A DNA stretch of 64,000 nucleotides from Niabella drilacis (GTDB lineage Bacteria > Bacteroidota > Bacteroidia > Chitinophagales > Chitinophagaceae), in the NCBI RefSeq assembly GCF_900101395.1, contig NZ_FMZO01000001.1, positions 506,600 through 570,599 on the forward strand. The letters are read 5' to 3'. Position 1 is the stretch's first letter. The number at the start of each line of letters is the position of its first letter. Below the pieces are notes generated by a model. The model had not been told where the DNA came from. It searched no databases and was given only the letters and a program-made list of their open reading frames with translations. Position numbers and translations under genes: made by a program. Positions 1 to 64,000 of the stretch are shown here, piece after piece.

Positions 1-33
1 AAAAAAAGCTCAGCATCTCTGCTGAACTTTTTT
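1..33 (-). terminator. Rho-independent terminator of tRNA-Pro
   Basis: On the minus strand an 8-bp stem (GTTCAGCA pairing with TGCTGAGC, one G-T wobble possible) with a GAGA loop is followed by a run of T. It begins directly after the tRNA 3' end, so it should end the tRNA transcript. Confidence 0.85.
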
Positions 34-34
34 G

Positions 35-108
35 TCGGGAAGACAGGATTCGAACCTGCGACCCCCTGGTCCCAAACCAGGTGCGCTACCGGCCTGCGCT
101 ACTTCCCG
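35..108 (-). tRNA. tRNA-Pro (anticodon TGG)
   Basis: The minus strand folds as a standard 74-nt tRNA. The acceptor arm is CGGGAAG/CTTCCCG with discriminator A. The anticodon stem CCTGG/CCAGG encloses the loop TTTGGGA, giving anticodon TGG, which is proline. The T-arm contains GGTTCGAATCC. CCA is not encoded, as is usual in Bacteroidota. It is followed at once by a terminator hairpin. Confidence 0.97.
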
Positions 109-183
109 TGCGGATACCCAAAGCGGCTGCAAATGTAAGGGAATATTTGCAAAAAAGTAAAAATATTTATAAAAACAAAGATG

Positions 184-1218
184 TCAGCCCTCCAGTATTG
201 TTCTTTTTTCCAGCAGTCTTTCCAGCAAGGTCAGTTGGTTTTGTGCCCGCACAAAGTTGTGCCCCTCGTATTTAGCACCATAGTACTGGTCATCGTTTAA
301 GTGGTCTGTCATAAACCGCAGCGCCTGCATATAGATCATGAATAGCCCGGCATAGAAAAAATGTTTTTTCTCAGTAACCGTCAGCTCACCCTGCATCTCT
401 TCCAGATACCCCCTCATGATGGCATTGTAGTAGTCTTCGCGGACAAGGATCCTGCTGAAATCGCGCTCTTCTTCGCTTACCGGACACAAATAGGTGCGCA
501 TCATATCTCCTACATCGCTGATGAAATAACCCGGCATTACCGTGTCCAGGTCTATTACACACAATCCTTTATTCTGCTTATCAAAAAGAACATTACTGAT
601 CTTGGTGTCGTGATGGGTAACCCGTTGTTTAAAATCCGGATCCTTCCGGATTTCCCGGAACTGGTCAACAATGGTTGAATGGGTTTTCAATGCATGGATC
701 ACTGATGCCGTTTCTGCTATGCGCTGCGGATTGCCCTGCTCCAGCGCTTCCAGGAATTGCTCATAGCGAAGTGAAAGATCATGGAACGATGGCAACGTGA
801 TCTTTAATGAATCTACACTGATCCCTGATAAGGTCCTGGTGAACCTTCCAAACTGTTTTGCCGCTTCATAAGCCTGCTGGGGCTCTTCAACTACATCAAT
901 AGAGTGGCTTCCCTTTACAAAGGGGAACATCCGGTAGTAACCATCGCCTTCGATATGCAACATTGCATCGCCGGACACTGTTTTCACCGGTGATACAAAA
1001 AAATATCCGTTGCCCCGGTTCTTCAGGTAGGTATCTATTAAAGCGATGTTCCAGGCGATTGCTTCCGGCTGGCGGAACACGTTCTGGTTTACCTTTTGTA
1101 AAATAAATTGCTCATCCCCATTGCAGAGCACCCATGTATGATTAATCAGCCCACTGCCAAAAGATGCTATTGAACACTGATCTTCCCGTAATCCATAACC
1201 GGCAAGTACTTTATCCAT
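184..1218 (-). CDS. Aminoglycoside-phosphotransferase-fold kinase (NahK-like sugar kinase)
   Basis: A 344-aa cytoplasmic protein of the APH/choline-kinase fold. Visible are a glycine-rich N-lobe loop (GSGLINHTW, residues 21-29), the ATP-contacting Lys in FILQKVN (about 42), the catalytic loop HHDTKISN (202-209, Asp204) and the metal-binding DLDT (223-226). This pattern is typical of Bacteroidota proteins annotated as N-acetylhexosamine 1-kinase-like or phosphotransferase family. The exact sugar substrate cannot be read from the sequence. It lies 85 bp downstream of the lacI-type gene on the same strand, and a LacI-like operator half-palindrome sits in that gap, so it may belong to the same sugar-responsive regulon. 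No signal peptide is seen. Confidence 0.8.
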   Translation of the reverse strand: MDKVLAGYGLREDQCSIASFGSGLINHTWVLCNGDEQFILQKVNQNVFRQPEAIAWNIALIDTYLKNRGNGYFFVSPVKTVSGDAMLHIEGDGYYRMFPFVKGSHSIDVVEEPQQAYEAAKQFGRFTRTLSGISVDSLKITLPSFHDLSLRYEQFLEALEQGNPQRIAETASVIHALKTHSTIVDQFREIRKDPDFKQRVTHHDTKISNVLFDKQNKGLCVIDLDTVMPGYFISDVGDMMRTYLCPVSEEERDFSRILVREDYYNAIMRGYLEEMQGELTVTEKKHFFYAGLFMIYMQALRFMTDHLNDDQYYGAKYEGHNFVRAQNQLTLLERLLEKRTILEG

Positions 1219-1277
1219 AATTCGGTTTAAAGGGATAAATGTATAAAATAATGCGTAAGTTTTTTTTCAAAAGCCGG

Positions 1278-1291
1278 TGCAAACGATTGCC
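1278..1291. promoter_or_regulatory. LacI-type operator-like site upstream of the kinase
   Basis: TGCAAACGATTGCC matches 12 of 14 positions of the perfect palindrome TGCAAACGTTTGCA found at the susC promoter (15066-15079). It lies in the 85-bp gap between the lacI stop and the kinase start, where a repressor could control the kinase. The match is seen directly; its function is inferred. Confidence 0.5.
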
Positions 1292-1303
1292 CATCAACAG
1301 ACT

Positions 1304-2326
1304 TTATGAGTTATAGACCAGTGCAACAGGGATTTCTTTGTGCACAAAGGCCTTTGCAGCAGCAGCATCATCGGTTTTGTTCTGTAAAATCTCCATCAGC
1401 ATTTTCATGGCTGCTTCACCCTGGCTGTAAGGGAACTGGTCCACAGATACAACCGGGGGATAAGCGGTATGCTTATTTACTGAAATATTTGCATAACTGG
1501 CAAAAAGGATGTCCTCATTGATCCTGACATGCGCTTTTAATGCATATTTTACGGCATCCATATGCACATAATCATTAAAGCTGATGATCGCGTCCGGCGG
1601 CTTTTTGAGCCCCAGTAAGCGGGCTATGGCTTTATGGGTTCCCTCTTCGGAAAAATCGGTCTGCTCTACCATTTGCATATCTACCTTCAGTTTTCTCCTG
1701 GAGATCCCTTCTATATACCCGTCCAGCCGTTCTTTAGAAGCAATAATAGCTCCGGGACCATTAATAAAAGCAATCCGTTTCCGGTCCTGTTTAAACAGCC
1801 ATTCGATCATATCCACGGTTCCCTCAAATAAATTGCAGTAAACCTTATTCACATTTGCCTGTGAAGGAACCCGGTCAAAATAGACTACGGGAATATTATA
1901 AGCATCCAGTGTCTTCAGGTGATCGCTTTTATTGGTTTCTTTCGACAGGGAAATGATCAGCCCGTCCACCCGCTGGTTTCTCATAGCTTCTACAACCTGG
2001 CGTTCCTTATCGATCCGGTCATGACTCTGGCCGAACAGGATCGTATATCCATTTTCCAGCGCCACGTCTTCAATGCCGCTGATCCCCTTTGAAAAAAAAT
2101 CCTCATAAATATGTGGAACGATCACGCCAATGACATAGCTTCTCTTCTGTTTGAAAAAAATGGCTTTGGAATTGGGTTCATAGTTCAGCGCCCTGGCCAG
2201 TTCCTTTACCGCTTCTTTCGTCTTTGTGCTGATCCGTGGATGATCGCTCAATGCTCTTGATACAGTGGACACAGAAACGTTTAGCCTCCTGGCGATTTCC
2301 TTTATTGTTGGTATTGACTCACTCAC
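1304..2326 (-). CDS. LacI-family transcriptional regulator
   Basis: A 340-aa LacI/GalR regulator of usual length. The N-terminal helix-turn-helix (residues 7-26) contains TIKEIARRLNVSVSTVSRAL and is followed by the hinge helix (to about 55). The rest is a periplasmic-binding-protein-like sugar-sensing domain (about 60-335). LacI proteins bind short CG-centred palindromes and are released or activated by a sugar ligand. Two such sites occur in the window, a perfect one at the susC promoter and a near match just downstream of this gene. This makes it the plausible local regulator of the arabinan-type locus, though it lies 13 kb away. The ATG at 2326 gives a standard MSES-TIKEIA start. Confidence 0.93.
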   Translation of the reverse strand: MSESIPTIKEIARRLNVSVSTVSRALSDHPRISTKTKEAVKELARALNYEPNSKAIFFKQKRSYVIGVIVPHIYEDFFSKGISGIEDVALENGYTILFGQSHDRIDKERQVVEAMRNQRVDGLIISLSKETNKSDHLKTLDAYNIPVVYFDRVPSQANVNKVYCNLFEGTVDMIEWLFKQDRKRIAFINGPGAIIASKERLDGYIEGISRRKLKVDMQMVEQTDFSEEGTHKAIARLLGLKKPPDAIISFNDYVHMDAVKYALKAHVRINEDILFASYANISVNKHTAYPPVVSVDQFPYSQGEAAMKMLMEILQNKTDDAAAAKAFVHKEIPVALVYNS

Positions 2327-2400
2327 GATGCTAATATATGCAGTTTAAAGATAACAATTATTTTTATAAGTTGTCTTTTGGCTTGCCAGGGTACACGCAT

Positions 2401-2585
2401 CTGAATTGGGGGAAAAGGGCGCACCGGGAGCATTTTCAGGCATTGCAAGAGCCCCGTGTTTATGCAAGGGATTAAAGAGAAAACCCCGGCTCCTGCAGGA
2501 GCCGGGGTGATCAGGACCGCACATTGCTATAAACGCGCTGCTCCTCCGGAGCTGGTCAATGCTGAAATTAAATGGGTTTGCCCTG
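2401..2585 (+). repeat. Intergenic repeat A, copy 1
   Basis: The 508-bp gap before the broken oxidoreductase holds no supportable gene. It carries a ~185-bp sequence that recurs imperfectly at 5548-5704. Shared blocks include GAGCATTTTCAGGCA, AAACCCCGGCTC and AATGCTGAAATTAAATG. In this copy a perfect 24-bp palindrome (2484-2507, CCCCGGCTCCTG and its complement) would form a very stable hairpin. Confidence 0.8.
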
Positions 2586-2834
2586 TGTTAGCCGGCGGGC
2601 AGAGCGCCCTTGCAAAAGAGCGGGGGCATACAAAGGACCGGCTGGTCTTCTGTAAAAATTTAAAGCCGGGAGCCTGCCGCTGATAAAAGCTGCATGTTGT
2701 TGGCCCCGGAGTTTATTTTAATAAAAATACCCCGTAAATTGCCGGCGCAGTAAAGGAATGGTACCTTCCCGCGGGCGGGAAAAGACCTGCCGGTGGCTGC
2801 AGTCGCCAATTTTGCTGATGAAAATTCATGAACC

Positions 2835-3655
2835 ATGAAGTACAGATCGATTGCATTGCTGATCTTATTGCTGAACTTTTTAGGGGTGGCAAACACTGAG
2901 GCCGGGAGCATCTTCCGCCCGCAAGTGTATACTGCTGATATATGTGTCTATGGTGGTACCGCTGCGGGTGTTATCGCCGCATATACCGCTGCCCGGTGTG
3001 GCAATACGGTGTTGCTATTGGAGCCGGGAAATTGGATCGGTGGCTTAACCACGGGCGGCCTCGGTCAGACGGATGCTGGTATAAAGGAGGCGATCACCGG
3101 CTTTTCCCGGCAATTTTACCAGAGGGTAGCTCAGAAATATCAAAAGGAGGGCGTGCAATGGACATTTGAACCGCGGGTTGCATCAGACGTAATGAATGAT
3201 TTTATAAGGGAGGGCAAAATTAAGGTGTTGATGCAAATGCAGGTTGCGGCATTGACCAGGAAAGGAACTGTAATAACGGAGGCCCGCTTTTCCCTGCCAG
3301 GGCGGGGAACGAAACCGCAGATCATAGTACGGGCCAAACAATTCCTGGATTGCACCTATGAAGGCGACCTGATGGCAAAGGCCGGGGTTTCTTATTTTAT
3401 GGGCCGCGAAGATAATGCTGTGTATAGTGAAACGTTGAATGGGTTCCAATTGCCGGAGTACCACAATCGATCGGGGTATCATCAGTTCCCGGATGGGATC
3501 AGCCCTTACAGGATACCCGGAGATGCGCAGAGTGGCTTGCGGCAATGGCTGCTTCTATGGCCATAAAGCAGAACCTACCCGTTCAGAAGATCGATGTGCA
3601 GGGGCTTAGGCGCTGGCTCCGGGATGATCCTTATTTGGAAAAGGGCAGAAGATGA
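2835..3655 (+). pseudogene. FAD-dependent oxidoreductase, internally deleted and frameshifted
   Basis: The N-terminal 235 or so residues read as an exported FAD-dependent oxidoreductase (FAD_oxidored type). There is a signal peptide (about 1-23), a dinucleotide-binding segment with GGTAAGVIAAYTAARCG, and WIGGLTTGGLGQTDAG. The alignment to the intact neighbour at 3769-5439 holds through SPYRIPGDAQSG. The frame then runs to a stop at 3566. Near 3535-3545 the sequence jumps in another frame to the family C-terminus (AMAASMAIKQNLPV, ending at the TGA 3653-3655), which matches the neighbour's AATAAVMAIDNKTSV. Roughly 280 codons are therefore missing, with a frame change at the joint. The product lacks the middle of the protein and is unlikely to work. 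Confidence 0.85.
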
Positions 3656-3768
3656 GCCCCCGGAGGGCCTGGAATAACGGGGACAGCTCGGCGTGTAACT
3701 GACAGCAAAGGGGGACTGATCCTATTTGAAATCTAAGGTTTAATGTCTTTCTTTATAAAACGACATTC

Positions 3769-5439
3769 ATGAAAAGAAGAAATTTTATCAGATCAATGGC
3801 CATAAGTGGGGGCGCCGTTGTATGCGGGGGGATTTCAGGACTGAAACCACCGGGCCCGGCAGGGGCTATGCGGACTGCTGATATCATCATTTATGGAGGC
3901 ACGTCTGCGGCAGTTATGGCAGCTGTAAAAGCAAAACAACTGGGGCGATCTGTAATGATCGTTTGCCCGGAACTGCATTTAGGCGGCATAACATCCAGCG
4001 GGCTGGGGTTTACAGACACCGGGAATAAAGCAGTGATCGGCGGCTTGGCAAGGGAGTTTTATCACCGGATCTATCTGCATTATGAAGACCCCCGGTCCTG
4101 GCAATGGCAAAAAAAGGAAGCTTACGGAAACAAGGGACAGGGCACGCCGGCTATTGATGGTGCTAACAGGACCATGTGGATCTTTGAGCCCCACGCGGCG
4201 GAGCAGGTGTTTGAGAAACTTATTAAAGAGCATAATATAACCGTATTCAGGAATGAGTGGCTGGACCGGTCCTCCGGTGTCCGGCTCAGGAATGAACGGA
4301 TCGCTTCCATCAGTACGCTGAAGGGGACCCTGTATACCGGTAAGATGTTTATCGATGCTACTTACGAAGGGGACCTGATGGCAGCAGCCGGCGTCAGCTT
4401 TACAACCGGAAGAGAATCTGCTGCAACCTATGGCGAAAAATGGGCGGGTGTGCTTACCGGTGTGTTCCATCACGGGCATCATTTCAAATCCCGGGTTGAC
4501 CCCTATAAGATCCCCGGTAAGCCGTCCAGCGGCCTTCTGGCGGGCATTTCGGGGACGGCGCCCGGCGTATATGGTGCAGGAGATAAAAAGGTGCAGGCCT
4601 ATTGTTACCGGATGTGTTTCTCGTCGCACCCGGAAAATAAAGTAGCATTTTCTCAGCCGCGGGGCTATGACCCGGAGCAGTATGAGCTCCTGGTACGCGT
4701 CTTTAACAGCGGGTGGCGCGAGTTGTTCCAGAAATTTGATCCGGTCCCGAATTTTAAAACGGATACCAATAATCATGGACCGTTCAGCACCGATTATATT
4801 GGTATGAATTACCGGTATCCTGAAGCGTCCTATGCGCTGCGCAAACAAATTACAGATGCCCACCGGCGCTACCAGCAGGGATTGTTTTATTTTATGGCCA
4901 CCGACCCGCGTATACCCGGCGAGGTACAGCAGGAATTTAATAAGTGGGGACTGGCCAAAGATGAGTTTGCAGATAATGAAAACTGGCCTTTTCAGCTTTA
5001 TGTAAGGGAGGCCCGGCGGATGGTAAGCGATTTTGTGATGACCGGTCATGAAATTCTCGGGGCGCGGGCTGTTCCGGACCCTGTTGGAATGGGCTCTTAT
5101 ACACTGGACTCGCACAATGTTCAGCGCTATGTGACCAGCGAAGGGTTTGTTCAGAATGAGGGCGATTTTGGTGTACATGTTTCTGAGCCGTACCCGATCT
5201 CTTACCGATCTATCGTACCCAAAGCTTCCGAATGCCAGAATTTGCTGGTGCCGGTTTGTTTATCCAGCTCGCATGTAGCCTATGGTTCTATCCGGATGGA
5301 GCCGGTGTTTATGATCCTCGCAGAATCGGCTGCTACAGCCGCAGTAATGGCCATCGATAATAAAACAAGCGTACAGCAGGTAGACTATGCCGCGCTGAAA
5401 AATAATCTGGTAAAACAGGAGCAGAAAATAGATGCATGA
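3769..5439 (+). CDS. Tat-exported FAD-dependent oxidoreductase
   Basis: A 556-aa protein with a Tat-type signal (MKRRNFIRSMAISGGAVV), so it is probably folded with its cofactor before export to the periplasm. The FAD-binding segment at about residues 36-65 (IIYGGTSAAVMAAVKAKQLG) and the family block HLGGITSSGLGFTDTGNKA identify the FAD_oxidored group. This group is common beside glycan-degradation genes in Bacteroidota, and some members are labelled xanthan-lyase-like. Its substrate is not known. It is a paralogue of the decayed gene just upstream, which suggests a tandem duplication with loss of one copy. Length and both termini look complete. Confidence 0.85.
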   Translation: MKRRNFIRSMAISGGAVVCGGISGLKPPGPAGAMRTADIIIYGGTSAAVMAAVKAKQLGRSVMIVCPELHLGGITSSGLGFTDTGNKAVIGGLAREFYHRIYLHYEDPRSWQWQKKEAYGNKGQGTPAIDGANRTMWIFEPHAAEQVFEKLIKEHNITVFRNEWLDRSSGVRLRNERIASISTLKGTLYTGKMFIDATYEGDLMAAAGVSFTTGRESAATYGEKWAGVLTGVFHHGHHFKSRVDPYKIPGKPSSGLLAGISGTAPGVYGAGDKKVQAYCYRMCFSSHPENKVAFSQPRGYDPEQYELLVRVFNSGWRELFQKFDPVPNFKTDTNNHGPFSTDYIGMNYRYPEASYALRKQITDAHRRYQQGLFYFMATDPRIPGEVQQEFNKWGLAKDEFADNENWPFQLYVREARRMVSDFVMTGHEILGARAVPDPVGMGSYTLDSHNVQRYVTSEGFVQNEGDFGVHVSEPYPISYRSIVPKASECQNLLVPVCLSSSHVAYGSIRMEPVFMILAESAATAAVMAIDNKTSVQQVDYAALKNNLVKQEQKIDA

Positions 5440-5547
5440 GCAGCGCAGCAAGTGCTTCCGGGGGCTGATGTACCAGCTGCTAACAAAAACGGCAGGACTG
5501 TTTTTTGAAGGGGGCGCTTCCCGGGGAAAGGTGCAGGACAAACGGAT

Positions 5548-5704
5548 CTGAATGGGTGGAAAAGAGCGCACCTGGAGCATTTTCAGGCACTGTAAGTGCT
5601 AAAGAGGAAACCCCGGCTCTTAAAGGAGCCGTGTAAAATTTCAGGTCAAGCAAACACGGGGCTCCTCCGGAACTGGGCAATGCTGAAATTAAATGCGTTT
5701 GTCC
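5548..5704 (+). repeat. Intergenic repeat A, copy 2
   Basis: This is the second copy of the sequence at 2401-2585, in the same orientation, with several small indels. The central hairpin (5611-5633, CCCCGGCTC pairing imperfectly with GAGCCGTG) is less perfect than in copy 1. It fills most of the 397-bp gap between the oxidoreductase and GH116 genes. No coding sequence is supportable in that gap. Confidence 0.8.
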
Positions 5705-5747
5705 CGGAGAAAGGTGGAGTGTATCATGGGGAATTGGAAGTTTCTTT

Positions 5748-5755
5748 TATATTTG
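5748..5755 (+). promoter_or_regulatory. Candidate -7 box (TATATTTG) for the GH116 gene
   Basis: TATATTTG fits the Bacteroidota -7 consensus TAnnTTTG and lies 81 bp before the GH116 start. No TTG is seen at the expected -33 spacing, so this is a weak call. Confidence 0.35.
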
Positions 5756-5836
5756 GAAACCTGTTGTAATCAATAATGGCAGCGCGCCCGGGCTTTAACA
5801 CATTGTGGGGAAAGAACGGCCTTAAATAAAAAAAAT

Positions 5837-8548
5837 ATGGCTCAGCATCATCATAAGATATCACGTCGCAAATTTATAAACCAGGGAGGGCTGGCCGGAA
5901 CCGGCTTGCTGTTGTCGGCACAGGTGCCGGCATGGGCCGGGTTCCGGCAACCCGGCCCCCCCCTTCCCGTAAATGACAGCCATACGAAGCAGATGCAGGC
6001 CCTGTATGAAAGAGGAACGGTAACCACCTATCTCAAATCGAAAAATGAACTAAAGTACATCGGCATGCCGGTAGGTGGTATCAACGCAGGTGGTTTATAC
6101 CTGGGTGGTGATGGACGGCTTTGGCTCTGGGACATATTTAACCTGAACCAGGAGGGCATTAACCCGGTGGATGTGCCCTGGAAGGATGCGGTACATGCCG
6201 GGAAAAAAATACGTTCGCGCGATGGCGGAAGTTATGTGGCCCCTCCCAGGGCTAATGAAGTGCGCCTGCTGGAGCAGGGCTTTGCCGTAAAGCTGGAACT
6301 GGGAGAAAAGACGGTGACCCGTTTCCTGGATGAAAGAGACTGGGACGAAATAAGTTTTGAATCAACCTACCCCGTTGCAACGATCACTTATACGGACAAG
6401 GCATTACCGGTGCAGGTAGTGATGCAGGCCTACAGCCCCTTTATACCGCTGGATGTGGACCGCTCGGGTATACCAGCGTCTGTTTTCAATATTGAGATCA
6501 GGAATACCGGCGTCCGGCCGGTTAAAGCAACTATTACCGGATGGCTCGAAAACAAGGCGGCTCCTTATACCGGGCCTGTGAACCGGCTGGAGCGAAAGAG
6601 CACAGCGTTTCATGAGCAGCAGCTTATTGGGATCGATTATACGCTTGAAAAATCGGCCTTTGGTAACCAGCAGGCAGATAAAAGTTTTGATTTTGGTACG
6701 CTCTGTGTGGCCGCCATCAATGAGAACGCGGTCACTAATGTGGATGTGGAAGAACCCTACGGGGCGGCATTGTTTGCTGCCGGCGCGGAGCAGGAAATAT
6801 TGAAAGCGGCTCAGCAAAAATTGATTGGTGCAGTGCTTTCTCCTGTAGAAGTGGGAGCTGGTCAATCTGCAGCGGTGCCTTATGTGATCAGCTGGCATAG
6901 CCCCAACCTGGTGATCGATGACGGAAAAGTGCTGCCGGAAGCTGATCGGGGCCGTTACTATGATAACCGGTTTAAAAATGCCCGGGAAGTGGCCGGTTAT
7001 GTAGCAGCCAATTTTAAAGAATTGTCAGACCTTACGATGCTCTGGAAAACCACCTGGTATGATTCCTCTTTGCCCTACTGGTTCCTGGAGCGTACGTTCA
7101 TCAATGTATCCGCTTTGGCTTCCACCACCTCGCATCGCTTTAAATCAGGGCGTTACTGGGCATGGGAAGGGGTGGGGGCCTGCCAGGGCAACTGCACACA
7201 CGTGTGGCAATACGCGCAGGGCACCGGGAGGATCTTTCCGGCGATGGAACGGGATAACCGGGAGCGGGTCGACCTTGGGGTATCATTACAGGAAAACGGA
7301 GGGATCTGGTTCCGCGGGGAATATGACAAACGCCCGGCCATTGATGGGCAGGCGGGCCGTGTGCTGGGCTGCTACCGGGAGCACCAGATGAGCGCAGACC
7401 AGGGATTCCTGCAGCGGAACTGGAATAAAATAAAAAGGGCCACACAATTCATCATGGACCAGGATAAAAATAAGGACGGTATGGTGGATACGCCGCTTGA
7501 GAACACCCTGGACGCCATATGGGATGGTGAAATTGCCTGGATCGTCGGGCTGTGTATTGCCGCGGTGAAGGCCGGTGAGCAGATGGCGGAAGAAGCCGGG
7601 GACGCTGCCTTTGCTGCTGTTTGCCGTGAATATGTCCGCAAGGGAACCCGGAACATGCAGGATCATCTCTTCAACGGGGAATACTTTATCCACCGCCCGG
7701 ACCCTGTAAAAGGCAGAAAAAATGTGGGCTCTTACAATACCTGTCATATTGATCAGGTATTCGGCCAAAGCTGGGCCTTCCAGGTAGGGTTGGGACGTGT
7801 AACAGATCCGCAGCAGAGCCGGTCGGCGCTCCGGTCATTATGGAAATATAATTTTGTAAAGGACATGGGCCGGTATGCCGAAACGCATAAAGGAGGGAGA
7901 CCTTACGCATTATCGGGAGAGTCCGGTATGGTAATGAATACGAATCCGAAAAATGAGCCCCAACCCTATGGAGAAAATGCAGCCTGGCAGATGGGATACT
8001 TTCATGAATGTATGTCGGGTTTTGAACACCAGGTGGCCAGTCATATGATGGCGGAGGGTATGACGGATGAGGCCCTCATGCTTACAAGGGCCATCCACGA
8101 CCGGTATCACGCCGCAAAACGCAATCCCTTTAATGAAATTGAATGCAGCGACCATTACGGGAGGGCTATGGCCAGCTATGGTACTTTTATCACTGCCTGT
8201 GGTTTTGAATACCACGGTCCCCGGGGGTATATCCGCTTTGCCCCCAAATGGGATAAAGAAAATTTTAAAGGGCCTTTTACTGCTGCCGAGGGCTGGGGCA
8301 CTTATACCCAGAAAACGGAAAAAGGAACGCAAACCATAACGGTGGATATAAAATACGGGGTACTGCAGCTGAACCAGTTGAGCCTGGAGAAGACCGCAGG
8401 CCTCAGGAAGGGAAAGGTTTCCGCCGCTGTCGGGGAGCGACAGATCGCCGTAAAAACAGTGGCAAAAGGGGCGGAACTTCGGATCCTGTTCACAGGACCG
8501 TTACGGCTTCAGCCGGGGGAATCTTTAACCATTGTTATGGGTGCATAG
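5837..8548 (+). CDS. GH116-family glycosidase (GBA2-like), Tat-exported
   Basis: A 903-aa protein with a twin-arginine signal (ISRRKFINQGG) and hydrophobic core to about residue 35. The N-terminal beta-sandwich starts with the family block YIGMPVGGINAGGLYLGGDG (about 74-93). The C-terminal (alpha/alpha)6 catalytic domain (DUF608 type) starts near 390 and includes ACQGNCTHVWQYAQG and the acidic segment NTLDAIWDGEIAW. GH116 enzymes are retaining beta-glucosidases, beta-xylosidases or N-acetylglucosaminidases, and the specificity here cannot be told from sequence. It follows an exported oxidoreductase on the same strand, and both may act on plant glycosides in the periplasm. Length is normal for the family. 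Confidence 0.88.
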   Translation: MAQHHHKISRRKFINQGGLAGTGLLLSAQVPAWAGFRQPGPPLPVNDSHTKQMQALYERGTVTTYLKSKNELKYIGMPVGGINAGGLYLGGDGRLWLWDIFNLNQEGINPVDVPWKDAVHAGKKIRSRDGGSYVAPPRANEVRLLEQGFAVKLELGEKTVTRFLDERDWDEISFESTYPVATITYTDKALPVQVVMQAYSPFIPLDVDRSGIPASVFNIEIRNTGVRPVKATITGWLENKAAPYTGPVNRLERKSTAFHEQQLIGIDYTLEKSAFGNQQADKSFDFGTLCVAAINENAVTNVDVEEPYGAALFAAGAEQEILKAAQQKLIGAVLSPVEVGAGQSAAVPYVISWHSPNLVIDDGKVLPEADRGRYYDNRFKNAREVAGYVAANFKELSDLTMLWKTTWYDSSLPYWFLERTFINVSALASTTSHRFKSGRYWAWEGVGACQGNCTHVWQYAQGTGRIFPAMERDNRERVDLGVSLQENGGIWFRGEYDKRPAIDGQAGRVLGCYREHQMSADQGFLQRNWNKIKRATQFIMDQDKNKDGMVDTPLENTLDAIWDGEIAWIVGLCIAAVKAGEQMAEEAGDAAFAAVCREYVRKGTRNMQDHLFNGEYFIHRPDPVKGRKNVGSYNTCHIDQVFGQSWAFQVGLGRVTDPQQSRSALRSLWKYNFVKDMGRYAETHKGGRPYALSGESGMVMNTNPKNEPQPYGENAAWQMGYFHECMSGFEHQVASHMMAEGMTDEALMLTRAIHDRYHAAKRNPFNEIECSDHYGRAMASYGTFITACGFEYHGPRGYIRFAPKWDKENFKGPFTAAEGWGTYTQKTEKGTQTITVDIKYGVLQLNQLSLEKTAGLRKGKVSAAVGERQIAVKTVAKGAELRILFTGPLRLQPGESLTIVMGA

Positions 8549-8803
8549 TACCGGAGGCGCTTCCGGCGAAATTTCATATATGGGGCTGGAAGAGGGCTGC
8601 ACATAGGGTCAGGTCCGTCATGGAACGGGAATGCCGATGTGTGCTGTTTTTTATTTACCGGTATTCTCAAAAGATAATTTAAGAAAATCGTAACTTTACC
8701 GTGTAAGCCCTTTCGTAAGCCATCTTGTACAGTAAAGACCGGTCCGGTGCCCTGCGGTGCTGCCTCCTGTTCCTGATGCAATGATAACCATAAAAACAGA
8801 CTT

Positions 8804-9019
8804 ATGACATTGAACCAATTTCTGGCAGCAGATAAAACGGAGCAAATGAATGCCTTTTGGCGAACGATCTTTATTTCAGAGAGAACGGATTCAGAATTTA
8901 CTTATTCGCTTTATGCCCTTTTCGATTTTTATGTGGAAGTAAAAGTTTCTATTAAGGACCAGAAAGTATGCCGGTTTGAGTGCTTTAAGCAGCCCCAGAC
9001 CCGTTACGAAGTTATATAA
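8804..9019 (+). CDS. Small conserved-type hypothetical protein (71 aa)
   Basis: A 71-residue ORF starting MTLNQFLAADKTEQM and rich in aromatic residues (YSLYALFDFYVEVKV). It resembles a family of short Bacteroidota proteins of unknown function that begin MTLNEFL and contain an xYxIDxFYVEV-like strand. No signal peptide or membrane segment is seen. It stands alone between the GH116 and GH16 genes. The family resemblance is from memory and no function can be offered. Confidence 0.6.
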   Translation: MTLNQFLAADKTEQMNAFWRTIFISERTDSEFTYSLYALFDFYVEVKVSIKDQKVCRFECFKQPQTRYEVI

Positions 9020-9246
9020 TCCACAGGCGGTCGTGGCAGAAATAATAAAAATAGCCCTAAAGGATACCGGTAAGCAGGGTGCCTCTAAAAAGATAGTACA
9101 GATTGTTTTGGTCCGGACCTGATGTAATTGTATATTCGACAATTAACGGTTGCGCTTGTTGGTCGCAGGGAGATGGGAATAAGACCCCGAGTCATTACTG
9201 TGTGCACCTAATGCAATTCAGCCGGCATATTTTAATAAAAGTATTA

Positions 9247-10089
9247 ATGAAACAGATTCGTAATTACCGGCAGGTCCTGTGGGGCTGCAGTTTCTTTTTA
9301 ATGGGTGCCTGCAGCAGCCCGAAGCACCTGGAAAAGGAGGGGTACCGGCTGGTTTGGGCGGATGAATTCAACAAACCGGGCAGGGTGGATACTTCGGTTT
9401 GGCGTTTTGAGAAGGGATTTGAAAGGAATCATGAGCTGCAATGGTACCAGGAGGAAAATGCCTGGTGCGAGAACGGCCTGCTGGTGATCGAAGCGCGGAA
9501 GGAGGTAAAGCCCAACCCACGGTACAGGGCGGGAAGCAATGAGTGGAGAGACCAGCGGCAGCATATTGAATACACATCCTCCAGCATTAATACAAGGGGC
9601 ACAAAGAGCTGGCAATATGGCCGTTTTGTGATGCGGGCAAAGATCCGGACGGAAAATGGACTCTGGCCTGCATTCTGGACGCTTGGGGCGAGGAAACCAT
9701 GGCCTTCCAACGGCGAAATAGATATTATGGAATACTACCGGGGCGATCTGCTGGCCAATATCGCCGGCGGAACAGCCGAGCGCAATAAAGCAAAGTGGTT
9801 TACCGTAAAAAAGCCGGTGGCTTCCTTTGGTGACAAAAACTGGAGTGAAAAATTCCATATCTGGCGGATGGATTGGGATGAAAAGGAAATCCGGTTATAT
9901 GTAGACGACCTGCTCATGAACCGGGTATCGCTGGATCAGCTGGTCAACCCGGACGGCTTTAATCCCTTTAAGCAGCCGCATTATATCCTGCTCGATCTGG
10001 CCATTGGCGGCGATAATGGCGGAGATCCTTCGCTTACTGTTTTTCCAAACCGGTACCTGGTCGATTATGTACGCGTATATCAAAAATAA
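9247..10089 (+). CDS. GH16-family glycoside hydrolase, lipoprotein
   Basis: A 280-aa protein when started at the ATG 9247. A longer in-frame start at 9103 adds sequence that does not look like a signal peptide. The start used here gives a lipoprotein signal ending in LMGACSS (Cys about 20), so it is probably anchored in a membrane and may be surface-exposed. The catalytic signature GEIDIMEYY (about 156-164, nucleophile Glu157, acid/base Glu162) is the E-x-D-x-x-E motif of laminarinase-type GH16. Substrate could be beta-1,3-glucan or beta-1,3-galactan. The arabinose-oriented neighbours make a type II arabinogalactan backbone worth testing. Confidence 0.9.
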   Translation: MKQIRNYRQVLWGCSFFLMGACSSPKHLEKEGYRLVWADEFNKPGRVDTSVWRFEKGFERNHELQWYQEENAWCENGLLVIEARKEVKPNPRYRAGSNEWRDQRQHIEYTSSSINTRGTKSWQYGRFVMRAKIRTENGLWPAFWTLGARKPWPSNGEIDIMEYYRGDLLANIAGGTAERNKAKWFTVKKPVASFGDKNWSEKFHIWRMDWDEKEIRLYVDDLLMNRVSLDQLVNPDGFNPFKQPHYILLDLAIGGDNGGDPSLTVFPNRYLVDYVRVYQK

Positions 10090-10222
10090 ACTGGTGCAAT
10101 TCCGGATCCACAACGCTCAATTCCCGATCCTCTGAATCTGATAGTTAAAAGCTGAGACCCCGGGCGAAAAATAAAAAAGGGACTACATTTGCTGCTTCGG
10201 ACTCCGATATAAAAACAGTTGA

Positions 10223-11455
10223 ATGAAGATCAGAAAGTTTACGGTACTGGCAATGTTTTGTTTTGCTGCAGGTAGTGCCTTTAGCCAGGAGGCAAAAGAT
10301 GTGGACAGCCGGCGGATGCAATGGGTGCAGTTGCTGGATAAAGTAGTGCGGCCGGTTTTTACAAATATGGCGGCAGATCAACTGCGGAAGAACATGCCGA
10401 AAGAGATCTCGCCGGTAAGCGATAACCCGGAGGTTAGGATCAAAGCCCAGTACCTGGAAGCACTCGGGCGTGCATTCAGCGGCATTGCTCCCTGGCTGAA
10501 CGGGGAAGGCGGCCCGGCGGCAGAAAAGAAGCTGCGGGATCAGTACCGCGCACTGGTGATTGCCTCCATCCGGAATGCGACCGACAGTACCAAAAACGAC
10601 TATGTATTATGGAAGGGCGCGCAGCCGCTGGTTGACGCTTCTTTCTTTGCGCTGGGTCTGGTACGGGCCCCCTGGATCTGGGAGCATCTCGGCAGTAAAA
10701 CACAGCAGGACGTTGTCTATTGCCTTAATCAAACACGCCGTACAGTTCCCGGGTATAATAACTGGATCCTGTTCTCAGGAATGATCGAAGCGTTCTTCCT
10801 AAAATACGGGTATGATTATAACCCGATGACCATCGAATATGGAGTGCGTACGTTCATGTACCAGTGGTATACCGGCGATGGGTTGTTCAGTGATGGGGAA
10901 CATTTTCATAATGATTATTACAACAGCTACGTGATCCAGCCCTATTTGCGGGAGATCCTGGATATCGTATGGCAAAAGACCGGCCGCTACAGGCAGGAGC
11001 GGGAACAGCTTTTGAAGATTAACGACCGGTATTCCGAGATACAGGAGCGCACGATTAATGCCGATGGCAGCTTCCCGGCCTACGGGCGGTCGATCGTATA
11101 CCGGTCCGGAGCCTTTCATCATCTTGCCAATATGGCTTATAAAGCACAGTTGCCGGCATCCCTGGCACCATCTCAGGTGCGCGAGGCTTTGTTTGCTGTA
11201 CTGCAGAAAACCCTTGTTTCCCCGGCAACCTATGATAAAAATGGCTGGATGGTGATTGGGCTGAATGGAAAGCAACCCGGCCTGGCCGATACATACAATA
11301 ACCAGGGAAGCCTGTATCTGTGCACCGAAGCCCTGTTGCCGCTGGGGCTGGCGCCGGACACCCCTTTCTGGAAGGATGCCCCCCGGCCCTGGTCATCAAA
11401 AGCCATCTGGAACGGCGCCGATTTTCACGGGGACCATGCGATAGACTTAAAGTAG
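10223..11455 (+). CDS. DUF2264 domain protein, secreted
   Basis: A 410-aa protein with a signal peptide (MKIRKFTVLAMFCFAAGSAFSQ). The rest matches the DUF2264 family by blocks such as PWLNGEG, GYNNWILFSGMIEAF and DGLFSDGEHFHNDYYNSYV. DUF2264 proteins are predicted (alpha/alpha)6 proteins seen in glycan utilization loci and are thought to be glycosidase-like, but I know of no firm reaction for this one. It lies between GH16 and GH51 genes on the same strand, which supports a role in oligosaccharide processing in the periplasm. Confidence 0.85.
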   Translation: MKIRKFTVLAMFCFAAGSAFSQEAKDVDSRRMQWVQLLDKVVRPVFTNMAADQLRKNMPKEISPVSDNPEVRIKAQYLEALGRAFSGIAPWLNGEGGPAAEKKLRDQYRALVIASIRNATDSTKNDYVLWKGAQPLVDASFFALGLVRAPWIWEHLGSKTQQDVVYCLNQTRRTVPGYNNWILFSGMIEAFFLKYGYDYNPMTIEYGVRTFMYQWYTGDGLFSDGEHFHNDYYNSYVIQPYLREILDIVWQKTGRYRQEREQLLKINDRYSEIQERTINADGSFPAYGRSIVYRSGAFHHLANMAYKAQLPASLAPSQVREALFAVLQKTLVSPATYDKNGWMVIGLNGKQPGLADTYNNQGSLYLCTEALLPLGLAPDTPFWKDAPRPWSSKAIWNGADFHGDHAIDLK

Positions 11456-11602
11456 ACCTCCTGATCCTGTGTTAAAATATAACGCAGAGCAGGGCAGCGT
11501 TTACCTGTCTGCGATCCCCGCAGCGCCCATCCCCGCCTGAATGGCTGAACCGGGCAGTTTTGGGAAGTGCGCACCAGCCGAAACGCCAAATGTGGACCAA
11601 TA

Positions 11603-11729
11603 GGTAAAAGGCGCAGCGCGCCGCAGATCTTTGTAACCAGGAGCGCTCCCCGGCCGCCCCAGCCGCAGCGCGGCGGTCATCTTATACACCGGCGGTATCA
11701 TGAATGCGCTATGACCGGTGCGCTGCACC
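11603..11729 (-). repeat. Multi-hairpin repeat B, copy 1
   Basis: The 552-bp gap before the first GH51 gene holds no supportable gene. It carries an array of small GCAGCGC-centred palindromes (GGCGCAGCGCGCC, GCCGCAGCGCGGC, GGTGCGCTGCACC). On the minus strand their order and spacing match 57070-57179, with additional shared bases between hairpins. It looks like a dispersed non-coding repeat. Confidence 0.65.
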
Positions 11730-12007
11730 TTCATCATCTGTCAGATGCGTGTACTCAAAGGATCAACATTGCGCAGTAGCTTTTTAGTCGTAAACCGAAC
11801 TTAACGCATATACGGAGTTTCGGAGTTCAGATCTCAGAACAGTAGGCCCCCGGGTTACCGGCTGAATAGCTCTTTATCCGGAGGGGTTAAAAGATGCGGT
11901 AAATTCAATTATTAATTGTAACTTTAACAATTGTAAAATACGCTCTGACAAAGCGGGTCGAAACAGGTGTAGACAGGGGAGCGTGCATTGCTTGTAATAT
12001 TCTGCAT

Positions 12008-13978
12008 ATGAAACAAAAACTGCAGATCCTCATTTTTCTGTTTTTAGCGCACCAGGGGATGGCGCAGGATAAAACCTTTATGATCCGTACCGGTGAGCCG
12101 GTGGCTACGGTATCAAAGACGATGTATGGTGTTTTTTTTGAAGACATCAATATGGGGGCCGATGGCGGTATTTATGCGGAACTCGTAAAGAACCGGTCAT
12201 TTGAGTTTTTTAAACCGCTTATGGGCTGGAAGGTGGCGCAGGAGCCTTACAGGGAAGGTGCGGTGCTGGTGTTGAATCGCCGGGAGCAAAATACGGCTAA
12301 CCCGCGCTTCATCCGGGTAACGCTTCCGGCTGGCAAACCGGGCAGTCTCTCGCTTACTAATGAAGGATTCAGGGGAATGGGGATCAAAAAGGATCTGCAT
12401 TATGATTTTTCTTTTATGTATGCAAGCCGCGCCCCCGGTATAAGGCTCAGGGTCGCGTTGCGCGATCCGAAGGGGCAGATCATTGGCTCGGCAACAGTTA
12501 CCCCGCAGGCGACGAACGGTGCCTGGAAAAAACAGGAAATACGGTTTACTGCAACAGAGACCGAGGAGAAAGCACAGCTGCAAATTTCCTTTGAAGGCAG
12601 CGGGGGGATCGACCTGGATATGATCTCCCTGTTCCCGGGGGATACCTGGAAGGGGCGAAAAGGCGGCATGCGTGCAGATATGGTGCAGATGCTGGCCGAT
12701 ATGAAGCCGGGATTCATCCGCTTCCCGGGTGGCTGTATCGTGGAGGGCTTCGATCTTTCGCAGCGCTATCAGTGGAAAAAAACGATCGGCCCCATCGAAG
12801 AGCGGCAGCTGTTGATCAACCGGTGGAATTTTGAGTTTGCCCACCGGCCTGCCCCGGATTATTTTCAAACATTCGGGCTGGGTTTCTTTGAATATTTCCA
12901 GTTGGCGGAAGACATCGGCGCAGAACCCCTGCCGATCCTTAACTGTGGCATGGCCTGCCAGTTCAATTCCGCAGAGCTGGTACCGCTGGATCAGCTGGAT
13001 CCCTATATACAGGATGCCCTGGACCTGATCGAATTTGCAAATGGCCCTGTTACGTCCACCTGGGGAAAACTGCGGGCGGGAATGGGACACCCGGAGCCGT
13101 TTCATCTAAAGATGATGGGCGTAGGTAATGAGAACTGGGGCCCGCAATACCTGGAACGGCTGCAATTGTTCCAGAAGGCGATCAGGGCAAAGTATCCCGG
13201 TTTTAAGATCATTGCCAGCTCAGGAACGGATCCGGATGGCCCGCGTTTTGAGCTACTGAATAACGGGCTTCGTGCACTGAATACCGATTTTATTGACGAA
13301 CATTACTACCGGCCCCCGCAATGGTTCTTTGGTAATACAAAGCGTTACGATCCTTATCCCCGCACGGGTACCAAAGTGTTTGCCGGGGAATATGCATCAC
13401 ACCCCGCAGGTGTGGCGCCGGAGAAAAAGAACAACTGGCTGGCGGCTTTGTCGGTGGCAGCCTTCCTCACAGGAGTGGAGCGTAATGCAGCTGTTGTGGA
13501 AATGGCGTCCTACGCACCGCTGTTTGCCCATACAGAAGGCTGGCAGTGGACCCCGGATCTGATCTGGGTCAACAACCTGAAAATTTTCGGTACCCCGGAT
13601 TATTATGTACAAAAATTATATGCGCGCAATAAAGGCACAAAAGTAGTGCCCCTTACCATGAATAATGAGGTAGTAGCAGGACAGGACAGTTTATATGCGT
13701 CGGCGGTACTGGATGAGCCTGCGGGTGAGATCATCATTAAGATGGTAAATGCACTTGCGCAGGAGCAATCCGTCCGGTTGCAGCTGGACGGAAAGAAGAA
13801 ACCGGCAGGAAGCGCAAAGCAGATCCGCCTGCAATCGGATGATCTGAACGGGATCAATTCGATCGAAGCTCCGCAAGCCATCGCCCCGCAGGAAACAGAG
13901 ATCCGCCTGTCCGGGAAACGGCCCCGTGTTACATTGGCTCCGTATTCCTTTACTGTGCTCCGGATCCGGTATTCATGA
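12008..13978 (+). CDS. GH51 alpha-L-arabinofuranosidase
   Basis: A 656-aa secreted enzyme (signal MKQKLQILIFLFLAHQGMAQ) that releases terminal alpha-L-arabinofuranose from arabinan, arabinoxylan or arabinogalactan. The family-typical start of the mature protein is GVFFEDINMGADGGIYAEL. A carbohydrate-binding-like sandwich follows, and then the TIM barrel with acid/base Glu375 in GVGNENWG and nucleophile Glu461 in FAGEYA. The C-terminal alpha-L-AF_C beta domain closes the protein. Its stop overlaps the start of the next gene (ATGA, 13975-13978), so the two are translationally coupled. Confidence 0.95.
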   Translation: MKQKLQILIFLFLAHQGMAQDKTFMIRTGEPVATVSKTMYGVFFEDINMGADGGIYAELVKNRSFEFFKPLMGWKVAQEPYREGAVLVLNRREQNTANPRFIRVTLPAGKPGSLSLTNEGFRGMGIKKDLHYDFSFMYASRAPGIRLRVALRDPKGQIIGSATVTPQATNGAWKKQEIRFTATETEEKAQLQISFEGSGGIDLDMISLFPGDTWKGRKGGMRADMVQMLADMKPGFIRFPGGCIVEGFDLSQRYQWKKTIGPIEERQLLINRWNFEFAHRPAPDYFQTFGLGFFEYFQLAEDIGAEPLPILNCGMACQFNSAELVPLDQLDPYIQDALDLIEFANGPVTSTWGKLRAGMGHPEPFHLKMMGVGNENWGPQYLERLQLFQKAIRAKYPGFKIIASSGTDPDGPRFELLNNGLRALNTDFIDEHYYRPPQWFFGNTKRYDPYPRTGTKVFAGEYASHPAGVAPEKKNNWLAALSVAAFLTGVERNAAVVEMASYAPLFAHTEGWQWTPDLIWVNNLKIFGTPDYYVQKLYARNKGTKVVPLTMNNEVVAGQDSLYASAVLDEPAGEIIIKMVNALAQEQSVRLQLDGKKKPAGSAKQIRLQSDDLNGINSIEAPQAIAPQETEIRLSGKRPRVTLAPYSFTVLRIRYS

Positions 13979-14988
13979 AATGCCGGGCAATCATAGGCTC
14001 CCTGTTGATGTGTTTAGTGGTTGCTGCACAACCGGCAGGGACCCGGAGCGATACCTCCCTACCAACAAGACAACTGCAGGTACATGATCCGACATTGATC
14101 CGGGCAAAAGACCGCTATTACCTGTTTTGTACAGGCAGGGGGATCCGTGTTTTTTCTTCCGCTGATCTGAAAACCTGGAGGCAGGAAGAGCCGGTTTTTA
14201 AAACACCCCCGGCTTGGGCGGTAAAGGCGGTGCCGGGATATAACGGGCATACCTGGGCACCGGATATCAGTTTTCATAACGGGCGCTACTACCTGTATTA
14301 TTCGGTTTCCCTGTTTGGAAAGAACCGTTCCTGTATCGGGCTGCTGACCAATAAGACCCTGGGTCCTCAGGATCCGGAATTCCGCTGGGAAGACCAGGGG
14401 ATGGTGCTTCGGTCGGTTCCCGGTTATGATCCGTGGAATGCGATCGATCCGAATCTGATCATTGATGAAAAAGGATTGCCCTGGCTGAGCTTTGGTTCCT
14501 TCTGGAACGGGATCCAGATCCTGCAATTAGAGCGCAGCTATAAAAAACCGGTAGAGGGAACAACACCACAAACCATTGCCAGCCGCGTAAAGACCGCCGG
14601 CATCCCGGATGCCGGTGGCGCCATCGAAGCACCCTTTATTTTCCGGAAAGGGGCGTTCTACTACTTATTTGCGTCCTGGGATTATTGCTGTAAAGGCTGG
14701 GACAGTAACTACAAAGTAGTAACCGGACGCAGCCGGCAGATCGCCGGCCCATACCTGGATAAAGAGGGCCACCCGATGGCGCAGAATGGCGGGTCGGTAT
14801 TTGTCCGGGGCGATGGCCGGGAATGGATGGGCATAGGGCATAATGCTGTTTTTACAGATACCGACGGAACCGAATATTTTGTTGCGCATGGGTACGATGG
14901 CTATGATAACGGGAAACCAAAATTGCTGATAAGAAAGATCCGCTGGGACGCGGCAGGGTGGCCCTGCCTGGATGCATCTTCGGAGTGA
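13975..14988 (+). CDS. GH43 arabinan-type hydrolase
   Basis: A 337-aa secreted five-bladed beta-propeller enzyme. The signal peptide covers about residues 1-20. Catalytic residues fit GH43: base Asp38 in VHDPTL, a middle acid in the WNAIDPNLI block, and acid Glu218 in GGAIEAPFI. The YYLFCTGRGIRVFSS block and the overall layout resemble endo- or exo-arabinan-degrading members. It is coupled to the upstream GH51 gene by a 4-bp overlap, so the two enzymes are probably made together and attack arabinan backbone and side chains. Precise subfamily was not assigned. Confidence 0.93.
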   Translation: MKCRAIIGSLLMCLVVAAQPAGTRSDTSLPTRQLQVHDPTLIRAKDRYYLFCTGRGIRVFSSADLKTWRQEEPVFKTPPAWAVKAVPGYNGHTWAPDISFHNGRYYLYYSVSLFGKNRSCIGLLTNKTLGPQDPEFRWEDQGMVLRSVPGYDPWNAIDPNLIIDEKGLPWLSFGSFWNGIQILQLERSYKKPVEGTTPQTIASRVKTAGIPDAGGAIEAPFIFRKGAFYYLFASWDYCCKGWDSNYKVVTGRSRQIAGPYLDKEGHPMAQNGGSVFVRGDGREWMGIGHNAVFTDTDGTEYFVAHGYDGYDNGKPKLLIRKIRWDAAGWPCLDASSE

Positions 14989-15035
14989 GAAAGGAAAGAC
15001 CGGTGAAAGAAATATTTTGAAAAATAAATGTTATT

Positions 15036-15079
15036 TTGACAATTAATTTATTTTTTTTATATTCGTGCAAACGTTTGCA
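15036..15079 (+). promoter_or_regulatory. susC promoter with LacI-type operator
   Basis: TTG (15036-15038) and TATATTCG (15058-15065) are separated by 19 bases, matching the Bacteroidota TTG-N19-TAnnTTTG promoter. Directly after the -7 box lies the perfect palindrome TGCAAACGTTTGCA (15066-15079), typical of LacI-family operators and placed to block initiation. It stands 417 bp before the susC start, so the leader is long. No gene is supportable in the 507-bp gap. Confidence 0.75.
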
Positions 15080-15495
15080 AAAAGCAGTACCCGGTACAAC
15101 GCTGCTATGTGAAATAGGGGGTAACTGCAAATAAGGATTGTTTGGTAAAATCAATTTATTAACAATGGTACGGGACAGGGAAAAAAAGCAGGAAGAAGAC
15201 CGCACGGTTTTTGAAGCGCCCGGTCAAATTGCTGTAACTGCTGCACCCGGCATATGGAGATGCAAAGGCCCGGGTTGATCCTGGGTGATGGCCTGAAAAG
15301 GGGCCAGTCACGGAGTGGTGCCGGATTTTTTGTAATGCATTAAGGCGGGCAGGGGCTATGTGCGCTATACTTCGGAGCAGATCCGGGGATGGAAGATGCA
15401 TGCCGGATATTATAATTGTATAAATGACAAATAATAATCGGTTATCGGCGGAAATGATCACAGATTCAAATCACAAATAGTAATTGCCATAGATT

Positions 15496-18400
15496 ATGAG
15501 AAAACAATTTTTTAAAACAGGGTCCAAAATGGTCCTTACAATGCTCGCATTTTTCGCAGCAGCCTGTTCGTTTGCCCAAACAGGGGTTGTGGTAAAAGGA
15601 ACGGTTACGGACAGCCTGGGACTAGGACTGGCCAATGTAACGGTAAGGGCCGTCGGAACGGGGCAGCAGGTAAATGCCGATAGCGCCGGCCATTTTCAAT
15701 TATCGGTTCCGGGTAAAGAAATACTGGAGTTGACATCCGTGGGATTTAAGATCACCCAGCTGCGCGTGGCAGATTACCCGACGGATACCGGGGGCGTGGT
15801 GCGGCTGCGGGCGGTTTTGCCGCGGGAGAATGCGGCAATGGATGAGGTGGTGGTGGTGGGTTTTGGTACCCAGCGCAAAAAAAGCATGGTAAGCTCCGTT
15901 ACTTCTGTAAATGTGGAAGAATTGCGGGTGCCCACCGGCAATATTACCAATGCGCTGGCCGGCCGCGTAGCCGGTATGATCTCTTTTCAGACCAGCGGAG
16001 AGCCCGGTCTGGGAACGGATAACTCGCAATTCTTTATCCGGGGACTTTCCACTTTTGGTACCGGAAAGCAGGATCCGCTGATCCTGATTGACGGAGTGGA
16101 ATCAACACCCACCGACATGGCCCGGATACAGCCGGATGATATCTCTGATTTTTCGGTGTTAAAAGATGCAGCAGCTTCGGCGGTTTATGGAGCGCGTGGC
16201 GCCAACGGGGTGGTGCTGATCAATACCCGGTCCGGCAAATCCGGGGTAACAAAATTTGATCTCCGGTCAGAAACGCGCATTTCCTCCAATACGAAGAACT
16301 TCAATTTTGCCGATAATATCACCTATATGAACCTTGCCAATGAGGCTACTGTAACGCGGTCGCCCAATGCGGTGACACCCTATTCTGTTAACAAGATCAA
16401 TCATACAATAGCCGGCGATGATCCCTATCTGTACCCGGATAATAACTGGATCGATATGCTGATCAAAAAGCACACGATCAACCAGAGTTATAACCTGGGA
16501 CTGTCGGGCGGTACCCCCAAGGCCCGGTATTATGTAGCCGGCTGGTACCAGGTCAATAACGGGAACCTGAAAGTAGATCCGGTAAATGACTTCAACAATA
16601 ACATTAAGTTGCAAAGCTATTCCCTGCGGTCGAATATTAATCTGAACCTGACAAGTACAACCGAACTGATCGTACGTTTATACGGACAGTTTGATGATTA
16701 TAAAGGGCCGATCGGAGGTGGTGCTGCAACCTATAATAATGCCATCTGGAGCAACCCGGTAATGTTTCCGGCGGTGTATCCTGCAAGCATGCTCCCGTAT
16801 ATTGAGCACCCGCTTTTTGGTTCTGCAAGAACTTATTCATCAGACGGGAACCTTACCAATACGCTCTACGTGAACCCGTATGCGGAAATGGTAAAAGGCT
16901 ATTCGGTTACCAAAACCTCCAACCTGATGCCGCAGCTGGAGCTAAAACAAAATTTAAAATTTGTTACGCCGGGGTTAAGTTTCCGGGGCATGGCCTATGT
17001 ACGGCGCACTTCTTCCTTTATTGTAAACCGGAGTTATAATCCCTTTTATTATGAGCCGGTAGTGAATCCGCTGGACCAAACCTACCAGTTAAAGGTGTTG
17101 AACGATGGTACTACCGGATCGGTGGGAACCGTAGGCTCTGAAACCCTGGGCTATGCCGAATCCGGGAAAGATGTGAATTCGATGATCTGGGCACAGGGTG
17201 CGCTCGACTATACCCGCCGGTTTGCCAGGCATGACATAGGCGGTATGCTCATCAGCTATTTGTCCAGCTATGAAACCGGTAACGGCGGAAATGTTACCGC
17301 CTCGTTGCCACAGCGCAACACGGGGATTTCCGGCCGGTTTACCTATGGTTATGACGATCGGTATATGGCAGAGTTCAATTTTGGCTACAATGCATCGGAA
17401 CGTTTTGCCGCCAGCAGCCGCTGGGGATTCTTCCCCTCAGGTGGGGTGGCCTATCGTATCTCGAATGAAAAATTCTTTCAGCCGTTGCTGAATACGATCA
17501 ACACCCTGAAATTCCGGTTTACTTACGGCCTTGTGGGGAATGATCAGATCGGCAATACAAATGATCGCTTCTTCTATCTCTCCAACCTGAGTTTGAATGA
17601 TCCTGTTTTTGGGGCCAGCTTTGGCCGGAATGAGGGTGGGGGTGTTTATTCCAGGCCGGGCGTATCTATTGCCCGTTATGCCAATAATAAAATAAGCTGG
17701 GAACGCTCCAAACAAATAAACCTGGGGATGGATCTGACGATGTTTGATGCGCTGGATTTAACGGTAGATGTATTTAAACAGTATCGGGCCAATATTTTAA
17801 TGCCGCGTACCTATGTGGAAAATGCTGCAGGTTTTATGGCAATTCCCATATCCAACTACGGGAAAGCAGAAAGCCAGGGCATGGATATAGCGCTCTCGTT
17901 CCGCAAAAACGTTAACAGGAATCTCAACATTAACACTCGGGGAACTTTTACCTATGCCACCGGGAAAAGAACGGTTGTAGATGAACTTCATTACGACCAG
18001 AGCATGGCCTATAAATCCCTGGTAGGGCAGCCATTGGCACAGCGCTGGGGACTGATAGCAGAGCGCCTTTTTGTAGATAAGAATGAAGTGGCCAATGCAC
18101 CACTGCAATATGGCGACGCGGGTTTGCTGGCGGGAGACATTAAATACCGGGATGTCAACAATGATGGTGTCATCAACGATGATGATATGGTGCCCATAGG
18201 ATATCCCACTGTACCGGAAATTATTTATGGCTTTGGATCCACACTCCGGTATAAAAGTATTGATTTAGGGTTTTACTTCCAGGGATCCGCCAGGTCCTCC
18301 TTTTTTATCAATCCACAGAATATACAGCCTTTTTTCAGGAACGGCGGTTATGAGAACGGGTTATTGAGTGCCATTGCAGAAAGCCACTGGTCGGAAGATA

Positions 18401-18696
18401 ATCCTGACCTGTATGCCTTCTGGCCAAGGCTGAGCACCTGGAACGTGGAGTCCAACAACAAAAGCTCCACCTGGTGGATGCGCCAGGGGAATTTCCTGCG
18501 GTTAAAGAGCGTTGATGCGGGTTATACCTTCAATAATCTGAATCGGATAAGGGTAAACAGCGCCCGTATTTATTTTGCAGCCACCAACCTGGCGCTTTGG
18601 AGCAATTTTAAAATGTGGGATGTGGAAATGGGCGGCAATGGGCTGGGATATCCCATTCAATCGGTATACAGCTTTGGAGTACAGGTTAACTTTTAA
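15496..18696 (+). CDS. SusC/RagA-family TonB-dependent outer-membrane transporter
   Basis: A 1066-aa outer-membrane importer for oligosaccharides. The signal peptide covers about 1-28, followed by a carboxypeptidase-regulatory-like beta-sandwich (about 30-110). The TonB-box region DEVVVVGFGTQRKK starts near 116. The plug domain contains FFIRGLSTFG and DAAASAVYGARGANGVVLI, and a 22-strand barrel ends in the aromatic-terminated FGVQVNF. It forms the transport pair with the SusD-like gene 38 bp downstream. The operator-bearing promoter upstream suggests substrate-controlled expression of this gene and the ones after it. Confidence 0.97.
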   Translation: MRKQFFKTGSKMVLTMLAFFAAACSFAQTGVVVKGTVTDSLGLGLANVTVRAVGTGQQVNADSAGHFQLSVPGKEILELTSVGFKITQLRVADYPTDTGGVVRLRAVLPRENAAMDEVVVVGFGTQRKKSMVSSVTSVNVEELRVPTGNITNALAGRVAGMISFQTSGEPGLGTDNSQFFIRGLSTFGTGKQDPLILIDGVESTPTDMARIQPDDISDFSVLKDAAASAVYGARGANGVVLINTRSGKSGVTKFDLRSETRISSNTKNFNFADNITYMNLANEATVTRSPNAVTPYSVNKINHTIAGDDPYLYPDNNWIDMLIKKHTINQSYNLGLSGGTPKARYYVAGWYQVNNGNLKVDPVNDFNNNIKLQSYSLRSNINLNLTSTTELIVRLYGQFDDYKGPIGGGAATYNNAIWSNPVMFPAVYPASMLPYIEHPLFGSARTYSSDGNLTNTLYVNPYAEMVKGYSVTKTSNLMPQLELKQNLKFVTPGLSFRGMAYVRRTSSFIVNRSYNPFYYEPVVNPLDQTYQLKVLNDGTTGSVGTVGSETLGYAESGKDVNSMIWAQGALDYTRRFARHDIGGMLISYLSSYETGNGGNVTASLPQRNTGISGRFTYGYDDRYMAEFNFGYNASERFAASSRWGFFPSGGVAYRISNEKFFQPLLNTINTLKFRFTYGLVGNDQIGNTNDRFFYLSNLSLNDPVFGASFGRNEGGGVYSRPGVSIARYANNKISWERSKQINLGMDLTMFDALDLTVDVFKQYRANILMPRTYVENAAGFMAIPISNYGKAESQGMDIALSFRKNVNRNLNINTRGTFTYATGKRTVVDELHYDQSMAYKSLVGQPLAQRWGLIAERLFVDKNEVANAPLQYGDAGLLAGDIKYRDVNNDGVINDDDMVPIGYPTVPEIIYGFGSTLRYKSIDLGFYFQGSARSSFFINPQNIQPFFRNGGYENGLLSAIAESHWSEDNPDLYAFWPRLSTWNVESNNKSSTWWMRQGNFLRLKSVDAGYTFNNLNRIRVNSARIYFAATNLALWSNFKMWDVEMGGNGLGYPIQSVYSFGVQVNF

Positions 18697-18734
18697 CAGG
18701 CAGCGCAATCAAGCTATTTATTACAAAAATGTGA

Positions 18735-20702
18735 ATGATGAAAAGAATGCAATCATATAAAAAAACAAAGACTGCCGCAGCCAGTTTTCTCCTGGTACTG
18801 TTAGTGGCAGGGAGCATTTCCTGTAAGAAATTCCTGGACATTGTTCCGGATAACGTGGCTACGGTGGAGAGCGCTTTTAAGCTCCGCAAAGAAGCCGAAA
18901 AATATTTGTTTACCTGTTATTCCTACCTGCCCAGGAACGGCGATGGGTGGTTTAATGCAGCACTAACTGCCGCCGATGAGATCTGGTATCCGCAAAACGA
19001 CCAGTCTACCTGGCATGCCGCCTTCCGCATTGCGCAGGGCCAGCAAAATAAGAGCACTCCCTATTTTGATGAATGGGCAGGGGAGCGAAAAGGAGGCTCC
19101 GGAGATACACGGGCAATTCCGCTTAAAATATGGCGGGGAATTAACCAGTGTAATATTTTTTTGGAGAATGTAAAGGACCTGGGAAAAGTGCGGGATATTG
19201 ATCCCTTTGAGCGGGAGCGGTGGATCGGGGAGGCCGAGTTCCTGAAAGCCTATTATCATTACTATATGCTGCGGATGTACGGGCCCATACCCATCATGGA
19301 TAAAAGTATTGACCTCGATGTCGAAAATATTTTTACAAAACGACAACCGGTAGATGCCTGTGTGGATTATATTTCGGCATTGCTGGATAGCGCCTATGAG
19401 AAACTCCCCATGAAGATTACCGATGAAAATAATGAAATGGGCCGCATCACACAGACTATCGCATTGGCAGTAAAAGCCAAGCTGCTGGTAATGGCTGCCA
19501 GCCCTTTATTTAACGGGAATCCCGATTTTGCCTCGTTTACTGATAAAGAAGGCACCCATCTTTTTAATGCTGTATATGACCCGCAAAAATGGGTAAGGGC
19601 GAGGGATGCCTGCAAGGCTGCTATTGACCTGGCAGCAATGAACGGGCATGAATTGTACACGTACAGGAACGATGTGTACAGTCTTAGCGATACGATGAAG
19701 ATCCAGATGAACATCCGTAATGCCATTACTACCTGGTGGAACCCGGAGATCATTTGGGGAAACTCCAACAGTTATTTTAATAATGAATTTATGTGCGTGC
19801 CCCCGCTCGAAAGGGGAACCAATTTTGACCGGTTTAGTTTAAGAGGGCTTTGGGCTCCCCCGATGAAAATTGTAAAATTGTTTTATACCAGTAACGGGGT
19901 ACCAATGGAGGAAGATAAGTCGCTCAATTTTACTAACTATACGGAGCTCCGGACTGCCACTGCCACCGACAAATATTATATCGAACCGAATTTTGTGACC
20001 GCCCGGCTGCATTTTGACCGGGAACCCCGTTTTTACGCGGATATCGGCTTTGACGGCGGCATCTTTTATATGCAGGACAGTCCCAGTGGAAGCGATGAAA
20101 ATACCTACTACCTGAAGGCAAAGAACGTGGAGAATGCTGGCTACGGACATTTTCAGAACTACAGTGAAACCGGGTATTTCGTAAAGAAGCTGGCGAACTG
20201 GAGAAGTACCACCCGCGGGCAAACCAATCCTACCTGGCTGGGTTATCCCTGGCCCATGATACGCCTGGCTGACCTGTACCTGCTTTATGCCGAGGCATTG
20301 AATGAGACCGAAGGCGGTTCTGCCACGGCTATTGAATATGTTGATAAGGTAAGACGCCGGGCAGGCTTAAAAGGCGTGGTGGAATCCTGGACCAGCTACT
20401 CTAATAGCCCGGCAAAATTCACTACAAAAGAAGGGTTAAGACAAATTATTCAACGGGAGCGTTCCATTGAAATGCTTTTTGAAGGTGAGCGTCTTTGGGA
20501 TCTGAAGCGTTGGAAACTGGCGGCTGAAGTGCTCAATGAAGACATTACCGGCTGGAATATTTTTGGAAAAACAGCGGCATCTTTTTACCAGGAGCGCTTT
20601 GTTTTTGATCAGACCTTCATCACCCCCCGGGATTATTTCTGGCCCATTGGTGATTACGATACCCGGAGAAATCCGCAGCTGGTAGAAAACCCAGGCTGGT
20701 AA
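18735..20702 (+). CDS. RagB/SusD-family nutrient-binding lipoprotein
   Basis: A 655-aa surface lipoprotein that caps the SusC channel and captures glycan. The lipobox is GSISCKK (Cys about 32), followed by the usual KKFLDIVPD mature start. TPR-like helical repeats and the family C-terminus (RERSIEMLFEGERLWDLKRW, FWPIG, NPQLVENPGW) are present. Two adjacent ATG codons (18735 and 18738) are possible starts. It directly follows the SusC gene and length is in the upper normal range. Confidence 0.96.
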   Translation: MMKRMQSYKKTKTAAASFLLVLLVAGSISCKKFLDIVPDNVATVESAFKLRKEAEKYLFTCYSYLPRNGDGWFNAALTAADEIWYPQNDQSTWHAAFRIAQGQQNKSTPYFDEWAGERKGGSGDTRAIPLKIWRGINQCNIFLENVKDLGKVRDIDPFERERWIGEAEFLKAYYHYYMLRMYGPIPIMDKSIDLDVENIFTKRQPVDACVDYISALLDSAYEKLPMKITDENNEMGRITQTIALAVKAKLLVMAASPLFNGNPDFASFTDKEGTHLFNAVYDPQKWVRARDACKAAIDLAAMNGHELYTYRNDVYSLSDTMKIQMNIRNAITTWWNPEIIWGNSNSYFNNEFMCVPPLERGTNFDRFSLRGLWAPPMKIVKLFYTSNGVPMEEDKSLNFTNYTELRTATATDKYYIEPNFVTARLHFDREPRFYADIGFDGGIFYMQDSPSGSDENTYYLKAKNVENAGYGHFQNYSETGYFVKKLANWRSTTRGQTNPTWLGYPWPMIRLADLYLLYAEALNETEGGSATAIEYVDKVRRRAGLKGVVESWTSYSNSPAKFTTKEGLRQIIQRERSIEMLFEGERLWDLKRWKLAAEVLNEDITGWNIFGKTAASFYQERFVFDQTFITPRDYFWPIGDYDTRRNPQLVENPGW

Positions 20703-20779
20703 GGCCGGGTATGTTGAAGAATCTTTTACCGCAATATTAAAAAATCGTCCCGCAAAGCGGGAGCAATAAAAGCAAACGG

Positions 20780-21979
20780 ATGAAAACTGTATTTAATATA
20801 TTTTTTTGGGGATTGGCAATGATCAGCCTGGCCTCCTGCAAACAGGACCTGGGCTGGCGGCAGCCCGTTGGGGAAAGTACTGATAAGCCGCAGCCGCTTT
20901 CAGATGTACGGGTAAAAAACCTGAATGGCAAGGTGGAAATATCCTATACGCTGCCCCGGGATCCCAATGTGTTGTATGTGGCTGCAAAGTATACGATGAC
21001 GAATGGACAGCCTGCAGAAGTAAAATCGGCCTACTATTCCAATACCCTTACGGTTGTGGGGTTTGCGGATACCAGGGACTACAACGTGGCGCTTTATACG
21101 GTTAGCAGGGGTGGAATAAAATCGGACCCCGTATCTGTTACGGTGACCCCGTTGGAAGCGCCCATATGGCAGGTACTGGAAAGTATTAACGTGGTCAATG
21201 CATTTGGCGGGTACAACCTTACGGCTGTCAATCCCACAAAATCAGACATTTCTATATTGGTGCTCCGGCAAAATGAATTTAAAGAATGGGCCATTGACAA
21301 CAATAAGAGCATTTATACCAATATCGATTCTGTTTTATCAAAAGTCCGGGCGCTGGATACTACAGAACATGTCTTTCCAATTGTGGTACGGGATCGCTGG
21401 GGCAATACAACCGATACTGTTTTCAAAAAAGTGAAACCCATGTTTGAAGCCGAGTTTCCCAAAAGTCTTTTCAGGGCCTTAGTACTGCCTGGTGATGCAC
21501 CGCAGGTAACCAACGGCGCGCGGCTGGAATATGCCTGGGATAATAAGCTGGGCTGGCCCAATACCAGTTTTACCCTGCAAACAACGGGGGGCTCCGGCCC
21601 GCATACCATCAGCTTTGATATTGGCGTTACTGCCAAATTAAGCCGTATCTGGATAAGACCGTTCCCGGAAGGCACCCGGTACTATTTCCTTTCCACCATG
21701 AAACGTTTTGAGATATGGGGCTCCGCCAACCCAAGCCTTACAGGAGCTTTCGATAATACCTGGACTTTACTGGGCTCTTATGAGGTTGTGAAACCATCAG
21801 GCACCGCCTATGGCACGGACAGCCCCCTGGACCAGGAAACCGCAGCGGCAGGGTTCAACTGGGACATTGATTTAAACGCTCCCAAAGTCCGGTACATACG
21901 GATCCGGTGCCTTGAGAATTTTGCCGGAGGCACAGCCCAAAGTATTAATGAATTGAGTGTATTTGGAGATAACCGATAA
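20780..21979 (+). CDS. Surface glycan-binding lipoprotein (DUF4959/DUF5126/DUF5000 type)
   Basis: A 399-aa lipoprotein (lipobox SLASCKQ, Cys about 20). The N-terminal Ig-like segment (LSDVRVKNLNGKVEISYTLP) matches the DUF4959 pattern, a middle DUF5126-like domain follows, and a C-terminal discoidin-like DUF5000 domain ends with VRYIRIRCLENF and INELSVFG. Such proteins sit downstream of susCD as SusE-like glycan-binding accessories on the cell surface. It is the first of two tandem accessory lipoproteins here. The domain names come from family memory and the ligand is not known. Confidence 0.85.
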   Translation: MKTVFNIFFWGLAMISLASCKQDLGWRQPVGESTDKPQPLSDVRVKNLNGKVEISYTLPRDPNVLYVAAKYTMTNGQPAEVKSAYYSNTLTVVGFADTRDYNVALYTVSRGGIKSDPVSVTVTPLEAPIWQVLESINVVNAFGGYNLTAVNPTKSDISILVLRQNEFKEWAIDNNKSIYTNIDSVLSKVRALDTTEHVFPIVVRDRWGNTTDTVFKKVKPMFEAEFPKSLFRALVLPGDAPQVTNGARLEYAWDNKLGWPNTSFTLQTTGGSGPHTISFDIGVTAKLSRIWIRPFPEGTRYYFLSTMKRFEIWGSANPSLTGAFDNTWTLLGSYEVVKPSGTAYGTDSPLDQETAAAGFNWDIDLNAPKVRYIRIRCLENFAGGTAQSINELSVFGDNR

Positions 21980-22007
21980 GACATTCTGAAAAATAAAAAA
22001 TATACGG

Positions 22008-23246
22008 ATGAAAAATGTTCAATTAATAATCGTCCTGCTGCTTTCAACCGGCATCATCTGCTCCTGTTCGAAATGGGATGGGTTTAAAAAATATATCCAG
22101 GACGGGGAAATACTTTATACCGGGAAAATGGACTCGGTAAAAATTCATTCCGGCAAGGAGCGGATACAACTTTACGGCCTGCTAAAGTCAGACCCGAAGC
22201 TGAGTAAAATTGTTATCTCCTGGGATAATGGAGCCGACTCGGCGGCATATGATTATGTCAAACAGTACGCCGGCATCGACACCTTTATACGAATCATTCC
22301 CGTAAGTGAGGGCGTAAAGAGTTTTAAGGTCATTACCTATGACGGAGCAGGCAATAAATCGGTAGATGTTTTTGCCATCGGCACTTCCTATGGAGATGGT
22401 TTCCGCAAAAGAATGGCGGACCGTCCCGTAACCTCATTAACTTACAGTGATGCCGGAACTACGGTCAACTGGGACGTGATGGATCTGAGTACAGGTCCTA
22501 AATATACCGAAGTGCAGTATAACGATAACGGGAGCACAAAGACGGTGACAGTTCCCATTACGGATGGGTCAACGTTGCTGCCTGGAGTAAAACTCGTGCC
22601 ACCGCTTTATTACCGCACCATCTTCCGGCCGGATGCTACCTGTATTGATACCTTTGCGACGGCGCTGCAACCTCACAACGTGATTGCAGACGTAACGGGC
22701 CTGTATTTGTCAAATACTGGTCCCGGCTTTGCGCGGAACACGTTTGACGGAAGATGGGGGACATTAGCCCCCCCCTGGATCACCAATGCTGCAGCAAAAA
22801 ACAAAGGCGGTGTCAATGGTGGTTATACTTCCGATTCCCGGTGGGGCTATTCCGGTCAGATCTGTTGGGAAACCTGGGGGAGTACACCCGTTGTCGATGG
22901 AAAGATCTACCAGGTTACATCGGCGCCCCTGCCTGCGGGAACTTATACCTTAAGTTTTCAGTATTATTCAGAGATCCAATCCAATTCGACCGTGCATTGT
23001 ATTGTTGCAGAAGGCGGAGGCGGTATCCCGTCATTGCCGGGCCTTTCAACTGCCCTGGGATCTGCAGCGCTGTACAATGGAGTACCGGCAGGCGCTACGG
23101 CTCCCAGCATGGAAGAAACCAGGAGCATTGATTTTATACTGACAGAGCCCAAACTGATGTCGATCGGGTTCCTGGGTAATATTGTTGGCAACGGAAACCC
23201 CGGAAGCTATTTTGTGGTGCGGAACATCACACTGGTTAAAAAGTAA
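22008..23246 (+). CDS. Surface glycan-binding lipoprotein (DUF4998/DUF5013 type)
   Basis: A 412-aa lipoprotein (lipobox IICSCSK). The N-terminal part (IQDGEILYTGKMDSVKIHSGK, KIVISWDNGADS) matches DUF4998. The C-terminal 170 residues form a beta-rich binding module (WETWGSTPVVDGKIYQV, PAGTYTLSFQYYSE) of DUF5013 type. It follows the other binding lipoprotein by 28 bp in the susCD operon and probably helps hold glycan at the cell surface. Confidence 0.82.
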   Translation: MKNVQLIIVLLLSTGIICSCSKWDGFKKYIQDGEILYTGKMDSVKIHSGKERIQLYGLLKSDPKLSKIVISWDNGADSAAYDYVKQYAGIDTFIRIIPVSEGVKSFKVITYDGAGNKSVDVFAIGTSYGDGFRKRMADRPVTSLTYSDAGTTVNWDVMDLSTGPKYTEVQYNDNGSTKTVTVPITDGSTLLPGVKLVPPLYYRTIFRPDATCIDTFATALQPHNVIADVTGLYLSNTGPGFARNTFDGRWGTLAPPWITNAAAKNKGGVNGGYTSDSRWGYSGQICWETWGSTPVVDGKIYQVTSAPLPAGTYTLSFQYYSEIQSNSTVHCIVAEGGGGIPSLPGLSTALGSAALYNGVPAGATAPSMEETRSIDFILTEPKLMSIGFLGNIVGNGNPGSYFVVRNITLVKK

Positions 23247-23366
23247 TGAAGTGCAGGACCTGAAAAAGCACCGTTCGGTCGGGGCTGGCTTTGGATAATA
23301 ATTGTAATGTTGACATTTTTTTGTAAATTGAGTGGGATTGCCCATTTTTGGCGACATGTCTGGTAT

Positions 23367-25307
23367 ATGAAGCGATTATTGTTAGTGATTTTTTGTGGGG
23401 TGGCAGCCCTTGTTTCGGGCGGCCAGGAACTGAAGGTAACGGGTCCGGACGGACGTTTGCAGGTGATGCTATCTGTTGCCAACGGGAGCCCGGTTTATAA
23501 AGTGACCTACAACGGCACTGTTTTCCTGGAGCCCTCACCGCTGGGGTTGCAAACCACGATAGGGGATTTTACCCATGACCTGGAACTATCGGCGCACCGC
23601 ATTACAAAGATCACGGAAGATTACACGCTCAACCGGTCTAAACGGTCACAGGTGCATTATACAGCTAACGAGCTGGTAGCCACTTTTGTCAATGCAAAGA
23701 AACAGCTGGTAGATGTGATATTCCGTGTAAGCGATCATGACATCGCATTTTGTTATGCTCTTCCAAAGCAAAGCGGCAGGGCGGGTGTGGCGGTTTCGCA
23801 GGAGGCTACAGGGTTCCGCTTCCCGTTACAGACCACTACTTTTTTAACGCCGCAGAGTGATGCTATGACCGGATGGAAACGAACCAAGCCCAGTTATGAG
23901 GAGCCCTATAAGGCGGATGTGCCCATGGGTACTCCTTCGCAATATGGCAAGGGATATACCTTTCCCTGTTTGTTCAGGGTGGGGAATGCAGGCTGGGTGC
24001 TGGTGAGCGAAACGGGCGTAGACAGCCGGTACTGTGCGGCGCGGCTTAGCGAATACCGCTCCGGTGGATTGTACCAGATCGCCTTTCCGATGCCGGAAGA
24101 AAATGATGGAAACGGCACGGTAGCACCGGCCTTTGCATTGCCGGGCCATACACCCTGGCGCACCATCACTGTTGGTGAAACCTTAAAACCGATCGCAGAA
24201 ACCACGGTTGCATGGGATGTGGTAAAACCGCTGTACGAAACAAGCCATAACTATACGTTTGGAAAGGGTGTCTGGAGCTGGATCCTCTGGCAGGATAACA
24301 GCATCCGCTACGAAGACCAGGTCCGGTATATTGATTTTGCAGCAGCCATGGGATACCGGTATGTGCTCATCGACAACTGGTGGGATAAGAATATCGGTCA
24401 CAAACGAATGGAGACCCTGATCCGGTATGCCCAAAGCAAAAAGGTGGATGTTTTTCTCTGGTACAGCTCCAGCGGGTATTGGAATGATATTGAGCAGGGG
24501 CCTGTAAACCGGATGGATAACCCCATAATACGCAAACGCGAAATGAAATGGCTGCAGGAGCAGGGGGTAAAGGGCATCAAGGTTGACTTTTTTGGAGGCG
24601 ATAAACAGGAAACGATGCGCCTGTATGAATCCATATTGAGCGATGCGGATGATCATGGGCTGATGGTGATCTTCCACGGTGCTACCCTGCCCCGGGGCTG
24701 GGAGCGGATGTATCCCAATTTTGCCGGAAGTGAAGCGGTACTGGCTTCTGAAAATATGGTGTTCACCCAGGCCGCCTGCGACCAGGAGGCATTCAATGCC
24801 TGTTTGCACCCGTTTATCCGCAATACGGTGGCGGCAATGGAGTTTGGCGGCTCATTTTTAAACAAGCGGCTCAACCGGAACAATGACGGCGGATCAGTAC
24901 GGCGTACCACGGATGCGTTTCAGCTGGCGGTTTCGGTATTGTTTCAAAACCCTGTGCAGTTTTTTGCGTTGGCGCCCAATAATCTTACCGATGCGGAACC
25001 GCTGAGCCTCGATTTTATGAAACAGGTACCCACTACCTGGGATGAAACCCGCTATATCGATGGTTATCCCGGAAAATATGTGGTGCTGGCGCGCCGCCAT
25101 GGCGATACCTGGTACGTGGCCGGTATCAATGCCCAAAAGCAGGAAGTAACACTAACGGTGGATCTGTCTGTGTTGGGTAACAAAAAAAATACGGCACAAC
25201 TGATCGCGGATCGCAAAGACCGTTCCCCGGTGATGACAGACCTTCGGATCAGCGGTATGGTACAACTGGTGCTGCAGCCTGGTGGTGGTTTTGTGATCAA
25301 AAAATAA
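23367..25307 (+). CDS. GH97-family glycosidase with retaining-type catalytic Asp
   Basis: A 646-aa periplasmic enzyme when started at the ATG 23367, which gives a clean signal peptide (MKRLLLVIFCGVAALVSGGQ). The in-frame ATG at 23307 adds 20 residues that do not fit a signal. The N-terminal GH97 beta-sandwich begins LKVTGPDGRLQV, the TIM barrel contains RYVLIDNWWDKN and GIKVDFFGGDKQ, and a C-terminal beta domain follows. Asp407 in KVDFFGG is where retaining GH97 enzymes (alpha-galactosidase and beta-L-arabinopyranosidase) carry their nucleophile, whereas inverting SusB uses glutamates. Given the arabinose-directed neighbours, beta-L-arabinopyranosidase is an attractive reading. Confidence 0.92.
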   Translation: MKRLLLVIFCGVAALVSGGQELKVTGPDGRLQVMLSVANGSPVYKVTYNGTVFLEPSPLGLQTTIGDFTHDLELSAHRITKITEDYTLNRSKRSQVHYTANELVATFVNAKKQLVDVIFRVSDHDIAFCYALPKQSGRAGVAVSQEATGFRFPLQTTTFLTPQSDAMTGWKRTKPSYEEPYKADVPMGTPSQYGKGYTFPCLFRVGNAGWVLVSETGVDSRYCAARLSEYRSGGLYQIAFPMPEENDGNGTVAPAFALPGHTPWRTITVGETLKPIAETTVAWDVVKPLYETSHNYTFGKGVWSWILWQDNSIRYEDQVRYIDFAAAMGYRYVLIDNWWDKNIGHKRMETLIRYAQSKKVDVFLWYSSSGYWNDIEQGPVNRMDNPIIRKREMKWLQEQGVKGIKVDFFGGDKQETMRLYESILSDADDHGLMVIFHGATLPRGWERMYPNFAGSEAVLASENMVFTQAACDQEAFNACLHPFIRNTVAAMEFGGSFLNKRLNRNNDGGSVRRTTDAFQLAVSVLFQNPVQFFALAPNNLTDAEPLSLDFMKQVPTTWDETRYIDGYPGKYVVLARRHGDTWYVAGINAQKQEVTLTVDLSVLGNKKNTAQLIADRKDRSPVMTDLRISGMVQLVLQPGGGFVIKK

Positions 25308-25312
25308 AGACA

Positions 25313-26416
25313 ATGAGCAATAAGGATACCATTGCAGTGTGGCGAAATATAGGCGCCGTCCTTTACCAGATAATAAAAAAAGGGATGGCTCCATGCTGCA
25401 TATGGATCTGCTGCATAGCGCCCTCCCTTGCACAGGTACCGGCTGAAAAAGATATGGCGGCCTATCTTATGGTGTATTTTAAAGATGATACCCATGGTCT
25501 GTATTTTGCGTTGAGTAAGGATGGGTATTCTTTTACGGATGTAAACAACGGCCGGCCGGTGATCAGCGGCGATTCGATCGCTGAGCAAAAAGGCATCCGG
25601 GATCCGTACATCATGCGGGGCAACGACGGCTATTTTTATATGGCCATGACGGACCTGCATATTTTTGCGCAGAAAGCCGGTTTGCGGAATACTGAGTGGG
25701 AGCGGGACGGAAAGGAGTTTGGCTGGGGAAATAACCGGGGACTTGTACTCATGCGGTCGAAGGACCTGCTGCACTGGTCGCATAGTGTGTTGCGGGTAGA
25801 TAAGGCATTCCCCGGCTGGGAACATATGGGTTGCGCCTGGGCGCCGGAGCTGATCTATGACGATAAGGAGGAAAAGATCATGCTTTATTTTACCATGCGC
25901 TTTGGCAATGGACTCAATAAGCTGTACTATACCTGGCTTAATAAAACGTTTACAGGACTGGAAACCGAACCACAGCAGTTATTCCAGTATCCAAAGTACA
26001 ACCGCAATTTTATCGATGGTGATATTGTAAAGGCAAATGGCCGGTACCATTTATTTTATGTACCCCATGATGGGGTCCCCGGCATTAAACAAGCGGTATC
26101 GGATCGCCTGAACGGGGGATACCGCTATGAAGAGGCCTACTGCGATCCCGAGCCCGGGGCCTGCGAGGCGCCCAATGCCTGGAAACGGATCGGGGAAAAT
26201 AAATGGGTGCTGATGTATGATATTTATGGCATCAACCCACACAACTTCGGGTTTAGCGAAACGGCTGATTTTGTACATTTCACCAACCTGGGACATTTTA
26301 ATGAGGGGGTGATGAAGGCCACCAATTTTGTATCGCCCAAACATGGTTCGGTCATCCATCTTACCCAAAAAGAGGCCGGGCGTTTAGCGGCACATTGGGG
26401 TTTGAAAATTTTTTGA
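25313..26416 (+). CDS. GH43-family glycoside hydrolase
   Basis: A 367-aa beta-propeller glycosidase. The ATG at 25313 lies 5 bp after the GH97 stop. A second in-frame ATG at 25385 would give a shorter signal peptide (MAPCCIWICCIAPSLAQ). Family marks are YFALSKDGYSFTDVN, the base Asp in GIRDPYIMRG, WAPELIYDDK, and IDGDIVKANGRYHLFY. It is clearly related to the first half of the next gene, which implies tandem duplication. Likely substrates are arabinosyl or galactosyl linkages in the locus glycan. Confidence 0.88.
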   Translation: MSNKDTIAVWRNIGAVLYQIIKKGMAPCCIWICCIAPSLAQVPAEKDMAAYLMVYFKDDTHGLYFALSKDGYSFTDVNNGRPVISGDSIAEQKGIRDPYIMRGNDGYFYMAMTDLHIFAQKAGLRNTEWERDGKEFGWGNNRGLVLMRSKDLLHWSHSVLRVDKAFPGWEHMGCAWAPELIYDDKEEKIMLYFTMRFGNGLNKLYYTWLNKTFTGLETEPQQLFQYPKYNRNFIDGDIVKANGRYHLFYVPHDGVPGIKQAVSDRLNGGYRYEEAYCDPEPGACEAPNAWKRIGENKWVLMYDIYGINPHNFGFSETADFVHFTNLGHFNEGVMKATNFVSPKHGSVIHLTQKEAGRLAAHWGLKIF

Positions 26417-26433
26417 GGATTAAAATTTATGAA

Positions 26434-28596
26434 ATGAGGAAATGGTTCTTTTTATGGATCTGCTTTTTGGGCTGTTATACAAGTTTTGCACAGACAGGCA
26501 AAAAAAGATCCGCGCAACGGCCGCAGGCCTATGCGGGGTATCTCTTCACTTATTTTACCGGTAACAGCAAGGCTGAGGAAGCCATCCGGTTTGCGATCAG
26601 CACGGATGGCTATCATTTTAAAGCCCTTAATGGCGATCAGCCAGTCATTGCCTCAGATAAGATCAGCACAACCGGCGGGGTACGTGATCCGCATATCCTG
26701 CGGGGTGCCGACCAGCGGTCGTTTTACATGGTAGCCACGGATATGGTGTCAGCCAACGGCTGGAACTCGAACCGGGCCATGGTGTTGCTGCGGTCGAACG
26801 ACTTGTTGAACTGGACCTCTTCCGTTGTCAATATTCCCCAGGCGTTTAAAAAGTTTGAGCAGGTAAACCGGGTATGGGCGCCGCAAACCATCTATGATCC
26901 GCAAAGGAAAAAGTATATGGTCTACTGGTCCATGCGTGCCGGTGATGAGCCGGATGTGATCTATTATGCGTATGCAAACAACGATTTTACGGCACTGGAA
27001 ACGGAGCCCCGGCAATTATTTTATAACCCGCATGGTACGGCGTGTATTGATGGTGATATTGTATGGAAAGATGGAAAATATTACCTGTTTTTTAAAACAG
27101 AGGGTAGCGGTAATGGCATTAAGATAGCGGTTTCAGATAAACTGACGGAGGGCTATGTGCTGCGTGATACCTATGTACAGCAAACCAAAGACCCGGTGGA
27201 AGGCGCCGGGGTATTTAAACTGAATGATGGCAGCGGGTATATTTTAATGTATGATGTATATACCAGGGGACGCTACCAGTTTACAAAAACAACCGACTTT
27301 GAGCATTTTAACGTAGTGGATGAAGCCATATCGATGAACTTTCATCCCCGGCATGGAACGGTGCTGCCCATTACAAAAGAAGAAATGGCACGCTTGTCAG
27401 GCAAATGGCTGCGACCGGCAGATGTGCTCACTGCGGCACAGGCGGAAACACTGAAAAAAAATAATATCGTGTTGGACACTACAGGTAAAAAGCTGTACCT
27501 GCCGGTGTTGCCCGGCACTTCACTGAAACGGTTTGATCCGCAATTTATGAAGCTCCCGGGTGTACACATAACGCCTTCCGGGCCGGTTGATTTTTCAAAG
27601 GGGGCCGTACGTTATACGGTTACCATACAGGGGCAAAAGCCGCAAAGCGTGGCGGTGCACTTATTGCAGGATCATAACCCGGTGTTGAATGGTTATTATG
27701 CAGACCCGGAGATCCTGTACGCCCAAAAAACAAAGCAGTTTTATATCTATCCCACCAGCGATGGCTTTACCGGCTGGAGCGGCAACTACTTTAAAACATT
27801 TTCATCGCCGGACCTCGTAAACTGGAAGGATGAAGGCGTGATCCTCGATCTTCCAACGCAGGTAAGCTGGGCCAACCGCAATGCCTGGGCACCCTGCATC
27901 ATTGAAAAGAAGGTGAACGGGCAGTATAAATATTTTTACTACTACACCGCGGCACAAAAAATTGGTGTGGCCGTGGCCGATGATCCTGCCGGGCCCTTTG
28001 TGGATTCCGGCAAACCATTGATCGCGCAAAAACCGGAGGGCGTACGGGGCGGACAGGAGATCGATCCGGATGTTTTTACAGATCCGAAAACCGGTAAAAG
28101 TTATTTGTATTGGGGCAATGGATATATGGCCGGCGCCGAGCTGAATGAAGATATGATCTCCGTTAAACCCGGAACGGTAACGCTTCTGAAGCCGGGAAAA
28201 ACCTTCCGGGAAGGTACCTATGCATTTTACAGGAAAGGGATCTATTATTTTATGTGGAGCGAGGATGATACCCGCAGTCCCAATTACCGGGTGCGCTATG
28301 GAACTGCGGCCGGCCCGTTGGGTCCCATTACGATACCGGATGATAATATTGTTCTTGAAAAGGATGCGGCAGCCGGTATTTATGGCACCGGGCATAATTC
28401 CGTGGTACAGGTACCCGGCACTGACAAATGGTATATCGTATACCACCGGTTTACATATCCCCGTGGCATTACGATGGGGGAGGCAGCGGGCTATAACCGC
28501 GAGGTATGTATCGATAAAATGGAGTTTGATGCGGCCGGCCGTATTAAAAAAGTAATACCCACACATAAGGGCATCGGGCCGGTAAGCCTGAAATAG
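26434..28596 (+). CDS. Double GH43 protein (two propellers in one chain)
   Basis: A 720-aa exported protein with two GH43 propellers. The start 26434 gives a proper signal (MRKWFFLWICFLGCYTSFAQ). The longer ORF from 26395 would overlap the previous gene and lacks one. Module 1 (about 35-345) has GGVRDPHILRG, VWAPQTIYD and IDGDIVWKDGKYYLFF, and is close to the upstream GH43. Module 2 (about 405-720) has YYADPEILYA with a catalytic Asp, NAWAPCIIEK, EIDPDVFTD and GTGHNSVVQVPG. It may remove two sugars or linkages in succession, and both sites appear to keep their acids. Confidence 0.9.
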   Translation: MRKWFFLWICFLGCYTSFAQTGKKRSAQRPQAYAGYLFTYFTGNSKAEEAIRFAISTDGYHFKALNGDQPVIASDKISTTGGVRDPHILRGADQRSFYMVATDMVSANGWNSNRAMVLLRSNDLLNWTSSVVNIPQAFKKFEQVNRVWAPQTIYDPQRKKYMVYWSMRAGDEPDVIYYAYANNDFTALETEPRQLFYNPHGTACIDGDIVWKDGKYYLFFKTEGSGNGIKIAVSDKLTEGYVLRDTYVQQTKDPVEGAGVFKLNDGSGYILMYDVYTRGRYQFTKTTDFEHFNVVDEAISMNFHPRHGTVLPITKEEMARLSGKWLRPADVLTAAQAETLKKNNIVLDTTGKKLYLPVLPGTSLKRFDPQFMKLPGVHITPSGPVDFSKGAVRYTVTIQGQKPQSVAVHLLQDHNPVLNGYYADPEILYAQKTKQFYIYPTSDGFTGWSGNYFKTFSSPDLVNWKDEGVILDLPTQVSWANRNAWAPCIIEKKVNGQYKYFYYYTAAQKIGVAVADDPAGPFVDSGKPLIAQKPEGVRGGQEIDPDVFTDPKTGKSYLYWGNGYMAGAELNEDMISVKPGTVTLLKPGKTFREGTYAFYRKGIYYFMWSEDDTRSPNYRVRYGTAAGPLGPITIPDDNIVLEKDAAAGIYGTGHNSVVQVPGTDKWYIVYHRFTYPRGITMGEAAGYNREVCIDKMEFDAAGRIKKVIPTHKGIGPVSLK

Positions 28597-28671
28597 CGGT
28601 TAACCGGATCGCCGGGGCTTAAACTTTTTTTGGAGGATGATCATTACACAATCATGTAAAACGGATAGTAA

Positions 28672-31149
28672 ATGATGGTAAAAAAAATAACAGGGTTGTT
28701 TTTGTGCGTGGTTGTTTTTTGTTGCAGGGCCTGGTGCCAGGATCTGGATTCTGCCTGGCTTTTTGCCTATACAAAGGTTCAAAATGAAGGCCGGGGCGGA
28801 CTGCATTTCGCATGGAGCAATGATGGGCAGGGCTGGCATGCTATTGGTCCGGAGTTTGGGTTTGTGAAATCGGATTACGGGCGTTGGGGCAGCGAAAAAC
28901 GGATGATCGCGCCGGTGTTGTTTGCGGGGGCAGATGGCGCCTGGCAATGTGTATGGAACCTGGGGGGCAAGAACAGCCCCGTGGCTTATACTGGTTCTCC
29001 GGACCTGGTTCACTGGATCACGCAATCTTATTACCTGAATGAACAGGAGCTGAAACCCGCGCTGGCACAGCAGGTGGCGGCCGCAAGGAGCCAACGGCAG
29101 GAGGCTGTGGTACTGGGTGTGCCGGAAACGGGCAGCCGGGTAAAAGTACCCTGGTCCCTTGTAGACGGACTTATAAAGAAAGAGCAGCTTACGCGGTACC
29201 GGAACCAGCTGTGGGGCGAGACCACCCGGGAGGACGCCCTGCGTTTTGCATCGCTGAAGCCGGTAAGTGTATCCATCCGGCCCGACCGCTCCCGTTCAAA
29301 GAAGATCGGCGATCTGCTGGTAGGCGCTTTTTTTGAGGATATTAATTATGCAGCAGATGGCGGTTTATATGCCGAGCTGATCCAGAACCGGGATTTTGAA
29401 TATCATCCATCGGATAGAGAGTACCGGGATCAAAGCTGGAATCATCAAAAAGCCTGGACGGCATCCGGTGCCGGAACCGTGCTGACCATCGATTCCACGG
29501 CGCCCATTCATCCGAATAATAATCATTATGCCGTGCTGCGTACCGGCGGTTCCGGCGGGGCACTGAGCAATGAAGGCTTTGATGGTATTGCTGTAAAAGC
29601 AGGGGAGCGGTATGATCTTTCCCTGTTTGTGCGGTCGCTTACCGGAAGGGGTGTTAAACTAACGGCAAGGCTTATGGACAAAGACGGAGCCGTGATTGCA
29701 TCAGCCGTTGTAAGCGGACCCGCCACTGCCTGGAGAAAGCAAACAGCAGTACTGACAGCAGCAAAAACGGTTGCCGATGCCCGGCTGGAGCTGGCATTGC
29801 CACCCGGTGCAACGGTGGCCCTGGATATGATATCGCTGTTTCCGCGGAAAACCTTTAAGGGGCGGAAGAACGGGCTCCGGGAAGATCTGGCGCAAAGCAT
29901 TGCAGACCTGCATCCGCGGTTTATCCGCTTCCCGGGTGGTTGTGTGGCACATGGAGATGGCATTGAAAATATCTATAACTGGAAAAATACCATCGGCCCC
30001 CTGGAAGCGCGGAAGCCGCAACGGAACCTGTGGGGATACCACCAGAGTATGGGACTTGGGTATTTTGAGTACTTCCGGTTTTGTGAAGACATCGGCGCGC
30101 AGCCGGTACCCGTGGTGGCCGCCGGTGTTCCCTGTCAGAACTCGGGGCTGCACGGACATCCGCTGGGTGGACAGCAGTGCGGCATTCCTTTAAAAGATAT
30201 GGACAGCTATATACAGGATGTGCTGGACCTGGTAGAGTGGGCTAACGGGGATGTGCATACAAAATGGGGAAAGGCGCGTGCTGCGGCGGGTCATCCGGAG
30301 CCGTTCCATTTAAAATACATCGGCATCGGCAATGAAGACCTGATCTCCGATGTGTTTGCAGAGCGGTTTACGATGATCTATAACGCGGTAAAGAAAAAGT
30401 ATCCGGAGATCACCGTTATTGGTACGGTAGGACCTTTTTTTGAGGGTACCGATTATGAGCAGGGCTGGAAGCTGGCCACAGAGCTCCGGGTGCCGGTGGT
30501 GGATGAACACTATTATGTAGCGCCGGGCTGGTTTATTTATAACCAGGACTTTTACGATAAATATGATCGCAGCAAATCAAAAGTATACCTGGGTGAGTAT
30601 GCAGCACATCTGCCGGGCAGGCCCAATAACCTGGAAACGGCACTGGCTGAGGCTATTCATCTGACCACGCTGGAACGGAATGGCGATGTGGTGCAGATGG
30701 CTTCCTATGCCCCCCTGCTGGCAAAGGAAGGGCATACACAGTGGAGCCCGGACCTGATCTATTTTAACAACAGCACGGTGAAGCCCACTACCGGTTATTA
30801 TGTACAGCAGCTGTTTGGCAGGCATGCCGGGGATGTATACATCCCTGCAACGGCACTGTATTCTGATAATAATGAAAAAGTACGCAATCGGGTAGCCTGG
30901 TCGCTGGTGCAGGATACAAAAAGCGGGGACCTGGTCCTGAAGCTGGTGAACCTGTTGCCCGTAAGCGTTTCCGTTACAACAGACCTGGCTGGGTTCCGGC
31001 TGGCGCAACGGGTACAGAAGACCGTATTACAGGGCAACCCTGCCGACCGGGCACTGGTTCCGGTGGAGGCCACGGTTTCCCTGAAGGAAGCAGAAAAAAT
31101 GACCCTGGAGCCTTATTCGTTCACGGTAGTGCGCGTAAAGCAACAATAA
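28672..31149 (+). CDS. GH51 alpha-L-arabinofuranosidase with GH43-like N-terminal fragment
   Basis: An 825-aa exported protein (signal to about residue 24; two adjacent ATGs at 28672 and 28675). Residues about 25-190 look like the first two blades of the neighbouring GH43 propellers (LHFAWSNDGQGWHAIG, AYTGSPDLVHWITQSYY) but lack a catalytic set. From about 215 a full GH51 follows: VGAFFEDINYAADGGLYAEL, acid/base Glu555 in GIGNED, nucleophile Glu642 in LGEYAAH, and a C-terminal beta domain. It should remove alpha-L-arabinofuranose. The odd N-terminus may be a binding module or the remains of a GH43-GH51 fusion. Confidence 0.93.
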   Translation: MMVKKITGLFLCVVVFCCRAWCQDLDSAWLFAYTKVQNEGRGGLHFAWSNDGQGWHAIGPEFGFVKSDYGRWGSEKRMIAPVLFAGADGAWQCVWNLGGKNSPVAYTGSPDLVHWITQSYYLNEQELKPALAQQVAAARSQRQEAVVLGVPETGSRVKVPWSLVDGLIKKEQLTRYRNQLWGETTREDALRFASLKPVSVSIRPDRSRSKKIGDLLVGAFFEDINYAADGGLYAELIQNRDFEYHPSDREYRDQSWNHQKAWTASGAGTVLTIDSTAPIHPNNNHYAVLRTGGSGGALSNEGFDGIAVKAGERYDLSLFVRSLTGRGVKLTARLMDKDGAVIASAVVSGPATAWRKQTAVLTAAKTVADARLELALPPGATVALDMISLFPRKTFKGRKNGLREDLAQSIADLHPRFIRFPGGCVAHGDGIENIYNWKNTIGPLEARKPQRNLWGYHQSMGLGYFEYFRFCEDIGAQPVPVVAAGVPCQNSGLHGHPLGGQQCGIPLKDMDSYIQDVLDLVEWANGDVHTKWGKARAAAGHPEPFHLKYIGIGNEDLISDVFAERFTMIYNAVKKKYPEITVIGTVGPFFEGTDYEQGWKLATELRVPVVDEHYYVAPGWFIYNQDFYDKYDRSKSKVYLGEYAAHLPGRPNNLETALAEAIHLTTLERNGDVVQMASYAPLLAKEGHTQWSPDLIYFNNSTVKPTTGYYVQQLFGRHAGDVYIPATALYSDNNEKVRNRVAWSLVQDTKSGDLVLKLVNLLPVSVSVTTDLAGFRLAQRVQKTVLQGNPADRALVPVEATVSLKEAEKMTLEPYSFTVVRVKQQ

Positions 31150-31174
31150 CAAAATATCCCGTATAGAAAACCGT

Positions 31175-31205
31175 CAGCAGCAGGTTCCTCCGGGGCCTGC
31201 TGTTG
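31175..31205 (+). terminator. Hairpin after the GH51 gene, possible operon end
   Basis: CAGCAGCAGG pairs with CCTGCTGTTG across an 11-nt loop 26 bp after the stop. There is no clear T-run, so it may be a processing or weak termination signal. The rest of the 349-bp gap to the next gene shows no gene of its own. A 162-codon open frame that starts in it conflicts with the real signal peptide of the next gene. Confidence 0.4.
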
Positions 31206-31498
31206 TAGTATGGGAGCGCTTGTTGGCCATCATCGGTTTAGTATCGGCACTTTGGATGTTCGCTGCCATGCGTCTTTCGCCCCTTATTTAAAAACCCAAA
31301 GCAAAAAAAATTTTTTCCTCCGGAAAACATTATGTATCTATGTATGTACAAATAAGATTGACTATTCCCATTATAACAGCGGGGAACCTTGCCTGCCAGC
31401 TAAAATAAAAAGGCTTATTGTTGTAGTAATCCCGTATGCCTTAGGTTCCTGGGCTGGGCAGTGTCCGGAGGTTTATACGGGAGCATTAATTAATATTT

Positions 31499-32836
31499 AT
31501 GAAACGATTATTCTTACTGAATCTTGTTTTTTTACTGGTTGGAGCACAGGCGCAAACCGGGAAACTGAATCTTTCATCTTACGCAGGGAGGATCGCCGCA
31601 TCGGGTATCAGCAACCAGGAGCTGGCTGCGCAGCTACGGAGCGATGCCCGGCTGGACACCGTGCAGGCCCGCGCATTGCGCATCTTAACCGGTTTTAATG
31701 CGGGTACCGGTTACGGGGAGATCTGGATCCGCGACTTTAATACGTTTATAAAGGGCTCACTGAAGGCGCGGGAGCAGAGAGATGTAAAGGATGCGCTGCT
31801 CCTCTTCTTTAAGATACAGGGTACAGATGGCAATATCCCCGATGGGGCCATTCATAAAAAACAGGCCAATGTGGGGTATCAGTACCGGTATTCTGAGCTG
31901 GCGCCGGATTGGGCGGCACATAAGAATACGGTGGAGACTGACCAGGAATCTTCCCTGGTGCAGGCCGTAAAAAAATACATCGATGTTACTGGTGATAAGG
32001 AGATCCTGCAGGAAACGATCGGCGGTAAAACCGTATTGCAGCGGCTGGAAGCAGCGCTGAACTATGTGATGACGGATCGCTGGTCGAAGGAGTATGGCCT
32101 GGTAAAAGGGGCCACCACCATCGACTGGGGCGATGTGCAGCCGGAGAAGGGCTGGGGTGTGGCTTTGAATGATAAAACAAAATGGGCCATCGATATTTAT
32201 GATAATGCCATGTTTGTAATGGCCGTTAATGATTTTATGACGATGATACCGGCTTCCGGTGCCCTGCATAAAAAATGGCAGACTACCGTTGCTGCGCTTA
32301 AAAAGAACATCCGCAAACATCTTTGGGATGCGGGCCGGGCAAAATACATACCGCACCTGTATTTGAACGGAAGCCCTTTTTCAAAAGACTTTGATGAACG
32401 CAGCATCCTCTATACCGGCGGAACGGCCTGCGCTGTTCTTGCAGGACTGCACAGCAAAGCGGAGATCCGGAAGATCAACGACCAGTTTTTACGGGCGGCG
32501 GAAAAAGAAAAATTTGCCACCATCGGCATGACGGTGTACCCGCCATACCCGGTGGAAGAATTTCCCAATATGGCGGCCTATAACTACCAGAATGCGGGCG
32601 ACTGGACCTGGTTTGGCGGAAGGATGATCCAGGCGCTGGCAGCAAATGGTATGGTATTGGAGGCCTATGCAGAAATGAGCCCGATGATCGACCGGGTATT
32701 GCAGAACAAGGGATTTTATGAGTGGTATAATGTGCGCAACGGAAAAGCATCCGGTTCGGGTGATTTCCGGGGTGAGGCGGGGGTATTGTATGATGCTATA
32801 GAATTGCTGAGAAGCTGGGCAAGGGCGGTGAAATAG
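31499..32836 (+). CDS. Six-hairpin glycosidase-like protein, family unassigned
   Basis: A 445-aa secreted protein (signal MKRLFLLNLVFLLVGAQAQ). The helical pattern and blocks such as YGEIWIRDFNTF, NTVETDQESSLVQAV, GATTIDWGDVQ, DIYDNAMFVMAVNDF and NYQNAGDWTWFGGRMIQAL suggest an (alpha/alpha)6-barrel glycosidase, with Asp and Glu residues positioned as in six-hairpin enzymes. I could not place it in a named GH family with confidence. It follows the arabinofuranosidase cluster on the same strand and precedes GH92, so it probably takes part in glycan breakdown. Confidence 0.7.
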   Translation: MKRLFLLNLVFLLVGAQAQTGKLNLSSYAGRIAASGISNQELAAQLRSDARLDTVQARALRILTGFNAGTGYGEIWIRDFNTFIKGSLKAREQRDVKDALLLFFKIQGTDGNIPDGAIHKKQANVGYQYRYSELAPDWAAHKNTVETDQESSLVQAVKKYIDVTGDKEILQETIGGKTVLQRLEAALNYVMTDRWSKEYGLVKGATTIDWGDVQPEKGWGVALNDKTKWAIDIYDNAMFVMAVNDFMTMIPASGALHKKWQTTVAALKKNIRKHLWDAGRAKYIPHLYLNGSPFSKDFDERSILYTGGTACAVLAGLHSKAEIRKINDQFLRAAEKEKFATIGMTVYPPYPVEEFPNMAAYNYQNAGDWTWFGGRMIQALAANGMVLEAYAEMSPMIDRVLQNKGFYEWYNVRNGKASGSGDFRGEAGVLYDAIELLRSWARAVK

Positions 32837-32851
32837 GGAGTAGTCGATGAT

Positions 32852-32960
32852 CCATTAACCGCAATGGACGCAACGTATCCGCAACGGTCGCAATGAGAAT
32901 CGTTATGGCAGATACCCTGGCGCGCCTTGCGTGACCCTCGCGCCCTTTGCGGTAAAATGG
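32852..32960. repeat. Imperfect inverted repeat between glycosidase genes
   Basis: The arms CCATTAACCGCAATGGACGC and the complement of GCGCCCTTTGCGGTAAAATGG pair imperfectly around a central segment. The composition (ACCGCAA-GGACGCAA) resembles a palindromic filler repeat seen in many bacterial genomes. It occupies much of the 285-bp gap before the GH92 gene. Confidence 0.5.
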
Positions 32961-33121
32961 ATCACGAAGATGTGATGTAACCGCGATGGACCTTGCAGTA
33001 AAATTCAATCACAAAGCATTCCGGTTGCCGATCGTGTTACTGAAGCTGAAAAGTGCGACGCAAGCAAAGCCGATAGCAGTACAGAGCCGGCGCAATAATA
33101 CGCAGTCTAATATCTATCATC

Positions 33122-36100
33122 ATGCATATACATATATTGCTGAAAACATGGTTGTCCATTTATTTTACAACGGTAACATTGCTCTGCAACAGCCAGGAGC
33201 GGGTGGTCTGGAGCATTGGCAAAAAAGACAACAGCGCCGCGGAGTTTGCCCTGGCACCCGGGCGGTACCAGGATTTTTTAAAAGAAGATTTTGGATGGGA
33301 GAACCGGCAGTACATCGTTGGCCGATCCGACCCGCGTAAGGACTGGCCCTATGTATTGCCCGGTCCCGCCGATGCCTGGGGCGGCACCAGCCCAACGGCC
33401 GGCATCCGCACACAGGTGCTCAACGTATTGTTTGATCTGAAAACGGTAGATGCAACACATGGCAGCACGCTCATTGTGGATGTATTGCATACCCATTTTA
33501 AACTGCCGCCCTATTTTAAAGTAACCGTGAACCAGCGCTCCTTCACCTTCCGCCTGCCAAAGGGAAGCAATGAAGCGGCATTGAGCGGCGATAACCGGGA
33601 TGCGCTGAATCATACCATTAGCATTCCACTGACCGCAGCAGATCTGAAAGCGGGCGTAAATGAACTGCGGTTAACCAGCCTGGAAGGGTCCTGGCTGGTA
33701 TTTGATGACCTGCGTATGGAGGGCGGTGGCACTACGCAACTGAACCCGGTGCACACCGCTGCACTGATCCGTGATGTAAAAGCTGCTCCCTGGCAATTGA
33801 ATGCAGGGGTACAGCCGCTTTTGATCGATGTGGCGCATACGGATGACCGACCGGTGCTGGTTGTAAAGCTGGATGGTAAAACCATTCTTAATAAAAAAGC
33901 AGCACAGGGGCCTGCGATCATAGAAGCCCCGATGCCGGCTGTAACAAAAGCGGTTAACAGTGCCTACACGGTTTTTGCAGATGGCAAACCCGTTGCTTCC
34001 GGTGCTGTTATGCGTGGACCGCAGCCGCTGGTGCAGCCATCGGATTATGTAAATACCTTCCTGGGTACGGCGCACTCGCGGTGGATGATCGCCCCGGGGC
34101 CCTGGATGCCTTTTAGCATGGTAAAGCTGAGTCCGGATAACCAGGATGCCGGCTGGCAGGCGGGGTATGATCCCATATTTGAAAGCATTGGCACCTTTAG
34201 CCATGTGCATGAATGGACCATGGCCGGGCTGGGCATGCTGCCGGTGAATGGCACGCTTAAAATAAAAATGGGAGAGGCGCCGGCGTTGAAAAACGATACC
34301 ACGGGTTACCGGTCGCTGATCAATAAAGCCACGGAGGAAGCGCCGCTGGGTTATTATAAAGCCGACCTTACCAGCTATAACATCAAAGCGGAACTGACGT
34401 CCACCACCCGCTGCAGTTTTCAGCGGTATACCTATCCGCAACAGCAGGATGGAAGGGTGATGATCGATCTTAAGGTACCGGCCGAGTATGATTATAAGAT
34501 CCTGAAGGCCTCGCTTACGCAGGTAGATGACCATACCATTGAGGGCTATAGTGTGCAGCAATCGAAGCAGGTATGGTCTACCGATGCGGACCAGGATTAT
34601 ACCCTGTATTTCCGGATCGAGTTTGACCAGCCCATTAAAAAAATGGGCGGCTGGATCAATGATGCCATAAGCGGTCAAAACCACCTGGAGGCGGAGCACC
34701 CGGACCGGATGGGTTGCTATGCGGAGTTTGATACCCGCCGGAATGCCGCGGTACAGGTACGCACGGGCATTTCCTATGTGGATGCGGCTGGTGCCCGAAA
34801 AAACCTTCAGCAGGAGATCAGCACCCCCTTTGGATGGAGTTTTGATGCCGTGCGGAAGCACAATATCCAAACCTGGAATGCGCTGCTGGGGCGCATTACC
34901 ATTACCAGTGACGACAGCCGGGAAAAGATGCGTTTTTATACCAACCTCTACCGCAGCTTTTGCCGGAACACCTTTAGCGATGTGGATGGCCGCTGGGTAG
35001 ATGCTGCTGAAAAGATCCAACACTTAAAAAAGCCGGACGATGCGGCGCTGGGTTGTGATGCGTTCTGGAACACCTTCTGGAACCTGAACCAGTTGTGGAA
35101 CCTGGCGGCGCCGGAATGGTCTGCCAGGTGGGTACGCTCGCAGCTGGCCATGTTTGATGCCAATGGCTGGCTGGCCAAGGGCCCGGCGGGGATGGAGTAT
35201 ATACCGGTAATGGTAGGCGAACATGAAATACCCTTGCTCGTAAGCGCCTACCAGATGGGCATTCGCGACTATGATGCGGAAAAATTGTTTAAGGCCGTGG
35301 TAAAAACAGCTACTTCAAAACCGGAGCGGGTGGGCAATGGCCTGGCCGGTAACCGGGATATTGAGGCCTTTTTAAAATACAAATACGTGCCGGCCGACAA
35401 AGGCCGGTTTTCCAATACCCTGGAGTATGCCTATGATAACTGGACGGTGGGGCAACTGGCCACGGCCCTGCAAAAGCCGGAAGCCGCCCTTTTTAAAGAC
35501 CGCGGCAACTGGTGGCAGCATGCTATTGATACGGCCACGGGCTATGCCCGCCTGCGGTACAGCAGCGGTGCCTGGGAACAAAATTTTGATCCGTATAAAA
35601 CAGGCGCCAACCATCATTATGTGGAGGGTAATGCCTGGCAGCTGACCTATTTTGTGCCGCAGGATGTGCCGGGCTTGATCCGGGCCATTGGCAAAGAGCG
35701 CTTTACCGGTCGCCTTACCAAAGGGTTTGAAGCCAGCGAGCCCTGGCGCTATAATGCCCCCGGTGACCAGTACTGGGATTTTCCGGTGGTGCAGGGCAAC
35801 CAGCAATCCATGCACTTTGCCTTCCTTTTTAACTGGGCCGGGCAGCCCTGGCAAACACAGCGGTGGAGCCGCTCCATCCTGGACCGGTATTATGGTTATG
35901 GCGTAGCGGATGCCTACCTGGGCGATGAGGACCAGGGGCAAATGAGCAGCTGGTTTGTGATGGCGGCCCTGGGCCTGTTTCAGACAGATGGGGGTTGCAG
36001 TGTAGTGCCGCAATATGAAATTGCCAGCCCGCTGTATAAAAAAGTAGTCATTGACCTGGGTGGGCGTTATGGGCGCGGTAAGCAGTTTGTGATCAGTGCA

Positions 36101-36259
36101 CCAGCCGCCTCGCATGAAAATAAATACATACAGCGCGCCCGGCTGAACGGGCGTGTGCTCAACAGCTTCCGTTTCCCTGCCGGCGAATTGCTGAAAGGCG
36201 GCACGCTGGAGCTGGAGATGGGCAGTAAGCCTAATAAGCAGTGGGGTATAGAACCGTAA
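33122..36259 (+). CDS. GH92-family glycosidase with N-terminal lyase-like beta domain
   Basis: A 1045-aa exported protein (N-terminal hydrophobic segment to about 24). Residues about 27-205 form a jelly-roll domain starting VVWSIGKKDNSAAEFAL, a module seen at the N-terminus of several Bacteroidota lyases and hydrolases. GH92 follows: YVNTFLGT, the supersandwich domain, then the (alpha/alpha)6 catalytic part with EGNAWQLTYFVPQDV and YLGDEDQGQMSSWFVMAALG. GH92 enzymes are calcium-dependent inverting alpha-mannosidases. The substitution DEDQGQMSSW for the commoner DDDxGQMSAW suggests a divergent subgroup. It closes the run of glycosidases. Confidence 0.9.
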   Translation: MHIHILLKTWLSIYFTTVTLLCNSQERVVWSIGKKDNSAAEFALAPGRYQDFLKEDFGWENRQYIVGRSDPRKDWPYVLPGPADAWGGTSPTAGIRTQVLNVLFDLKTVDATHGSTLIVDVLHTHFKLPPYFKVTVNQRSFTFRLPKGSNEAALSGDNRDALNHTISIPLTAADLKAGVNELRLTSLEGSWLVFDDLRMEGGGTTQLNPVHTAALIRDVKAAPWQLNAGVQPLLIDVAHTDDRPVLVVKLDGKTILNKKAAQGPAIIEAPMPAVTKAVNSAYTVFADGKPVASGAVMRGPQPLVQPSDYVNTFLGTAHSRWMIAPGPWMPFSMVKLSPDNQDAGWQAGYDPIFESIGTFSHVHEWTMAGLGMLPVNGTLKIKMGEAPALKNDTTGYRSLINKATEEAPLGYYKADLTSYNIKAELTSTTRCSFQRYTYPQQQDGRVMIDLKVPAEYDYKILKASLTQVDDHTIEGYSVQQSKQVWSTDADQDYTLYFRIEFDQPIKKMGGWINDAISGQNHLEAEHPDRMGCYAEFDTRRNAAVQVRTGISYVDAAGARKNLQQEISTPFGWSFDAVRKHNIQTWNALLGRITITSDDSREKMRFYTNLYRSFCRNTFSDVDGRWVDAAEKIQHLKKPDDAALGCDAFWNTFWNLNQLWNLAAPEWSARWVRSQLAMFDANGWLAKGPAGMEYIPVMVGEHEIPLLVSAYQMGIRDYDAEKLFKAVVKTATSKPERVGNGLAGNRDIEAFLKYKYVPADKGRFSNTLEYAYDNWTVGQLATALQKPEAALFKDRGNWWQHAIDTATGYARLRYSSGAWEQNFDPYKTGANHHYVEGNAWQLTYFVPQDVPGLIRAIGKERFTGRLTKGFEASEPWRYNAPGDQYWDFPVVQGNQQSMHFAFLFNWAGQPWQTQRWSRSILDRYYGYGVADAYLGDEDQGQMSSWFVMAALGLFQTDGGCSVVPQYEIASPLYKKVVIDLGGRYGRGKQFVISAPAASHENKYIQRARLNGRVLNSFRFPAGELLKGGTLELEMGSKPNKQWGIEP

Positions 36260-36293
36260 CCCGATATTACTTATTTTTATCCGAAAAAATCGA

Positions 36294-36836
36294 ATGAAAA
36301 AACTGATCCTGGACCTGGCCACCACCCTTGATGGATTTATAGAAGGCCCCAACGGGGAAATAGATTGGTGCATCATGGATGATGATATGGATTTTGATGG
36401 ATTCCTCTCCGGGATTGACACCATATTTTACGGCCGCGTCAGCTATGACCAATGGGGCAACTATCAACCCGAAGCCGGTGCCCCTGCAGGAGAGCAGGCA
36501 TTGTGGAAGGCGGTGCATTCAAAAAAGAAAGTGGTGTTCTCCACCCAGCCCCGGCAGGATGATTATGCCACCTTTATTAGTGATGACATCGTGAACCGGG
36601 TAACTAAAATAAAAAAACAGGGTGGGGGCGATATCTGGCTGTATGGTGGCGCCGGCCTTATAAAAACCTTTATCCGGGAAAGACTGATTGACACTTACCG
36701 CATATCCGTACACCCCATCGCATTAGGCAGCGGCAAGCCCCTGTTTGAAGACCTGAAAGAGCGGCTGGCCCTGCACCTGGTGAAAACCAATACCTTCCGT
36801 TCCGGTGTGGTACAGCTGATCTACGAGGCCGGGTAA
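36294..36836 (+). CDS. Dihydrofolate reductase-family protein (RibD C-terminal domain)
   Basis: A 180-aa cytoplasmic protein of the DHFR/RibD-C fold. Visible are the N-terminal strand with LATTLDGFIEGPNGE, the cofactor-contact block IDTIFYGRVSYDQW, DIWLYGGAGLIKTFI, and the family C-terminus with RISVHPIALGSGKPLF. These small reductases are widespread in soil bacteria and their physiological substrates are largely unknown. It starts 34 bp after GH92 but is not obviously part of the glycan locus. Confidence 0.9.
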   Translation: MKKLILDLATTLDGFIEGPNGEIDWCIMDDDMDFDGFLSGIDTIFYGRVSYDQWGNYQPEAGAPAGEQALWKAVHSKKKVVFSTQPRQDDYATFISDDIVNRVTKIKKQGGGDIWLYGGAGLIKTFIRERLIDTYRISVHPIALGSGKPLFEDLKERLALHLVKTNTFRSGVVQLIYEAG

Positions 36837-37041
36837 TGGTGAGCATAAATAAAACGAACACTGATGTTAAAGATGAATCTTTTGCGACGATAAGTATAGC
36901 ATATTAGCCGCTCTGTCCCTCCAATCTCCCCGTCGCCCAAGCCACAGCATGCTCCCTCAGAAAATGCTGTTTCAATACTAAAAGCCATCTCAAAAAGCGC
37001 TTTCCCCAAATATCTTCGTAATTTTAAACCAAACACAACCT

Positions 37042-37620
37042 ATGACACACCAAAAGCACCTTCATGACTTTATTCCCCTACATGGCGGCTACCGCCACCT
37101 GATCACTTTTCAAAAAGCCGGGATCATTTACGACGGTACCGTATTTTTTACCGGAAAGTATTTCAATAAATACGACCGCACTGTTGATCAGATGGTGCAG
37201 GCAGCCCGGTCGGGTAAGCAAAACATTGCAGAAGCCAGTATGGCTTCCGGCACCTCAAAAGAAATGGAAATAAAGCTGACCAATGTAGCCCGCGCCAGCT
37301 TAGAAGAGTTATTGCTGGATTATGAAGATTTTCTGCGTACCCGTAAACGAATGCAATGGCCTCGCAGCCATCGCCTTTCTCTGCGCTTTGATGAACTCAA
37401 CCAGACATCCAATGCGAGCTACGATACCTTTAAAAAAGCCATCGAACATGAAGATCCTGAGATCAGCGCCAATGTGCTCCGTTGCCTGGTAAAAGTAACG
37501 GTCTACCTGCTGGGACAGCAGGTAATCGCCCTGGAAAAAGCCTTTCTCAACGAAGGCGGCCTCCGCGAGCGCATGACCCGCGCCCGGTTGCAAAACAGGA
37601 ACAGGCAACCACCGGAGTAA
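37042..37620 (+). CDS. Four-helix-bundle protein (S23/IVP-like, suffix-domain type)
   Basis: A 192-aa helical protein. The block VDQMVQAARSGKQNIAEASMASGTSKEMEIKL and the following LEELLLDYEDFLRTR are typical of the four-helix-bundle family related to proteins encoded in 23S rRNA intervening sequences. The free-standing form, with N-terminal FIPLHGGYRHLITFQKA, is common in Bacteroidota. The function is unknown. No rRNA is nearby, so it is not an rRNA insert here. Confidence 0.85.
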   Translation: MTHQKHLHDFIPLHGGYRHLITFQKAGIIYDGTVFFTGKYFNKYDRTVDQMVQAARSGKQNIAEASMASGTSKEMEIKLTNVARASLEELLLDYEDFLRTRKRMQWPRSHRLSLRFDELNQTSNASYDTFKKAIEHEDPEISANVLRCLVKVTVYLLGQQVIALEKAFLNEGGLRERMTRARLQNRNRQPPE

Positions 37621-37777
37621 TGACACCTCAGGGAACTGAGCAACAAATGAGGCGCAAGGGTAAGCACCAACGTCTCCCAGTCCCTCCCGTCCCCTGAAAG
37701 TATGTCAAATTAAAAACATTTAGTATATTTATAGCAATCACCGGAAAACCATAAATTTAGCCTTTTAAAACAGCACA

Positions 37778-39649
37778 GTGACAACCCCCATCCCCTTAAA
37801 TATCACCAACGCCGACATCCTCAAAGCCGTTCAGGAAACGGAGCTATCCACTATACCGCCCCGGAGATTCTACACCAAGTACTACCTGGTGGTGGAGGGC
37901 AAAAAATACCCGCCCAAATACATCCTCTCCGGGGCCAATAAATACGCCAACGGACAGGAACTGGGCCTGGATGCGTTCACCACGCAGCAGGCGGTGGCCT
38001 ACTTTAGCAAAATGGGTTTCCAGGTGGAAAAAAGGGAAGAAGTGCCCAGCTACTTTGGCGAGCTCAACCGCTTCCTGGAGCAGACAAAAACCGACGACCT
38101 CAAATACAGCAGCTATCAGAAAAGCTTTATCAACCTCAACGTAAGTGTAGGCTTCGGGCGGGCCAATAAGGCAAAAGTGCCCCGCATTGCATTTTTAAAT
38201 GAAGCCAACAGTGTGCAGGAGCGCATTTACCCGGCCTATTTTTTCTATAAGGATCTCGGGTTGTTAATACTCGCCTATGGCGAACCGGATACCGGCAAGC
38301 CGCAAAACAACTGGAAGCTGCGGAATCCTACTACTATCACAAAATATTTTGCCGAACATCATTTGGGCAAGCCGACCAATTATGGCAGCTCCTATGTATA
38401 TAAAGTCTACAACACCAACAATCCCTTAAACCGGGATGAAATAGAGGAAGACTTGCTGGATATTATTGATCTGTACAACGAAATGCAGGAGGATACCGAT
38501 ATGCCAACCACCCACACCACCACCGGGCAACAGGAGTTTCAACTCTCCGCTTTTTTAGAAGCGCTGAATACAACCGGTCTCAGCTTTAACCCGGCGCTGG
38601 TCACCCGGTTTGTGGGTGCGTTGCTGGCCAAGCCTTTTGTGATCCTTACCGGGCTTTCGGGTTCGGGTAAAACCCGGCTGGCACAGGCTTTTGTACAATG
38701 GATCTGTGAGGATGCAAAACAGTATTGCATCGTGCCGGTGGGGGCCGACTGGACGAACCGGGAACCGCTGTTGGGCTATCCCAATGCGTTGGATCAGCAG
38801 GAGTATATAAAACCAGACAATGGCGCGCTGGAGCTGCTCCTGTATGCGAACGCGCATGCCACTAAACCCTGTTTCCTCATCCTGGATGAAATGAACCTGA
38901 GCCATGTGGAGCGCTACTTTGCGGATTTCCTCAGCATCATGGAATCGCAGGAAGCCATTTCCTTACATGCAGGTGGTGCACAAAAAAAATCGGGTGTTCC
39001 GGCTGCCATCAAATGGCCGGCAAATTTATTTATCATTGGCACGGTGAATATTGATGAAACCACCAATATGTTCAGTCCCAAAGTGCTGGACCGCGCCAAT
39101 ACCATCGAGTTCCGGGTAACGGCGCCGGAGATGATGGCTTTTTTAAACACTGCGCATCCGCTCAACAAACAGGCGCTCAACGCTGCCGGGGCTTCCGGGG
39201 CGGAAAGCTTTCTGGCATTGGCCGGCGCAAAGGAAGGGCAGGCACAGGGGGCAGACCGCGCGTATATCAATCAAACCTTGATCAGCTTTTTTAAAGAGCT
39301 TAAAAAAACCGGTGCGGAATTTGGCTACCGTACGGCTACGGAAATCCTGCAGCTGCTGCACCAACTGGAGGTGATCGATCACAACCTTTCCTTAAATCAA
39401 AAGCTGGATATGGCCATTATGCAAAAGCTCCTGCCCAAGCTGCACGGATCGCGCCGCAAGCTAACGCCCGTGCTGAGTACTTTAGGTGCACTTTGTTTTA
39501 AGGGCAGCAATGTGGAAAAGGAGGTGTTTGAAACCGATGATTTTGATTATGAAACCGAACAGGTGCTCTTTCCCCTGTCGCTGGAAAAAATAACCCGGAT
39601 GTACAAAGGCGCCATTGACAACGGGTTTGCAAGCTTTGCCGAAGCCTGA
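37778..39649 (+). CDS. McrB-like AAA+ GTPase with ScoMcrA-type head
   Basis: A 623-aa motor subunit of a type IV (modification-dependent) restriction system, starting at GTG. Domain order is a small N-terminal head (about 8-83, ITNADILKAV and PPKYILSGANKYANG) like the ScoMcrA head domain, then a DUF3578/MrcB_N-type domain (about 93-215, SVGFGRANKAKVPRIAFL) and the AAA+ module. The AAA+ module carries Walker A GLSGSGKT (292-299), Walker B CFLILDEMN (about 365-373) and the GTPase-type sensor GTVNIDET (about 421-428). Its stop lies one base before the start of the nuclease partner. A weak -7-like TATATTTA lies about 50 bp upstream. The modification it recognises is not evident. Confidence 0.9.
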   Translation: MTTPIPLNITNADILKAVQETELSTIPPRRFYTKYYLVVEGKKYPPKYILSGANKYANGQELGLDAFTTQQAVAYFSKMGFQVEKREEVPSYFGELNRFLEQTKTDDLKYSSYQKSFINLNVSVGFGRANKAKVPRIAFLNEANSVQERIYPAYFFYKDLGLLILAYGEPDTGKPQNNWKLRNPTTITKYFAEHHLGKPTNYGSSYVYKVYNTNNPLNRDEIEEDLLDIIDLYNEMQEDTDMPTTHTTTGQQEFQLSAFLEALNTTGLSFNPALVTRFVGALLAKPFVILTGLSGSGKTRLAQAFVQWICEDAKQYCIVPVGADWTNREPLLGYPNALDQQEYIKPDNGALELLLYANAHATKPCFLILDEMNLSHVERYFADFLSIMESQEAISLHAGGAQKKSGVPAAIKWPANLFIIGTVNIDETTNMFSPKVLDRANTIEFRVTAPEMMAFLNTAHPLNKQALNAAGASGAESFLALAGAKEGQAQGADRAYINQTLISFFKELKKTGAEFGYRTATEILQLLHQLEVIDHNLSLNQKLDMAIMQKLLPKLHGSRRKLTPVLSTLGALCFKGSNVEKEVFETDDFDYETEQVLFPLSLEKITRMYKGAIDNGFASFAEA

Positions 39650-39650
39650 T

Positions 39651-41933
39651 ATGAAAACCCTGTCCTCCATAGAACTCCATTTGGATCAGGTAGCTCCCGG
39701 TCTGCGCCTGTACATCGATGCCCGCAAACCCGATACCCTGTTTGACGGGGAGGAGGACGCGGCCGAACATAACGAAGCGCGGTACCAGCTGATGGAGGGT
39801 TTTTTTTATGATTATGCGTTCAACCATCCCAATTACCAGTTGGGCGATGTGGGGGAGAACATCATCATCCCGCATAAAAGAAATACGCACACGGGTACGC
39901 TGGCGCCCAATATTTTTACCGGCACGCTCACCATTCCTATATTATACAATCACCAGCCGGAGCCGGTTACAAGCATCGAGCTGGAAGTACAATCCACCAA
40001 AACCAGCTACCGCAACGATTACCGGGATATGCTGGAGCTGATCACCGAAAAATGTACCGACCTGCTGTTGCAGTCCAACGCGCCGGCCGCGCATTATTTC
40101 GATATTGATTATACAAAAAACAGTCAGACCCTTTATCAAAAATTTGCCTTCATCAAATCGGTGATCGGTACGGACGAGTTTGCCGAGGCCATTCACCGCA
40201 TTGTTACGGCACCCGTTACCCAATGGGCAGACGCGCCGGAACCGCGGGATGTGCGCCAGCTGCGCCGTCTCTCCAATGCGCATGTAAAGGAATTATTAAA
40301 AGGCGGTAGTCCGGCCATCCTCCCGGAGGCATTAAAAAAAGCCGGGTTCCACAGCCTGCCCCGGCGCATTGCGGCCACGCGCAAAACAGACGCGGTGGAT
40401 ACACCGGAGAACCGTTTTGTAAAACATGCGCTGGAAGTGTTCTTACAATTTTGTACGGAAGTGCACAATGCCGCCGCCCCGCAAAGCAAGCTGTATAAGG
40501 AATCACTCTTGCTCATCCGCACGCTGGAAGGTTTTTTGCACCACAGCCTCTTTGCAAAAATTGCCGCACCCACCACGCTCCGGCTCAACAGCCCCGTATT
40601 GCAGCGCAAGGAGGGCTACCGGGAGGTGCTGCGCACCTGGCTGTTGTTTGATGCAGCAGCGCGACTGGTATGGACGGGCGGCGATGATGTGTACCAGGGT
40701 GGTAAAAAAGATGTGGCCACGCTGTATGAGTACTGGCTGTTCTTTAAGCTGCTGTCGCTCTTTCAATCCCTGTTCCAATTAAACGCGGAGGATATCAGTC
40801 AGCTTATCGAAAAAACGGAAGACGGGCTTAACCTGCGGCTCAAACAGGGCCGGCATTATCCCGTAAAAGGGGTGTACGATGCGGGCAGCCGTAAGCTGTC
40901 CATCCGCTTTAGTTATAACCGTTCTTTTAGCGGCAGCAAACCCTACCCGGATGCCGGCAGCTGGACTATGCACATGCGGCCGGACTATACGCTTTCCTTT
41001 TGGCCCGCGGGCATTACCGAGGCGGAGGCCGAGCTGCAGGAGCTCATCGTGCACATACATTTTGATGCCAAGTATAAAATTGATCACCTCAATAAATTTT
41101 TAGAGCCTTCCTCCAACGCCGCGCTGGCGCAGGAAAAAAAGGACAACAGCAAGGGCATTTATAAAAATGCGGACCTGCTTAAAATGCATGCCTATAAGGA
41201 TGCCATCCGGCGCACGGGCGGGGCCTATGTGCTGTACCCGGGGCATAAGGACCTTACCCGTAAGGGTTTTCATGAAATACTGCCCGGCCTGGGCGCCTTT
41301 CCCGTTCGGCCTTCCAAAACGGAGGATGGCACCGGCGCCTTAAAAGCCTTTATCCTCGCCATTATCGATCATTTTATCAACCGCAGTTCCCAGCGGGAAA
41401 AATGGGCCTACCATACCTTTGATGTATTTAAGCAAAAGCCGGGGGAAGACCATATACTCAACGAGCCCTTGCCGGAGCCCTATGGTGCCAACCGGGATCT
41501 GTTGCCGGACGATAGTTTTGTGCTCATCGGCTATTATAAATCGGCCGAACAGCTGGCCTGGATCCGGCAGCACCACCTGTACAATTTCAGGACCGGCAGC
41601 GGGGCAGGAGGCCTGGTGCTGGATGCGCCCACCGTAAGCGCCCGGTATTTATTATTGCATACCGCGGGGCAGCAACACTCCGGCGAGCTGTGGAAAATTG
41701 TAAGCAAGGGCCCGCAGATCTTTTCCCGGCAGGAGCTGCTGGACAAAAACTATCCTTCCCCCACGCAATCGCATTACCTCGTCATCCGCCTGGCGCCCGT
41801 GCCGGAGCCGGAGTTGCACCACCTGCAATGGCACTTTAAAAACCTGCCCAACTATACATCCGGCAGAGCCTCCGCGGTTCCCTTTACCGCCACCCTGGCG
41901 CAGTTCATGAAGGTGGTACAGGGCCGGGAGTAG
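39651..41933 (+). CDS. McrC-like DUF2357 / PD-(D/E)XK nuclease partner of McrB
   Basis: A 760-aa protein when started at the ATG 39651, one base after the McrB stop. The open frame extends 36 bp further upstream into mcrB, but this start is more natural. An N-terminal DUF2357-type region (about 70-330) precedes a C-terminal nuclease domain of the PDDEXK_7 kind, with catalytic HFDAKYK near 470-476 followed by a helix rich in Lys and Asp. Such pairs act like McrBC: the McrB ring translocates DNA and this subunit cuts. The operon arrangement supports that role. Confidence 0.85.
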   Translation: MKTLSSIELHLDQVAPGLRLYIDARKPDTLFDGEEDAAEHNEARYQLMEGFFYDYAFNHPNYQLGDVGENIIIPHKRNTHTGTLAPNIFTGTLTIPILYNHQPEPVTSIELEVQSTKTSYRNDYRDMLELITEKCTDLLLQSNAPAAHYFDIDYTKNSQTLYQKFAFIKSVIGTDEFAEAIHRIVTAPVTQWADAPEPRDVRQLRRLSNAHVKELLKGGSPAILPEALKKAGFHSLPRRIAATRKTDAVDTPENRFVKHALEVFLQFCTEVHNAAAPQSKLYKESLLLIRTLEGFLHHSLFAKIAAPTTLRLNSPVLQRKEGYREVLRTWLLFDAAARLVWTGGDDVYQGGKKDVATLYEYWLFFKLLSLFQSLFQLNAEDISQLIEKTEDGLNLRLKQGRHYPVKGVYDAGSRKLSIRFSYNRSFSGSKPYPDAGSWTMHMRPDYTLSFWPAGITEAEAELQELIVHIHFDAKYKIDHLNKFLEPSSNAALAQEKKDNSKGIYKNADLLKMHAYKDAIRRTGGAYVLYPGHKDLTRKGFHEILPGLGAFPVRPSKTEDGTGALKAFILAIIDHFINRSSQREKWAYHTFDVFKQKPGEDHILNEPLPEPYGANRDLLPDDSFVLIGYYKSAEQLAWIRQHHLYNFRTGSGAGGLVLDAPTVSARYLLLHTAGQQHSGELWKIVSKGPQIFSRQELLDKNYPSPTQSHYLVIRLAPVPEPELHHLQWHFKNLPNYTSGRASAVPFTATLAQFMKVVQGRE

Positions 41934-41967
41934 CGCTATCGGCATCACAGTAGCGGGCCCTTTTTTT

Positions 41968-42100
41968 TGGGCGTGCCCCCAGCCCGCCGGCACACCAGAC
42001 CCACACACGGCCGGGGTCGGGCTATTCGCTGCTACTCCGCCACAATACCCACCACACAAAGGCTTCAGCGGGGTATCCGCTGCTATCCCTCACGCGGGCA
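41968..42100 (-). repeat. Repeat C, copy 1 (inverted), left edge of the AT-rich operon
   Basis: Read on the minus strand, this shares GCGTGAGGGATAGCAGCGG, GATACCCCGCTGAAG, TGTGTGGTGGG, TGTGGCGGAGTAG and GGGGGCACGCCC with 54562-54747. It lacks an internal ~55-bp stretch of the other copy. It begins 35 bp after the mcrC-like gene. The remainder of the 561-bp gap (42100-42494) is AT-rich leader. It contains a TACATTTG that could serve as a -7 box near 42345 but no gene. Confidence 0.85.
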
Positions 42101-42494
42101 TCCGTGCTATAAACCCGGTTTGCGTTTAAAGAAGAATGCCCAATATCCTCCCTATGTCATTTCGACCGAGCGTAACGTAGTGAAGCAAGCGGAGAAATCT
42201 TTACGGTTTAACAAAAGGCAATAATAAACCCTTCTGACGTCACTTACGCGAATGTGAAGTATGAACATAATGAACCGTTGTTCAACGAATATCTGAAGTT
42301 TTACGGTTTTCCGTAGAAATAGTCTTTTATAGATTTTACATTTGACAAAACGGCAATTTTTAATGAAAAGTAAACGAAAAGCATGTAAATTAGCTTCGCA
42401 ACTGTTTAGCAAGCAGCCATTTGGAAAACAAATACTTATGTTGTGCTGGATAACTGCTTGGAAAGCTTAAAATATATTAGGGAGTGGTTTGAAA

Positions 42495-45296
42495 ATGAAC
42501 TATTTACAATGGAATAATGTAATTTCTGAATATTTTTTCAATTCTGCAAACGTAGGGAAATACATTCATTTGTACTTAACTAAGAATGATATTGTCAACA
42601 TTGCAAGACGATATTTTACAGATGGAACAGAAGAAAAAATTTGGACGGATTTCATCACTTCTATAAAACGTGGAATTCCAGGATCAACCGGAAACATAAT
42701 TGCAAAAGCAAAGTATGCCTACGACAAAAGAAATCTCGTAAAAATTGATTCTATAGAAATTAAGTATCCTCCCTATATTGCTTATCTTGTTTTTATTGTT
42801 CTTCCATTAATTGAAGGTGTTGAGAATACATACGGAACGAATAATTACTATGACAGATTGAACAGATTTCTCAGAAATAATCAAATAAATGAAATCATAG
42901 GTACTAACGATTTCCGCAATAACCAAATAAATTATCTATGGAGTGATTTAGGAAATTGGGCTAATTTCAAAAACAACGGAGATTTAGGATTATTTAAAGT
43001 TGTGCCATTTACAAATACCAATTGGATTTATGTTGGAAAAGTTTTCTCGCAATGCGTACTACCTCCAAAATTTTTAAACCGCCTACCAGAATTATTTGAA
43101 TACATCGGCTTAGTTCCCGATACTTTTTACGAAGACCGTTTTTTACAAGAAAAAATAAAAAACAGCAGAACGGATTTAATTCCTAAAAGCACATTAGACT
43201 TTTTGAAAAAAGATGATGAGTTGTCTAATTCTATCATTCAAACCATACAACGCCAATATAGGAAATGGACAGGCGAAACACACGAAGAAATTGAAGAAGG
43301 AACAACGCTACGAAAGAAACGGAATTACATCGTCGCCCCTTTGTTCCTTCAATTCAAAGTAAATACCAATGACGAAGAAATTAAGTTTTCGTACAGAATG
43401 TATTCTTCTAACGATTATCCGGAAGATTTGAAATTCGATGACTACGGAAATTTGTACGAAATAAACGGTTGGTCAAAGACGCTTCCGCTTAATTTTAAAG
43501 AAGGACTTGAACTCAAAGACAACTTCAATAAATGGATTGCAAAATTTCCTGACCGTGATGTAAGACTATTTGTAAGTGCAGGAACACAGCAGTTAAGTAA
43601 TGATTTTTGGATTGAAACAGATGTTCTTTCCAAAACAGACCGAATGTTTCTGTTATGCAAAAATGGAAAACAAAAAGCAATAGAAGATTGGGGAAAAACA
43701 TTCAGTAGTGGAAATTTTAAAAAGGAAGATTTTGAAGGTTTGCCTGAAAATTATTCTTTGTTTTGGTTTCGAAATCCCACACAAGGCCTTTCAGAAATTT
43801 CGATTCTTACACTCTATACCGAAAAACGAATTGAATTAGTTGGCGGACTAAAAGTGAGTTTCAGAACTTACACAAATGACTTTTTGCCGGAAGTTGAAAT
43901 TGTAAATTCAGACGGAAACGAAAAAGTTTATTTGCAATACAAAGGAACTGACGAAAAGATATTTCTTTCTAAAAAATCATCACTCAACAACCGTTGGTTA
44001 TTGCCCGGAAAAACGGCAATAGATGCCGATTTTTATATAAAAGCTGAGAATGAAAATTTTGCGGGAAATGAACTTGCATACAATCTTGCTTCATCTGATA
44101 ACACAGCGTTAAAAGTTGACGGTTCTAAATTGCCTAAACGAAATTCCTTTGGAAGAAATATTATAACTGATGCAGAGCAATATTGTTTAGGCAGCAACAT
44201 TGTTAATCCTACGAAACCAAGTAAAAGAGTTTTTTGCCCTTTAAGTTGGATTTTTGCTTCAACAAATCAAGAAACCACAACAACGGTTTCAACCGCTGTA
44301 TTTAATAACCATGGCGGAAATAACCTTTGTAATTTTCTTTCCTTGAAAGGCATGCTTACAACCGAAGAATTTTTTAAGGCTTTTGAATTTTACTTTTCAA
44401 AAGAGTTTTCAATTACAGAGAATATAAATCTTACCAAACTAAAACGAGCATCATTAAACTTTTATGATTTCATCGGAATACTTGACTACGACTATGAAAC
44501 AAAGAACATTGTTTTAAATCCGCCTCAATTTATTTTTATACCAACAACACAAGGAAGAAAAGTTTTGCTGATTGGTGCAAGAGATACGGCATTGATACAA
44601 ATAATCATTGAAAAAGCGCCAAGTCATAATTTGCAAGTTGAAATTACGAAACAATTTTCTTCCAATGAAAGATTGCTTTTGCCTGATGTAATAACCATAA
44701 AAGCATTTGGAACTTCAAGCGAAAATTACGGAGAAAGAAACTTAAAGGCGTTGGCAGACGAATTGCAGATAAAATTTTCAAATGATTACTTTCCTCAATT
44801 AGCACTTCAAGATTTTTCAGCAAACATTGCAGACTATGAAAGTACATTGCAAGAAACTAATGAAAACGATTATGGATGGGCAAGGTATGTTTTTAATCCT
44901 GATACTTTGAAATTCGAGAAAAGCGAAACTGCAAACTTTGATAAATCATTTTCATTACTTGAATACAAACTGAACGAATACACTTATCAGCACAAACTTT
45001 GGAAAGATAATAAATGCTACCAAGTTGATATGAATTGGGGAAGATTTGTAGCGTTAAAGCATTTCAATAAGAATGAAATTTTGTTTGATAATACAAGCCA
45101 AAAAGTCGCTATTCCTGTTGCAATGCCCTTGCCAAGGTTATTGTCAGAATCCATTATGTTGTTGAGCGGATTAGCACCAGATTTTAAAGAAATAAATGGC
45201 AAAAAATATAGAGTTTACGAAAATGTAATTGGCATTTTTACTCAAAATTTATTCAGATTAAAGTTAGGTCAAACAGCAATAAATACGATATTATGA
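42495..45296 (+). CDS. Large protein of unknown function, first gene of a candidate defence operon
   Basis: A 933-aa protein I do not recognise. The ATG at 42495 is preceded by GGGAGTGG about 10 bp upstream; a TTG two codons earlier is possible. There is no signal peptide, membrane segment or P-loop. It is rich in Asn, Lys, Phe and Tyr and strongly AT-biased, unlike the genes to its left. The C-terminal 90 residues are the most conserved-looking part (CYQVDMNWGRFVAL, KVAIPVAMPLPRLL). Its stop overlaps the helicase start (ATGA), so the two are coupled. Position and size recall the companion proteins of DruE-type helicases (such as DruH), but this is positional inference. Confidence 0.7.
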   Translation: MNYLQWNNVISEYFFNSANVGKYIHLYLTKNDIVNIARRYFTDGTEEKIWTDFITSIKRGIPGSTGNIIAKAKYAYDKRNLVKIDSIEIKYPPYIAYLVFIVLPLIEGVENTYGTNNYYDRLNRFLRNNQINEIIGTNDFRNNQINYLWSDLGNWANFKNNGDLGLFKVVPFTNTNWIYVGKVFSQCVLPPKFLNRLPELFEYIGLVPDTFYEDRFLQEKIKNSRTDLIPKSTLDFLKKDDELSNSIIQTIQRQYRKWTGETHEEIEEGTTLRKKRNYIVAPLFLQFKVNTNDEEIKFSYRMYSSNDYPEDLKFDDYGNLYEINGWSKTLPLNFKEGLELKDNFNKWIAKFPDRDVRLFVSAGTQQLSNDFWIETDVLSKTDRMFLLCKNGKQKAIEDWGKTFSSGNFKKEDFEGLPENYSLFWFRNPTQGLSEISILTLYTEKRIELVGGLKVSFRTYTNDFLPEVEIVNSDGNEKVYLQYKGTDEKIFLSKKSSLNNRWLLPGKTAIDADFYIKAENENFAGNELAYNLASSDNTALKVDGSKLPKRNSFGRNIITDAEQYCLGSNIVNPTKPSKRVFCPLSWIFASTNQETTTTVSTAVFNNHGGNNLCNFLSLKGMLTTEEFFKAFEFYFSKEFSITENINLTKLKRASLNFYDFIGILDYDYETKNIVLNPPQFIFIPTTQGRKVLLIGARDTALIQIIIEKAPSHNLQVEITKQFSSNERLLLPDVITIKAFGTSSENYGERNLKALADELQIKFSNDYFPQLALQDFSANIADYESTLQETNENDYGWARYVFNPDTLKFEKSETANFDKSFSLLEYKLNEYTYQHKLWKDNKCYQVDMNWGRFVALKHFNKNEILFDNTSQKVAIPVAMPLPRLLSESIMLLSGLAPDFKEINGKKYRVYENVIGIFTQNLFRLKLGQTAINTIL

Positions 45297-48200
45297 AAGA
45301 CCCAATCGGTTCATTTGAAAGCATAAAAGAAAATTTTATCCGCTATGTAAAAACAGCGTTCGGAACAAAGTTTGAAGGCGTTGAAAAAGAACGCTATGAT
45401 TTATTAAATTACGACAAGGTTCTTTATCGCAAACCGTGGATTGAGCCTTTACCAGATTATGTTTCAAGTGGCAAAAAAATAAGCGATATAACGGCAGAAG
45501 ATTTAGGAAATGCTTTAAGCGAAGCAGAAGCAAGCACTTTTAAAGGACTTGTAAACACAGGACTTGTTGGGGATTTTCCATTGCATTCGCATCAATCCGA
45601 AATGTTGAAACAAGCCTTACTCGGCAATAACTGTATCATTACTTCCGGCACTGGTTCGGGAAAAACAGAATCGTTTTTACTTCCATTGTTTGCTCAACTT
45701 TCAAAAGAACTTACTAATTGGCAAAAGCCAAATCAAAAATCAGCAAACATAAATACTTGGTGGCAAGAAGACGGTGGGCTTTCAGCAAGAGAAATTGTCA
45801 ATAGTTCAAATTATACATTGAGCGATGCGGTAAGACAACGCAACCACGAAACAAGAAAAGCCGGAGTTAGAGCCTTAATTCTTTATCCGATGAACGCTTT
45901 GGTGGAAGACCAAATGAGCCGTTTACGCAAAGCGTTAGATTCTGACGATACAAGAGATTGGTTAAGTGAAAACGCAAACGGTAATGCAATTTATTTTGGA
46001 CGGTATAACGGCAGTTCGCCTGTTGCCGGGGAACTGAAAAAAATAAAAGATGACGGCATATTAGCAATCAACACAAGAAAGGTAAATCAGCTTAAAGAGC
46101 AATTACAACAAATTGAAACCGACTCAACGCGTGTTGAACAATACATTCAACAAACAGGGAAATCAGGAAGTGACGCGAAAGATTTGAAATCATTTTTTCA
46201 ACGCTTAGATGGTGCAGAAATGAGAAGCCGGTTTGATATGCAAGTTGCACCACCCGACATTATGATTACCAATTATTCAATGTTGAGCATAATGCTAATG
46301 CGGGATATTGACACGGGAATTTTTAATGAAACAAAGCAATGGTTAGAAGAAAACGAAAATAATATTTTTCACTTAATCATTGACGAATTACACTTGTACA
46401 GAGGAACACAAGGAACAGAGGTTGCGTATTTGCTCAAATTGGTGCTTAACCGTTTAGGATTACACCCACATCACCCACAATTACGCATTCTTGCTTCAAG
46501 TGCTTCATTAGAAGCAGGGGACGAAGCAAGCAAAAATTTTGTGTGTGATTTTTTTGGAGTAAGCCACGACCACTTTAACCAAAAATTCAAAATCATTGAA
46601 GGGAAAAATAATCCGATTACCGCATTTCCTGAAAGCGGAACAAAACTTCCAATCAAAGCTTTCAAGGAAATTGCAGAAAAATTTTCAGAAGTAAAAGGAA
46701 ATATTGAAGACACGAGTTTCATTTCAACTTGTGAAAATGCAGCAACAGAACTTGCTGCGGCTTTTAGCATTGAACAAACCGAAAATGGAATCTCAAAATT
46801 ATTTTCAGTAATTACTGATCCAAATTTCCAACTGAAAGAACGGTTATTTTCACCTTGTCAAGATTACAAAGCTGTTTGTTCAATTCAGGCAAATGGAGAT
46901 GATATAAACGGAAAATATTTTGCTGAAACAATTTTTGAAACAACCGACAGTAAAGAAGATTTAGAAAACGCTTTGCGAGGTTTGTTGATTGCTAGAGCAA
47001 TGTTAGATGGGCCGCAATTCAAATCTGTTGCAGACAAAATTCCTGACGATAGAAAATTGCCACGCTTTAGATTCCATTATTTTTTCAGAAACATTGAGGG
47101 TGTTTGGGCTTCTGTAAAAGCCGATGATGTTGACACGAATTACAGCGATAATGAACGGACAACCGGAAAACTTTATTCAACTACACGGATAAATTCAGAA
47201 AAAGGGAACCGTGTATTAGAATTACTTTATTGTGATAATTGTGGAACAACATTGTTTGGCGGCAGCCGGTTAGTAACAAGAAATGAATCAGGGAATAATT
47301 CTTTTGAAATGCTTCCAATTAGTCCAAACATTGAAGGTATTCCTGAAAAAACACCTGCAAAATTGGTTGAAAAAAGAAGCTATCAAGAATACGCTGTATT
47401 TTGGGTTTGTGGCAACCAACCATTTACACCACACGATGCGGGTGCAGGAATTTCTCAAAACTATTGGCGACAACCTACTGTAAATGGTTTTAACCAAGGC
47501 GACTTTGAAGCAAATTGGATTCCTGCATCACTCAACTGCATTTCGGGAGATATTGATAATTCTCACAATAAAGCAACCGATGCAGAAACATCAGCACATT
47601 GGATAAAAGGATATTATTTCATAATAACTAACAATTCTAATCGTGATATTGCTTTACCAGATGCGAGTGGAAACATTTCCACAATAGAAACACACAAAGC
47701 ATTACCAAGTGTTTGTCCAAGTTGTGGAATAAATCATCAAAAAAGACAACAACGCTGGGATAAAAGCAAAACCTCTTCTATTCGTGGTTTCAGAACCGGT
47801 TTCGCTAAAACAACCCAAATGTTTGCAAAGGAATTGATGTATCAACTTCCGAGCAATGAAGCGGAAAGAAAATTAGTTGTATTTTCTGATAGCCGGGAAG
47901 ATGCGGCACAAATAGCAAACGGAATTGAACGCAATCATTTTTCTGATTTAATGCGTGAAATTTTAGTGAATGAATTACATTCAAACTTAATGTTCCGTTT
48001 TCAAATTGTGAGTGCTTTTGACGATGGAAATACCGCAAGACAACAAGAATTAAAACAACAATCGCAAACAATTTTTGATGAAATTGAATTCTTGGTTGAA
48101 AATTCAGGTTATACAGGAACAAACGCAAATCGTGTAAGAGAGAAACAAGAAGCAATTTCAAAACTAAACGAGATCCGTTTGCTTACGCTCAACATAAGAA

Positions 48201-51200
48201 GTTTAGTTGATATTACAAATTCTGTAAATCTTGCACCACTTGTTAAGCACTTTGTTGAATTAGGGATAAATCCGGGTGGTAACGATATTTCTTTACAAAC
48301 AAGATTATTGAACAGCAACTTTGTTCCTTGGTATGACCTTATTGATTTTACAAACTTCCAATGGGCAAACGGAGCAGACCAAACATATATCAACGATTTA
48401 AAAGAAGGTACTTTTAGTGAACTTGCTATAATGTTTTTCGGTTCGTTGTTTTATTCATTTGAATCTTCTGCATTGGGATATGTTTGTATAAATCCTGAAA
48501 TACAAGTTATCACAGACCAAGCAAGAGCAGTTGCCTTAGCGAAAGATGATTTTCTACAAATCGTAAATTCTTCAATCCGGATTTTAGGCGACAAGTATAA
48601 ACACAACAAAATTGAAGATGCCGATCCATTTAATTTTATTCAGTATAGTAATCTTCCCGAACAAGTAAAAAAATATATCAAAGCGGTTGCCGACAGATTT
48701 TCAAAGCAGGAAGCCCAAATTGGTGAAGCAGTTTTTAAAACACTTTCCGATAGCCGTTTAATAACCGGTGACAAAGGAATACAAATTGAAAATCTTTTTA
48801 TCAAAGTTGCGCAAGCAACTGATAAAGTTTGGACAAGCCAAAGAGGAAGCAGGCCGCATTTGCATTTTAGTGGCGGCATTTGCACACATTCTGTTACAGC
48901 ATTACAAACACCGCACAGCAAAATATGCGATGATATTTGGAAAGAAAATTATCTTTCGTACAATGCCATTAAACAACAACGTCCGCCAATCCGTTTGCAT
49001 TGCGAAGAACTTACAGGGCAAACAGACGACCAATTTGAAAGGCAAAGACATTTCAGAAATATCATTTTGCCCGATGAAGGCAACAAACAAGTAAAAACGA
49101 TTGACTTGTTAAGTGTAACAACAACGCTTGAAGTCGGAGTTGATATTGGGGCATTGCAAGCCGTGATGCTAGGAAATATGCCACCACAGCGTTTCAATTA
49201 TCAACAAAGAGTTGGTCGTGCAGGTCGTAGAGGACAAGCCTATTCTGTGATTTTGACTTTTTGCAGAGGTAGAAGCCACGATGAATTTTACTTCGCAAAT
49301 CCTCAAAAAATCACAGGCGATGCACCACCTACACCATTTTTGACAATGGGACAAGAACGTATTTTTAAACGCTTGCTTGCAAAAGAAATTTTACGCAGAG
49401 CATACGTTGAAAAACGTATTGATGTCACTTCTGACGAAAAGTCAAGTGTTCACGGAGAATTTGGTTCTATTGATAGTTGGAATTCTTATAAAATAGAAAT
49501 TTCAGATTGGATAAACAATAACAGAACTGCTATTGGACAAGCAGTTGATGCCTTGCTGACAGAACAACTAAAAAACAAAAGAGATGAATTTATCAATTGG
49601 GTTGCAGACATCACAACTGCAAATGGTTTGATTGAAAAAGCACAAAGCATTATTAACAACGAAGAAATTGCGACAAATGATATTTCTGAAAAATTTGCCG
49701 AAGGCGGTATTTTGCCAATGTTCGGGATGCCAACCACAGTTAAAAACTTGTATCATGGGATTAACAGAAAACTTGAACCGCTTTCAATAGACAGAGCGCA
49801 AGCAATGGCAATTTATGAATTTGCACCGGGAGCGCAGAAGACAAAAGACAAGGCAATTCATCAAGTAATTGGTTTTACAAGTGATTTCATCAATACACGC
49901 AGAAATGGAGTTCAAATTGTAACCAATGTTGAAACCGGTAATCAACTTCCGTTTTCATTAAACCGTTGGTTTGTGCGTTGCAGGGCTTGCGGATTTTTTG
50001 AAACGTATTCGGAAACAGAAAAAACAGACAAGGAAACCCGAAACGAATTTGACACTTGCCCGAATTGTGGCGAAGATAATCCTGACAAGTATCAGCGACC
50101 TTTTATGCTAAAATCACCAAGAGCATACAGAACAAACCTTTCGGCGGGTAGCGATACAAAAGATGATTCAGAATTTTTACTTTCTCGTCCGCCAATTTTC
50201 GCGGAAAAAACCGGTACAGCAAATACAGAAATAAAAATCAATGCTTCAATTTCTATCTCTGATAATGATGTTACTTGGCGTGTAAACACAAATTCTGATA
50301 GATTTTTTACAGGAAAACTTTACAATACAAACAACAAATTCCCTTTCAATCAAAACGGATTTTGGTTTAATAATCAATGGTTGTTGAATGATTTTTCAGG
50401 CAATACAAATGACAGCAACGGACATTCAATGTTTGTTCAACAAAACGCAACAAGTACAGAAGAGCAAATTGCATTAGCAAGCAATAAAAACACCGAGATA
50501 TTCAGAATTGCACCGTCAACTGTTCCTTTGGAACTTGACTTGAATATGTTTTTTAGTGAAACCGATTTACCACACGTTAAAGCACAAAGTAACGGAGTAC
50601 GTTCGGGATATTATTCAGCAGCGTTTTTACTGCAACGGATTTTAGCTGACAAACTTGACGTTGACCCAACGGAGATTGAAATTGCTGATATTTCAATGAA
50701 AATACTTGAAGACGGAACTAATAGGAGGATTGCGGAAATTATTTTGACTGATGAATTGCCAAATGGTTCTGGTTTTGTGAGATTTTTGTACGACAATTTC
50801 ACAAACCTGCTTTCAGAAGCAATAAATCCAAGTACCGCAAATAGCTATTTAGGGAAAATTCATTCGCAAACTCACCAAGAAAAATGTGATGATGCGTGTT
50901 ACGATTGCCTGAAGGTGTTCCGGAATATGAATTATCACAGCTTGCTTGATTGGCGTTTGGGCTTATCAATGCTTCGCGTAATGAGTGATTCAACTTTTGT
51001 TTGTGGCGCTGACGGAAATTTCAACTTTGTTGAAGTGCAAAATTGGCTTGATTTTGCAACAGAATTGAGAAATGGCTTTTCTCAAAGTTTTGGGTTCTCA
51101 AATGCAGCAGAAATAAATGGTTTGCCAATTATCAAGTGGGGAAGAAATCAACGAAATGTAATAATGATTGTTCACCCTTTTTGGAATATGAGAAATTTCA

Positions 51201-51340
51201 CGGAGGCAAATTGGTTGGCTGAAATCTATAATGAAATCAAAGAACATACTGAAAGTAATGGAGGAAAAATTAGCATAATAGACACATTCAACTTGCATCG
51301 CAGGCCGGGTTGGTGTTACGAAAGATTAATAACAAGATGA
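45293..51340 (+). CDS. Giant DEAD/DEAH helicase with DUF1998-type C-terminus (DruE/DrmA-like)
   Basis: A 2015-aa superfamily 2 helicase. The N-terminal block (SFESIKENFIRYVKTAFGTKF) is followed by Walker A GTGSGKT (119-125), LILYPMNALVEDQMSRL (about 195-211), the DEAH-box variant DELH (about 363-366), and helicase motif VI QRVGRAGRRG (about 1304). Zinc-knuckle-like pairs appear at CDNC (about 645), CPSC (about 806) and CRAC/CPNC (about 1561-1590). The DUF1998-type end contains CDDACYDCLKVFRNMNYHSLLDW (about 1864-1886, split CDDACYDCL and LDW). This design is known from DruE of Druantia and from DISARM and Dpd helicases. Size favours DruE. It is coupled by ATGA overlaps to genes on both sides and shares their AT-rich composition. 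Confidence 0.88.
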   Translation: MKDPIGSFESIKENFIRYVKTAFGTKFEGVEKERYDLLNYDKVLYRKPWIEPLPDYVSSGKKISDITAEDLGNALSEAEASTFKGLVNTGLVGDFPLHSHQSEMLKQALLGNNCIITSGTGSGKTESFLLPLFAQLSKELTNWQKPNQKSANINTWWQEDGGLSAREIVNSSNYTLSDAVRQRNHETRKAGVRALILYPMNALVEDQMSRLRKALDSDDTRDWLSENANGNAIYFGRYNGSSPVAGELKKIKDDGILAINTRKVNQLKEQLQQIETDSTRVEQYIQQTGKSGSDAKDLKSFFQRLDGAEMRSRFDMQVAPPDIMITNYSMLSIMLMRDIDTGIFNETKQWLEENENNIFHLIIDELHLYRGTQGTEVAYLLKLVLNRLGLHPHHPQLRILASSASLEAGDEASKNFVCDFFGVSHDHFNQKFKIIEGKNNPITAFPESGTKLPIKAFKEIAEKFSEVKGNIEDTSFISTCENAATELAAAFSIEQTENGISKLFSVITDPNFQLKERLFSPCQDYKAVCSIQANGDDINGKYFAETIFETTDSKEDLENALRGLLIARAMLDGPQFKSVADKIPDDRKLPRFRFHYFFRNIEGVWASVKADDVDTNYSDNERTTGKLYSTTRINSEKGNRVLELLYCDNCGTTLFGGSRLVTRNESGNNSFEMLPISPNIEGIPEKTPAKLVEKRSYQEYAVFWVCGNQPFTPHDAGAGISQNYWRQPTVNGFNQGDFEANWIPASLNCISGDIDNSHNKATDAETSAHWIKGYYFIITNNSNRDIALPDASGNISTIETHKALPSVCPSCGINHQKRQQRWDKSKTSSIRGFRTGFAKTTQMFAKELMYQLPSNEAERKLVVFSDSREDAAQIANGIERNHFSDLMREILVNELHSNLMFRFQIVSAFDDGNTARQQELKQQSQTIFDEIEFLVENSGYTGTNANRVREKQEAISKLNEIRLLTLNIRSLVDITNSVNLAPLVKHFVELGINPGGNDISLQTRLLNSNFVPWYDLIDFTNFQWANGADQTYINDLKEGTFSELAIMFFGSLFYSFESSALGYVCINPEIQVITDQARAVALAKDDFLQIVNSSIRILGDKYKHNKIEDADPFNFIQYSNLPEQVKKYIKAVADRFSKQEAQIGEAVFKTLSDSRLITGDKGIQIENLFIKVAQATDKVWTSQRGSRPHLHFSGGICTHSVTALQTPHSKICDDIWKENYLSYNAIKQQRPPIRLHCEELTGQTDDQFERQRHFRNIILPDEGNKQVKTIDLLSVTTTLEVGVDIGALQAVMLGNMPPQRFNYQQRVGRAGRRGQAYSVILTFCRGRSHDEFYFANPQKITGDAPPTPFLTMGQERIFKRLLAKEILRRAYVEKRIDVTSDEKSSVHGEFGSIDSWNSYKIEISDWINNNRTAIGQAVDALLTEQLKNKRDEFINWVADITTANGLIEKAQSIINNEEIATNDISEKFAEGGILPMFGMPTTVKNLYHGINRKLEPLSIDRAQAMAIYEFAPGAQKTKDKAIHQVIGFTSDFINTRRNGVQIVTNVETGNQLPFSLNRWFVRCRACGFFETYSETEKTDKETRNEFDTCPNCGEDNPDKYQRPFMLKSPRAYRTNLSAGSDTKDDSEFLLSRPPIFAEKTGTANTEIKINASISISDNDVTWRVNTNSDRFFTGKLYNTNNKFPFNQNGFWFNNQWLLNDFSGNTNDSNGHSMFVQQNATSTEEQIALASNKNTEIFRIAPSTVPLELDLNMFFSETDLPHVKAQSNGVRSGYYSAAFLLQRILADKLDVDPTEIEIADISMKILEDGTNRRIAEIILTDELPNGSGFVRFLYDNFTNLLSEAINPSTANSYLGKIHSQTHQEKCDDACYDCLKVFRNMNYHSLLDWRLGLSMLRVMSDSTFVCGADGNFNFVEVQNWLDFATELRNGFSQSFGFSNAAEINGLPIIKWGRNQRNVIMIVHPFWNMRNFTEANWLAEIYNEIKEHTESNGGKISIIDTFNLHRRPGWCYERLITR

Positions 51341-52425
51341 TAAATAAAATTGGAGATATAAATTTCAAGGAAATCAAACGGATTTCGCCAGGCCAATTTT
51401 ATTCAATGAAAAATTGTGCTTACAAATCGTTGTTGGCAGAAGCGTTTGACAAAAAGCCGCTACTTCCTCTTTCGGCAAGCGCCTATTTTGGAACAGTACT
51501 GCACAACATGCTTGAACTGATGGTAAAAGGAATTGTAGAAAGCGAAGATGATTTTAATGCTGAATTTGAAAAACAAATAAAAACACTTGAAGATGATTTG
51601 CAAAATAAAGGTTTTGGCTTTTTCGTTCCACTAAAAATAAAGTTGAAGAATTTTGGATTAAAGAAAATTCAATTAAAAAAACATTTACGAAGCAAACCTG
51701 AAAAACCGATAATTTCAAGCGATGTAAGATTTGATTCTGAAAAATGGTTTGAATCACAAGATAAATTGATTGGCGGAAAAGTTGATTTGATAATTGAAAA
51801 TGGAAACAATATTGAAATTATTGACTTTAAAACCGGAGCAATTGCACAAGATTGTTTAGATGATGAAGGCGCAATTCTTTCTGATGTTAAAAATGAATAC
51901 AAGGAACAACTCAAGCTTTACGCTTACTTATATTTTGAGAACACAAAAAAATTTCCAACAAGTTTAAGTTTGGTCGACTTAGCAAAGCAAAAGTTTTCTG
52001 TTGAGTTTTCAGAAGAAGAATGTAAAGCAATTTTTGACGAGGCAAAAAATCTATTAAAAACAACGAATGATTGCGTAAATACAAAATCATTTTCAGCAAT
52101 TCCTGAAGAAGAAAATTGCAGGTATTGCTTGTACAGACCAGCTTGTTCTTTCTTTCAGGAAAAACTCGAAACAGATTTTACTTATAATGATGTCGCAGGC
52201 AAAATTAATGATGTCAGAAAATTTCAGAATGGAAACGTAAGTGTGTTTTTACAAAATGGGGAACAGCGTTTGACCATAAAAAATTTCTCTGGTGAAAAAT
52301 TTGACGCACTTAATAATGTCAAAAATAAAAGAATCAGTATTTACAATTTACGAAAAGAGGCAATAGATTTTGTATACGCAGCTACCAGTACAACAGTGAT
52401 TTATGAACAAGATAATACCATTTGA
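51337..52425 (+). CDS. RecB/Cas4-like PD-(D/E)XK nuclease with Fe-S cysteines and OB-like tail
   Basis: A 362-aa nuclease. The ATG at 51337 overlaps the helicase stop (ATGA); the frame is open to 51310 but this start is preferred. Catalytic residues of the RecB family are seen: His56, Asp150 in GGKVDLI, Asp163 and Lys165 in EIIDFKTG, and motif QLKLYAY (191-197). Cys27 with Cys261, Cys264 and Cys270 (CRYCLYRPAC) form the four-cysteine set of a Fe-S nuclease like AddB or Cas4. Residues about 285-345 form a short beta-rich segment that looks like an OB fold for nucleic acid. It probably works with the large helicase. Confidence 0.85.
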   Translation: MINKIGDINFKEIKRISPGQFYSMKNCAYKSLLAEAFDKKPLLPLSASAYFGTVLHNMLELMVKGIVESEDDFNAEFEKQIKTLEDDLQNKGFGFFVPLKIKLKNFGLKKIQLKKHLRSKPEKPIISSDVRFDSEKWFESQDKLIGGKVDLIIENGNNIEIIDFKTGAIAQDCLDDEGAILSDVKNEYKEQLKLYAYLYFENTKKFPTSLSLVDLAKQKFSVEFSEEECKAIFDEAKNLLKTTNDCVNTKSFSAIPEEENCRYCLYRPACSFFQEKLETDFTYNDVAGKINDVRKFQNGNVSVFLQNGEQRLTIKNFSGEKFDALNNVKNKRISIYNLRKEAIDFVYAATSTTVIYEQDNTI

Positions 52426-52963
52426 ATTATTAAAAAATGCAGATTTGATAAAAGGAGCAACTTATAAAGGTGGCGCAGCTCCTAATTTATCAAGTGAGCC
52501 CATATCCAAGCTCTTACCAGTAGGGAATCAAGCTGGCATTCGCTTTTCGGGCACTGCTGCTACCCCCGAATTGGTAGTACTTTATACCACATTGAAAGAC
52601 AAAGACTGGCCTGATGAGGTAATAGATAATAAACTAATTTATTTTGGAGATAATAAGTCTCCCGGGAAAGAAATACACGATTTGCCCGGTAACCAGGCAT
52701 TAAGATCCATATTTAACAATTTTTATTTAAAAGGAGAATATCCACTTATTTTGCTGTTTTCCAAGGGTAATGAAGGGTTTGACCGGGTATTCCAAGGTGT
52801 ATTAGCTCCTGGTTATGATGGATTGAATGAGATGGAAGATTTAGTAGCAGTTTGGAAAACAAGAGGAGGTATACGCTTTCAAAATTATAAAGCAGTATTT
52901 ACAATACTGCCTATTGAGGTTTTAAATAGAAAAAATATAGAATCAGTAAAGCATGCCAAATAA
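52403..52963 (+). CDS. Stand-alone AspBHI-type N-terminal (modified-DNA reader) domain
   Basis: A 186-aa protein overlapping the nuclease gene by 23 bp and the methyltransferase gene by 11 bp. Blocks LIKGATYKGG, AGIRFSGTA, LVVLYTTLKDKDWPDEV, YFGDNKSPGKEIHD and FQNYKAVFTILP match the N-terminal SRA-like domain of AspBHI-type modification-dependent restriction enzymes. That domain recognises methylated cytosine. The C-terminal Mrr-like nuclease domain of such enzymes is absent: the chain ends about 15 residues after the reader fold, and no PD-(D/E)XK motif is visible. It may serve as a specificity subunit for another nuclease in the operon. The family call is from pattern memory. Confidence 0.7.
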   Translation: MNKIIPFELLKNADLIKGATYKGGAAPNLSSEPISKLLPVGNQAGIRFSGTAATPELVVLYTTLKDKDWPDEVIDNKLIYFGDNKSPGKEIHDLPGNQALRSIFNNFYLKGEYPLILLFSKGNEGFDRVFQGVLAPGYDGLNEMEDLVAVWKTRGGIRFQNYKAVFTILPIEVLNRKNIESVKHAK

Positions 52964-54083
52964 GTTACAGTTACATAATCTGCCGGTTCTTTCATTTTTT
53001 TCTGGTGGTGGCTTCCTGGATATGGGATTTACTGCTGCTGGGTTTAATATTCTGTGGACGAATGAAATTGATAAGCAATTTTCTGTTTTTTACCGTGAAG
53101 GCATAACTGCTTGGAAGCAAAAAAGAGGCCTTTTGAAAAGGGAAGAGGAATGTGCAATAAGTAATCAAAATTCAATAAAAGACATTCAAAATAATACTAT
53201 CCTTGAAGAAGCTTTCAAAGAAAAACCGCACCATTTTGGAATAATTGGAGGGCCGCCATGCCAGGATTTTAGTATTAATGGTAATTTGAACGGTTTTCAA
53301 GGTGATAGAGGCTCGCTGACAGATGCATACCTTTATAAAATCCTGGAACTGCAACCGTCCTTTTTTATTATGGAAAATGTAACCGGGTTAATAAAGGTTA
53401 AAAAGAATGCCAAACATTTTTTTGAGCTTCTTGACGTGATGAAGGATGATTTTTTGATAGACTGGAAAGTATTAAATAGCCTGGAATTTGGTGTACCTCA
53501 ATCGCGCGAACGGATTTTTGTTGTAGGTATAAATAAAAGTAAATTCAACGTAAGTGAATTTGAGCATACAAGCGATTGGTTTCCTTTTGAAAAATATGCG
53601 GGCCATGCTGGTGCCCAAACGGGCTACAAATGGCCAGAAGCTAATACCTTTGGTATTACACCTGTACAGCCTTCTGGTATTCCGGTGGGGTTGTGTGTTG
53701 AATCTTGTTTGGTCAGCGAGGATAAGGAAGGAGTGATTGCAAATGCAAATGAATATTTTAAATTGCACGGAGATAAACGCCACCTTAGATCAATTAAGGA
53801 AGGGGAGACGAACCGGCCATCTTTTAAACGCCTGCATAGATTCAAATACAGTCCTACAGCTTGCTATGGTAATAATGAAGTGCACCTGCACCCCTATCAA
53901 CACCGTAGACTATCTGTTAGAGAAACATTGAGGATTCAAGGAGTTGACGATTCGTATGTAATTACTACTCCAGGCTATTTATCAAAAAAGTTTAAAATGA
54001 TAGGAAATGGAGTTCCTGTGCCTATGGCTGAAGCATTAGGAAAATCAGTATGGGATTTTATGAAAAAGCTAGCTTTAAAATAA
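52953..54083 (+). CDS. DNA cytosine-C5 methyltransferase
   Basis: A 376-aa cytosine-5 DNA methyltransferase with all main motifs. Motif I is FFSGGGFLDMGF (about 15-26), motif IV GGPPCQDFS with catalytic Cys103, and motif VI MENVTG (about 139). Motif VIII is QSRERIFVVGI, motif IX RLSVRETLRIQG, and motif X MIGNGVPVPMAEALG. A target-recognition region lies between VIII and IX. It overlaps the reader gene by 11 bp and is followed by vsr. The recognition sequence cannot be predicted from here. In Druantia type II a cytosine methylase (DruM) belongs to the system, which makes its position behind a DruE-like helicase notable. Confidence 0.95.
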   Translation: MPNKLQLHNLPVLSFFSGGGFLDMGFTAAGFNILWTNEIDKQFSVFYREGITAWKQKRGLLKREEECAISNQNSIKDIQNNTILEEAFKEKPHHFGIIGGPPCQDFSINGNLNGFQGDRGSLTDAYLYKILELQPSFFIMENVTGLIKVKKNAKHFFELLDVMKDDFLIDWKVLNSLEFGVPQSRERIFVVGINKSKFNVSEFEHTSDWFPFEKYAGHAGAQTGYKWPEANTFGITPVQPSGIPVGLCVESCLVSEDKEGVIANANEYFKLHGDKRHLRSIKEGETNRPSFKRLHRFKYSPTACYGNNEVHLHPYQHRRLSVRETLRIQGVDDSYVITTPGYLSKKFKMIGNGVPVPMAEALGKSVWDFMKKLALK

Positions 54084-54091
54084 GATTTCGG

Positions 54092-54502
54092 ATGGCAGAT
54101 ATATGGTCAAAGGAGAAGCGGAGTGAAGTAATGAGCAAAATCAGGTCGAAGGATACTAAACCTGAAATTATGCTCCGCAAAGCTCTTTTTGCATTAGGCT
54201 ACCGCTACCGCATTCATAATAACAAACTGCCTGGAAAACCGGATATTGTATTGCCCAAATACAAAACAGCCATCTTCGTACATGGTTGTTTTTGGCATTA
54301 TCATGCCGATTGCCGAGAAGGCAGAATACCAAATACCAATTCGACATTCTGGAAAGAAAAACTATTAAAGAATATTAGCAGGGATCAAAAACACCAAGAA
54401 ACATTGGCGCAACTTGGCTGGGAAGTGTTAGTTTGCTGGGAATGTGAAATTGAGAAAGATTTAGAAGCTGTTATCAAAGGAATTGTCAGGGCTTTCTTGT
54501 AA
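54092..54502 (+). CDS. vsr: Very short patch repair endonuclease
   Basis: A 136-aa Vsr endonuclease started at the ATG 54092, 8 bp after the methyltransferase stop; the open frame begins earlier, inside that gene. It shows the Vsr hallmarks: MSKIRSKDTKPE, GKPDIVLPKYKTAIFVHGC with Asp51, and the FWHYHADC zinc/metal region (67-74). Vsr nicks at T:G mismatches left by deamination of 5-methylcytosine, so it fits directly behind a cytosine methyltransferase. It also has the general PD-(D/E)XK-like nuclease fold. Last gene of the six-gene operon. Confidence 0.95.
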   Translation: MADIWSKEKRSEVMSKIRSKDTKPEIMLRKALFALGYRYRIHNNKLPGKPDIVLPKYKTAIFVHGCFWHYHADCREGRIPNTNSTFWKEKLLKNISRDQKHQETLAQLGWEVLVCWECEIEKDLEAVIKGIVRAFL

Positions 54503-54561
54503 TCAAATCAAATTAGGGCTATAGAGGGCGCCTATCTACTATCTCATAAGTTCCATTGGTT

Positions 54562-54747
54562 CGCGTGAGGGATAGCAGCGGATACCCCGCTGAAGGTATT
54601 GTGTGGTGGGCGTTGTGGCGGAGTAGGAGCGATTATTCGCCATCTTTTTTATCATTTTTTAATGGCGCTCATGAAGGCTTCGCCGTTGCCCGACCGCTGC
54701 CATGCATCTGGCCCTTGTGTGTTGGCAGGGCAGGGGGCACGCCCTAA
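54562..54747 (+). repeat. Repeat C, copy 2, right edge of the AT-rich operon
   Basis: This copy is inverted relative to the one at 41968-42100 and runs from GCGTGAGGGATAGCAGCGG to GGGGGCACGCCC. It starts 60 bp after the vsr stop and touches the 3' end of the convergent XRE gene. It contains the internal block GATTATTCGCCATC and TTAATGGCGC that is missing in copy 1 but present in the third copy (56871-57415). Confidence 0.88.
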
Positions 54748-54751
54748 AAAA

Positions 54752-55150
54752 TTACTTTGCTGGTATTAGTTTTTTTAATTCGGCCATCATCTCGTCTTTC
54801 TCTTTCATCATTCTTTCATACAGCGCAATCTTTTCTTCGTGCAGTTGGAGAATTTTATCAATTGGATGCACATTCATTGTGCCACAATTAAAAGCATAAT
54901 CACCAAATGTATTTGCTATTATATTCATGGCCTGTTCCTCATCGAAATTCTGAAACGCTTCCACGGGTATTTTTAATGCAGCGGAGATCTGTTGCAGCAG
55001 GGGCACATCAATGGTTTCTTTGGTTTCCAGTATGGATATTTTTTTCTGGTTCCAGTCATCGCCCAGCTCATAAGCCAGGGCATCCTGCTTGATGCCCAGC
55101 ATTTCGCGGAAACGCTTTACATTGCGGCCTTCGTGTATCTTTTTCTCCAT
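54752..55150 (-). CDS. XRE-family transcriptional regulator
   Basis: A 132-aa protein when started at the ATG 55150 (MEKKIHEGRNVKRF); a start at 55168 adds six residues. An XRE helix-turn-helix covers about 10-65 (LGIKQDALAYELG, QKKISILETKE). A middle region and a C-terminal coiled-coil-like helix (LHEEKIALYERMMKEKDEMMAELKKL) follow and may mediate dimerisation. It is convergent to the vsr operon and divergent from the next gene. Two 11-bp direct repeats spaced 21 bp in the divergent gap could be its operator. Confidence 0.85.
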   Translation of the reverse strand: MEKKIHEGRNVKRFREMLGIKQDALAYELGDDWNQKKISILETKETIDVPLLQQISAALKIPVEAFQNFDEEQAMNIIANTFGDYAFNCGTMNVHPIDKILQLHEEKIALYERMMKEKDEMMAELKKLIPAK

Positions 55151-55220
55151 AATCGTTGTATTTATCAATGGTTCAAATTTAGGCTTTTACGCTCAATAAG
55201 CCACCTGTATAAAGATAGCT

Positions 55221-55252
55221 AAAATATCCGGCAAATGGCATAAAATATCCGG
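55221..55252. promoter_or_regulatory. Tandem direct repeat, candidate XRE operator
   Basis: AAAATATCCGG occurs at 55221-55231 and again at 55242-55252, a period of 21 bp or two helical turns. It is followed by the hairpin ATCCCCTTCGGGGAT ahead of a TTACTTTG box. It lies between the divergent XRE gene and the 55327 gene, where a repressor would bind both promoters. Confidence 0.5.
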
Positions 55253-55326
55253 TGCGCCACTTGAATATCCCCTTCGGGGATGGGTTACTTTGTGGTGTAC
55301 CAAAATGTTCACCTAAAATAGCAACC

Positions 55327-55935
55327 ATGAAAACTAAATTACCCAAAGACCCTTTTGATACGGCCTGCTGGAGCAGGGGAGGCATCACCGATCCCCGGCA
55401 GATACTGGCGGAAGTTTTTAATTGCTCGGATATAGAAACACTGCGCACGGAAATTAAACAGATCGTAAGCTATGCGCAGGTCGATAAATTATATAAAGAC
55501 CACTCGCCCTGCGATGTGCTGCTGGATATGAAAATGGTACGGTCTGTATTAAAAGCTGCCCATGCGCTGAAGGATGAAAAAATCAGCCCGGTGGCTGTAT
55601 CCGCCAACGACATTTTTGATAAAAGCTATTACTGCAGCCCGCACAGCAAATCCGGCCTATGGAGCGATTTTCCGCGTTGTTTATCCCGGGACGAATTTTG
55701 CAACCCGTACCGGGTACTGAAAAAGTTCTTCAAAAAACAATCGCTCAGCAAATGGGTACAGGATTGGGAGGCAATGACAGAATGCGCGCTTAGCCGTCAT
55801 AGCTGTGATACCGACCTGGGTTCCTTGCAATTTTACATGCGACTGGTAAAGCTGGTGGAGGCGGCATACCTGATAGATGTGCGGGAAGTAACGCATATTG
55901 GCCGGCGCCTTAAAAACCGCTTTGCAGACCAATGA
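55327..55935 (+). CDS. Hypothetical protein of accessory region (202 aa)
   Basis: A 202-aa protein I do not recognise. Start chosen at the ATG 55327 (MKTKLPKDPFDTACWSRGG), since the longer frame from 55252 runs through the candidate operator. It is soluble and helical. It has several cysteines (CWSRGG, FNCSD, YYCSP, PRCLS, EFCNP, ECALSRHSCDTD), but their spacing does not form a clear zinc site. The segment ILAEVFNCSDIETLRTEIKQIV looks like a helical pair. It is divergent from the XRE gene and followed by two decayed ORFs, so this stretch is accessory DNA. Confidence 0.6.
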   Translation: MKTKLPKDPFDTACWSRGGITDPRQILAEVFNCSDIETLRTEIKQIVSYAQVDKLYKDHSPCDVLLDMKMVRSVLKAAHALKDEKISPVAVSANDIFDKSYYCSPHSKSGLWSDFPRCLSRDEFCNPYRVLKKFFKKQSLSKWVQDWEAMTECALSRHSCDTDLGSLQFYMRLVKLVEAAYLIDVREVTHIGRRLKNRFADQ

Positions 55936-55972
55936 TCAAACCTGTTTTAATAACACCAGAAATTGAATAACC

Positions 55973-56071
55973 ATGAAATATAGCATAAAAATTTCGAGCT
56001 AATTTACACCAGACAGCGATGAAAATTTTTATGCGGAATTCCATGTGACCATTAAAAACAGTAAAAAATAA
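55973..56071 (+). pseudogene. Tiny ORF with in-frame ochre stop
   Basis: Reading from the ATG 55973 gives MKYSIKISS, then TAA, then FTPDSDENFYAEFHVTIKNSKK and a stop at 56071, all in one frame. The uninterrupted product would be a 32-residue peptide with a plausible beta-strand pattern. It may be chance or a decayed small gene. It lies between the 55327 gene and another gene with an in-frame stop. Confidence 0.35.
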
Positions 56072-56075
56072 CCAC

Positions 56076-56672
56076 ATGAAAACACAGGATTACATCAGCC
56101 AGTTAAACGGCCGGGAACAAAACGCATTTTATTGTATAAAAAAGCTGGTAGCGGCCCGCATGCAGCCATTGATCATTTATTGCTATGGCTGCGAAACATT
56201 AGTACATACCCGTCGCAATTGCTTTATGACTAAACGGGTCAACGAAACGCGTCAATTTACCTGCGATCTGCTGTTGATTATACCGGACGAATGTATAATT
56301 GACCACGCGCTAAAAACCGAAGTACAGGAAATGACCAGCCACTTAGGCAGGGTGAATATGATCATACACCCGCTCAATTTTGTATTGCAGCAATTAAATG
56401 CAGGTAACCTGTTTTTTAACTAGGTCCGGAGGAGTGGGATTTTGTTGTTTGAAAAAAATGCTGCCACGCAATTATTGTCCGCATCTGTTGGCAAAGAATA
56501 CCGTCAACAGGCGGAACAATTTTATGTAAACGATCCTGAAATGCCTGATTATTTGCAGGAAAAATTGCAGCCCGTTATTTCAACACAGCAGTTGAAAAAA
56601 GCCACCGGGCCGGTAGAAATTAGGTTAACGCTGGACCCGGAGAACGGCTGGCGTCCAAAGCCAATAGAATAA
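56076..56672 (+). pseudogene. Nucleotidyltransferase-like (NT/HEPN-type) gene with in-frame amber stop
   Basis: One frame runs from the ATG 56076 through LFFN, a TAG at 56421-56423, then VRRSGILLFEKNAATQL and on to the stop at 56672, 198 codons in all. The first part (CYGCETLVHTRRNCFMTKR, TCDLLLIIPDE) resembles the nucleotidyltransferase-like domain of long Bacteroidota NT-HEPN proteins, where FDLLVI and GNxFF blocks occur. The sequence after TAG continues the expected VLLF block. A TGG to TAG change is the simplest explanation. A complete NT-HEPN protein would have a C-terminal HEPN helical domain, which is missing here. The resemblance is moderate. Confidence 0.65.
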
Positions 56673-56971
56673 AAGAAACCGTTGCTGATCCATTGGGAAA
56701 TTTGATTAAAGGCTTTTTTTCTTAAACCCTATATTTCGGCCAGATCTTCGTCTGCTGTTCCTTCTTTAATTTATACTTGAGGTGCCAAAATATTGGCTCA
56801 GGATAGCTATTGGTTTAAGTTTTTAATGAACTTATGGAAGCTCATTCTTTCTTTCCCCCGCGTGAGGGATTAGCTCGCTTTGTTTTTATATTTTTAATGG
56901 TCTCGCTGAGGGCTTCGCCGTTGCAGCGGATACCTCGCTGAAGGCTTTGTGCAGTGGGTCCCGATAGCTAT

Positions 56972-57271
56972 AGCATACGCGTCAAGTTAATATTACAAAT
57001 TTAGTGGTCAAAGACAAAAGCTGCAGCGCAGCGTTACCTTTATTAGTAACGGACACTAGATGGAATAGAGGTGCAGCGCACCGGTAATATAAGTCTTCCC
57101 CAAAAGATTCCCGCCGCGCTGCGGCTATGGGCAAGTCCCTGGAAGTTCTTGTTACCATGATTTACGGCGCGCTGCGCCTGTTTGCTATCAAAAAACGGGG
57201 CTTTGGGGCCCCAAAGGTTTATTCGTGCTACATTCTATAGCAATAACCTGTTTTTAGCTTGACGCGTATGC
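56972..57271 (+). mobile_element. MITE-like element (~300 bp) with terminal inverted repeats
   Basis: The 14-bp ends GCATACGCGTCAAG (56973-56986) and CTTGACGCGTATGC (57258-57271) are perfect inverse complements. They are flanked by a 9-bp direct repeat GATAGCTAT (56963-56971 and 57272-57280). Joined without the insert, the target would be the 16-bp palindrome CCCGATAGCTATCGGG inside repeat C. There is no ORF of note within. The interior carries repeat B hairpins (57070-57179). The structure fits a non-autonomous transposed element. Confidence 0.65.
57070..57179 (+). repeat. Multi-hairpin repeat B, copy 2
   Basis: This array of GCAGCGC-type palindromes (GGTGCAGCGCACC, CCGCCGCGCTGCGG, GGCGCGCTGCGCC) matches the minus strand of 11603-11729 in order and spacing. 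A related palindrome, GCTGCAGCGCAGC, lies just before it. It lies inside the MITE-like element. Confidence 0.65.
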
Positions 57272-57509
57272 GATAGCTATCGGGATGGCGGAGTAGCAGC
57301 GATTATTCGCATCTTTTTTGTTGTTTTTTAATGGCGCCCATGAGGGCTTCGCCGTTGCCCGACCGCTGCCGTGCGTCTGCCCATTGCAGCGCTGGCAGGA
57401 CAGGGGGCACGCCCAAATAAAAAATAACCATGATAACAGTCTACCCCCAGACATTTTTGATAGGATATGCCAGAGCAGCGACCCTCAAGCCTTCGTTGTT
57501 GTGGTTTTG

Positions 57510-57947
57510 CTATAGCTGGCCTTTATCATCCGGGGCATATTCTACCATCCATTCAATACCATATTTGTCCCTGAACATGCCAAAGTAGGAACCCCAGGGA
57601 CTGTCGGCAATAGGCATTTCAATTTGTCCGCCGGCTGAAAGTCCGTTGAATAACCGGTCGGCTTCTTCCTTGCTTGCTGCATTGATTGAAATTTTACTCC
57701 TGTTTTCATTTTCGTTAGTCCGGCCTAAAACTTCGGGCACATCATTCGCCATCAACATATTTTGGCCAATGGGCAAAGCAATATGCATGATCTTATTCGC
57801 TTCATGTTCCGCCACAGGAAATCCGGCGCTTGACAGGTCTTTGAAACGGATAACTTTTGCGAATGCACCGCCAAATACTGATTTGTAAAAGTTGAATGCT
57901 TCTTCTGCATTTCCGTTGAAGTTAATGTGCGGATTGATCACTGCCAT
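57510..57947 (-). CDS. VOC-family protein (PhnB/YjdN-like)
   Basis: A 145-aa protein of the vicinal-oxygen-chelate fold, PhnB/YjdN group, often mislabelled 3-demethylubiquinone methyltransferase. Blocks are INPHINFNGNAEEAFNFYKSVFGG, MHIALPIGQNMLMANDVPE, and the C-terminal SPWGSYFGMFRDKYGIEWMVEY. Length is typical for the family. It is cytoplasmic and its substrate is unknown. It stands alone in the accessory region. Confidence 0.93.
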   Translation of the reverse strand: MAVINPHINFNGNAEEAFNFYKSVFGGAFAKVIRFKDLSSAGFPVAEHEANKIMHIALPIGQNMLMANDVPEVLGRTNENENRSKISINAASKEEADRLFNGLSAGGQIEMPIADSPWGSYFGMFRDKYGIEWMVEYAPDDKGQL

Positions 57948-58072
57948 AATTGATATTTTTTTAAGCGATTATTTTTATTCCAGATATTCAGGCGCCGTAA
58001 TGGTTTCTTTCTGCCTTACCCGGGTATCTCCGGCACCCTTATTGTGCGTAGGTTCAAATTTAAGTTTTTTAT

Positions 58073-58096
58073 AGAAAGGCCCGGGCCCTTTTTTCT
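58073..58096 (+). terminator. GC-rich hairpin with T-run
   Basis: GGCCCGGGCC followed by a run of T lies in the 396-bp gap between the VOC and rhuM genes, which holds no supportable gene. The stem is short and on the plus strand no complete gene precedes it closely, so its role is unclear. The rest of the gap has further small inverted repeats, such as CTGCGGT near 58100 with ACCGCAG near 58158. Confidence 0.35.
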
Positions 58097-58343
58097 GACC
58101 TGCGGTTAGACGTCTCCACTTTGGTCGACGTGACGATAATTTTCCTCCGTCGTTCCGACCGCAGCGGGGGAAGCTCTACGAGGGCATTGTCGTAAAGGAG
58201 GATTAAAAGATCTGCCTAACAGAGCAACATTTCGCAGAGACGTCTTTCCGCCACGGTCGGGCAGGCACTTCGGGGCGACGTGGTGGGCTGAATGTTATGG
58301 ACTAATGGTCTCCCAATCCGGAAAAACACCGTAACTTGAAAAG

Positions 58344-58829
58344 ATGGAAACAGGGGCAATCGTTATTTACCAAACCGCAGACGGGCAAACATCTATTGAT
58401 GTAAAGCTGGAACAGGAAACCATTTGGCTGACGCAGAAACAAATAGCGGAACTATTTAATACTCAACGTCCTGCAATTACAAAACATCTGTCAAATATCT
58501 TTAACTCTGGTGAACTCAGTACAGATTCAGTTAGTTCCATTTTGGAACATACTACCCTGGACGGGAAAAAATACAAAACAAAATTTTATAACCTGGATGT
58601 CATATTATCAGTAGGCTACCGTGTTAACTCAAAAAATGCAACGCAGTTCCGCATCTGGGCCAACAGGATCCTTAAGGAGTGCCTGGTAAAAGGCTATGCC
58701 ATCAATGAGAAGCGATTAGAGGAACAAAGGCATCGCCCTCTTTCTGTTTTAGTCGGATTCCAGCTTTCTGCCGCAATGTGGGCAGTATGTAAATGCTTCA
58801 TCCAGGCGGGCATTACATCCCTGGCATAA
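58344..58829 (+). pseudogene. RhuM-family protein, C-terminally truncated
   Basis: The first ~130 residues are a RhuM-family N-terminus (IVIYQTADGQTSIDVKLEQE, ETIWLTQKQIAELF with a winged-helix-like repressor pattern, FRIWANRILKECLVKGYAINEKRLEEQ). A full RhuM protein is about 330 aa. After residue 130 the frame runs into antisense of the helicase 3' end, and the last ~30 residues are not RhuM. The break lies between about 58735 and 58749. A second, shorter RhuM scrap lies on the far side of the helicase gene. Confidence 0.8.
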
Positions 58830-60923
58830 TTTTATCGTATCTATTACTGACTTAAAGGGGAGGCTTATTTTGAAAGTAAAATCATCTGGTATTTCTTTTA
58901 AAAAGCTCGACTCATTTCCTTTTTCTGTAATCAGGAATAAGTCGTCTTTTGCCCGCGTTATGGCAACATAAAAGAGGCGCCGCTCCTCTTCGAGCAATAG
59001 ATCATGGTTAGATTCACGTATCACCTGGTAGATCCGGTCTCCCATCCAAATATCCGGGAAACCGCCAGATCCTTCGGTTAGCCCGATGATAAAGACGGCC
59101 CTCGCTTCAAGCCCTTTTGAGGCATGAATGGTATTGCCTGATACAGAAACCCCGGCCTGCTCAAACCGCTCCTTATAAGGAGCATACATTTTGCTTCTGC
59201 GATAGAGGAATAGAATATCCTCCTTAGTATATCCTTTTTCTTTTAGCTTCTGGATCTGTCCAAGCACGTATTGAATGTTTTCAGCTTCATTTTTTCCTGC
59301 ATGTATATGGATTTTCCTATTTGATTTTTTGTTGGATAAAACTTCTTTATCTACTTTAAATTTATTGTGGCGGATCACCTCATTACTGGCATTTACGATA
59401 TTCTCAGTGCTCCTATAATTTATATTCAACTTTATGGTCTCGGCATTTTTGAAATGTCTGGCGAAGTTGATAATATAATCCACATTGGAGCCTCTGAAGC
59501 CGTAGATACTCTGCCAATCATCGCCAACACAGAATAGCTGGTTTTCATTGGTTAAAAATAATTTGATCAATTCAACCTGCAGATTGTTTACATCCTGAAA
59601 CTCGTCCACCAATATGTATTTGAATTGATCCCGGTATTTATTTGCTATTTCATTATGGTTTTTAAAAAGCGAGATGGTCGTGGTGATCATATCGTTAAAG
59701 TCGAGATACGACTTATTGATACAATAGGACTGATATTGCTCAATTACAGGGATTGCCAAGGTATAAAAGTCCCTTACCCGCTGGTGCTGATCCTGCTGTG
59801 CACCGGCCAGTACCTCGCTGGCTGCAATATTTTCCGCCTTTATTATATCAATTACTCGGATTATCTGGCGGAGAAAATCTTTTATTTCTTTATGATAGGA
59901 ATCAAACTCTTCTTCAAAAGATAAGGCTACGTTGAAATTGTAGTTTGCCGGGAGCCGGTCTTTGATGATCTTTTCGAGTTCCCGGTTGAAAACGGCGGTG
60001 TCCTGAGCCTGGTGCTCATAGGTTCTGGCTAAAACTTTATTGGCAACTTTAAATTGCTGCTCCTTGTTTTTAAGCGGATAACTCTTCTCACTAACATGCT
60101 CCAGGTAAACATTGGCTTCAGGAATATAAAAATCTGGCTTGAAGTTAAAGTCGCTGAAATTTACTTCAAGCTCATACTCAAATTGAATATTATGCCGGAA
60201 AAGCCAGTTTGCAATATACTGTTCAGATTTTGAACGTACTTTAATACCATTCAGTGTGGTGTAAGGTTTGGCATAGTTTGTAGGTGCGGTTCCTTTCTCG
60301 TTTTGCAGGTGAATTTTGTCAACCTGATAGTCCAGGATGTGTCTTTTTAAATGGAGCAGATATTCACTCGACTGACAATTTTCCAGCAAAACCTTATGAA
60401 CCACTTCAAAAATAGTTTCGCTGGCTGCATTACTGAACTCACCTTTCGCTCCTTTGGAATCGCCAATGATTTTGAATTTGTTATCGAACTCGTTTACACC
60501 AAAGTTCCGGAGAATGCCATAACACAGCCCATGAAATGTTTTCAATGTCAGATGATCGATCCATTTATGTTTTTTTGTAAAGAAATAACGTTCGGTATTT
60601 TTTTCTTTCGGCGTTCTGTTCTTATCGGCCAGGATCTCGGCATATTCTTCCGTATCGTCTGCGGATATGATTAACCGGTCCAGCATTTCATTGGCTGCGT
60701 TTTTTGTGAAGGTGATAGCCAGGATATTGAAAGGATTGACTCCTTTTTCTTCTATCAGATAAATAAGCTTCTGGAGCAGGGTTTTGGTTTTTCCGGAACC
60801 GGCGCCTGCCAGCACAAGAATGCGCTTCTCTTCGCTGATTACAGCCTGATGCTGTTTTTCATTTAACGCCGTTAAATCCGTTTTACTTTCCCCCATTTTC
60901 AGGATTTGATGGTCATAGATCAT
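58749..60923 (-). CDS. UvrD/Rep-type helicase with inserted nuclease-like domain and zinc ribbon
   Basis: A 724-aa superfamily 1A helicase; a start at 60893 (MGESKTDL) is also possible. Motifs are Walker A GAGSGKT (40-46), ITFTKNAANEML, DEFQDVNNLQ, GDDWQSIYGFRG, TIHASKGLEAR and YVAITRAKDDLFL. Between the 1A and 2A regions an inserted domain (about 235-320) has SKSEQYIANWLFRHNI, FKPDFYIPEANVYLEHV, the layout of a PD-(D/E)XK-like fold, with EH in place of the usual E-x-K. The C-terminus is a zinc ribbon (CQGC and CPHC). It is related to helicase IV-like proteins, with roles in DNA repair or defence. It is flanked by rhuM scraps. Confidence 0.9.
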   Translation of the reverse strand: MIYDHQILKMGESKTDLTALNEKQHQAVISEEKRILVLAGAGSGKTKTLLQKLIYLIEEKGVNPFNILAITFTKNAANEMLDRLIISADDTEEYAEILADKNRTPKEKNTERYFFTKKHKWIDHLTLKTFHGLCYGILRNFGVNEFDNKFKIIGDSKGAKGEFSNAASETIFEVVHKVLLENCQSSEYLLHLKRHILDYQVDKIHLQNEKGTAPTNYAKPYTTLNGIKVRSKSEQYIANWLFRHNIQFEYELEVNFSDFNFKPDFYIPEANVYLEHVSEKSYPLKNKEQQFKVANKVLARTYEHQAQDTAVFNRELEKIIKDRLPANYNFNVALSFEEEFDSYHKEIKDFLRQIIRVIDIIKAENIAASEVLAGAQQDQHQRVRDFYTLAIPVIEQYQSYCINKSYLDFNDMITTTISLFKNHNEIANKYRDQFKYILVDEFQDVNNLQVELIKLFLTNENQLFCVGDDWQSIYGFRGSNVDYIINFARHFKNAETIKLNINYRSTENIVNASNEVIRHNKFKVDKEVLSNKKSNRKIHIHAGKNEAENIQYVLGQIQKLKEKGYTKEDILFLYRRSKMYAPYKERFEQAGVSVSGNTIHASKGLEARAVFIIGLTEGSGGFPDIWMGDRIYQVIRESNHDLLLEEERRLFYVAITRAKDDLFLITEKGNESSFLKEIPDDFTFKISLPFKSVIDTIKLCQGCNARLDEAFTYCPHCGRKLESD

Positions 60924-61021
60924 GTCTGGTCTTATCTGCGCATCTGCCCAAAATTAATGTAAATTTTCTTTTATAGTTATTTTTCAACAACAGGCGCAGG
61001 GCAACACATCTGACTTTTTTA

Positions 61022-61248
61022 GAGCCATCGGCTCGTTTTGTTATTTCAAAGCCGTGCTTCAGCGCGGCTTCGTGCACAAAGCGCTGAGTGGAGTGCCATC
61101 AGCACGGAACATCATGTGCCGAACCTACGGTTCTCTACCCAGTTTGGGTGCTCTTCAAACGGGTTAAGACCCGTATTTGAAACATTTTTTCGAGGCGATG
61201 CCTCATTCTACTATTGCTTCTAATTTAGATAGGGTTGCCCTGTAGGCA
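61022..61248. repeat. Array of short hairpins
   Basis: The 450-bp gap between the helicase and oxygenase genes carries at least seven small palindromes in a row. They are GAGCCATCGGCTC (61022), GCCGTGCTTCAGCGCGGC (61051), GAACCTACGGTTC (61121), ACCCAGTTTGGGT (61137), ACGGGTTAAGACCCGT (61159), GAGGCGATGCCTC (61192) and TGCCCTGTAGGCA (61236). Most have 5-bp stems and 3-nt loops. No ORF is supportable here. Confidence 0.75.
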
Positions 61249-61253
61249 GCCAA

Positions 61254-61367
61254 ATATCAGGTTACGTAAAGGCGAAACAGAAAATAGTATTCGCTTCGGG
61301 CACCCTGGCCAATAAGATTCTTAAGGAGTACCTGGTAAAAGGCGATATAGCCAATGAAAAATGGTAG
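61254..61367 (+). pseudogene. RhuM-family remnant
   Basis: An open stretch without start codon reads ISGYVKAKQKIVFASGT, then LANKILKEYLVKGDIANEKW and a TAG at 61365-61367. It aligns with SVGYRVNSKNATQFRIWANRILKECLVKGYAINEKR of the truncated rhuM at 58344, and the DNA is similar too. It ends 7 bp before the stop of the convergent oxygenase gene, just as the first scrap ends next to the helicase stop. Confidence 0.75.
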
Positions 61368-61373
61368 GGCCTT

Positions 61374-63551
61374 TTATTTTTTCAACTTTTCCAATAAAAC
61401 CACATCTTCCTTCCAATCCTTCATCTGGCGCTGGTAGGTTGCCTGGGTTTTCGTGATCCGAAGGGTATGCGGTGATCCCGTTTTTATGGTTTCTGTTTTT
61501 AAATCGATGGTTGCATTTTTGATGGCATGCTCCAAAGCCGTTCTTTCGGCCTGGTTCTTCCGGAAATTGAAGACCTGCTCGGTTGGAGATTCTAAAAAGG
61601 TTTTTAATAGCTGCCACTCTTTGGAGTACTGTTTAGTATCGGGCAACGGACGACTCCAATCCGGTGGTGGCTGTGGTTGTTGATCTGCCCTTTGCTGTAA
61701 ATAATCCCTGCAGGATTGCCGCAGCCCGTCTGTAAGCTTTGAGCCGTCTTTTACCTGCAGCAGCAAGGGGGCTAAAACTTTGTGTACATACGATCGCTGA
61801 AGGTCCTTTGTAAGAATTGGTAAGATTTCCTGTATCCATGCAGCGACAGGTGACGCCTTTTTCGCCATCCAAAGTAGGTGATGAAGTGTTCCGGCATCTA
61901 CACGGCCAGGATCTCGGCTATACACACTTTTAAAATAACCGGGCAAATCACCAGTTTGTGCCGCTGCAATGGAGTGCAGCTTCTTATCGCCAGCCATTTC
62001 CTGCAGCACAGCTACCAGCTGCTTCAGCACGGGAAGTGTGATGGTCTCTGTAAGTTTTTCAAAAGTTCCGGCTGTTACGTCCGCGGGGATATTGTTAAAA
62101 ATGGTGACCCATTTGGCCGGATCGATCTTTATAAAATAGGATTGCAACAGCCCGGTATTCAATTGTAGCAGGAAGGCTTTATCGTTCCTGTTTACCAGCC
62201 AGTCTGCAAGAGCATTGTAATTGACTTCTTTTTCAGTCCGGTGATCGCTATTGAATCCGGTTGATACGATAAATTCTATAGAGGTGGCTTCTGCAGCTGT
62301 TATTTGTTTTGTACGATTGAAATAGCTGATCCAGCTCAGCTGGCTCGCTGCACCTTGCGTCAGCAGCAGGCGGGCATTGACGTCCGGAGACCAGATCATT
62401 ACTGCGCCATAATGATACCAATGCATCAGGTCCGGACCGTAGTTGCCCATATAGCCGGTTGATTCTTTTATGATGGGTTCGCCCTCATCCAATGCAAAAG
62501 AAGTGATCAGCTCATTTTCTTCAAATGGTACATTATCCGGGGTGGGTAATTCGCTTTTTGTCCAATGTTCAATAGAAAGTGAATCGTCGTATACTTCCTC
62601 CATCTCCGCATCACTATCGTCCTCCTCATCGTCATAATAACCGTCATAAGCAGGGGCTCCGGAAAGGTAGGAGGTTACCAGGCAGGCCCGGGCATAATAG
62701 CCCGCTTTTTGTGCGGCCTGCAGCAAGGCTTCCGCCTTGGCACGGTCATTCAGCTTGAGGGCGTCATAAGAAAAGTTTTCGGGCGTATACTGGTGCCCCA
62801 GTAAAACGATCGCCGGCCGCGGGTCTTCCTGTGCCTGGTGTTGGGAAAGCAGTTCTGCCAACCGGGCAGCATGTGTTTGTACGGATTGCAAGGCTATTTT
62901 TTTGCCTGCCTTTTCCTGTACGAGGTTATACACCAAACAAACCCGGCAGCCGGCACCAAGGGGCTTTACTTCATGATCACAATCGGCATAAAAAGCAGCA
63001 TAATTGATGGCATAAGGATCCGCGCTGCGGGCAAAGTCTGCTGTTTCTTTCACGCCTTCAAAATGGATGACCAACTCCCCGCCGGTATGGGAGGAGGGAA
63101 GCCCGATGACCAGGGAGCCAAACATGCCCTTTTCTTTCTCGGTATCCTTATGCGGCAGGAAAAAATCGCCCTCTTTATAAATGAGCAGTTTATAGAGATT
63201 TGCGGCAATGCTGTAGTCTTCCAGGCCAAGATCTGCTTTTACATTTGTGAGCACCTTTTTGATCAGCTTTTCCCATGCAGGATTTTTGAAAGTAATTTTA
63301 GCAGCATCTATCTCCCGGGCACTTCTTACGTTGTCGTCATAAATGGTGCTCCGGCCCTGGCCAAAAGGGGCTTTTTGTGCCGTCCCGATCAGGGCCAGTG
63401 CCTGGATGCTGTTTATGGGAAAGGCAATTTCTTCCATACCTTCTATTGTTAATCCGGGAAAGACAAAATCAGCTGTACCGATACTGGCGAACTTTCCGCT
63501 GCCCTTTAACTGAAGGAGCGTTTCAAGTATGTTTTGTTTGATCTGGTGCAT
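61374..63551 (-). CDS. 2OG-Fe(II) oxygenase (prolyl-4-hydroxylase-like)
   Basis: A 725-aa protein started at the ATG 63551 (MHQIKQNILETLL); an ATG at 63578 adds nine residues. The N-terminal third is a 2-oxoglutarate and iron dioxygenase: His134 and Asp136 in FLPHKDTEKEKG, GELVIHFEG, distal His193 in DCDHEVKPLGAGCR, and Arg203 for 2-oxoglutarate. The remaining ~500 residues are a helical region of unknown role, preceded by an acidic stretch (DDEEDDSDAEMEEVYDD). Such long fusions are seen in soil bacteria and fungi, and the substrate is unknown. It is cytoplasmic, with no signal peptide. Confidence 0.88.
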   Translation of the reverse strand: MHQIKQNILETLLQLKGSGKFASIGTADFVFPGLTIEGMEEIAFPINSIQALALIGTAQKAPFGQGRSTIYDDNVRSAREIDAAKITFKNPAWEKLIKKVLTNVKADLGLEDYSIAANLYKLLIYKEGDFFLPHKDTEKEKGMFGSLVIGLPSSHTGGELVIHFEGVKETADFARSADPYAINYAAFYADCDHEVKPLGAGCRVCLVYNLVQEKAGKKIALQSVQTHAARLAELLSQHQAQEDPRPAIVLLGHQYTPENFSYDALKLNDRAKAEALLQAAQKAGYYARACLVTSYLSGAPAYDGYYDDEEDDSDAEMEEVYDDSLSIEHWTKSELPTPDNVPFEENELITSFALDEGEPIIKESTGYMGNYGPDLMHWYHYGAVMIWSPDVNARLLLTQGAASQLSWISYFNRTKQITAAEATSIEFIVSTGFNSDHRTEKEVNYNALADWLVNRNDKAFLLQLNTGLLQSYFIKIDPAKWVTIFNNIPADVTAGTFEKLTETITLPVLKQLVAVLQEMAGDKKLHSIAAAQTGDLPGYFKSVYSRDPGRVDAGTLHHLLWMAKKASPVAAWIQEILPILTKDLQRSYVHKVLAPLLLQVKDGSKLTDGLRQSCRDYLQQRADQQPQPPPDWSRPLPDTKQYSKEWQLLKTFLESPTEQVFNFRKNQAERTALEHAIKNATIDLKTETIKTGSPHTLRITKTQATYQRQMKDWKEDVVLLEKLKK

Positions 63552-63682
63552 AGAATAATTGTAAAGATTTCTGCACAATTTAGTCCTTAAATCCTGAAAT
63601 AGTAAAGCGAATCTATGGTAATCAAAGTCGTTTAAGCAACCGTTGTATATTACGGGAAGGCGCCTGACTAAAGAAAACAGTT

Positions 63683-64000
63683 TTATCCGTTTTTGTACAT
63701 CGTGCGTTGTTTTATATCCGCTGCTACCACCGACAAATCATCATTCAACTGATGCCCACCGCTTGCCAGCTCCCGGAAAACGGCCCGCGGCAGTTGCTGC
63801 CGGTAGCGGGTGAAATGATCAAACGGTACCACTTCATCATCCCGGCACTGATAGAAAAACAGGGGGATGTTCCCGGGCAATTGCGCTGCAAAACCTTTCT
63901 GCAATTTTAATGGTTGTACCCAGTCTGCATCGCCATTCCAAAAAGGTGGGGCCACCAGGAATACGCCGGCAATGCTTGTTTTAACGGTGTTTTCTGAAAG
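63683..64000 (-). CDS. Alpha/beta-hydrolase (RBBP9/YdeN-like), 3' part
   Basis: The frame is open to the window edge on the 5' side, and 105 codons plus stop are visible. The segment GVFLVAPPFWNGD, then FFYQCRDDEVVPFDHF with the catalytic Asp and SGGHQ with the catalytic His, is the C-terminal half of a small serine-hydrolase of the RBBP9/YdeN group. The nucleophile Ser lies outside the window. It is cytoplasmic and its substrate is unknown. Confidence 0.85.
   Translation of the reverse strand, partial: LSENTVKTSIAGVFLVAPPFWNGDADWVQPLKLQKGFAAQLPGNIPLFFYQCRDDEVVPFDHFTRYRQQLPRAVFRELASGGHQLNDDLSVVAADIKQRTMYKNG

Follow-up and report, generated by a model that had tools for sequence, protein, structure and literature searches.

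The closest described relatives of the locus considered here are the Druantia systems, whose types differ in the proteins that accompany DruE. Type II consists of DruM, DruF, DruG and DruE, as given in the available part of the source (PMC13316683), and type IV is composed, in the accessible portion of the PADLOC paper, of DruE, DruF and DruL, and is said there to lack DruM and DruG (PMC8565338). In type III, according to the part of the report at hand, DruH is the likely sensor and DruE is a helicase-nuclease acting on DNA that contains single-stranded stretches (PMC13192584); type III is also the only Druantia type mentioned in the accessible part of the CoCoNuT paper (PMC11090510). Searches of the literature, some of it available only in part, found no statement of the role of DruM or of how Druantia spares its host, and no experimental work on DruM, DruK or DruL.

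The 64,000-nucleotide stretch of Niabella drilacis DNA analysed here (the window) carries six genes that run in one direction, and the open reading frames and junction sequences give overlaps of 4, 4, 23 and 11 bp followed by an 8-bp gap. The six genes form a genuine operon on a known Druantia core, and are listed below with the features that flank them.

37778..41933, + strand: left flank, outside the system; McrB-like AAA protein and its DUF2357/PDDEXK_7 partner, at the same site in sister species
42495..45296, + strand: gene 1, druFL; 933 aa, ATG at 42495, stop at 45296
45293..51340, + strand: gene 2, druE; 2015 aa, 4-bp overlap with gene 1
51337..52425, + strand: gene 3, druK; 362 aa from its ATG, 4-bp overlap with gene 2
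52403..52963, + strand: gene 4, putative solo SRA-like m5C reader domain (AspBHI_N); 186 aa, 23-bp overlap with gene 3
52953..54083, + strand: gene 5, druM; 376 aa, 11-bp overlap with gene 4
54092..54502, + strand: gene 6, vsr; 136 aa from an ATG, 8-bp gap after gene 5
54752..55168, - strand: right flank, outside the system; small helix-turn-helix-like protein, at the same site in three sister species

For gene 6, the ATG at 54092 is favoured over the longer mechanical reading frame from 54050 because relatives align only from residue 15-17. Upstream TTG codons offer alternative starts for gene 1, 6 bp before its ATG, and for gene 3, which would then encode 371 aa. The GC content of the operon is 0.33-0.38 in 2-kb windows, as against 0.49-0.55 over 6 kb upstream and 0.40-0.48 downstream, and the suggestion in the first-pass annotation that this contrast reflects transfer is accepted as a sign of acquisition. 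The site itself is a defence hotspot, at which sister species carry Gabija, a type I restriction-modification (R-M) system or a DRT set. A scan for promoter-like (48 versus 38.3 expected) and terminator-like sites (16 versus 9.8) was set aside as evidence.

Gene 1, initially described as encoding an unknown 933-aa protein, is a DruF-DruL fusion, as judged from PADLOC matches of a single polypeptide to DruF4 (248 bits, residues 1-572) and DruL4 (167 bits, residues 610-904); a Pfam search of the same protein gave no match. At E<=0.001, the AF2 model of DruFL (pLDDT 87, pTM 0.83) matches no fold in the PDB or BFVD, and the predicted role of the protein as a sensor or regulator therefore rests on analogy. 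The weak top PDB matches of the model, several Ig-like or related beta-sandwich chains with E values of 0.3 and above, were not used as evidence.

Gene 2, for which a DruE/DrmA-like DUF1998 helicase recalling Druantia had been proposed, is by its matches DruE, the full-length YprA/DUF1998 superfamily 2 helicase that marks membership of Druantia. The PADLOC model DruE2 covers residues 1-2013 of 2015 at 1917 bits and DruE4 scores 1712 bits, Pfam recognizes DEAD, Helicase_C and MZB domains, and Walker A, the DELH box and motif VI are kept across 26 aligned sequences. A model of the C-terminal part matches MrfA (6znp, E 2e-6) and, weakly, a homing-nuclease catalytic domain; the Vsr-like domain in this region seems to be inactivated, with loss of catalytic residues. 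The Fe-S RecB-like nuclease ascribed to gene 3 is indeed RecB/Cas4-like, with PADLOC matches to DruK (82 bits) and Cas4 (41 bits) and a Pfam match to PDDEXK_1, and with no match among PDB sequences. Residues H55, D149, D162, K164 and Q190, together with C26, C260, C263 and C269 (alignment numbering), are invariant in all 22 aligned proteins, and by these signatures gene 3 is DruK, a PD-(D/E)xK nuclease that bears four cysteines in an Fe-S-type pattern and a C-terminal tail. Gene 5, the sole PF00145 match of its genome (185 bits), is on similar grounds DruM, the cytosine-5 DNA methyltransferase anticipated by the first-pass annotation, with a DruM2 match of 445 bits, a further PADLOC match to MTase_II, a TIGR00675 match of 159 bits and the C5-methylase motifs. 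Gene 6 had been named Vsr, a name upheld by PF03852, TIGR00632 (154 bits), the PADLOC Vsr model and alignment with the Vsr proteins of 10 other loci.

Set against the published definitions, this helicase-centred operon falls between two types. Like type IV (PMC8565338), it encodes DruE, DruF and DruL, the latter two on one fused protein, and DruG is absent from the PADLOC matches listed for the six proteins (the best 25 for genes 2 and 5). It differs from type IV, as defined in the accessible part of that paper, in the F/L fusion, in the near-constant DruK and DruM and in the Vsr and reader accessories; because DruM is present, the operon was not filed as canonical type IV. With type II it shares the DruM cytosine methylase, DruF and DruE, DruE2 being the top PADLOC model of gene 2, but it also possesses DruL and DruK, and the DruG of type II is not among the listed matches. 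Type III, from the part of the report available (PMC13192584), resembles the operon in coupling a YprA helicase, DruE, to a large partner protein, but here DruFL stands in place of DruH, Pfam matched no PLD nuclease domain in DruE and DruK probably cuts. The MORC/paraMORC R-M operons, as far as the accessible text describes them (PMC2292703), and MZA-like loci likewise bring together ATP-driven proteins, a cytosine methylase and Vsr genes, but their motors differ, and the reader that is solo in the operon is fused to a nuclease there, an AspBHI-type REase adjoining the methylase in L022 (with a GHKL ATPase) and L078 (with MzaE).

The operon very probably represents, on sequence evidence, a Bacteroidota Druantia lineage lying between PADLOC types II and IV, and a complete, horizontally acquired, predicted anti-phage system with a sensor/motor/nuclease core. 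The first-pass view of an undescribed system holds only in part, as PADLOC models exist for genes 1, 2, 3 and 5 (DruF4 and DruL4, DruE, DruK and DruM), whereas no description of DruFL-DruE-DruK joined by DruM, Vsr and a solo reader was found in the literature searched, which included few subscription papers. The Druantia core was already known, and its assembly with a methylase, Vsr and a solo reader seems new within that literature; the accompanying idea that a helicase-nuclease module is coupled with one for modification and reading is judged right.

The FL-E-K-M order recurs across Bacteroidota and relatives more often than chance would allow, and F and L are fused in 25 of 26 related loci. 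A DruFL-first search gave 24 loci with room, L032 and L041 being excluded as ending inside DruE; DruM is present in all 24, DruK in 21 and Vsr (very-short-patch-repair endonuclease), an accessory gene, in 9. The expected association of genes 1-3 with genes 4-6 is therefore borne out for the methylase, partly for Vsr and weakly for the solo reader, which is confined to the window and 2 of the 24 loci. DruK is missing from L026, where remnants persist, L037 and L040, and is therefore either not strictly required or replaced. A DruE-first search of the phylum yielded six other genomes, three of which (G058, G188 and G356) were also reached from gene 1, with F and L in six, K in six, M in five and Vsr in three. 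Genome G571 carries FL-E-K without DruM, and two cyanobacterial plasmid loci possess separate F, L and E with no match to the DruK or DruM of the operon, and thus the Druantia core can stand without self-marking. One of these plasmid loci has an annotated PD-(D/E)XK protein about 4 kb downstream of DruE.

The methylase has a history of its own. Pairwise identities correlate at 0.98 between E and K and at 0.94 between FL and E, but at only 0.61 between E and M, and AU tests on groups picked after the trees had been seen reject the idea that these two genes share one history. The trees omit L038 (same contig as L016), with L041 equal to L017 and L049 to L020; the DruE tree also omits L025, in which DruE lies in two ORFs, and the FL identity matrix omits L046 and L019, in which F and L are separate. 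As read from these comparisons, DruM has been exchanged between operons independently of DruE and DruK. Residues 291-325 of DruM, the segment before motif IX, are 83-97% identical between classes, as compared to 44-52% for the N-terminal parts, and 25 of these 35 residues are invariant in 19 aligned DruMs, L018 being left out. The REase of L018 has no match in the PDB. A site-matched effector would be predicted to contain an FL, E or K segment that tracks DruM class, unless the site is constant. As a candidate for such a specificity domain, the best of 161 windows scanned in FL/E/K (r 0.45 versus a permutation 95% level of 0.44) was rejected and is not relied on because it lies inside a near-invariant helicase stretch. 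The DruM site is predicted to have a CCGG-type core, on the basis of relatives beside Cfr10I-family enzymes. Among 395 genomes of the class, five non-self methylase matches were found at E<=1e-60, four of them in Druantia loci; the one remaining is an R-M pair on a contig of 4.6 kb.

Beyond the gene identities, intact motifs, conserved operon and module exchange evident from these comparisons, a mechanism can be proposed in which DruFL would detect infection and license DruE, a YprA-family motor that would load on DNA with single-stranded parts and then move along it. Cutting is assigned to DruK, in a putative partnership with DruE, because the Vsr-like domain of DruE seems catalytically lost. 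DruM would methylate host cytosines at a site shared by the family, marking self, Vsr would repair the T:G mismatches that arise from deaminated 5-methylcytosine, and the reader may bind methylated or phage hydroxymethylated sites, tuning where the motor acts. That DruM alone marks self is a serious but tentative proposal. It is also conceivable, if rather doubtful, that Druantia (FL-E-K) and a neighbouring R-M-like cassette of DruM, Vsr and a reader or nuclease are two independent defences that share a transcript only, such that DruM guards against a past or present restriction enzyme and not against Druantia. Such an arrangement is at odds with the occurrence of DruM in all 24 FL-first loci, even those without DruK, with the frequent overlap of DruM and DruK genes in related loci, with the invariant residues of the 291-325 segment, and with a scan of downstream ORFs in 10 of the 24 loci, 6 of which have no nuclease-like neighbour.

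Gene 4 was called a solo methyl-reader domain, and its AspBHI_N/SRA-like nature is confirmed by matches to PF18062 (RE_AspBHI_N, 143 bits), LpnPI (4rzl, 155 bits) and AspBHI (4oc8, 118 bits), and by a PADLOC match to the N-terminal part of mREase_II. For LpnPI, the accessible part of the published study gives as required the pocket residues W69, D71, Y82, Y83, G84, D85, K87 and N63 and the loop residues N27, N42, R98 and R137, the R98 alanine mutant being nearly inactive (PMC4499157). The gene 4 protein shares with these MspJI-family enzymes the SRA-like domain and most of the 5mC pocket, keeping W69, D71, Y82, G84, D85, K87, N27 and N42, with F for Y83 and T for N63, but it consists of the SRA-like domain only, without the PD-(D/E)xK nuclease domain of the family. 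R98 is missing, and no arginine aligns to R137, one standing two residues further on (LpnPI numbering); these differences, and the pairing of the three solo readers with three different DruM classes, count against the proposed mechanism. The gene 4 protein probably reads methylated DNA. The solo copy of L030 is 62% and that of L047 73% identical to the copy in the window; both have open frames and likewise sit between K and M, their ends overlapping or nearly touching. Such persistence and pocket conservation make it unlikely that the reader is a functionless AspBHI-type restriction enzyme in decay, its nuclease domain gone, an origin to which a full-length AspBHI_N+Mrr_cat protein adjoining DruM in L016 (L038 is the same contig) would lend itself, as would loop 6C, two residues shorter in all three solo readers, one of them the equivalent of R98.

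DISARM combines DrmA with DrmB and DrmC plus a methylase, and Dpd is marked by 7-deazapurine genes. That the operon is a relative of either, as a DUF1998/YprA helicase with a methylase and the DpdJ (67 bits) and DrmA (32 bits) matches of gene 2 might hint, is highly improbable and was rejected, given the DruE2/DruE4 scores across the whole protein, the adjoining DruF/DruL fusion, the absence of 7-deazapurine genes among the six proteins and, save for the generic DrmMII methylase, of any Drm or Dpd partner, DrmB and DrmC included, among the listed matches of the other genes.

BREX and DISARM are considered modification-gated systems. A methylation-gated Druantia, in which an exchangeable, specificity-conserved DruM would write a self mark respected by DruE-DruK and, in three operons, a solo SRA reader would direct the helicase-nuclease towards DNA that is methylated or hydroxymethylated, or keep it off such DNA, is a speculative reading that is improbable in its entirety; if true, it would amount to a split, ATP-powered, methyl-reading restriction system that uses as its reader the half of a restriction enzyme that recognizes DNA. 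The operon gives a name to a subtype that is divided between types II and IV under the published definitions. With DruM in all 24 FL-first operons, swapped without a convincing matching change of effector, the lineage is a testable case of modification-gating in Druantia, to which it adds a conserved recognition-type DruM segment and, in some operons, a probable solo methyl-reader.

The six genes at 42495-54502 on the forward strand of the window form a variant of Druantia rather than a new defence system. The first-pass annotation had proposed a candidate undescribed system led by an unknown 933-aa protein, and its interpretation stands in part. No published description of the present gene combination was found in the literature searched, mostly without subscription papers. 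Its claim to a new system gives way to the Druantia families assigned by PADLOC, alongside family matches from Pfam and NCBIfam, and the supposedly unknown gene 1 is a fusion of two of these Druantia families.

Genes of the operon (42495-54502, forward strand) and their PADLOC matches
Gene 1, druFL, 933 aa: fusion of DruF4 (residues 1-572, 248 bits) and DruL4 (residues 610-904, 167 bits)
Gene 2, druE: DruE2 (1917 bits) and DruE4 (1712 bits)
Gene 3, druK: DruK (82 bits); Cas4 weaker
Gene 4, solo SRA-like reader: match confined to the N-terminal half of a model for methyl-directed restriction enzymes
Gene 5, druM: DruM2 (445 bits)
Gene 6, vsr: Vsr

On gene 2 the DISARM and Dpd models of PADLOC score 32 bits (DrmA) and 67 bits (DpdJ). 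Druantia type IV, as defined in the PADLOC paper (PMC8565338), comprises DruE and DruF with DruL, without the type II proteins DruM and DruG.

The ORFs and junction sequences confirm the six-gene array, with overlaps of 4, 4, 23 and 11 bp followed by an 8-bp gap, and the reported shift in composition is likewise borne out, GC content being 0.33-0.38 in the operon as against 0.49-0.55 in the 6 kb to its left and 0.40-0.48 to its right (host genome, 6.1 Mb in 45 contigs). This shift agrees with the site being a defence hotspot. Among four sister species of the genus compared there, a McrBC-like block is common to all (80-95% DNA identity) and the cargo after it differs from Druantia, consisting of Gabija in genome G732, a DRT/UG9 set in G737 and a type I R-M system in G743; in three of the four, the cargo is followed by the same helix-turn-helix gene as in the window, where the Druantia slot spans ~42.2-54.6 kb. 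The hotspot borders in the window lie at 37784-42142 and 54784-55226 (compared loci L080, L081 and L082). At 37778-41933 the window carries a McrB-like gene (McrB match 79 bits) with a DUF2357/PDDEXK_7 partner, and the presence of this pair and the operon's own cytosine methylase in one genome is a possible conflict if the McrBC relative cuts m5C DNA. Right of the operon, a 77-nt direct repeat (88%) occupies 54641-54717 and 57310-57386, and the same site in sister species shows short matches to this repeat-bearing part; a short RhuM-like gene (58344-58829) overlaps an opposite-strand UvrD/Rep-type helicase gene (58749-60923), both named by eye.

Alignment of gene 1 against genome contigs in a single scan yielded 26 loci, 24 of which have room beyond DruE (L032 and L041 stop inside it); three contigs also occur in the whole-genome search (L038 as L016, L041 as L017 and L049 as L020). 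The suggestion that the first three genes travel with the last three holds for the methylase, as DruM follows DruE in all 24 loci with room; it holds less for Vsr, which adjoins the operon in nine (on the opposite strand in L033, with an additional fragment in L025), and little for the solo reader, which occurs in two (L030 and L047). A full-length AspBHI_N+Mrr_cat protein is found in one of the 24 (L038, analysed as L016). Of the 26 loci, only L046 has F and L as separate proteins, the other 25 having them fused. DruK is present in 21 of 24 and missing from L026, L037 and L040. At L026:18840-18984, remnants of both ends of DruK persist with the middle lost, and DruM is open. Because the first scan started from gene 1, a DruE-based search of 395 genomes of the phylum was added, which at E<=1e-100 found DruE in six other genomes, three already known from the gene 1 search. 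All six possess DruK and, as one protein or two, F and L; Vsr is present in three, and a cytosine methylase adjoins DruK in five (the exception being G571), that of G437 being only 30% identical to the window DruM. On two cyanobacterial plasmids F, L and E are three distinct genes, and neither the DruK nor the DruM of the window has a match there; one of these plasmids has an annotated PD-(D/E)XK protein ~4 kb beyond DruE. A DruF-like protein occurs at L015:3763-8759; over its N-terminal 560 residues it shares 83% identity with its window counterpart, its gene comes immediately after those of AbiEi and AbiEii, and the 20-kb stretch gives no match to DruE.

The nuclease residues and four cysteines of DruK are kept in 22/22 aligned sequences, and the four-cysteine pattern presumably denotes Fe-S, as in Cas4/AddB-type nucleases. 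The helicase motifs of DruE are kept in 26 aligned sequences, and its C-terminal model (pLDDT 79) matches MrfA (E 2e-6), with a weak hit to the catalytic domain of the homing nuclease I-Bth0305I (E 0.12). At the position that would correspond to the Vsr catalytic aspartate, chosen by eye on motif resemblance, DruE has I, V or A across 26 rows, in line with the inactivated Vsr domains predicted for type I and II DruE C-termini in a YprA helicase preprint (PMC12458937). For Druantia type III, one proposal (PMC13192584) makes DruH the likely sensor and DruE the effector on DNA with single-stranded parts, and by analogy DruFL may be the sensor here; its model, though good (pLDDT 87, pTM 0.83), has no significant fold match.

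Judged by their sequences, Druantia modules move independently. Where all four genes are present (21 loci), the correlation of pairwise identities is 0.98 for E-K and 0.94 for FL-E, but only 0.61 for E-M and 0.51 for FL-M. L024 is 86% identical to the window in FL and E but 52% in DruM; between L043 and L016 the figures are 54% for E and 80% for DruM. In trees, DruM classes A (13 rows), B (window, L033, L035, L025 and L037), C (three) and D (four) cut across DruE clades, with the DruM of L040 and L018 outside them. Three DruE clades are rejected on the DruM data (p-AU 0.003, 2e-69 and 1e-8), as is, on the DruE data, a clade of four class B rows (p-AU 2e-5); since the groups were picked after tree inspection, these values are indicative. 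FL is also swapped at times, identity to the window being 77% for E and 42% for FL in L045, and 75% and 31% in genome G665; the loci concerned are L094:3384-15003 and L045 (DruE 75-77%, FL 31-42%).

Bearing on what DruM recognizes are residues 291-325, just before motif IX, a stretch that by M.HhaI structures holds recognition contacts. Identity to the window here is 83-97% in 10 Druantia-locus rows, 74% in L018, which is set apart from these, and 69-77% in three plasmid methylases, falling to 18-55% over residues 206-290 (16 rows compared); 25 of the 35 positions are invariant in 19 aligned DruMs, L018 left out, in a stretch that runs into motif IX, itself conserved for other reasons. Four non-Druantia plasmid records carry DruM-related methylases (E<=1e-30, 35-39% identity), three adjoined by a Cfr10I/Bse634I-family restriction enzyme and the fourth without annotation; this family cuts RCCGGY. 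Three phage records match DruM at 35-36%. The core target may be conserved across the family, which would explain how DruM is exchanged while no part of FL, E or K convincingly follows its class: the best of 161 windows reaches a partial correlation of 0.45, with the permutation 95% level just under it at 0.44, and lies in the almost invariant helicase motif region.

For 10 of the 24 loci, ORFs 3' of DruM were scanned; four loci have a nuclease-like gene there (L038, L031, L033 and L049), and L029 has an N6/N4 DNA methylase. Outside these 24, L018 carries a type II REase; at L018:2968-5212, the DruM of one Druantia operon is replaced by an R-M pair of methylase and type II REase. A pair 60%/72% identical to it lies at L056:1934-4160, on a short contig otherwise free of matches to the operon. 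These neighbours of DruM count equally for self-marking, whereby DruM would methylate host DNA and DruE-DruK respect the mark, and for a Druantia core that merely shares one transcript with a separate R-M-like cassette of DruM, Vsr, and reader or nuclease.

Gene 4 resembles the SRA-like domain of LpnPI (155 bits) and, at 118 bits, that of AspBHI. Compared with the residues named in the LpnPI paper (PMC4499157), it retains W69, D71, Y82, G84, D85, K87, N27 and N42, has F for Y83 and T for N63, is without two residues including the R98 equivalent, and has no arginine aligned to R137, one lying two residues further on. Because LpnPI, by that account, requires R98 and R137, m5C binding by the reader is not assured. 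The shortened loop is common to the solo readers of L030 and L047, and all three readers occupy the identical slot between K and M, accompanying DruM classes B (window), A and C. Of 14 plasmid relatives, eight carry an annotation as restriction or HNH endonuclease, one is called a hypothetical protein, and five are unannotated under the match. One full-length relative adjoins a cytosine methylase and MzaE, another is close to a methylase of a Priestia plasmid, and a third, in L022, adjoins a GHKL ATPase, methylases and Vsr; by a 2008 description (PMC2292703), MORC-type ATPases form operons with cytosine methylases and Vsr nucleases. The modification/reader module is thus a known companion of ATP-driven restriction systems, and the new part is its presence on Druantia. 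Self-marking by DruM and the steps of the reader are what we infer, and they are the interesting part of the finding.
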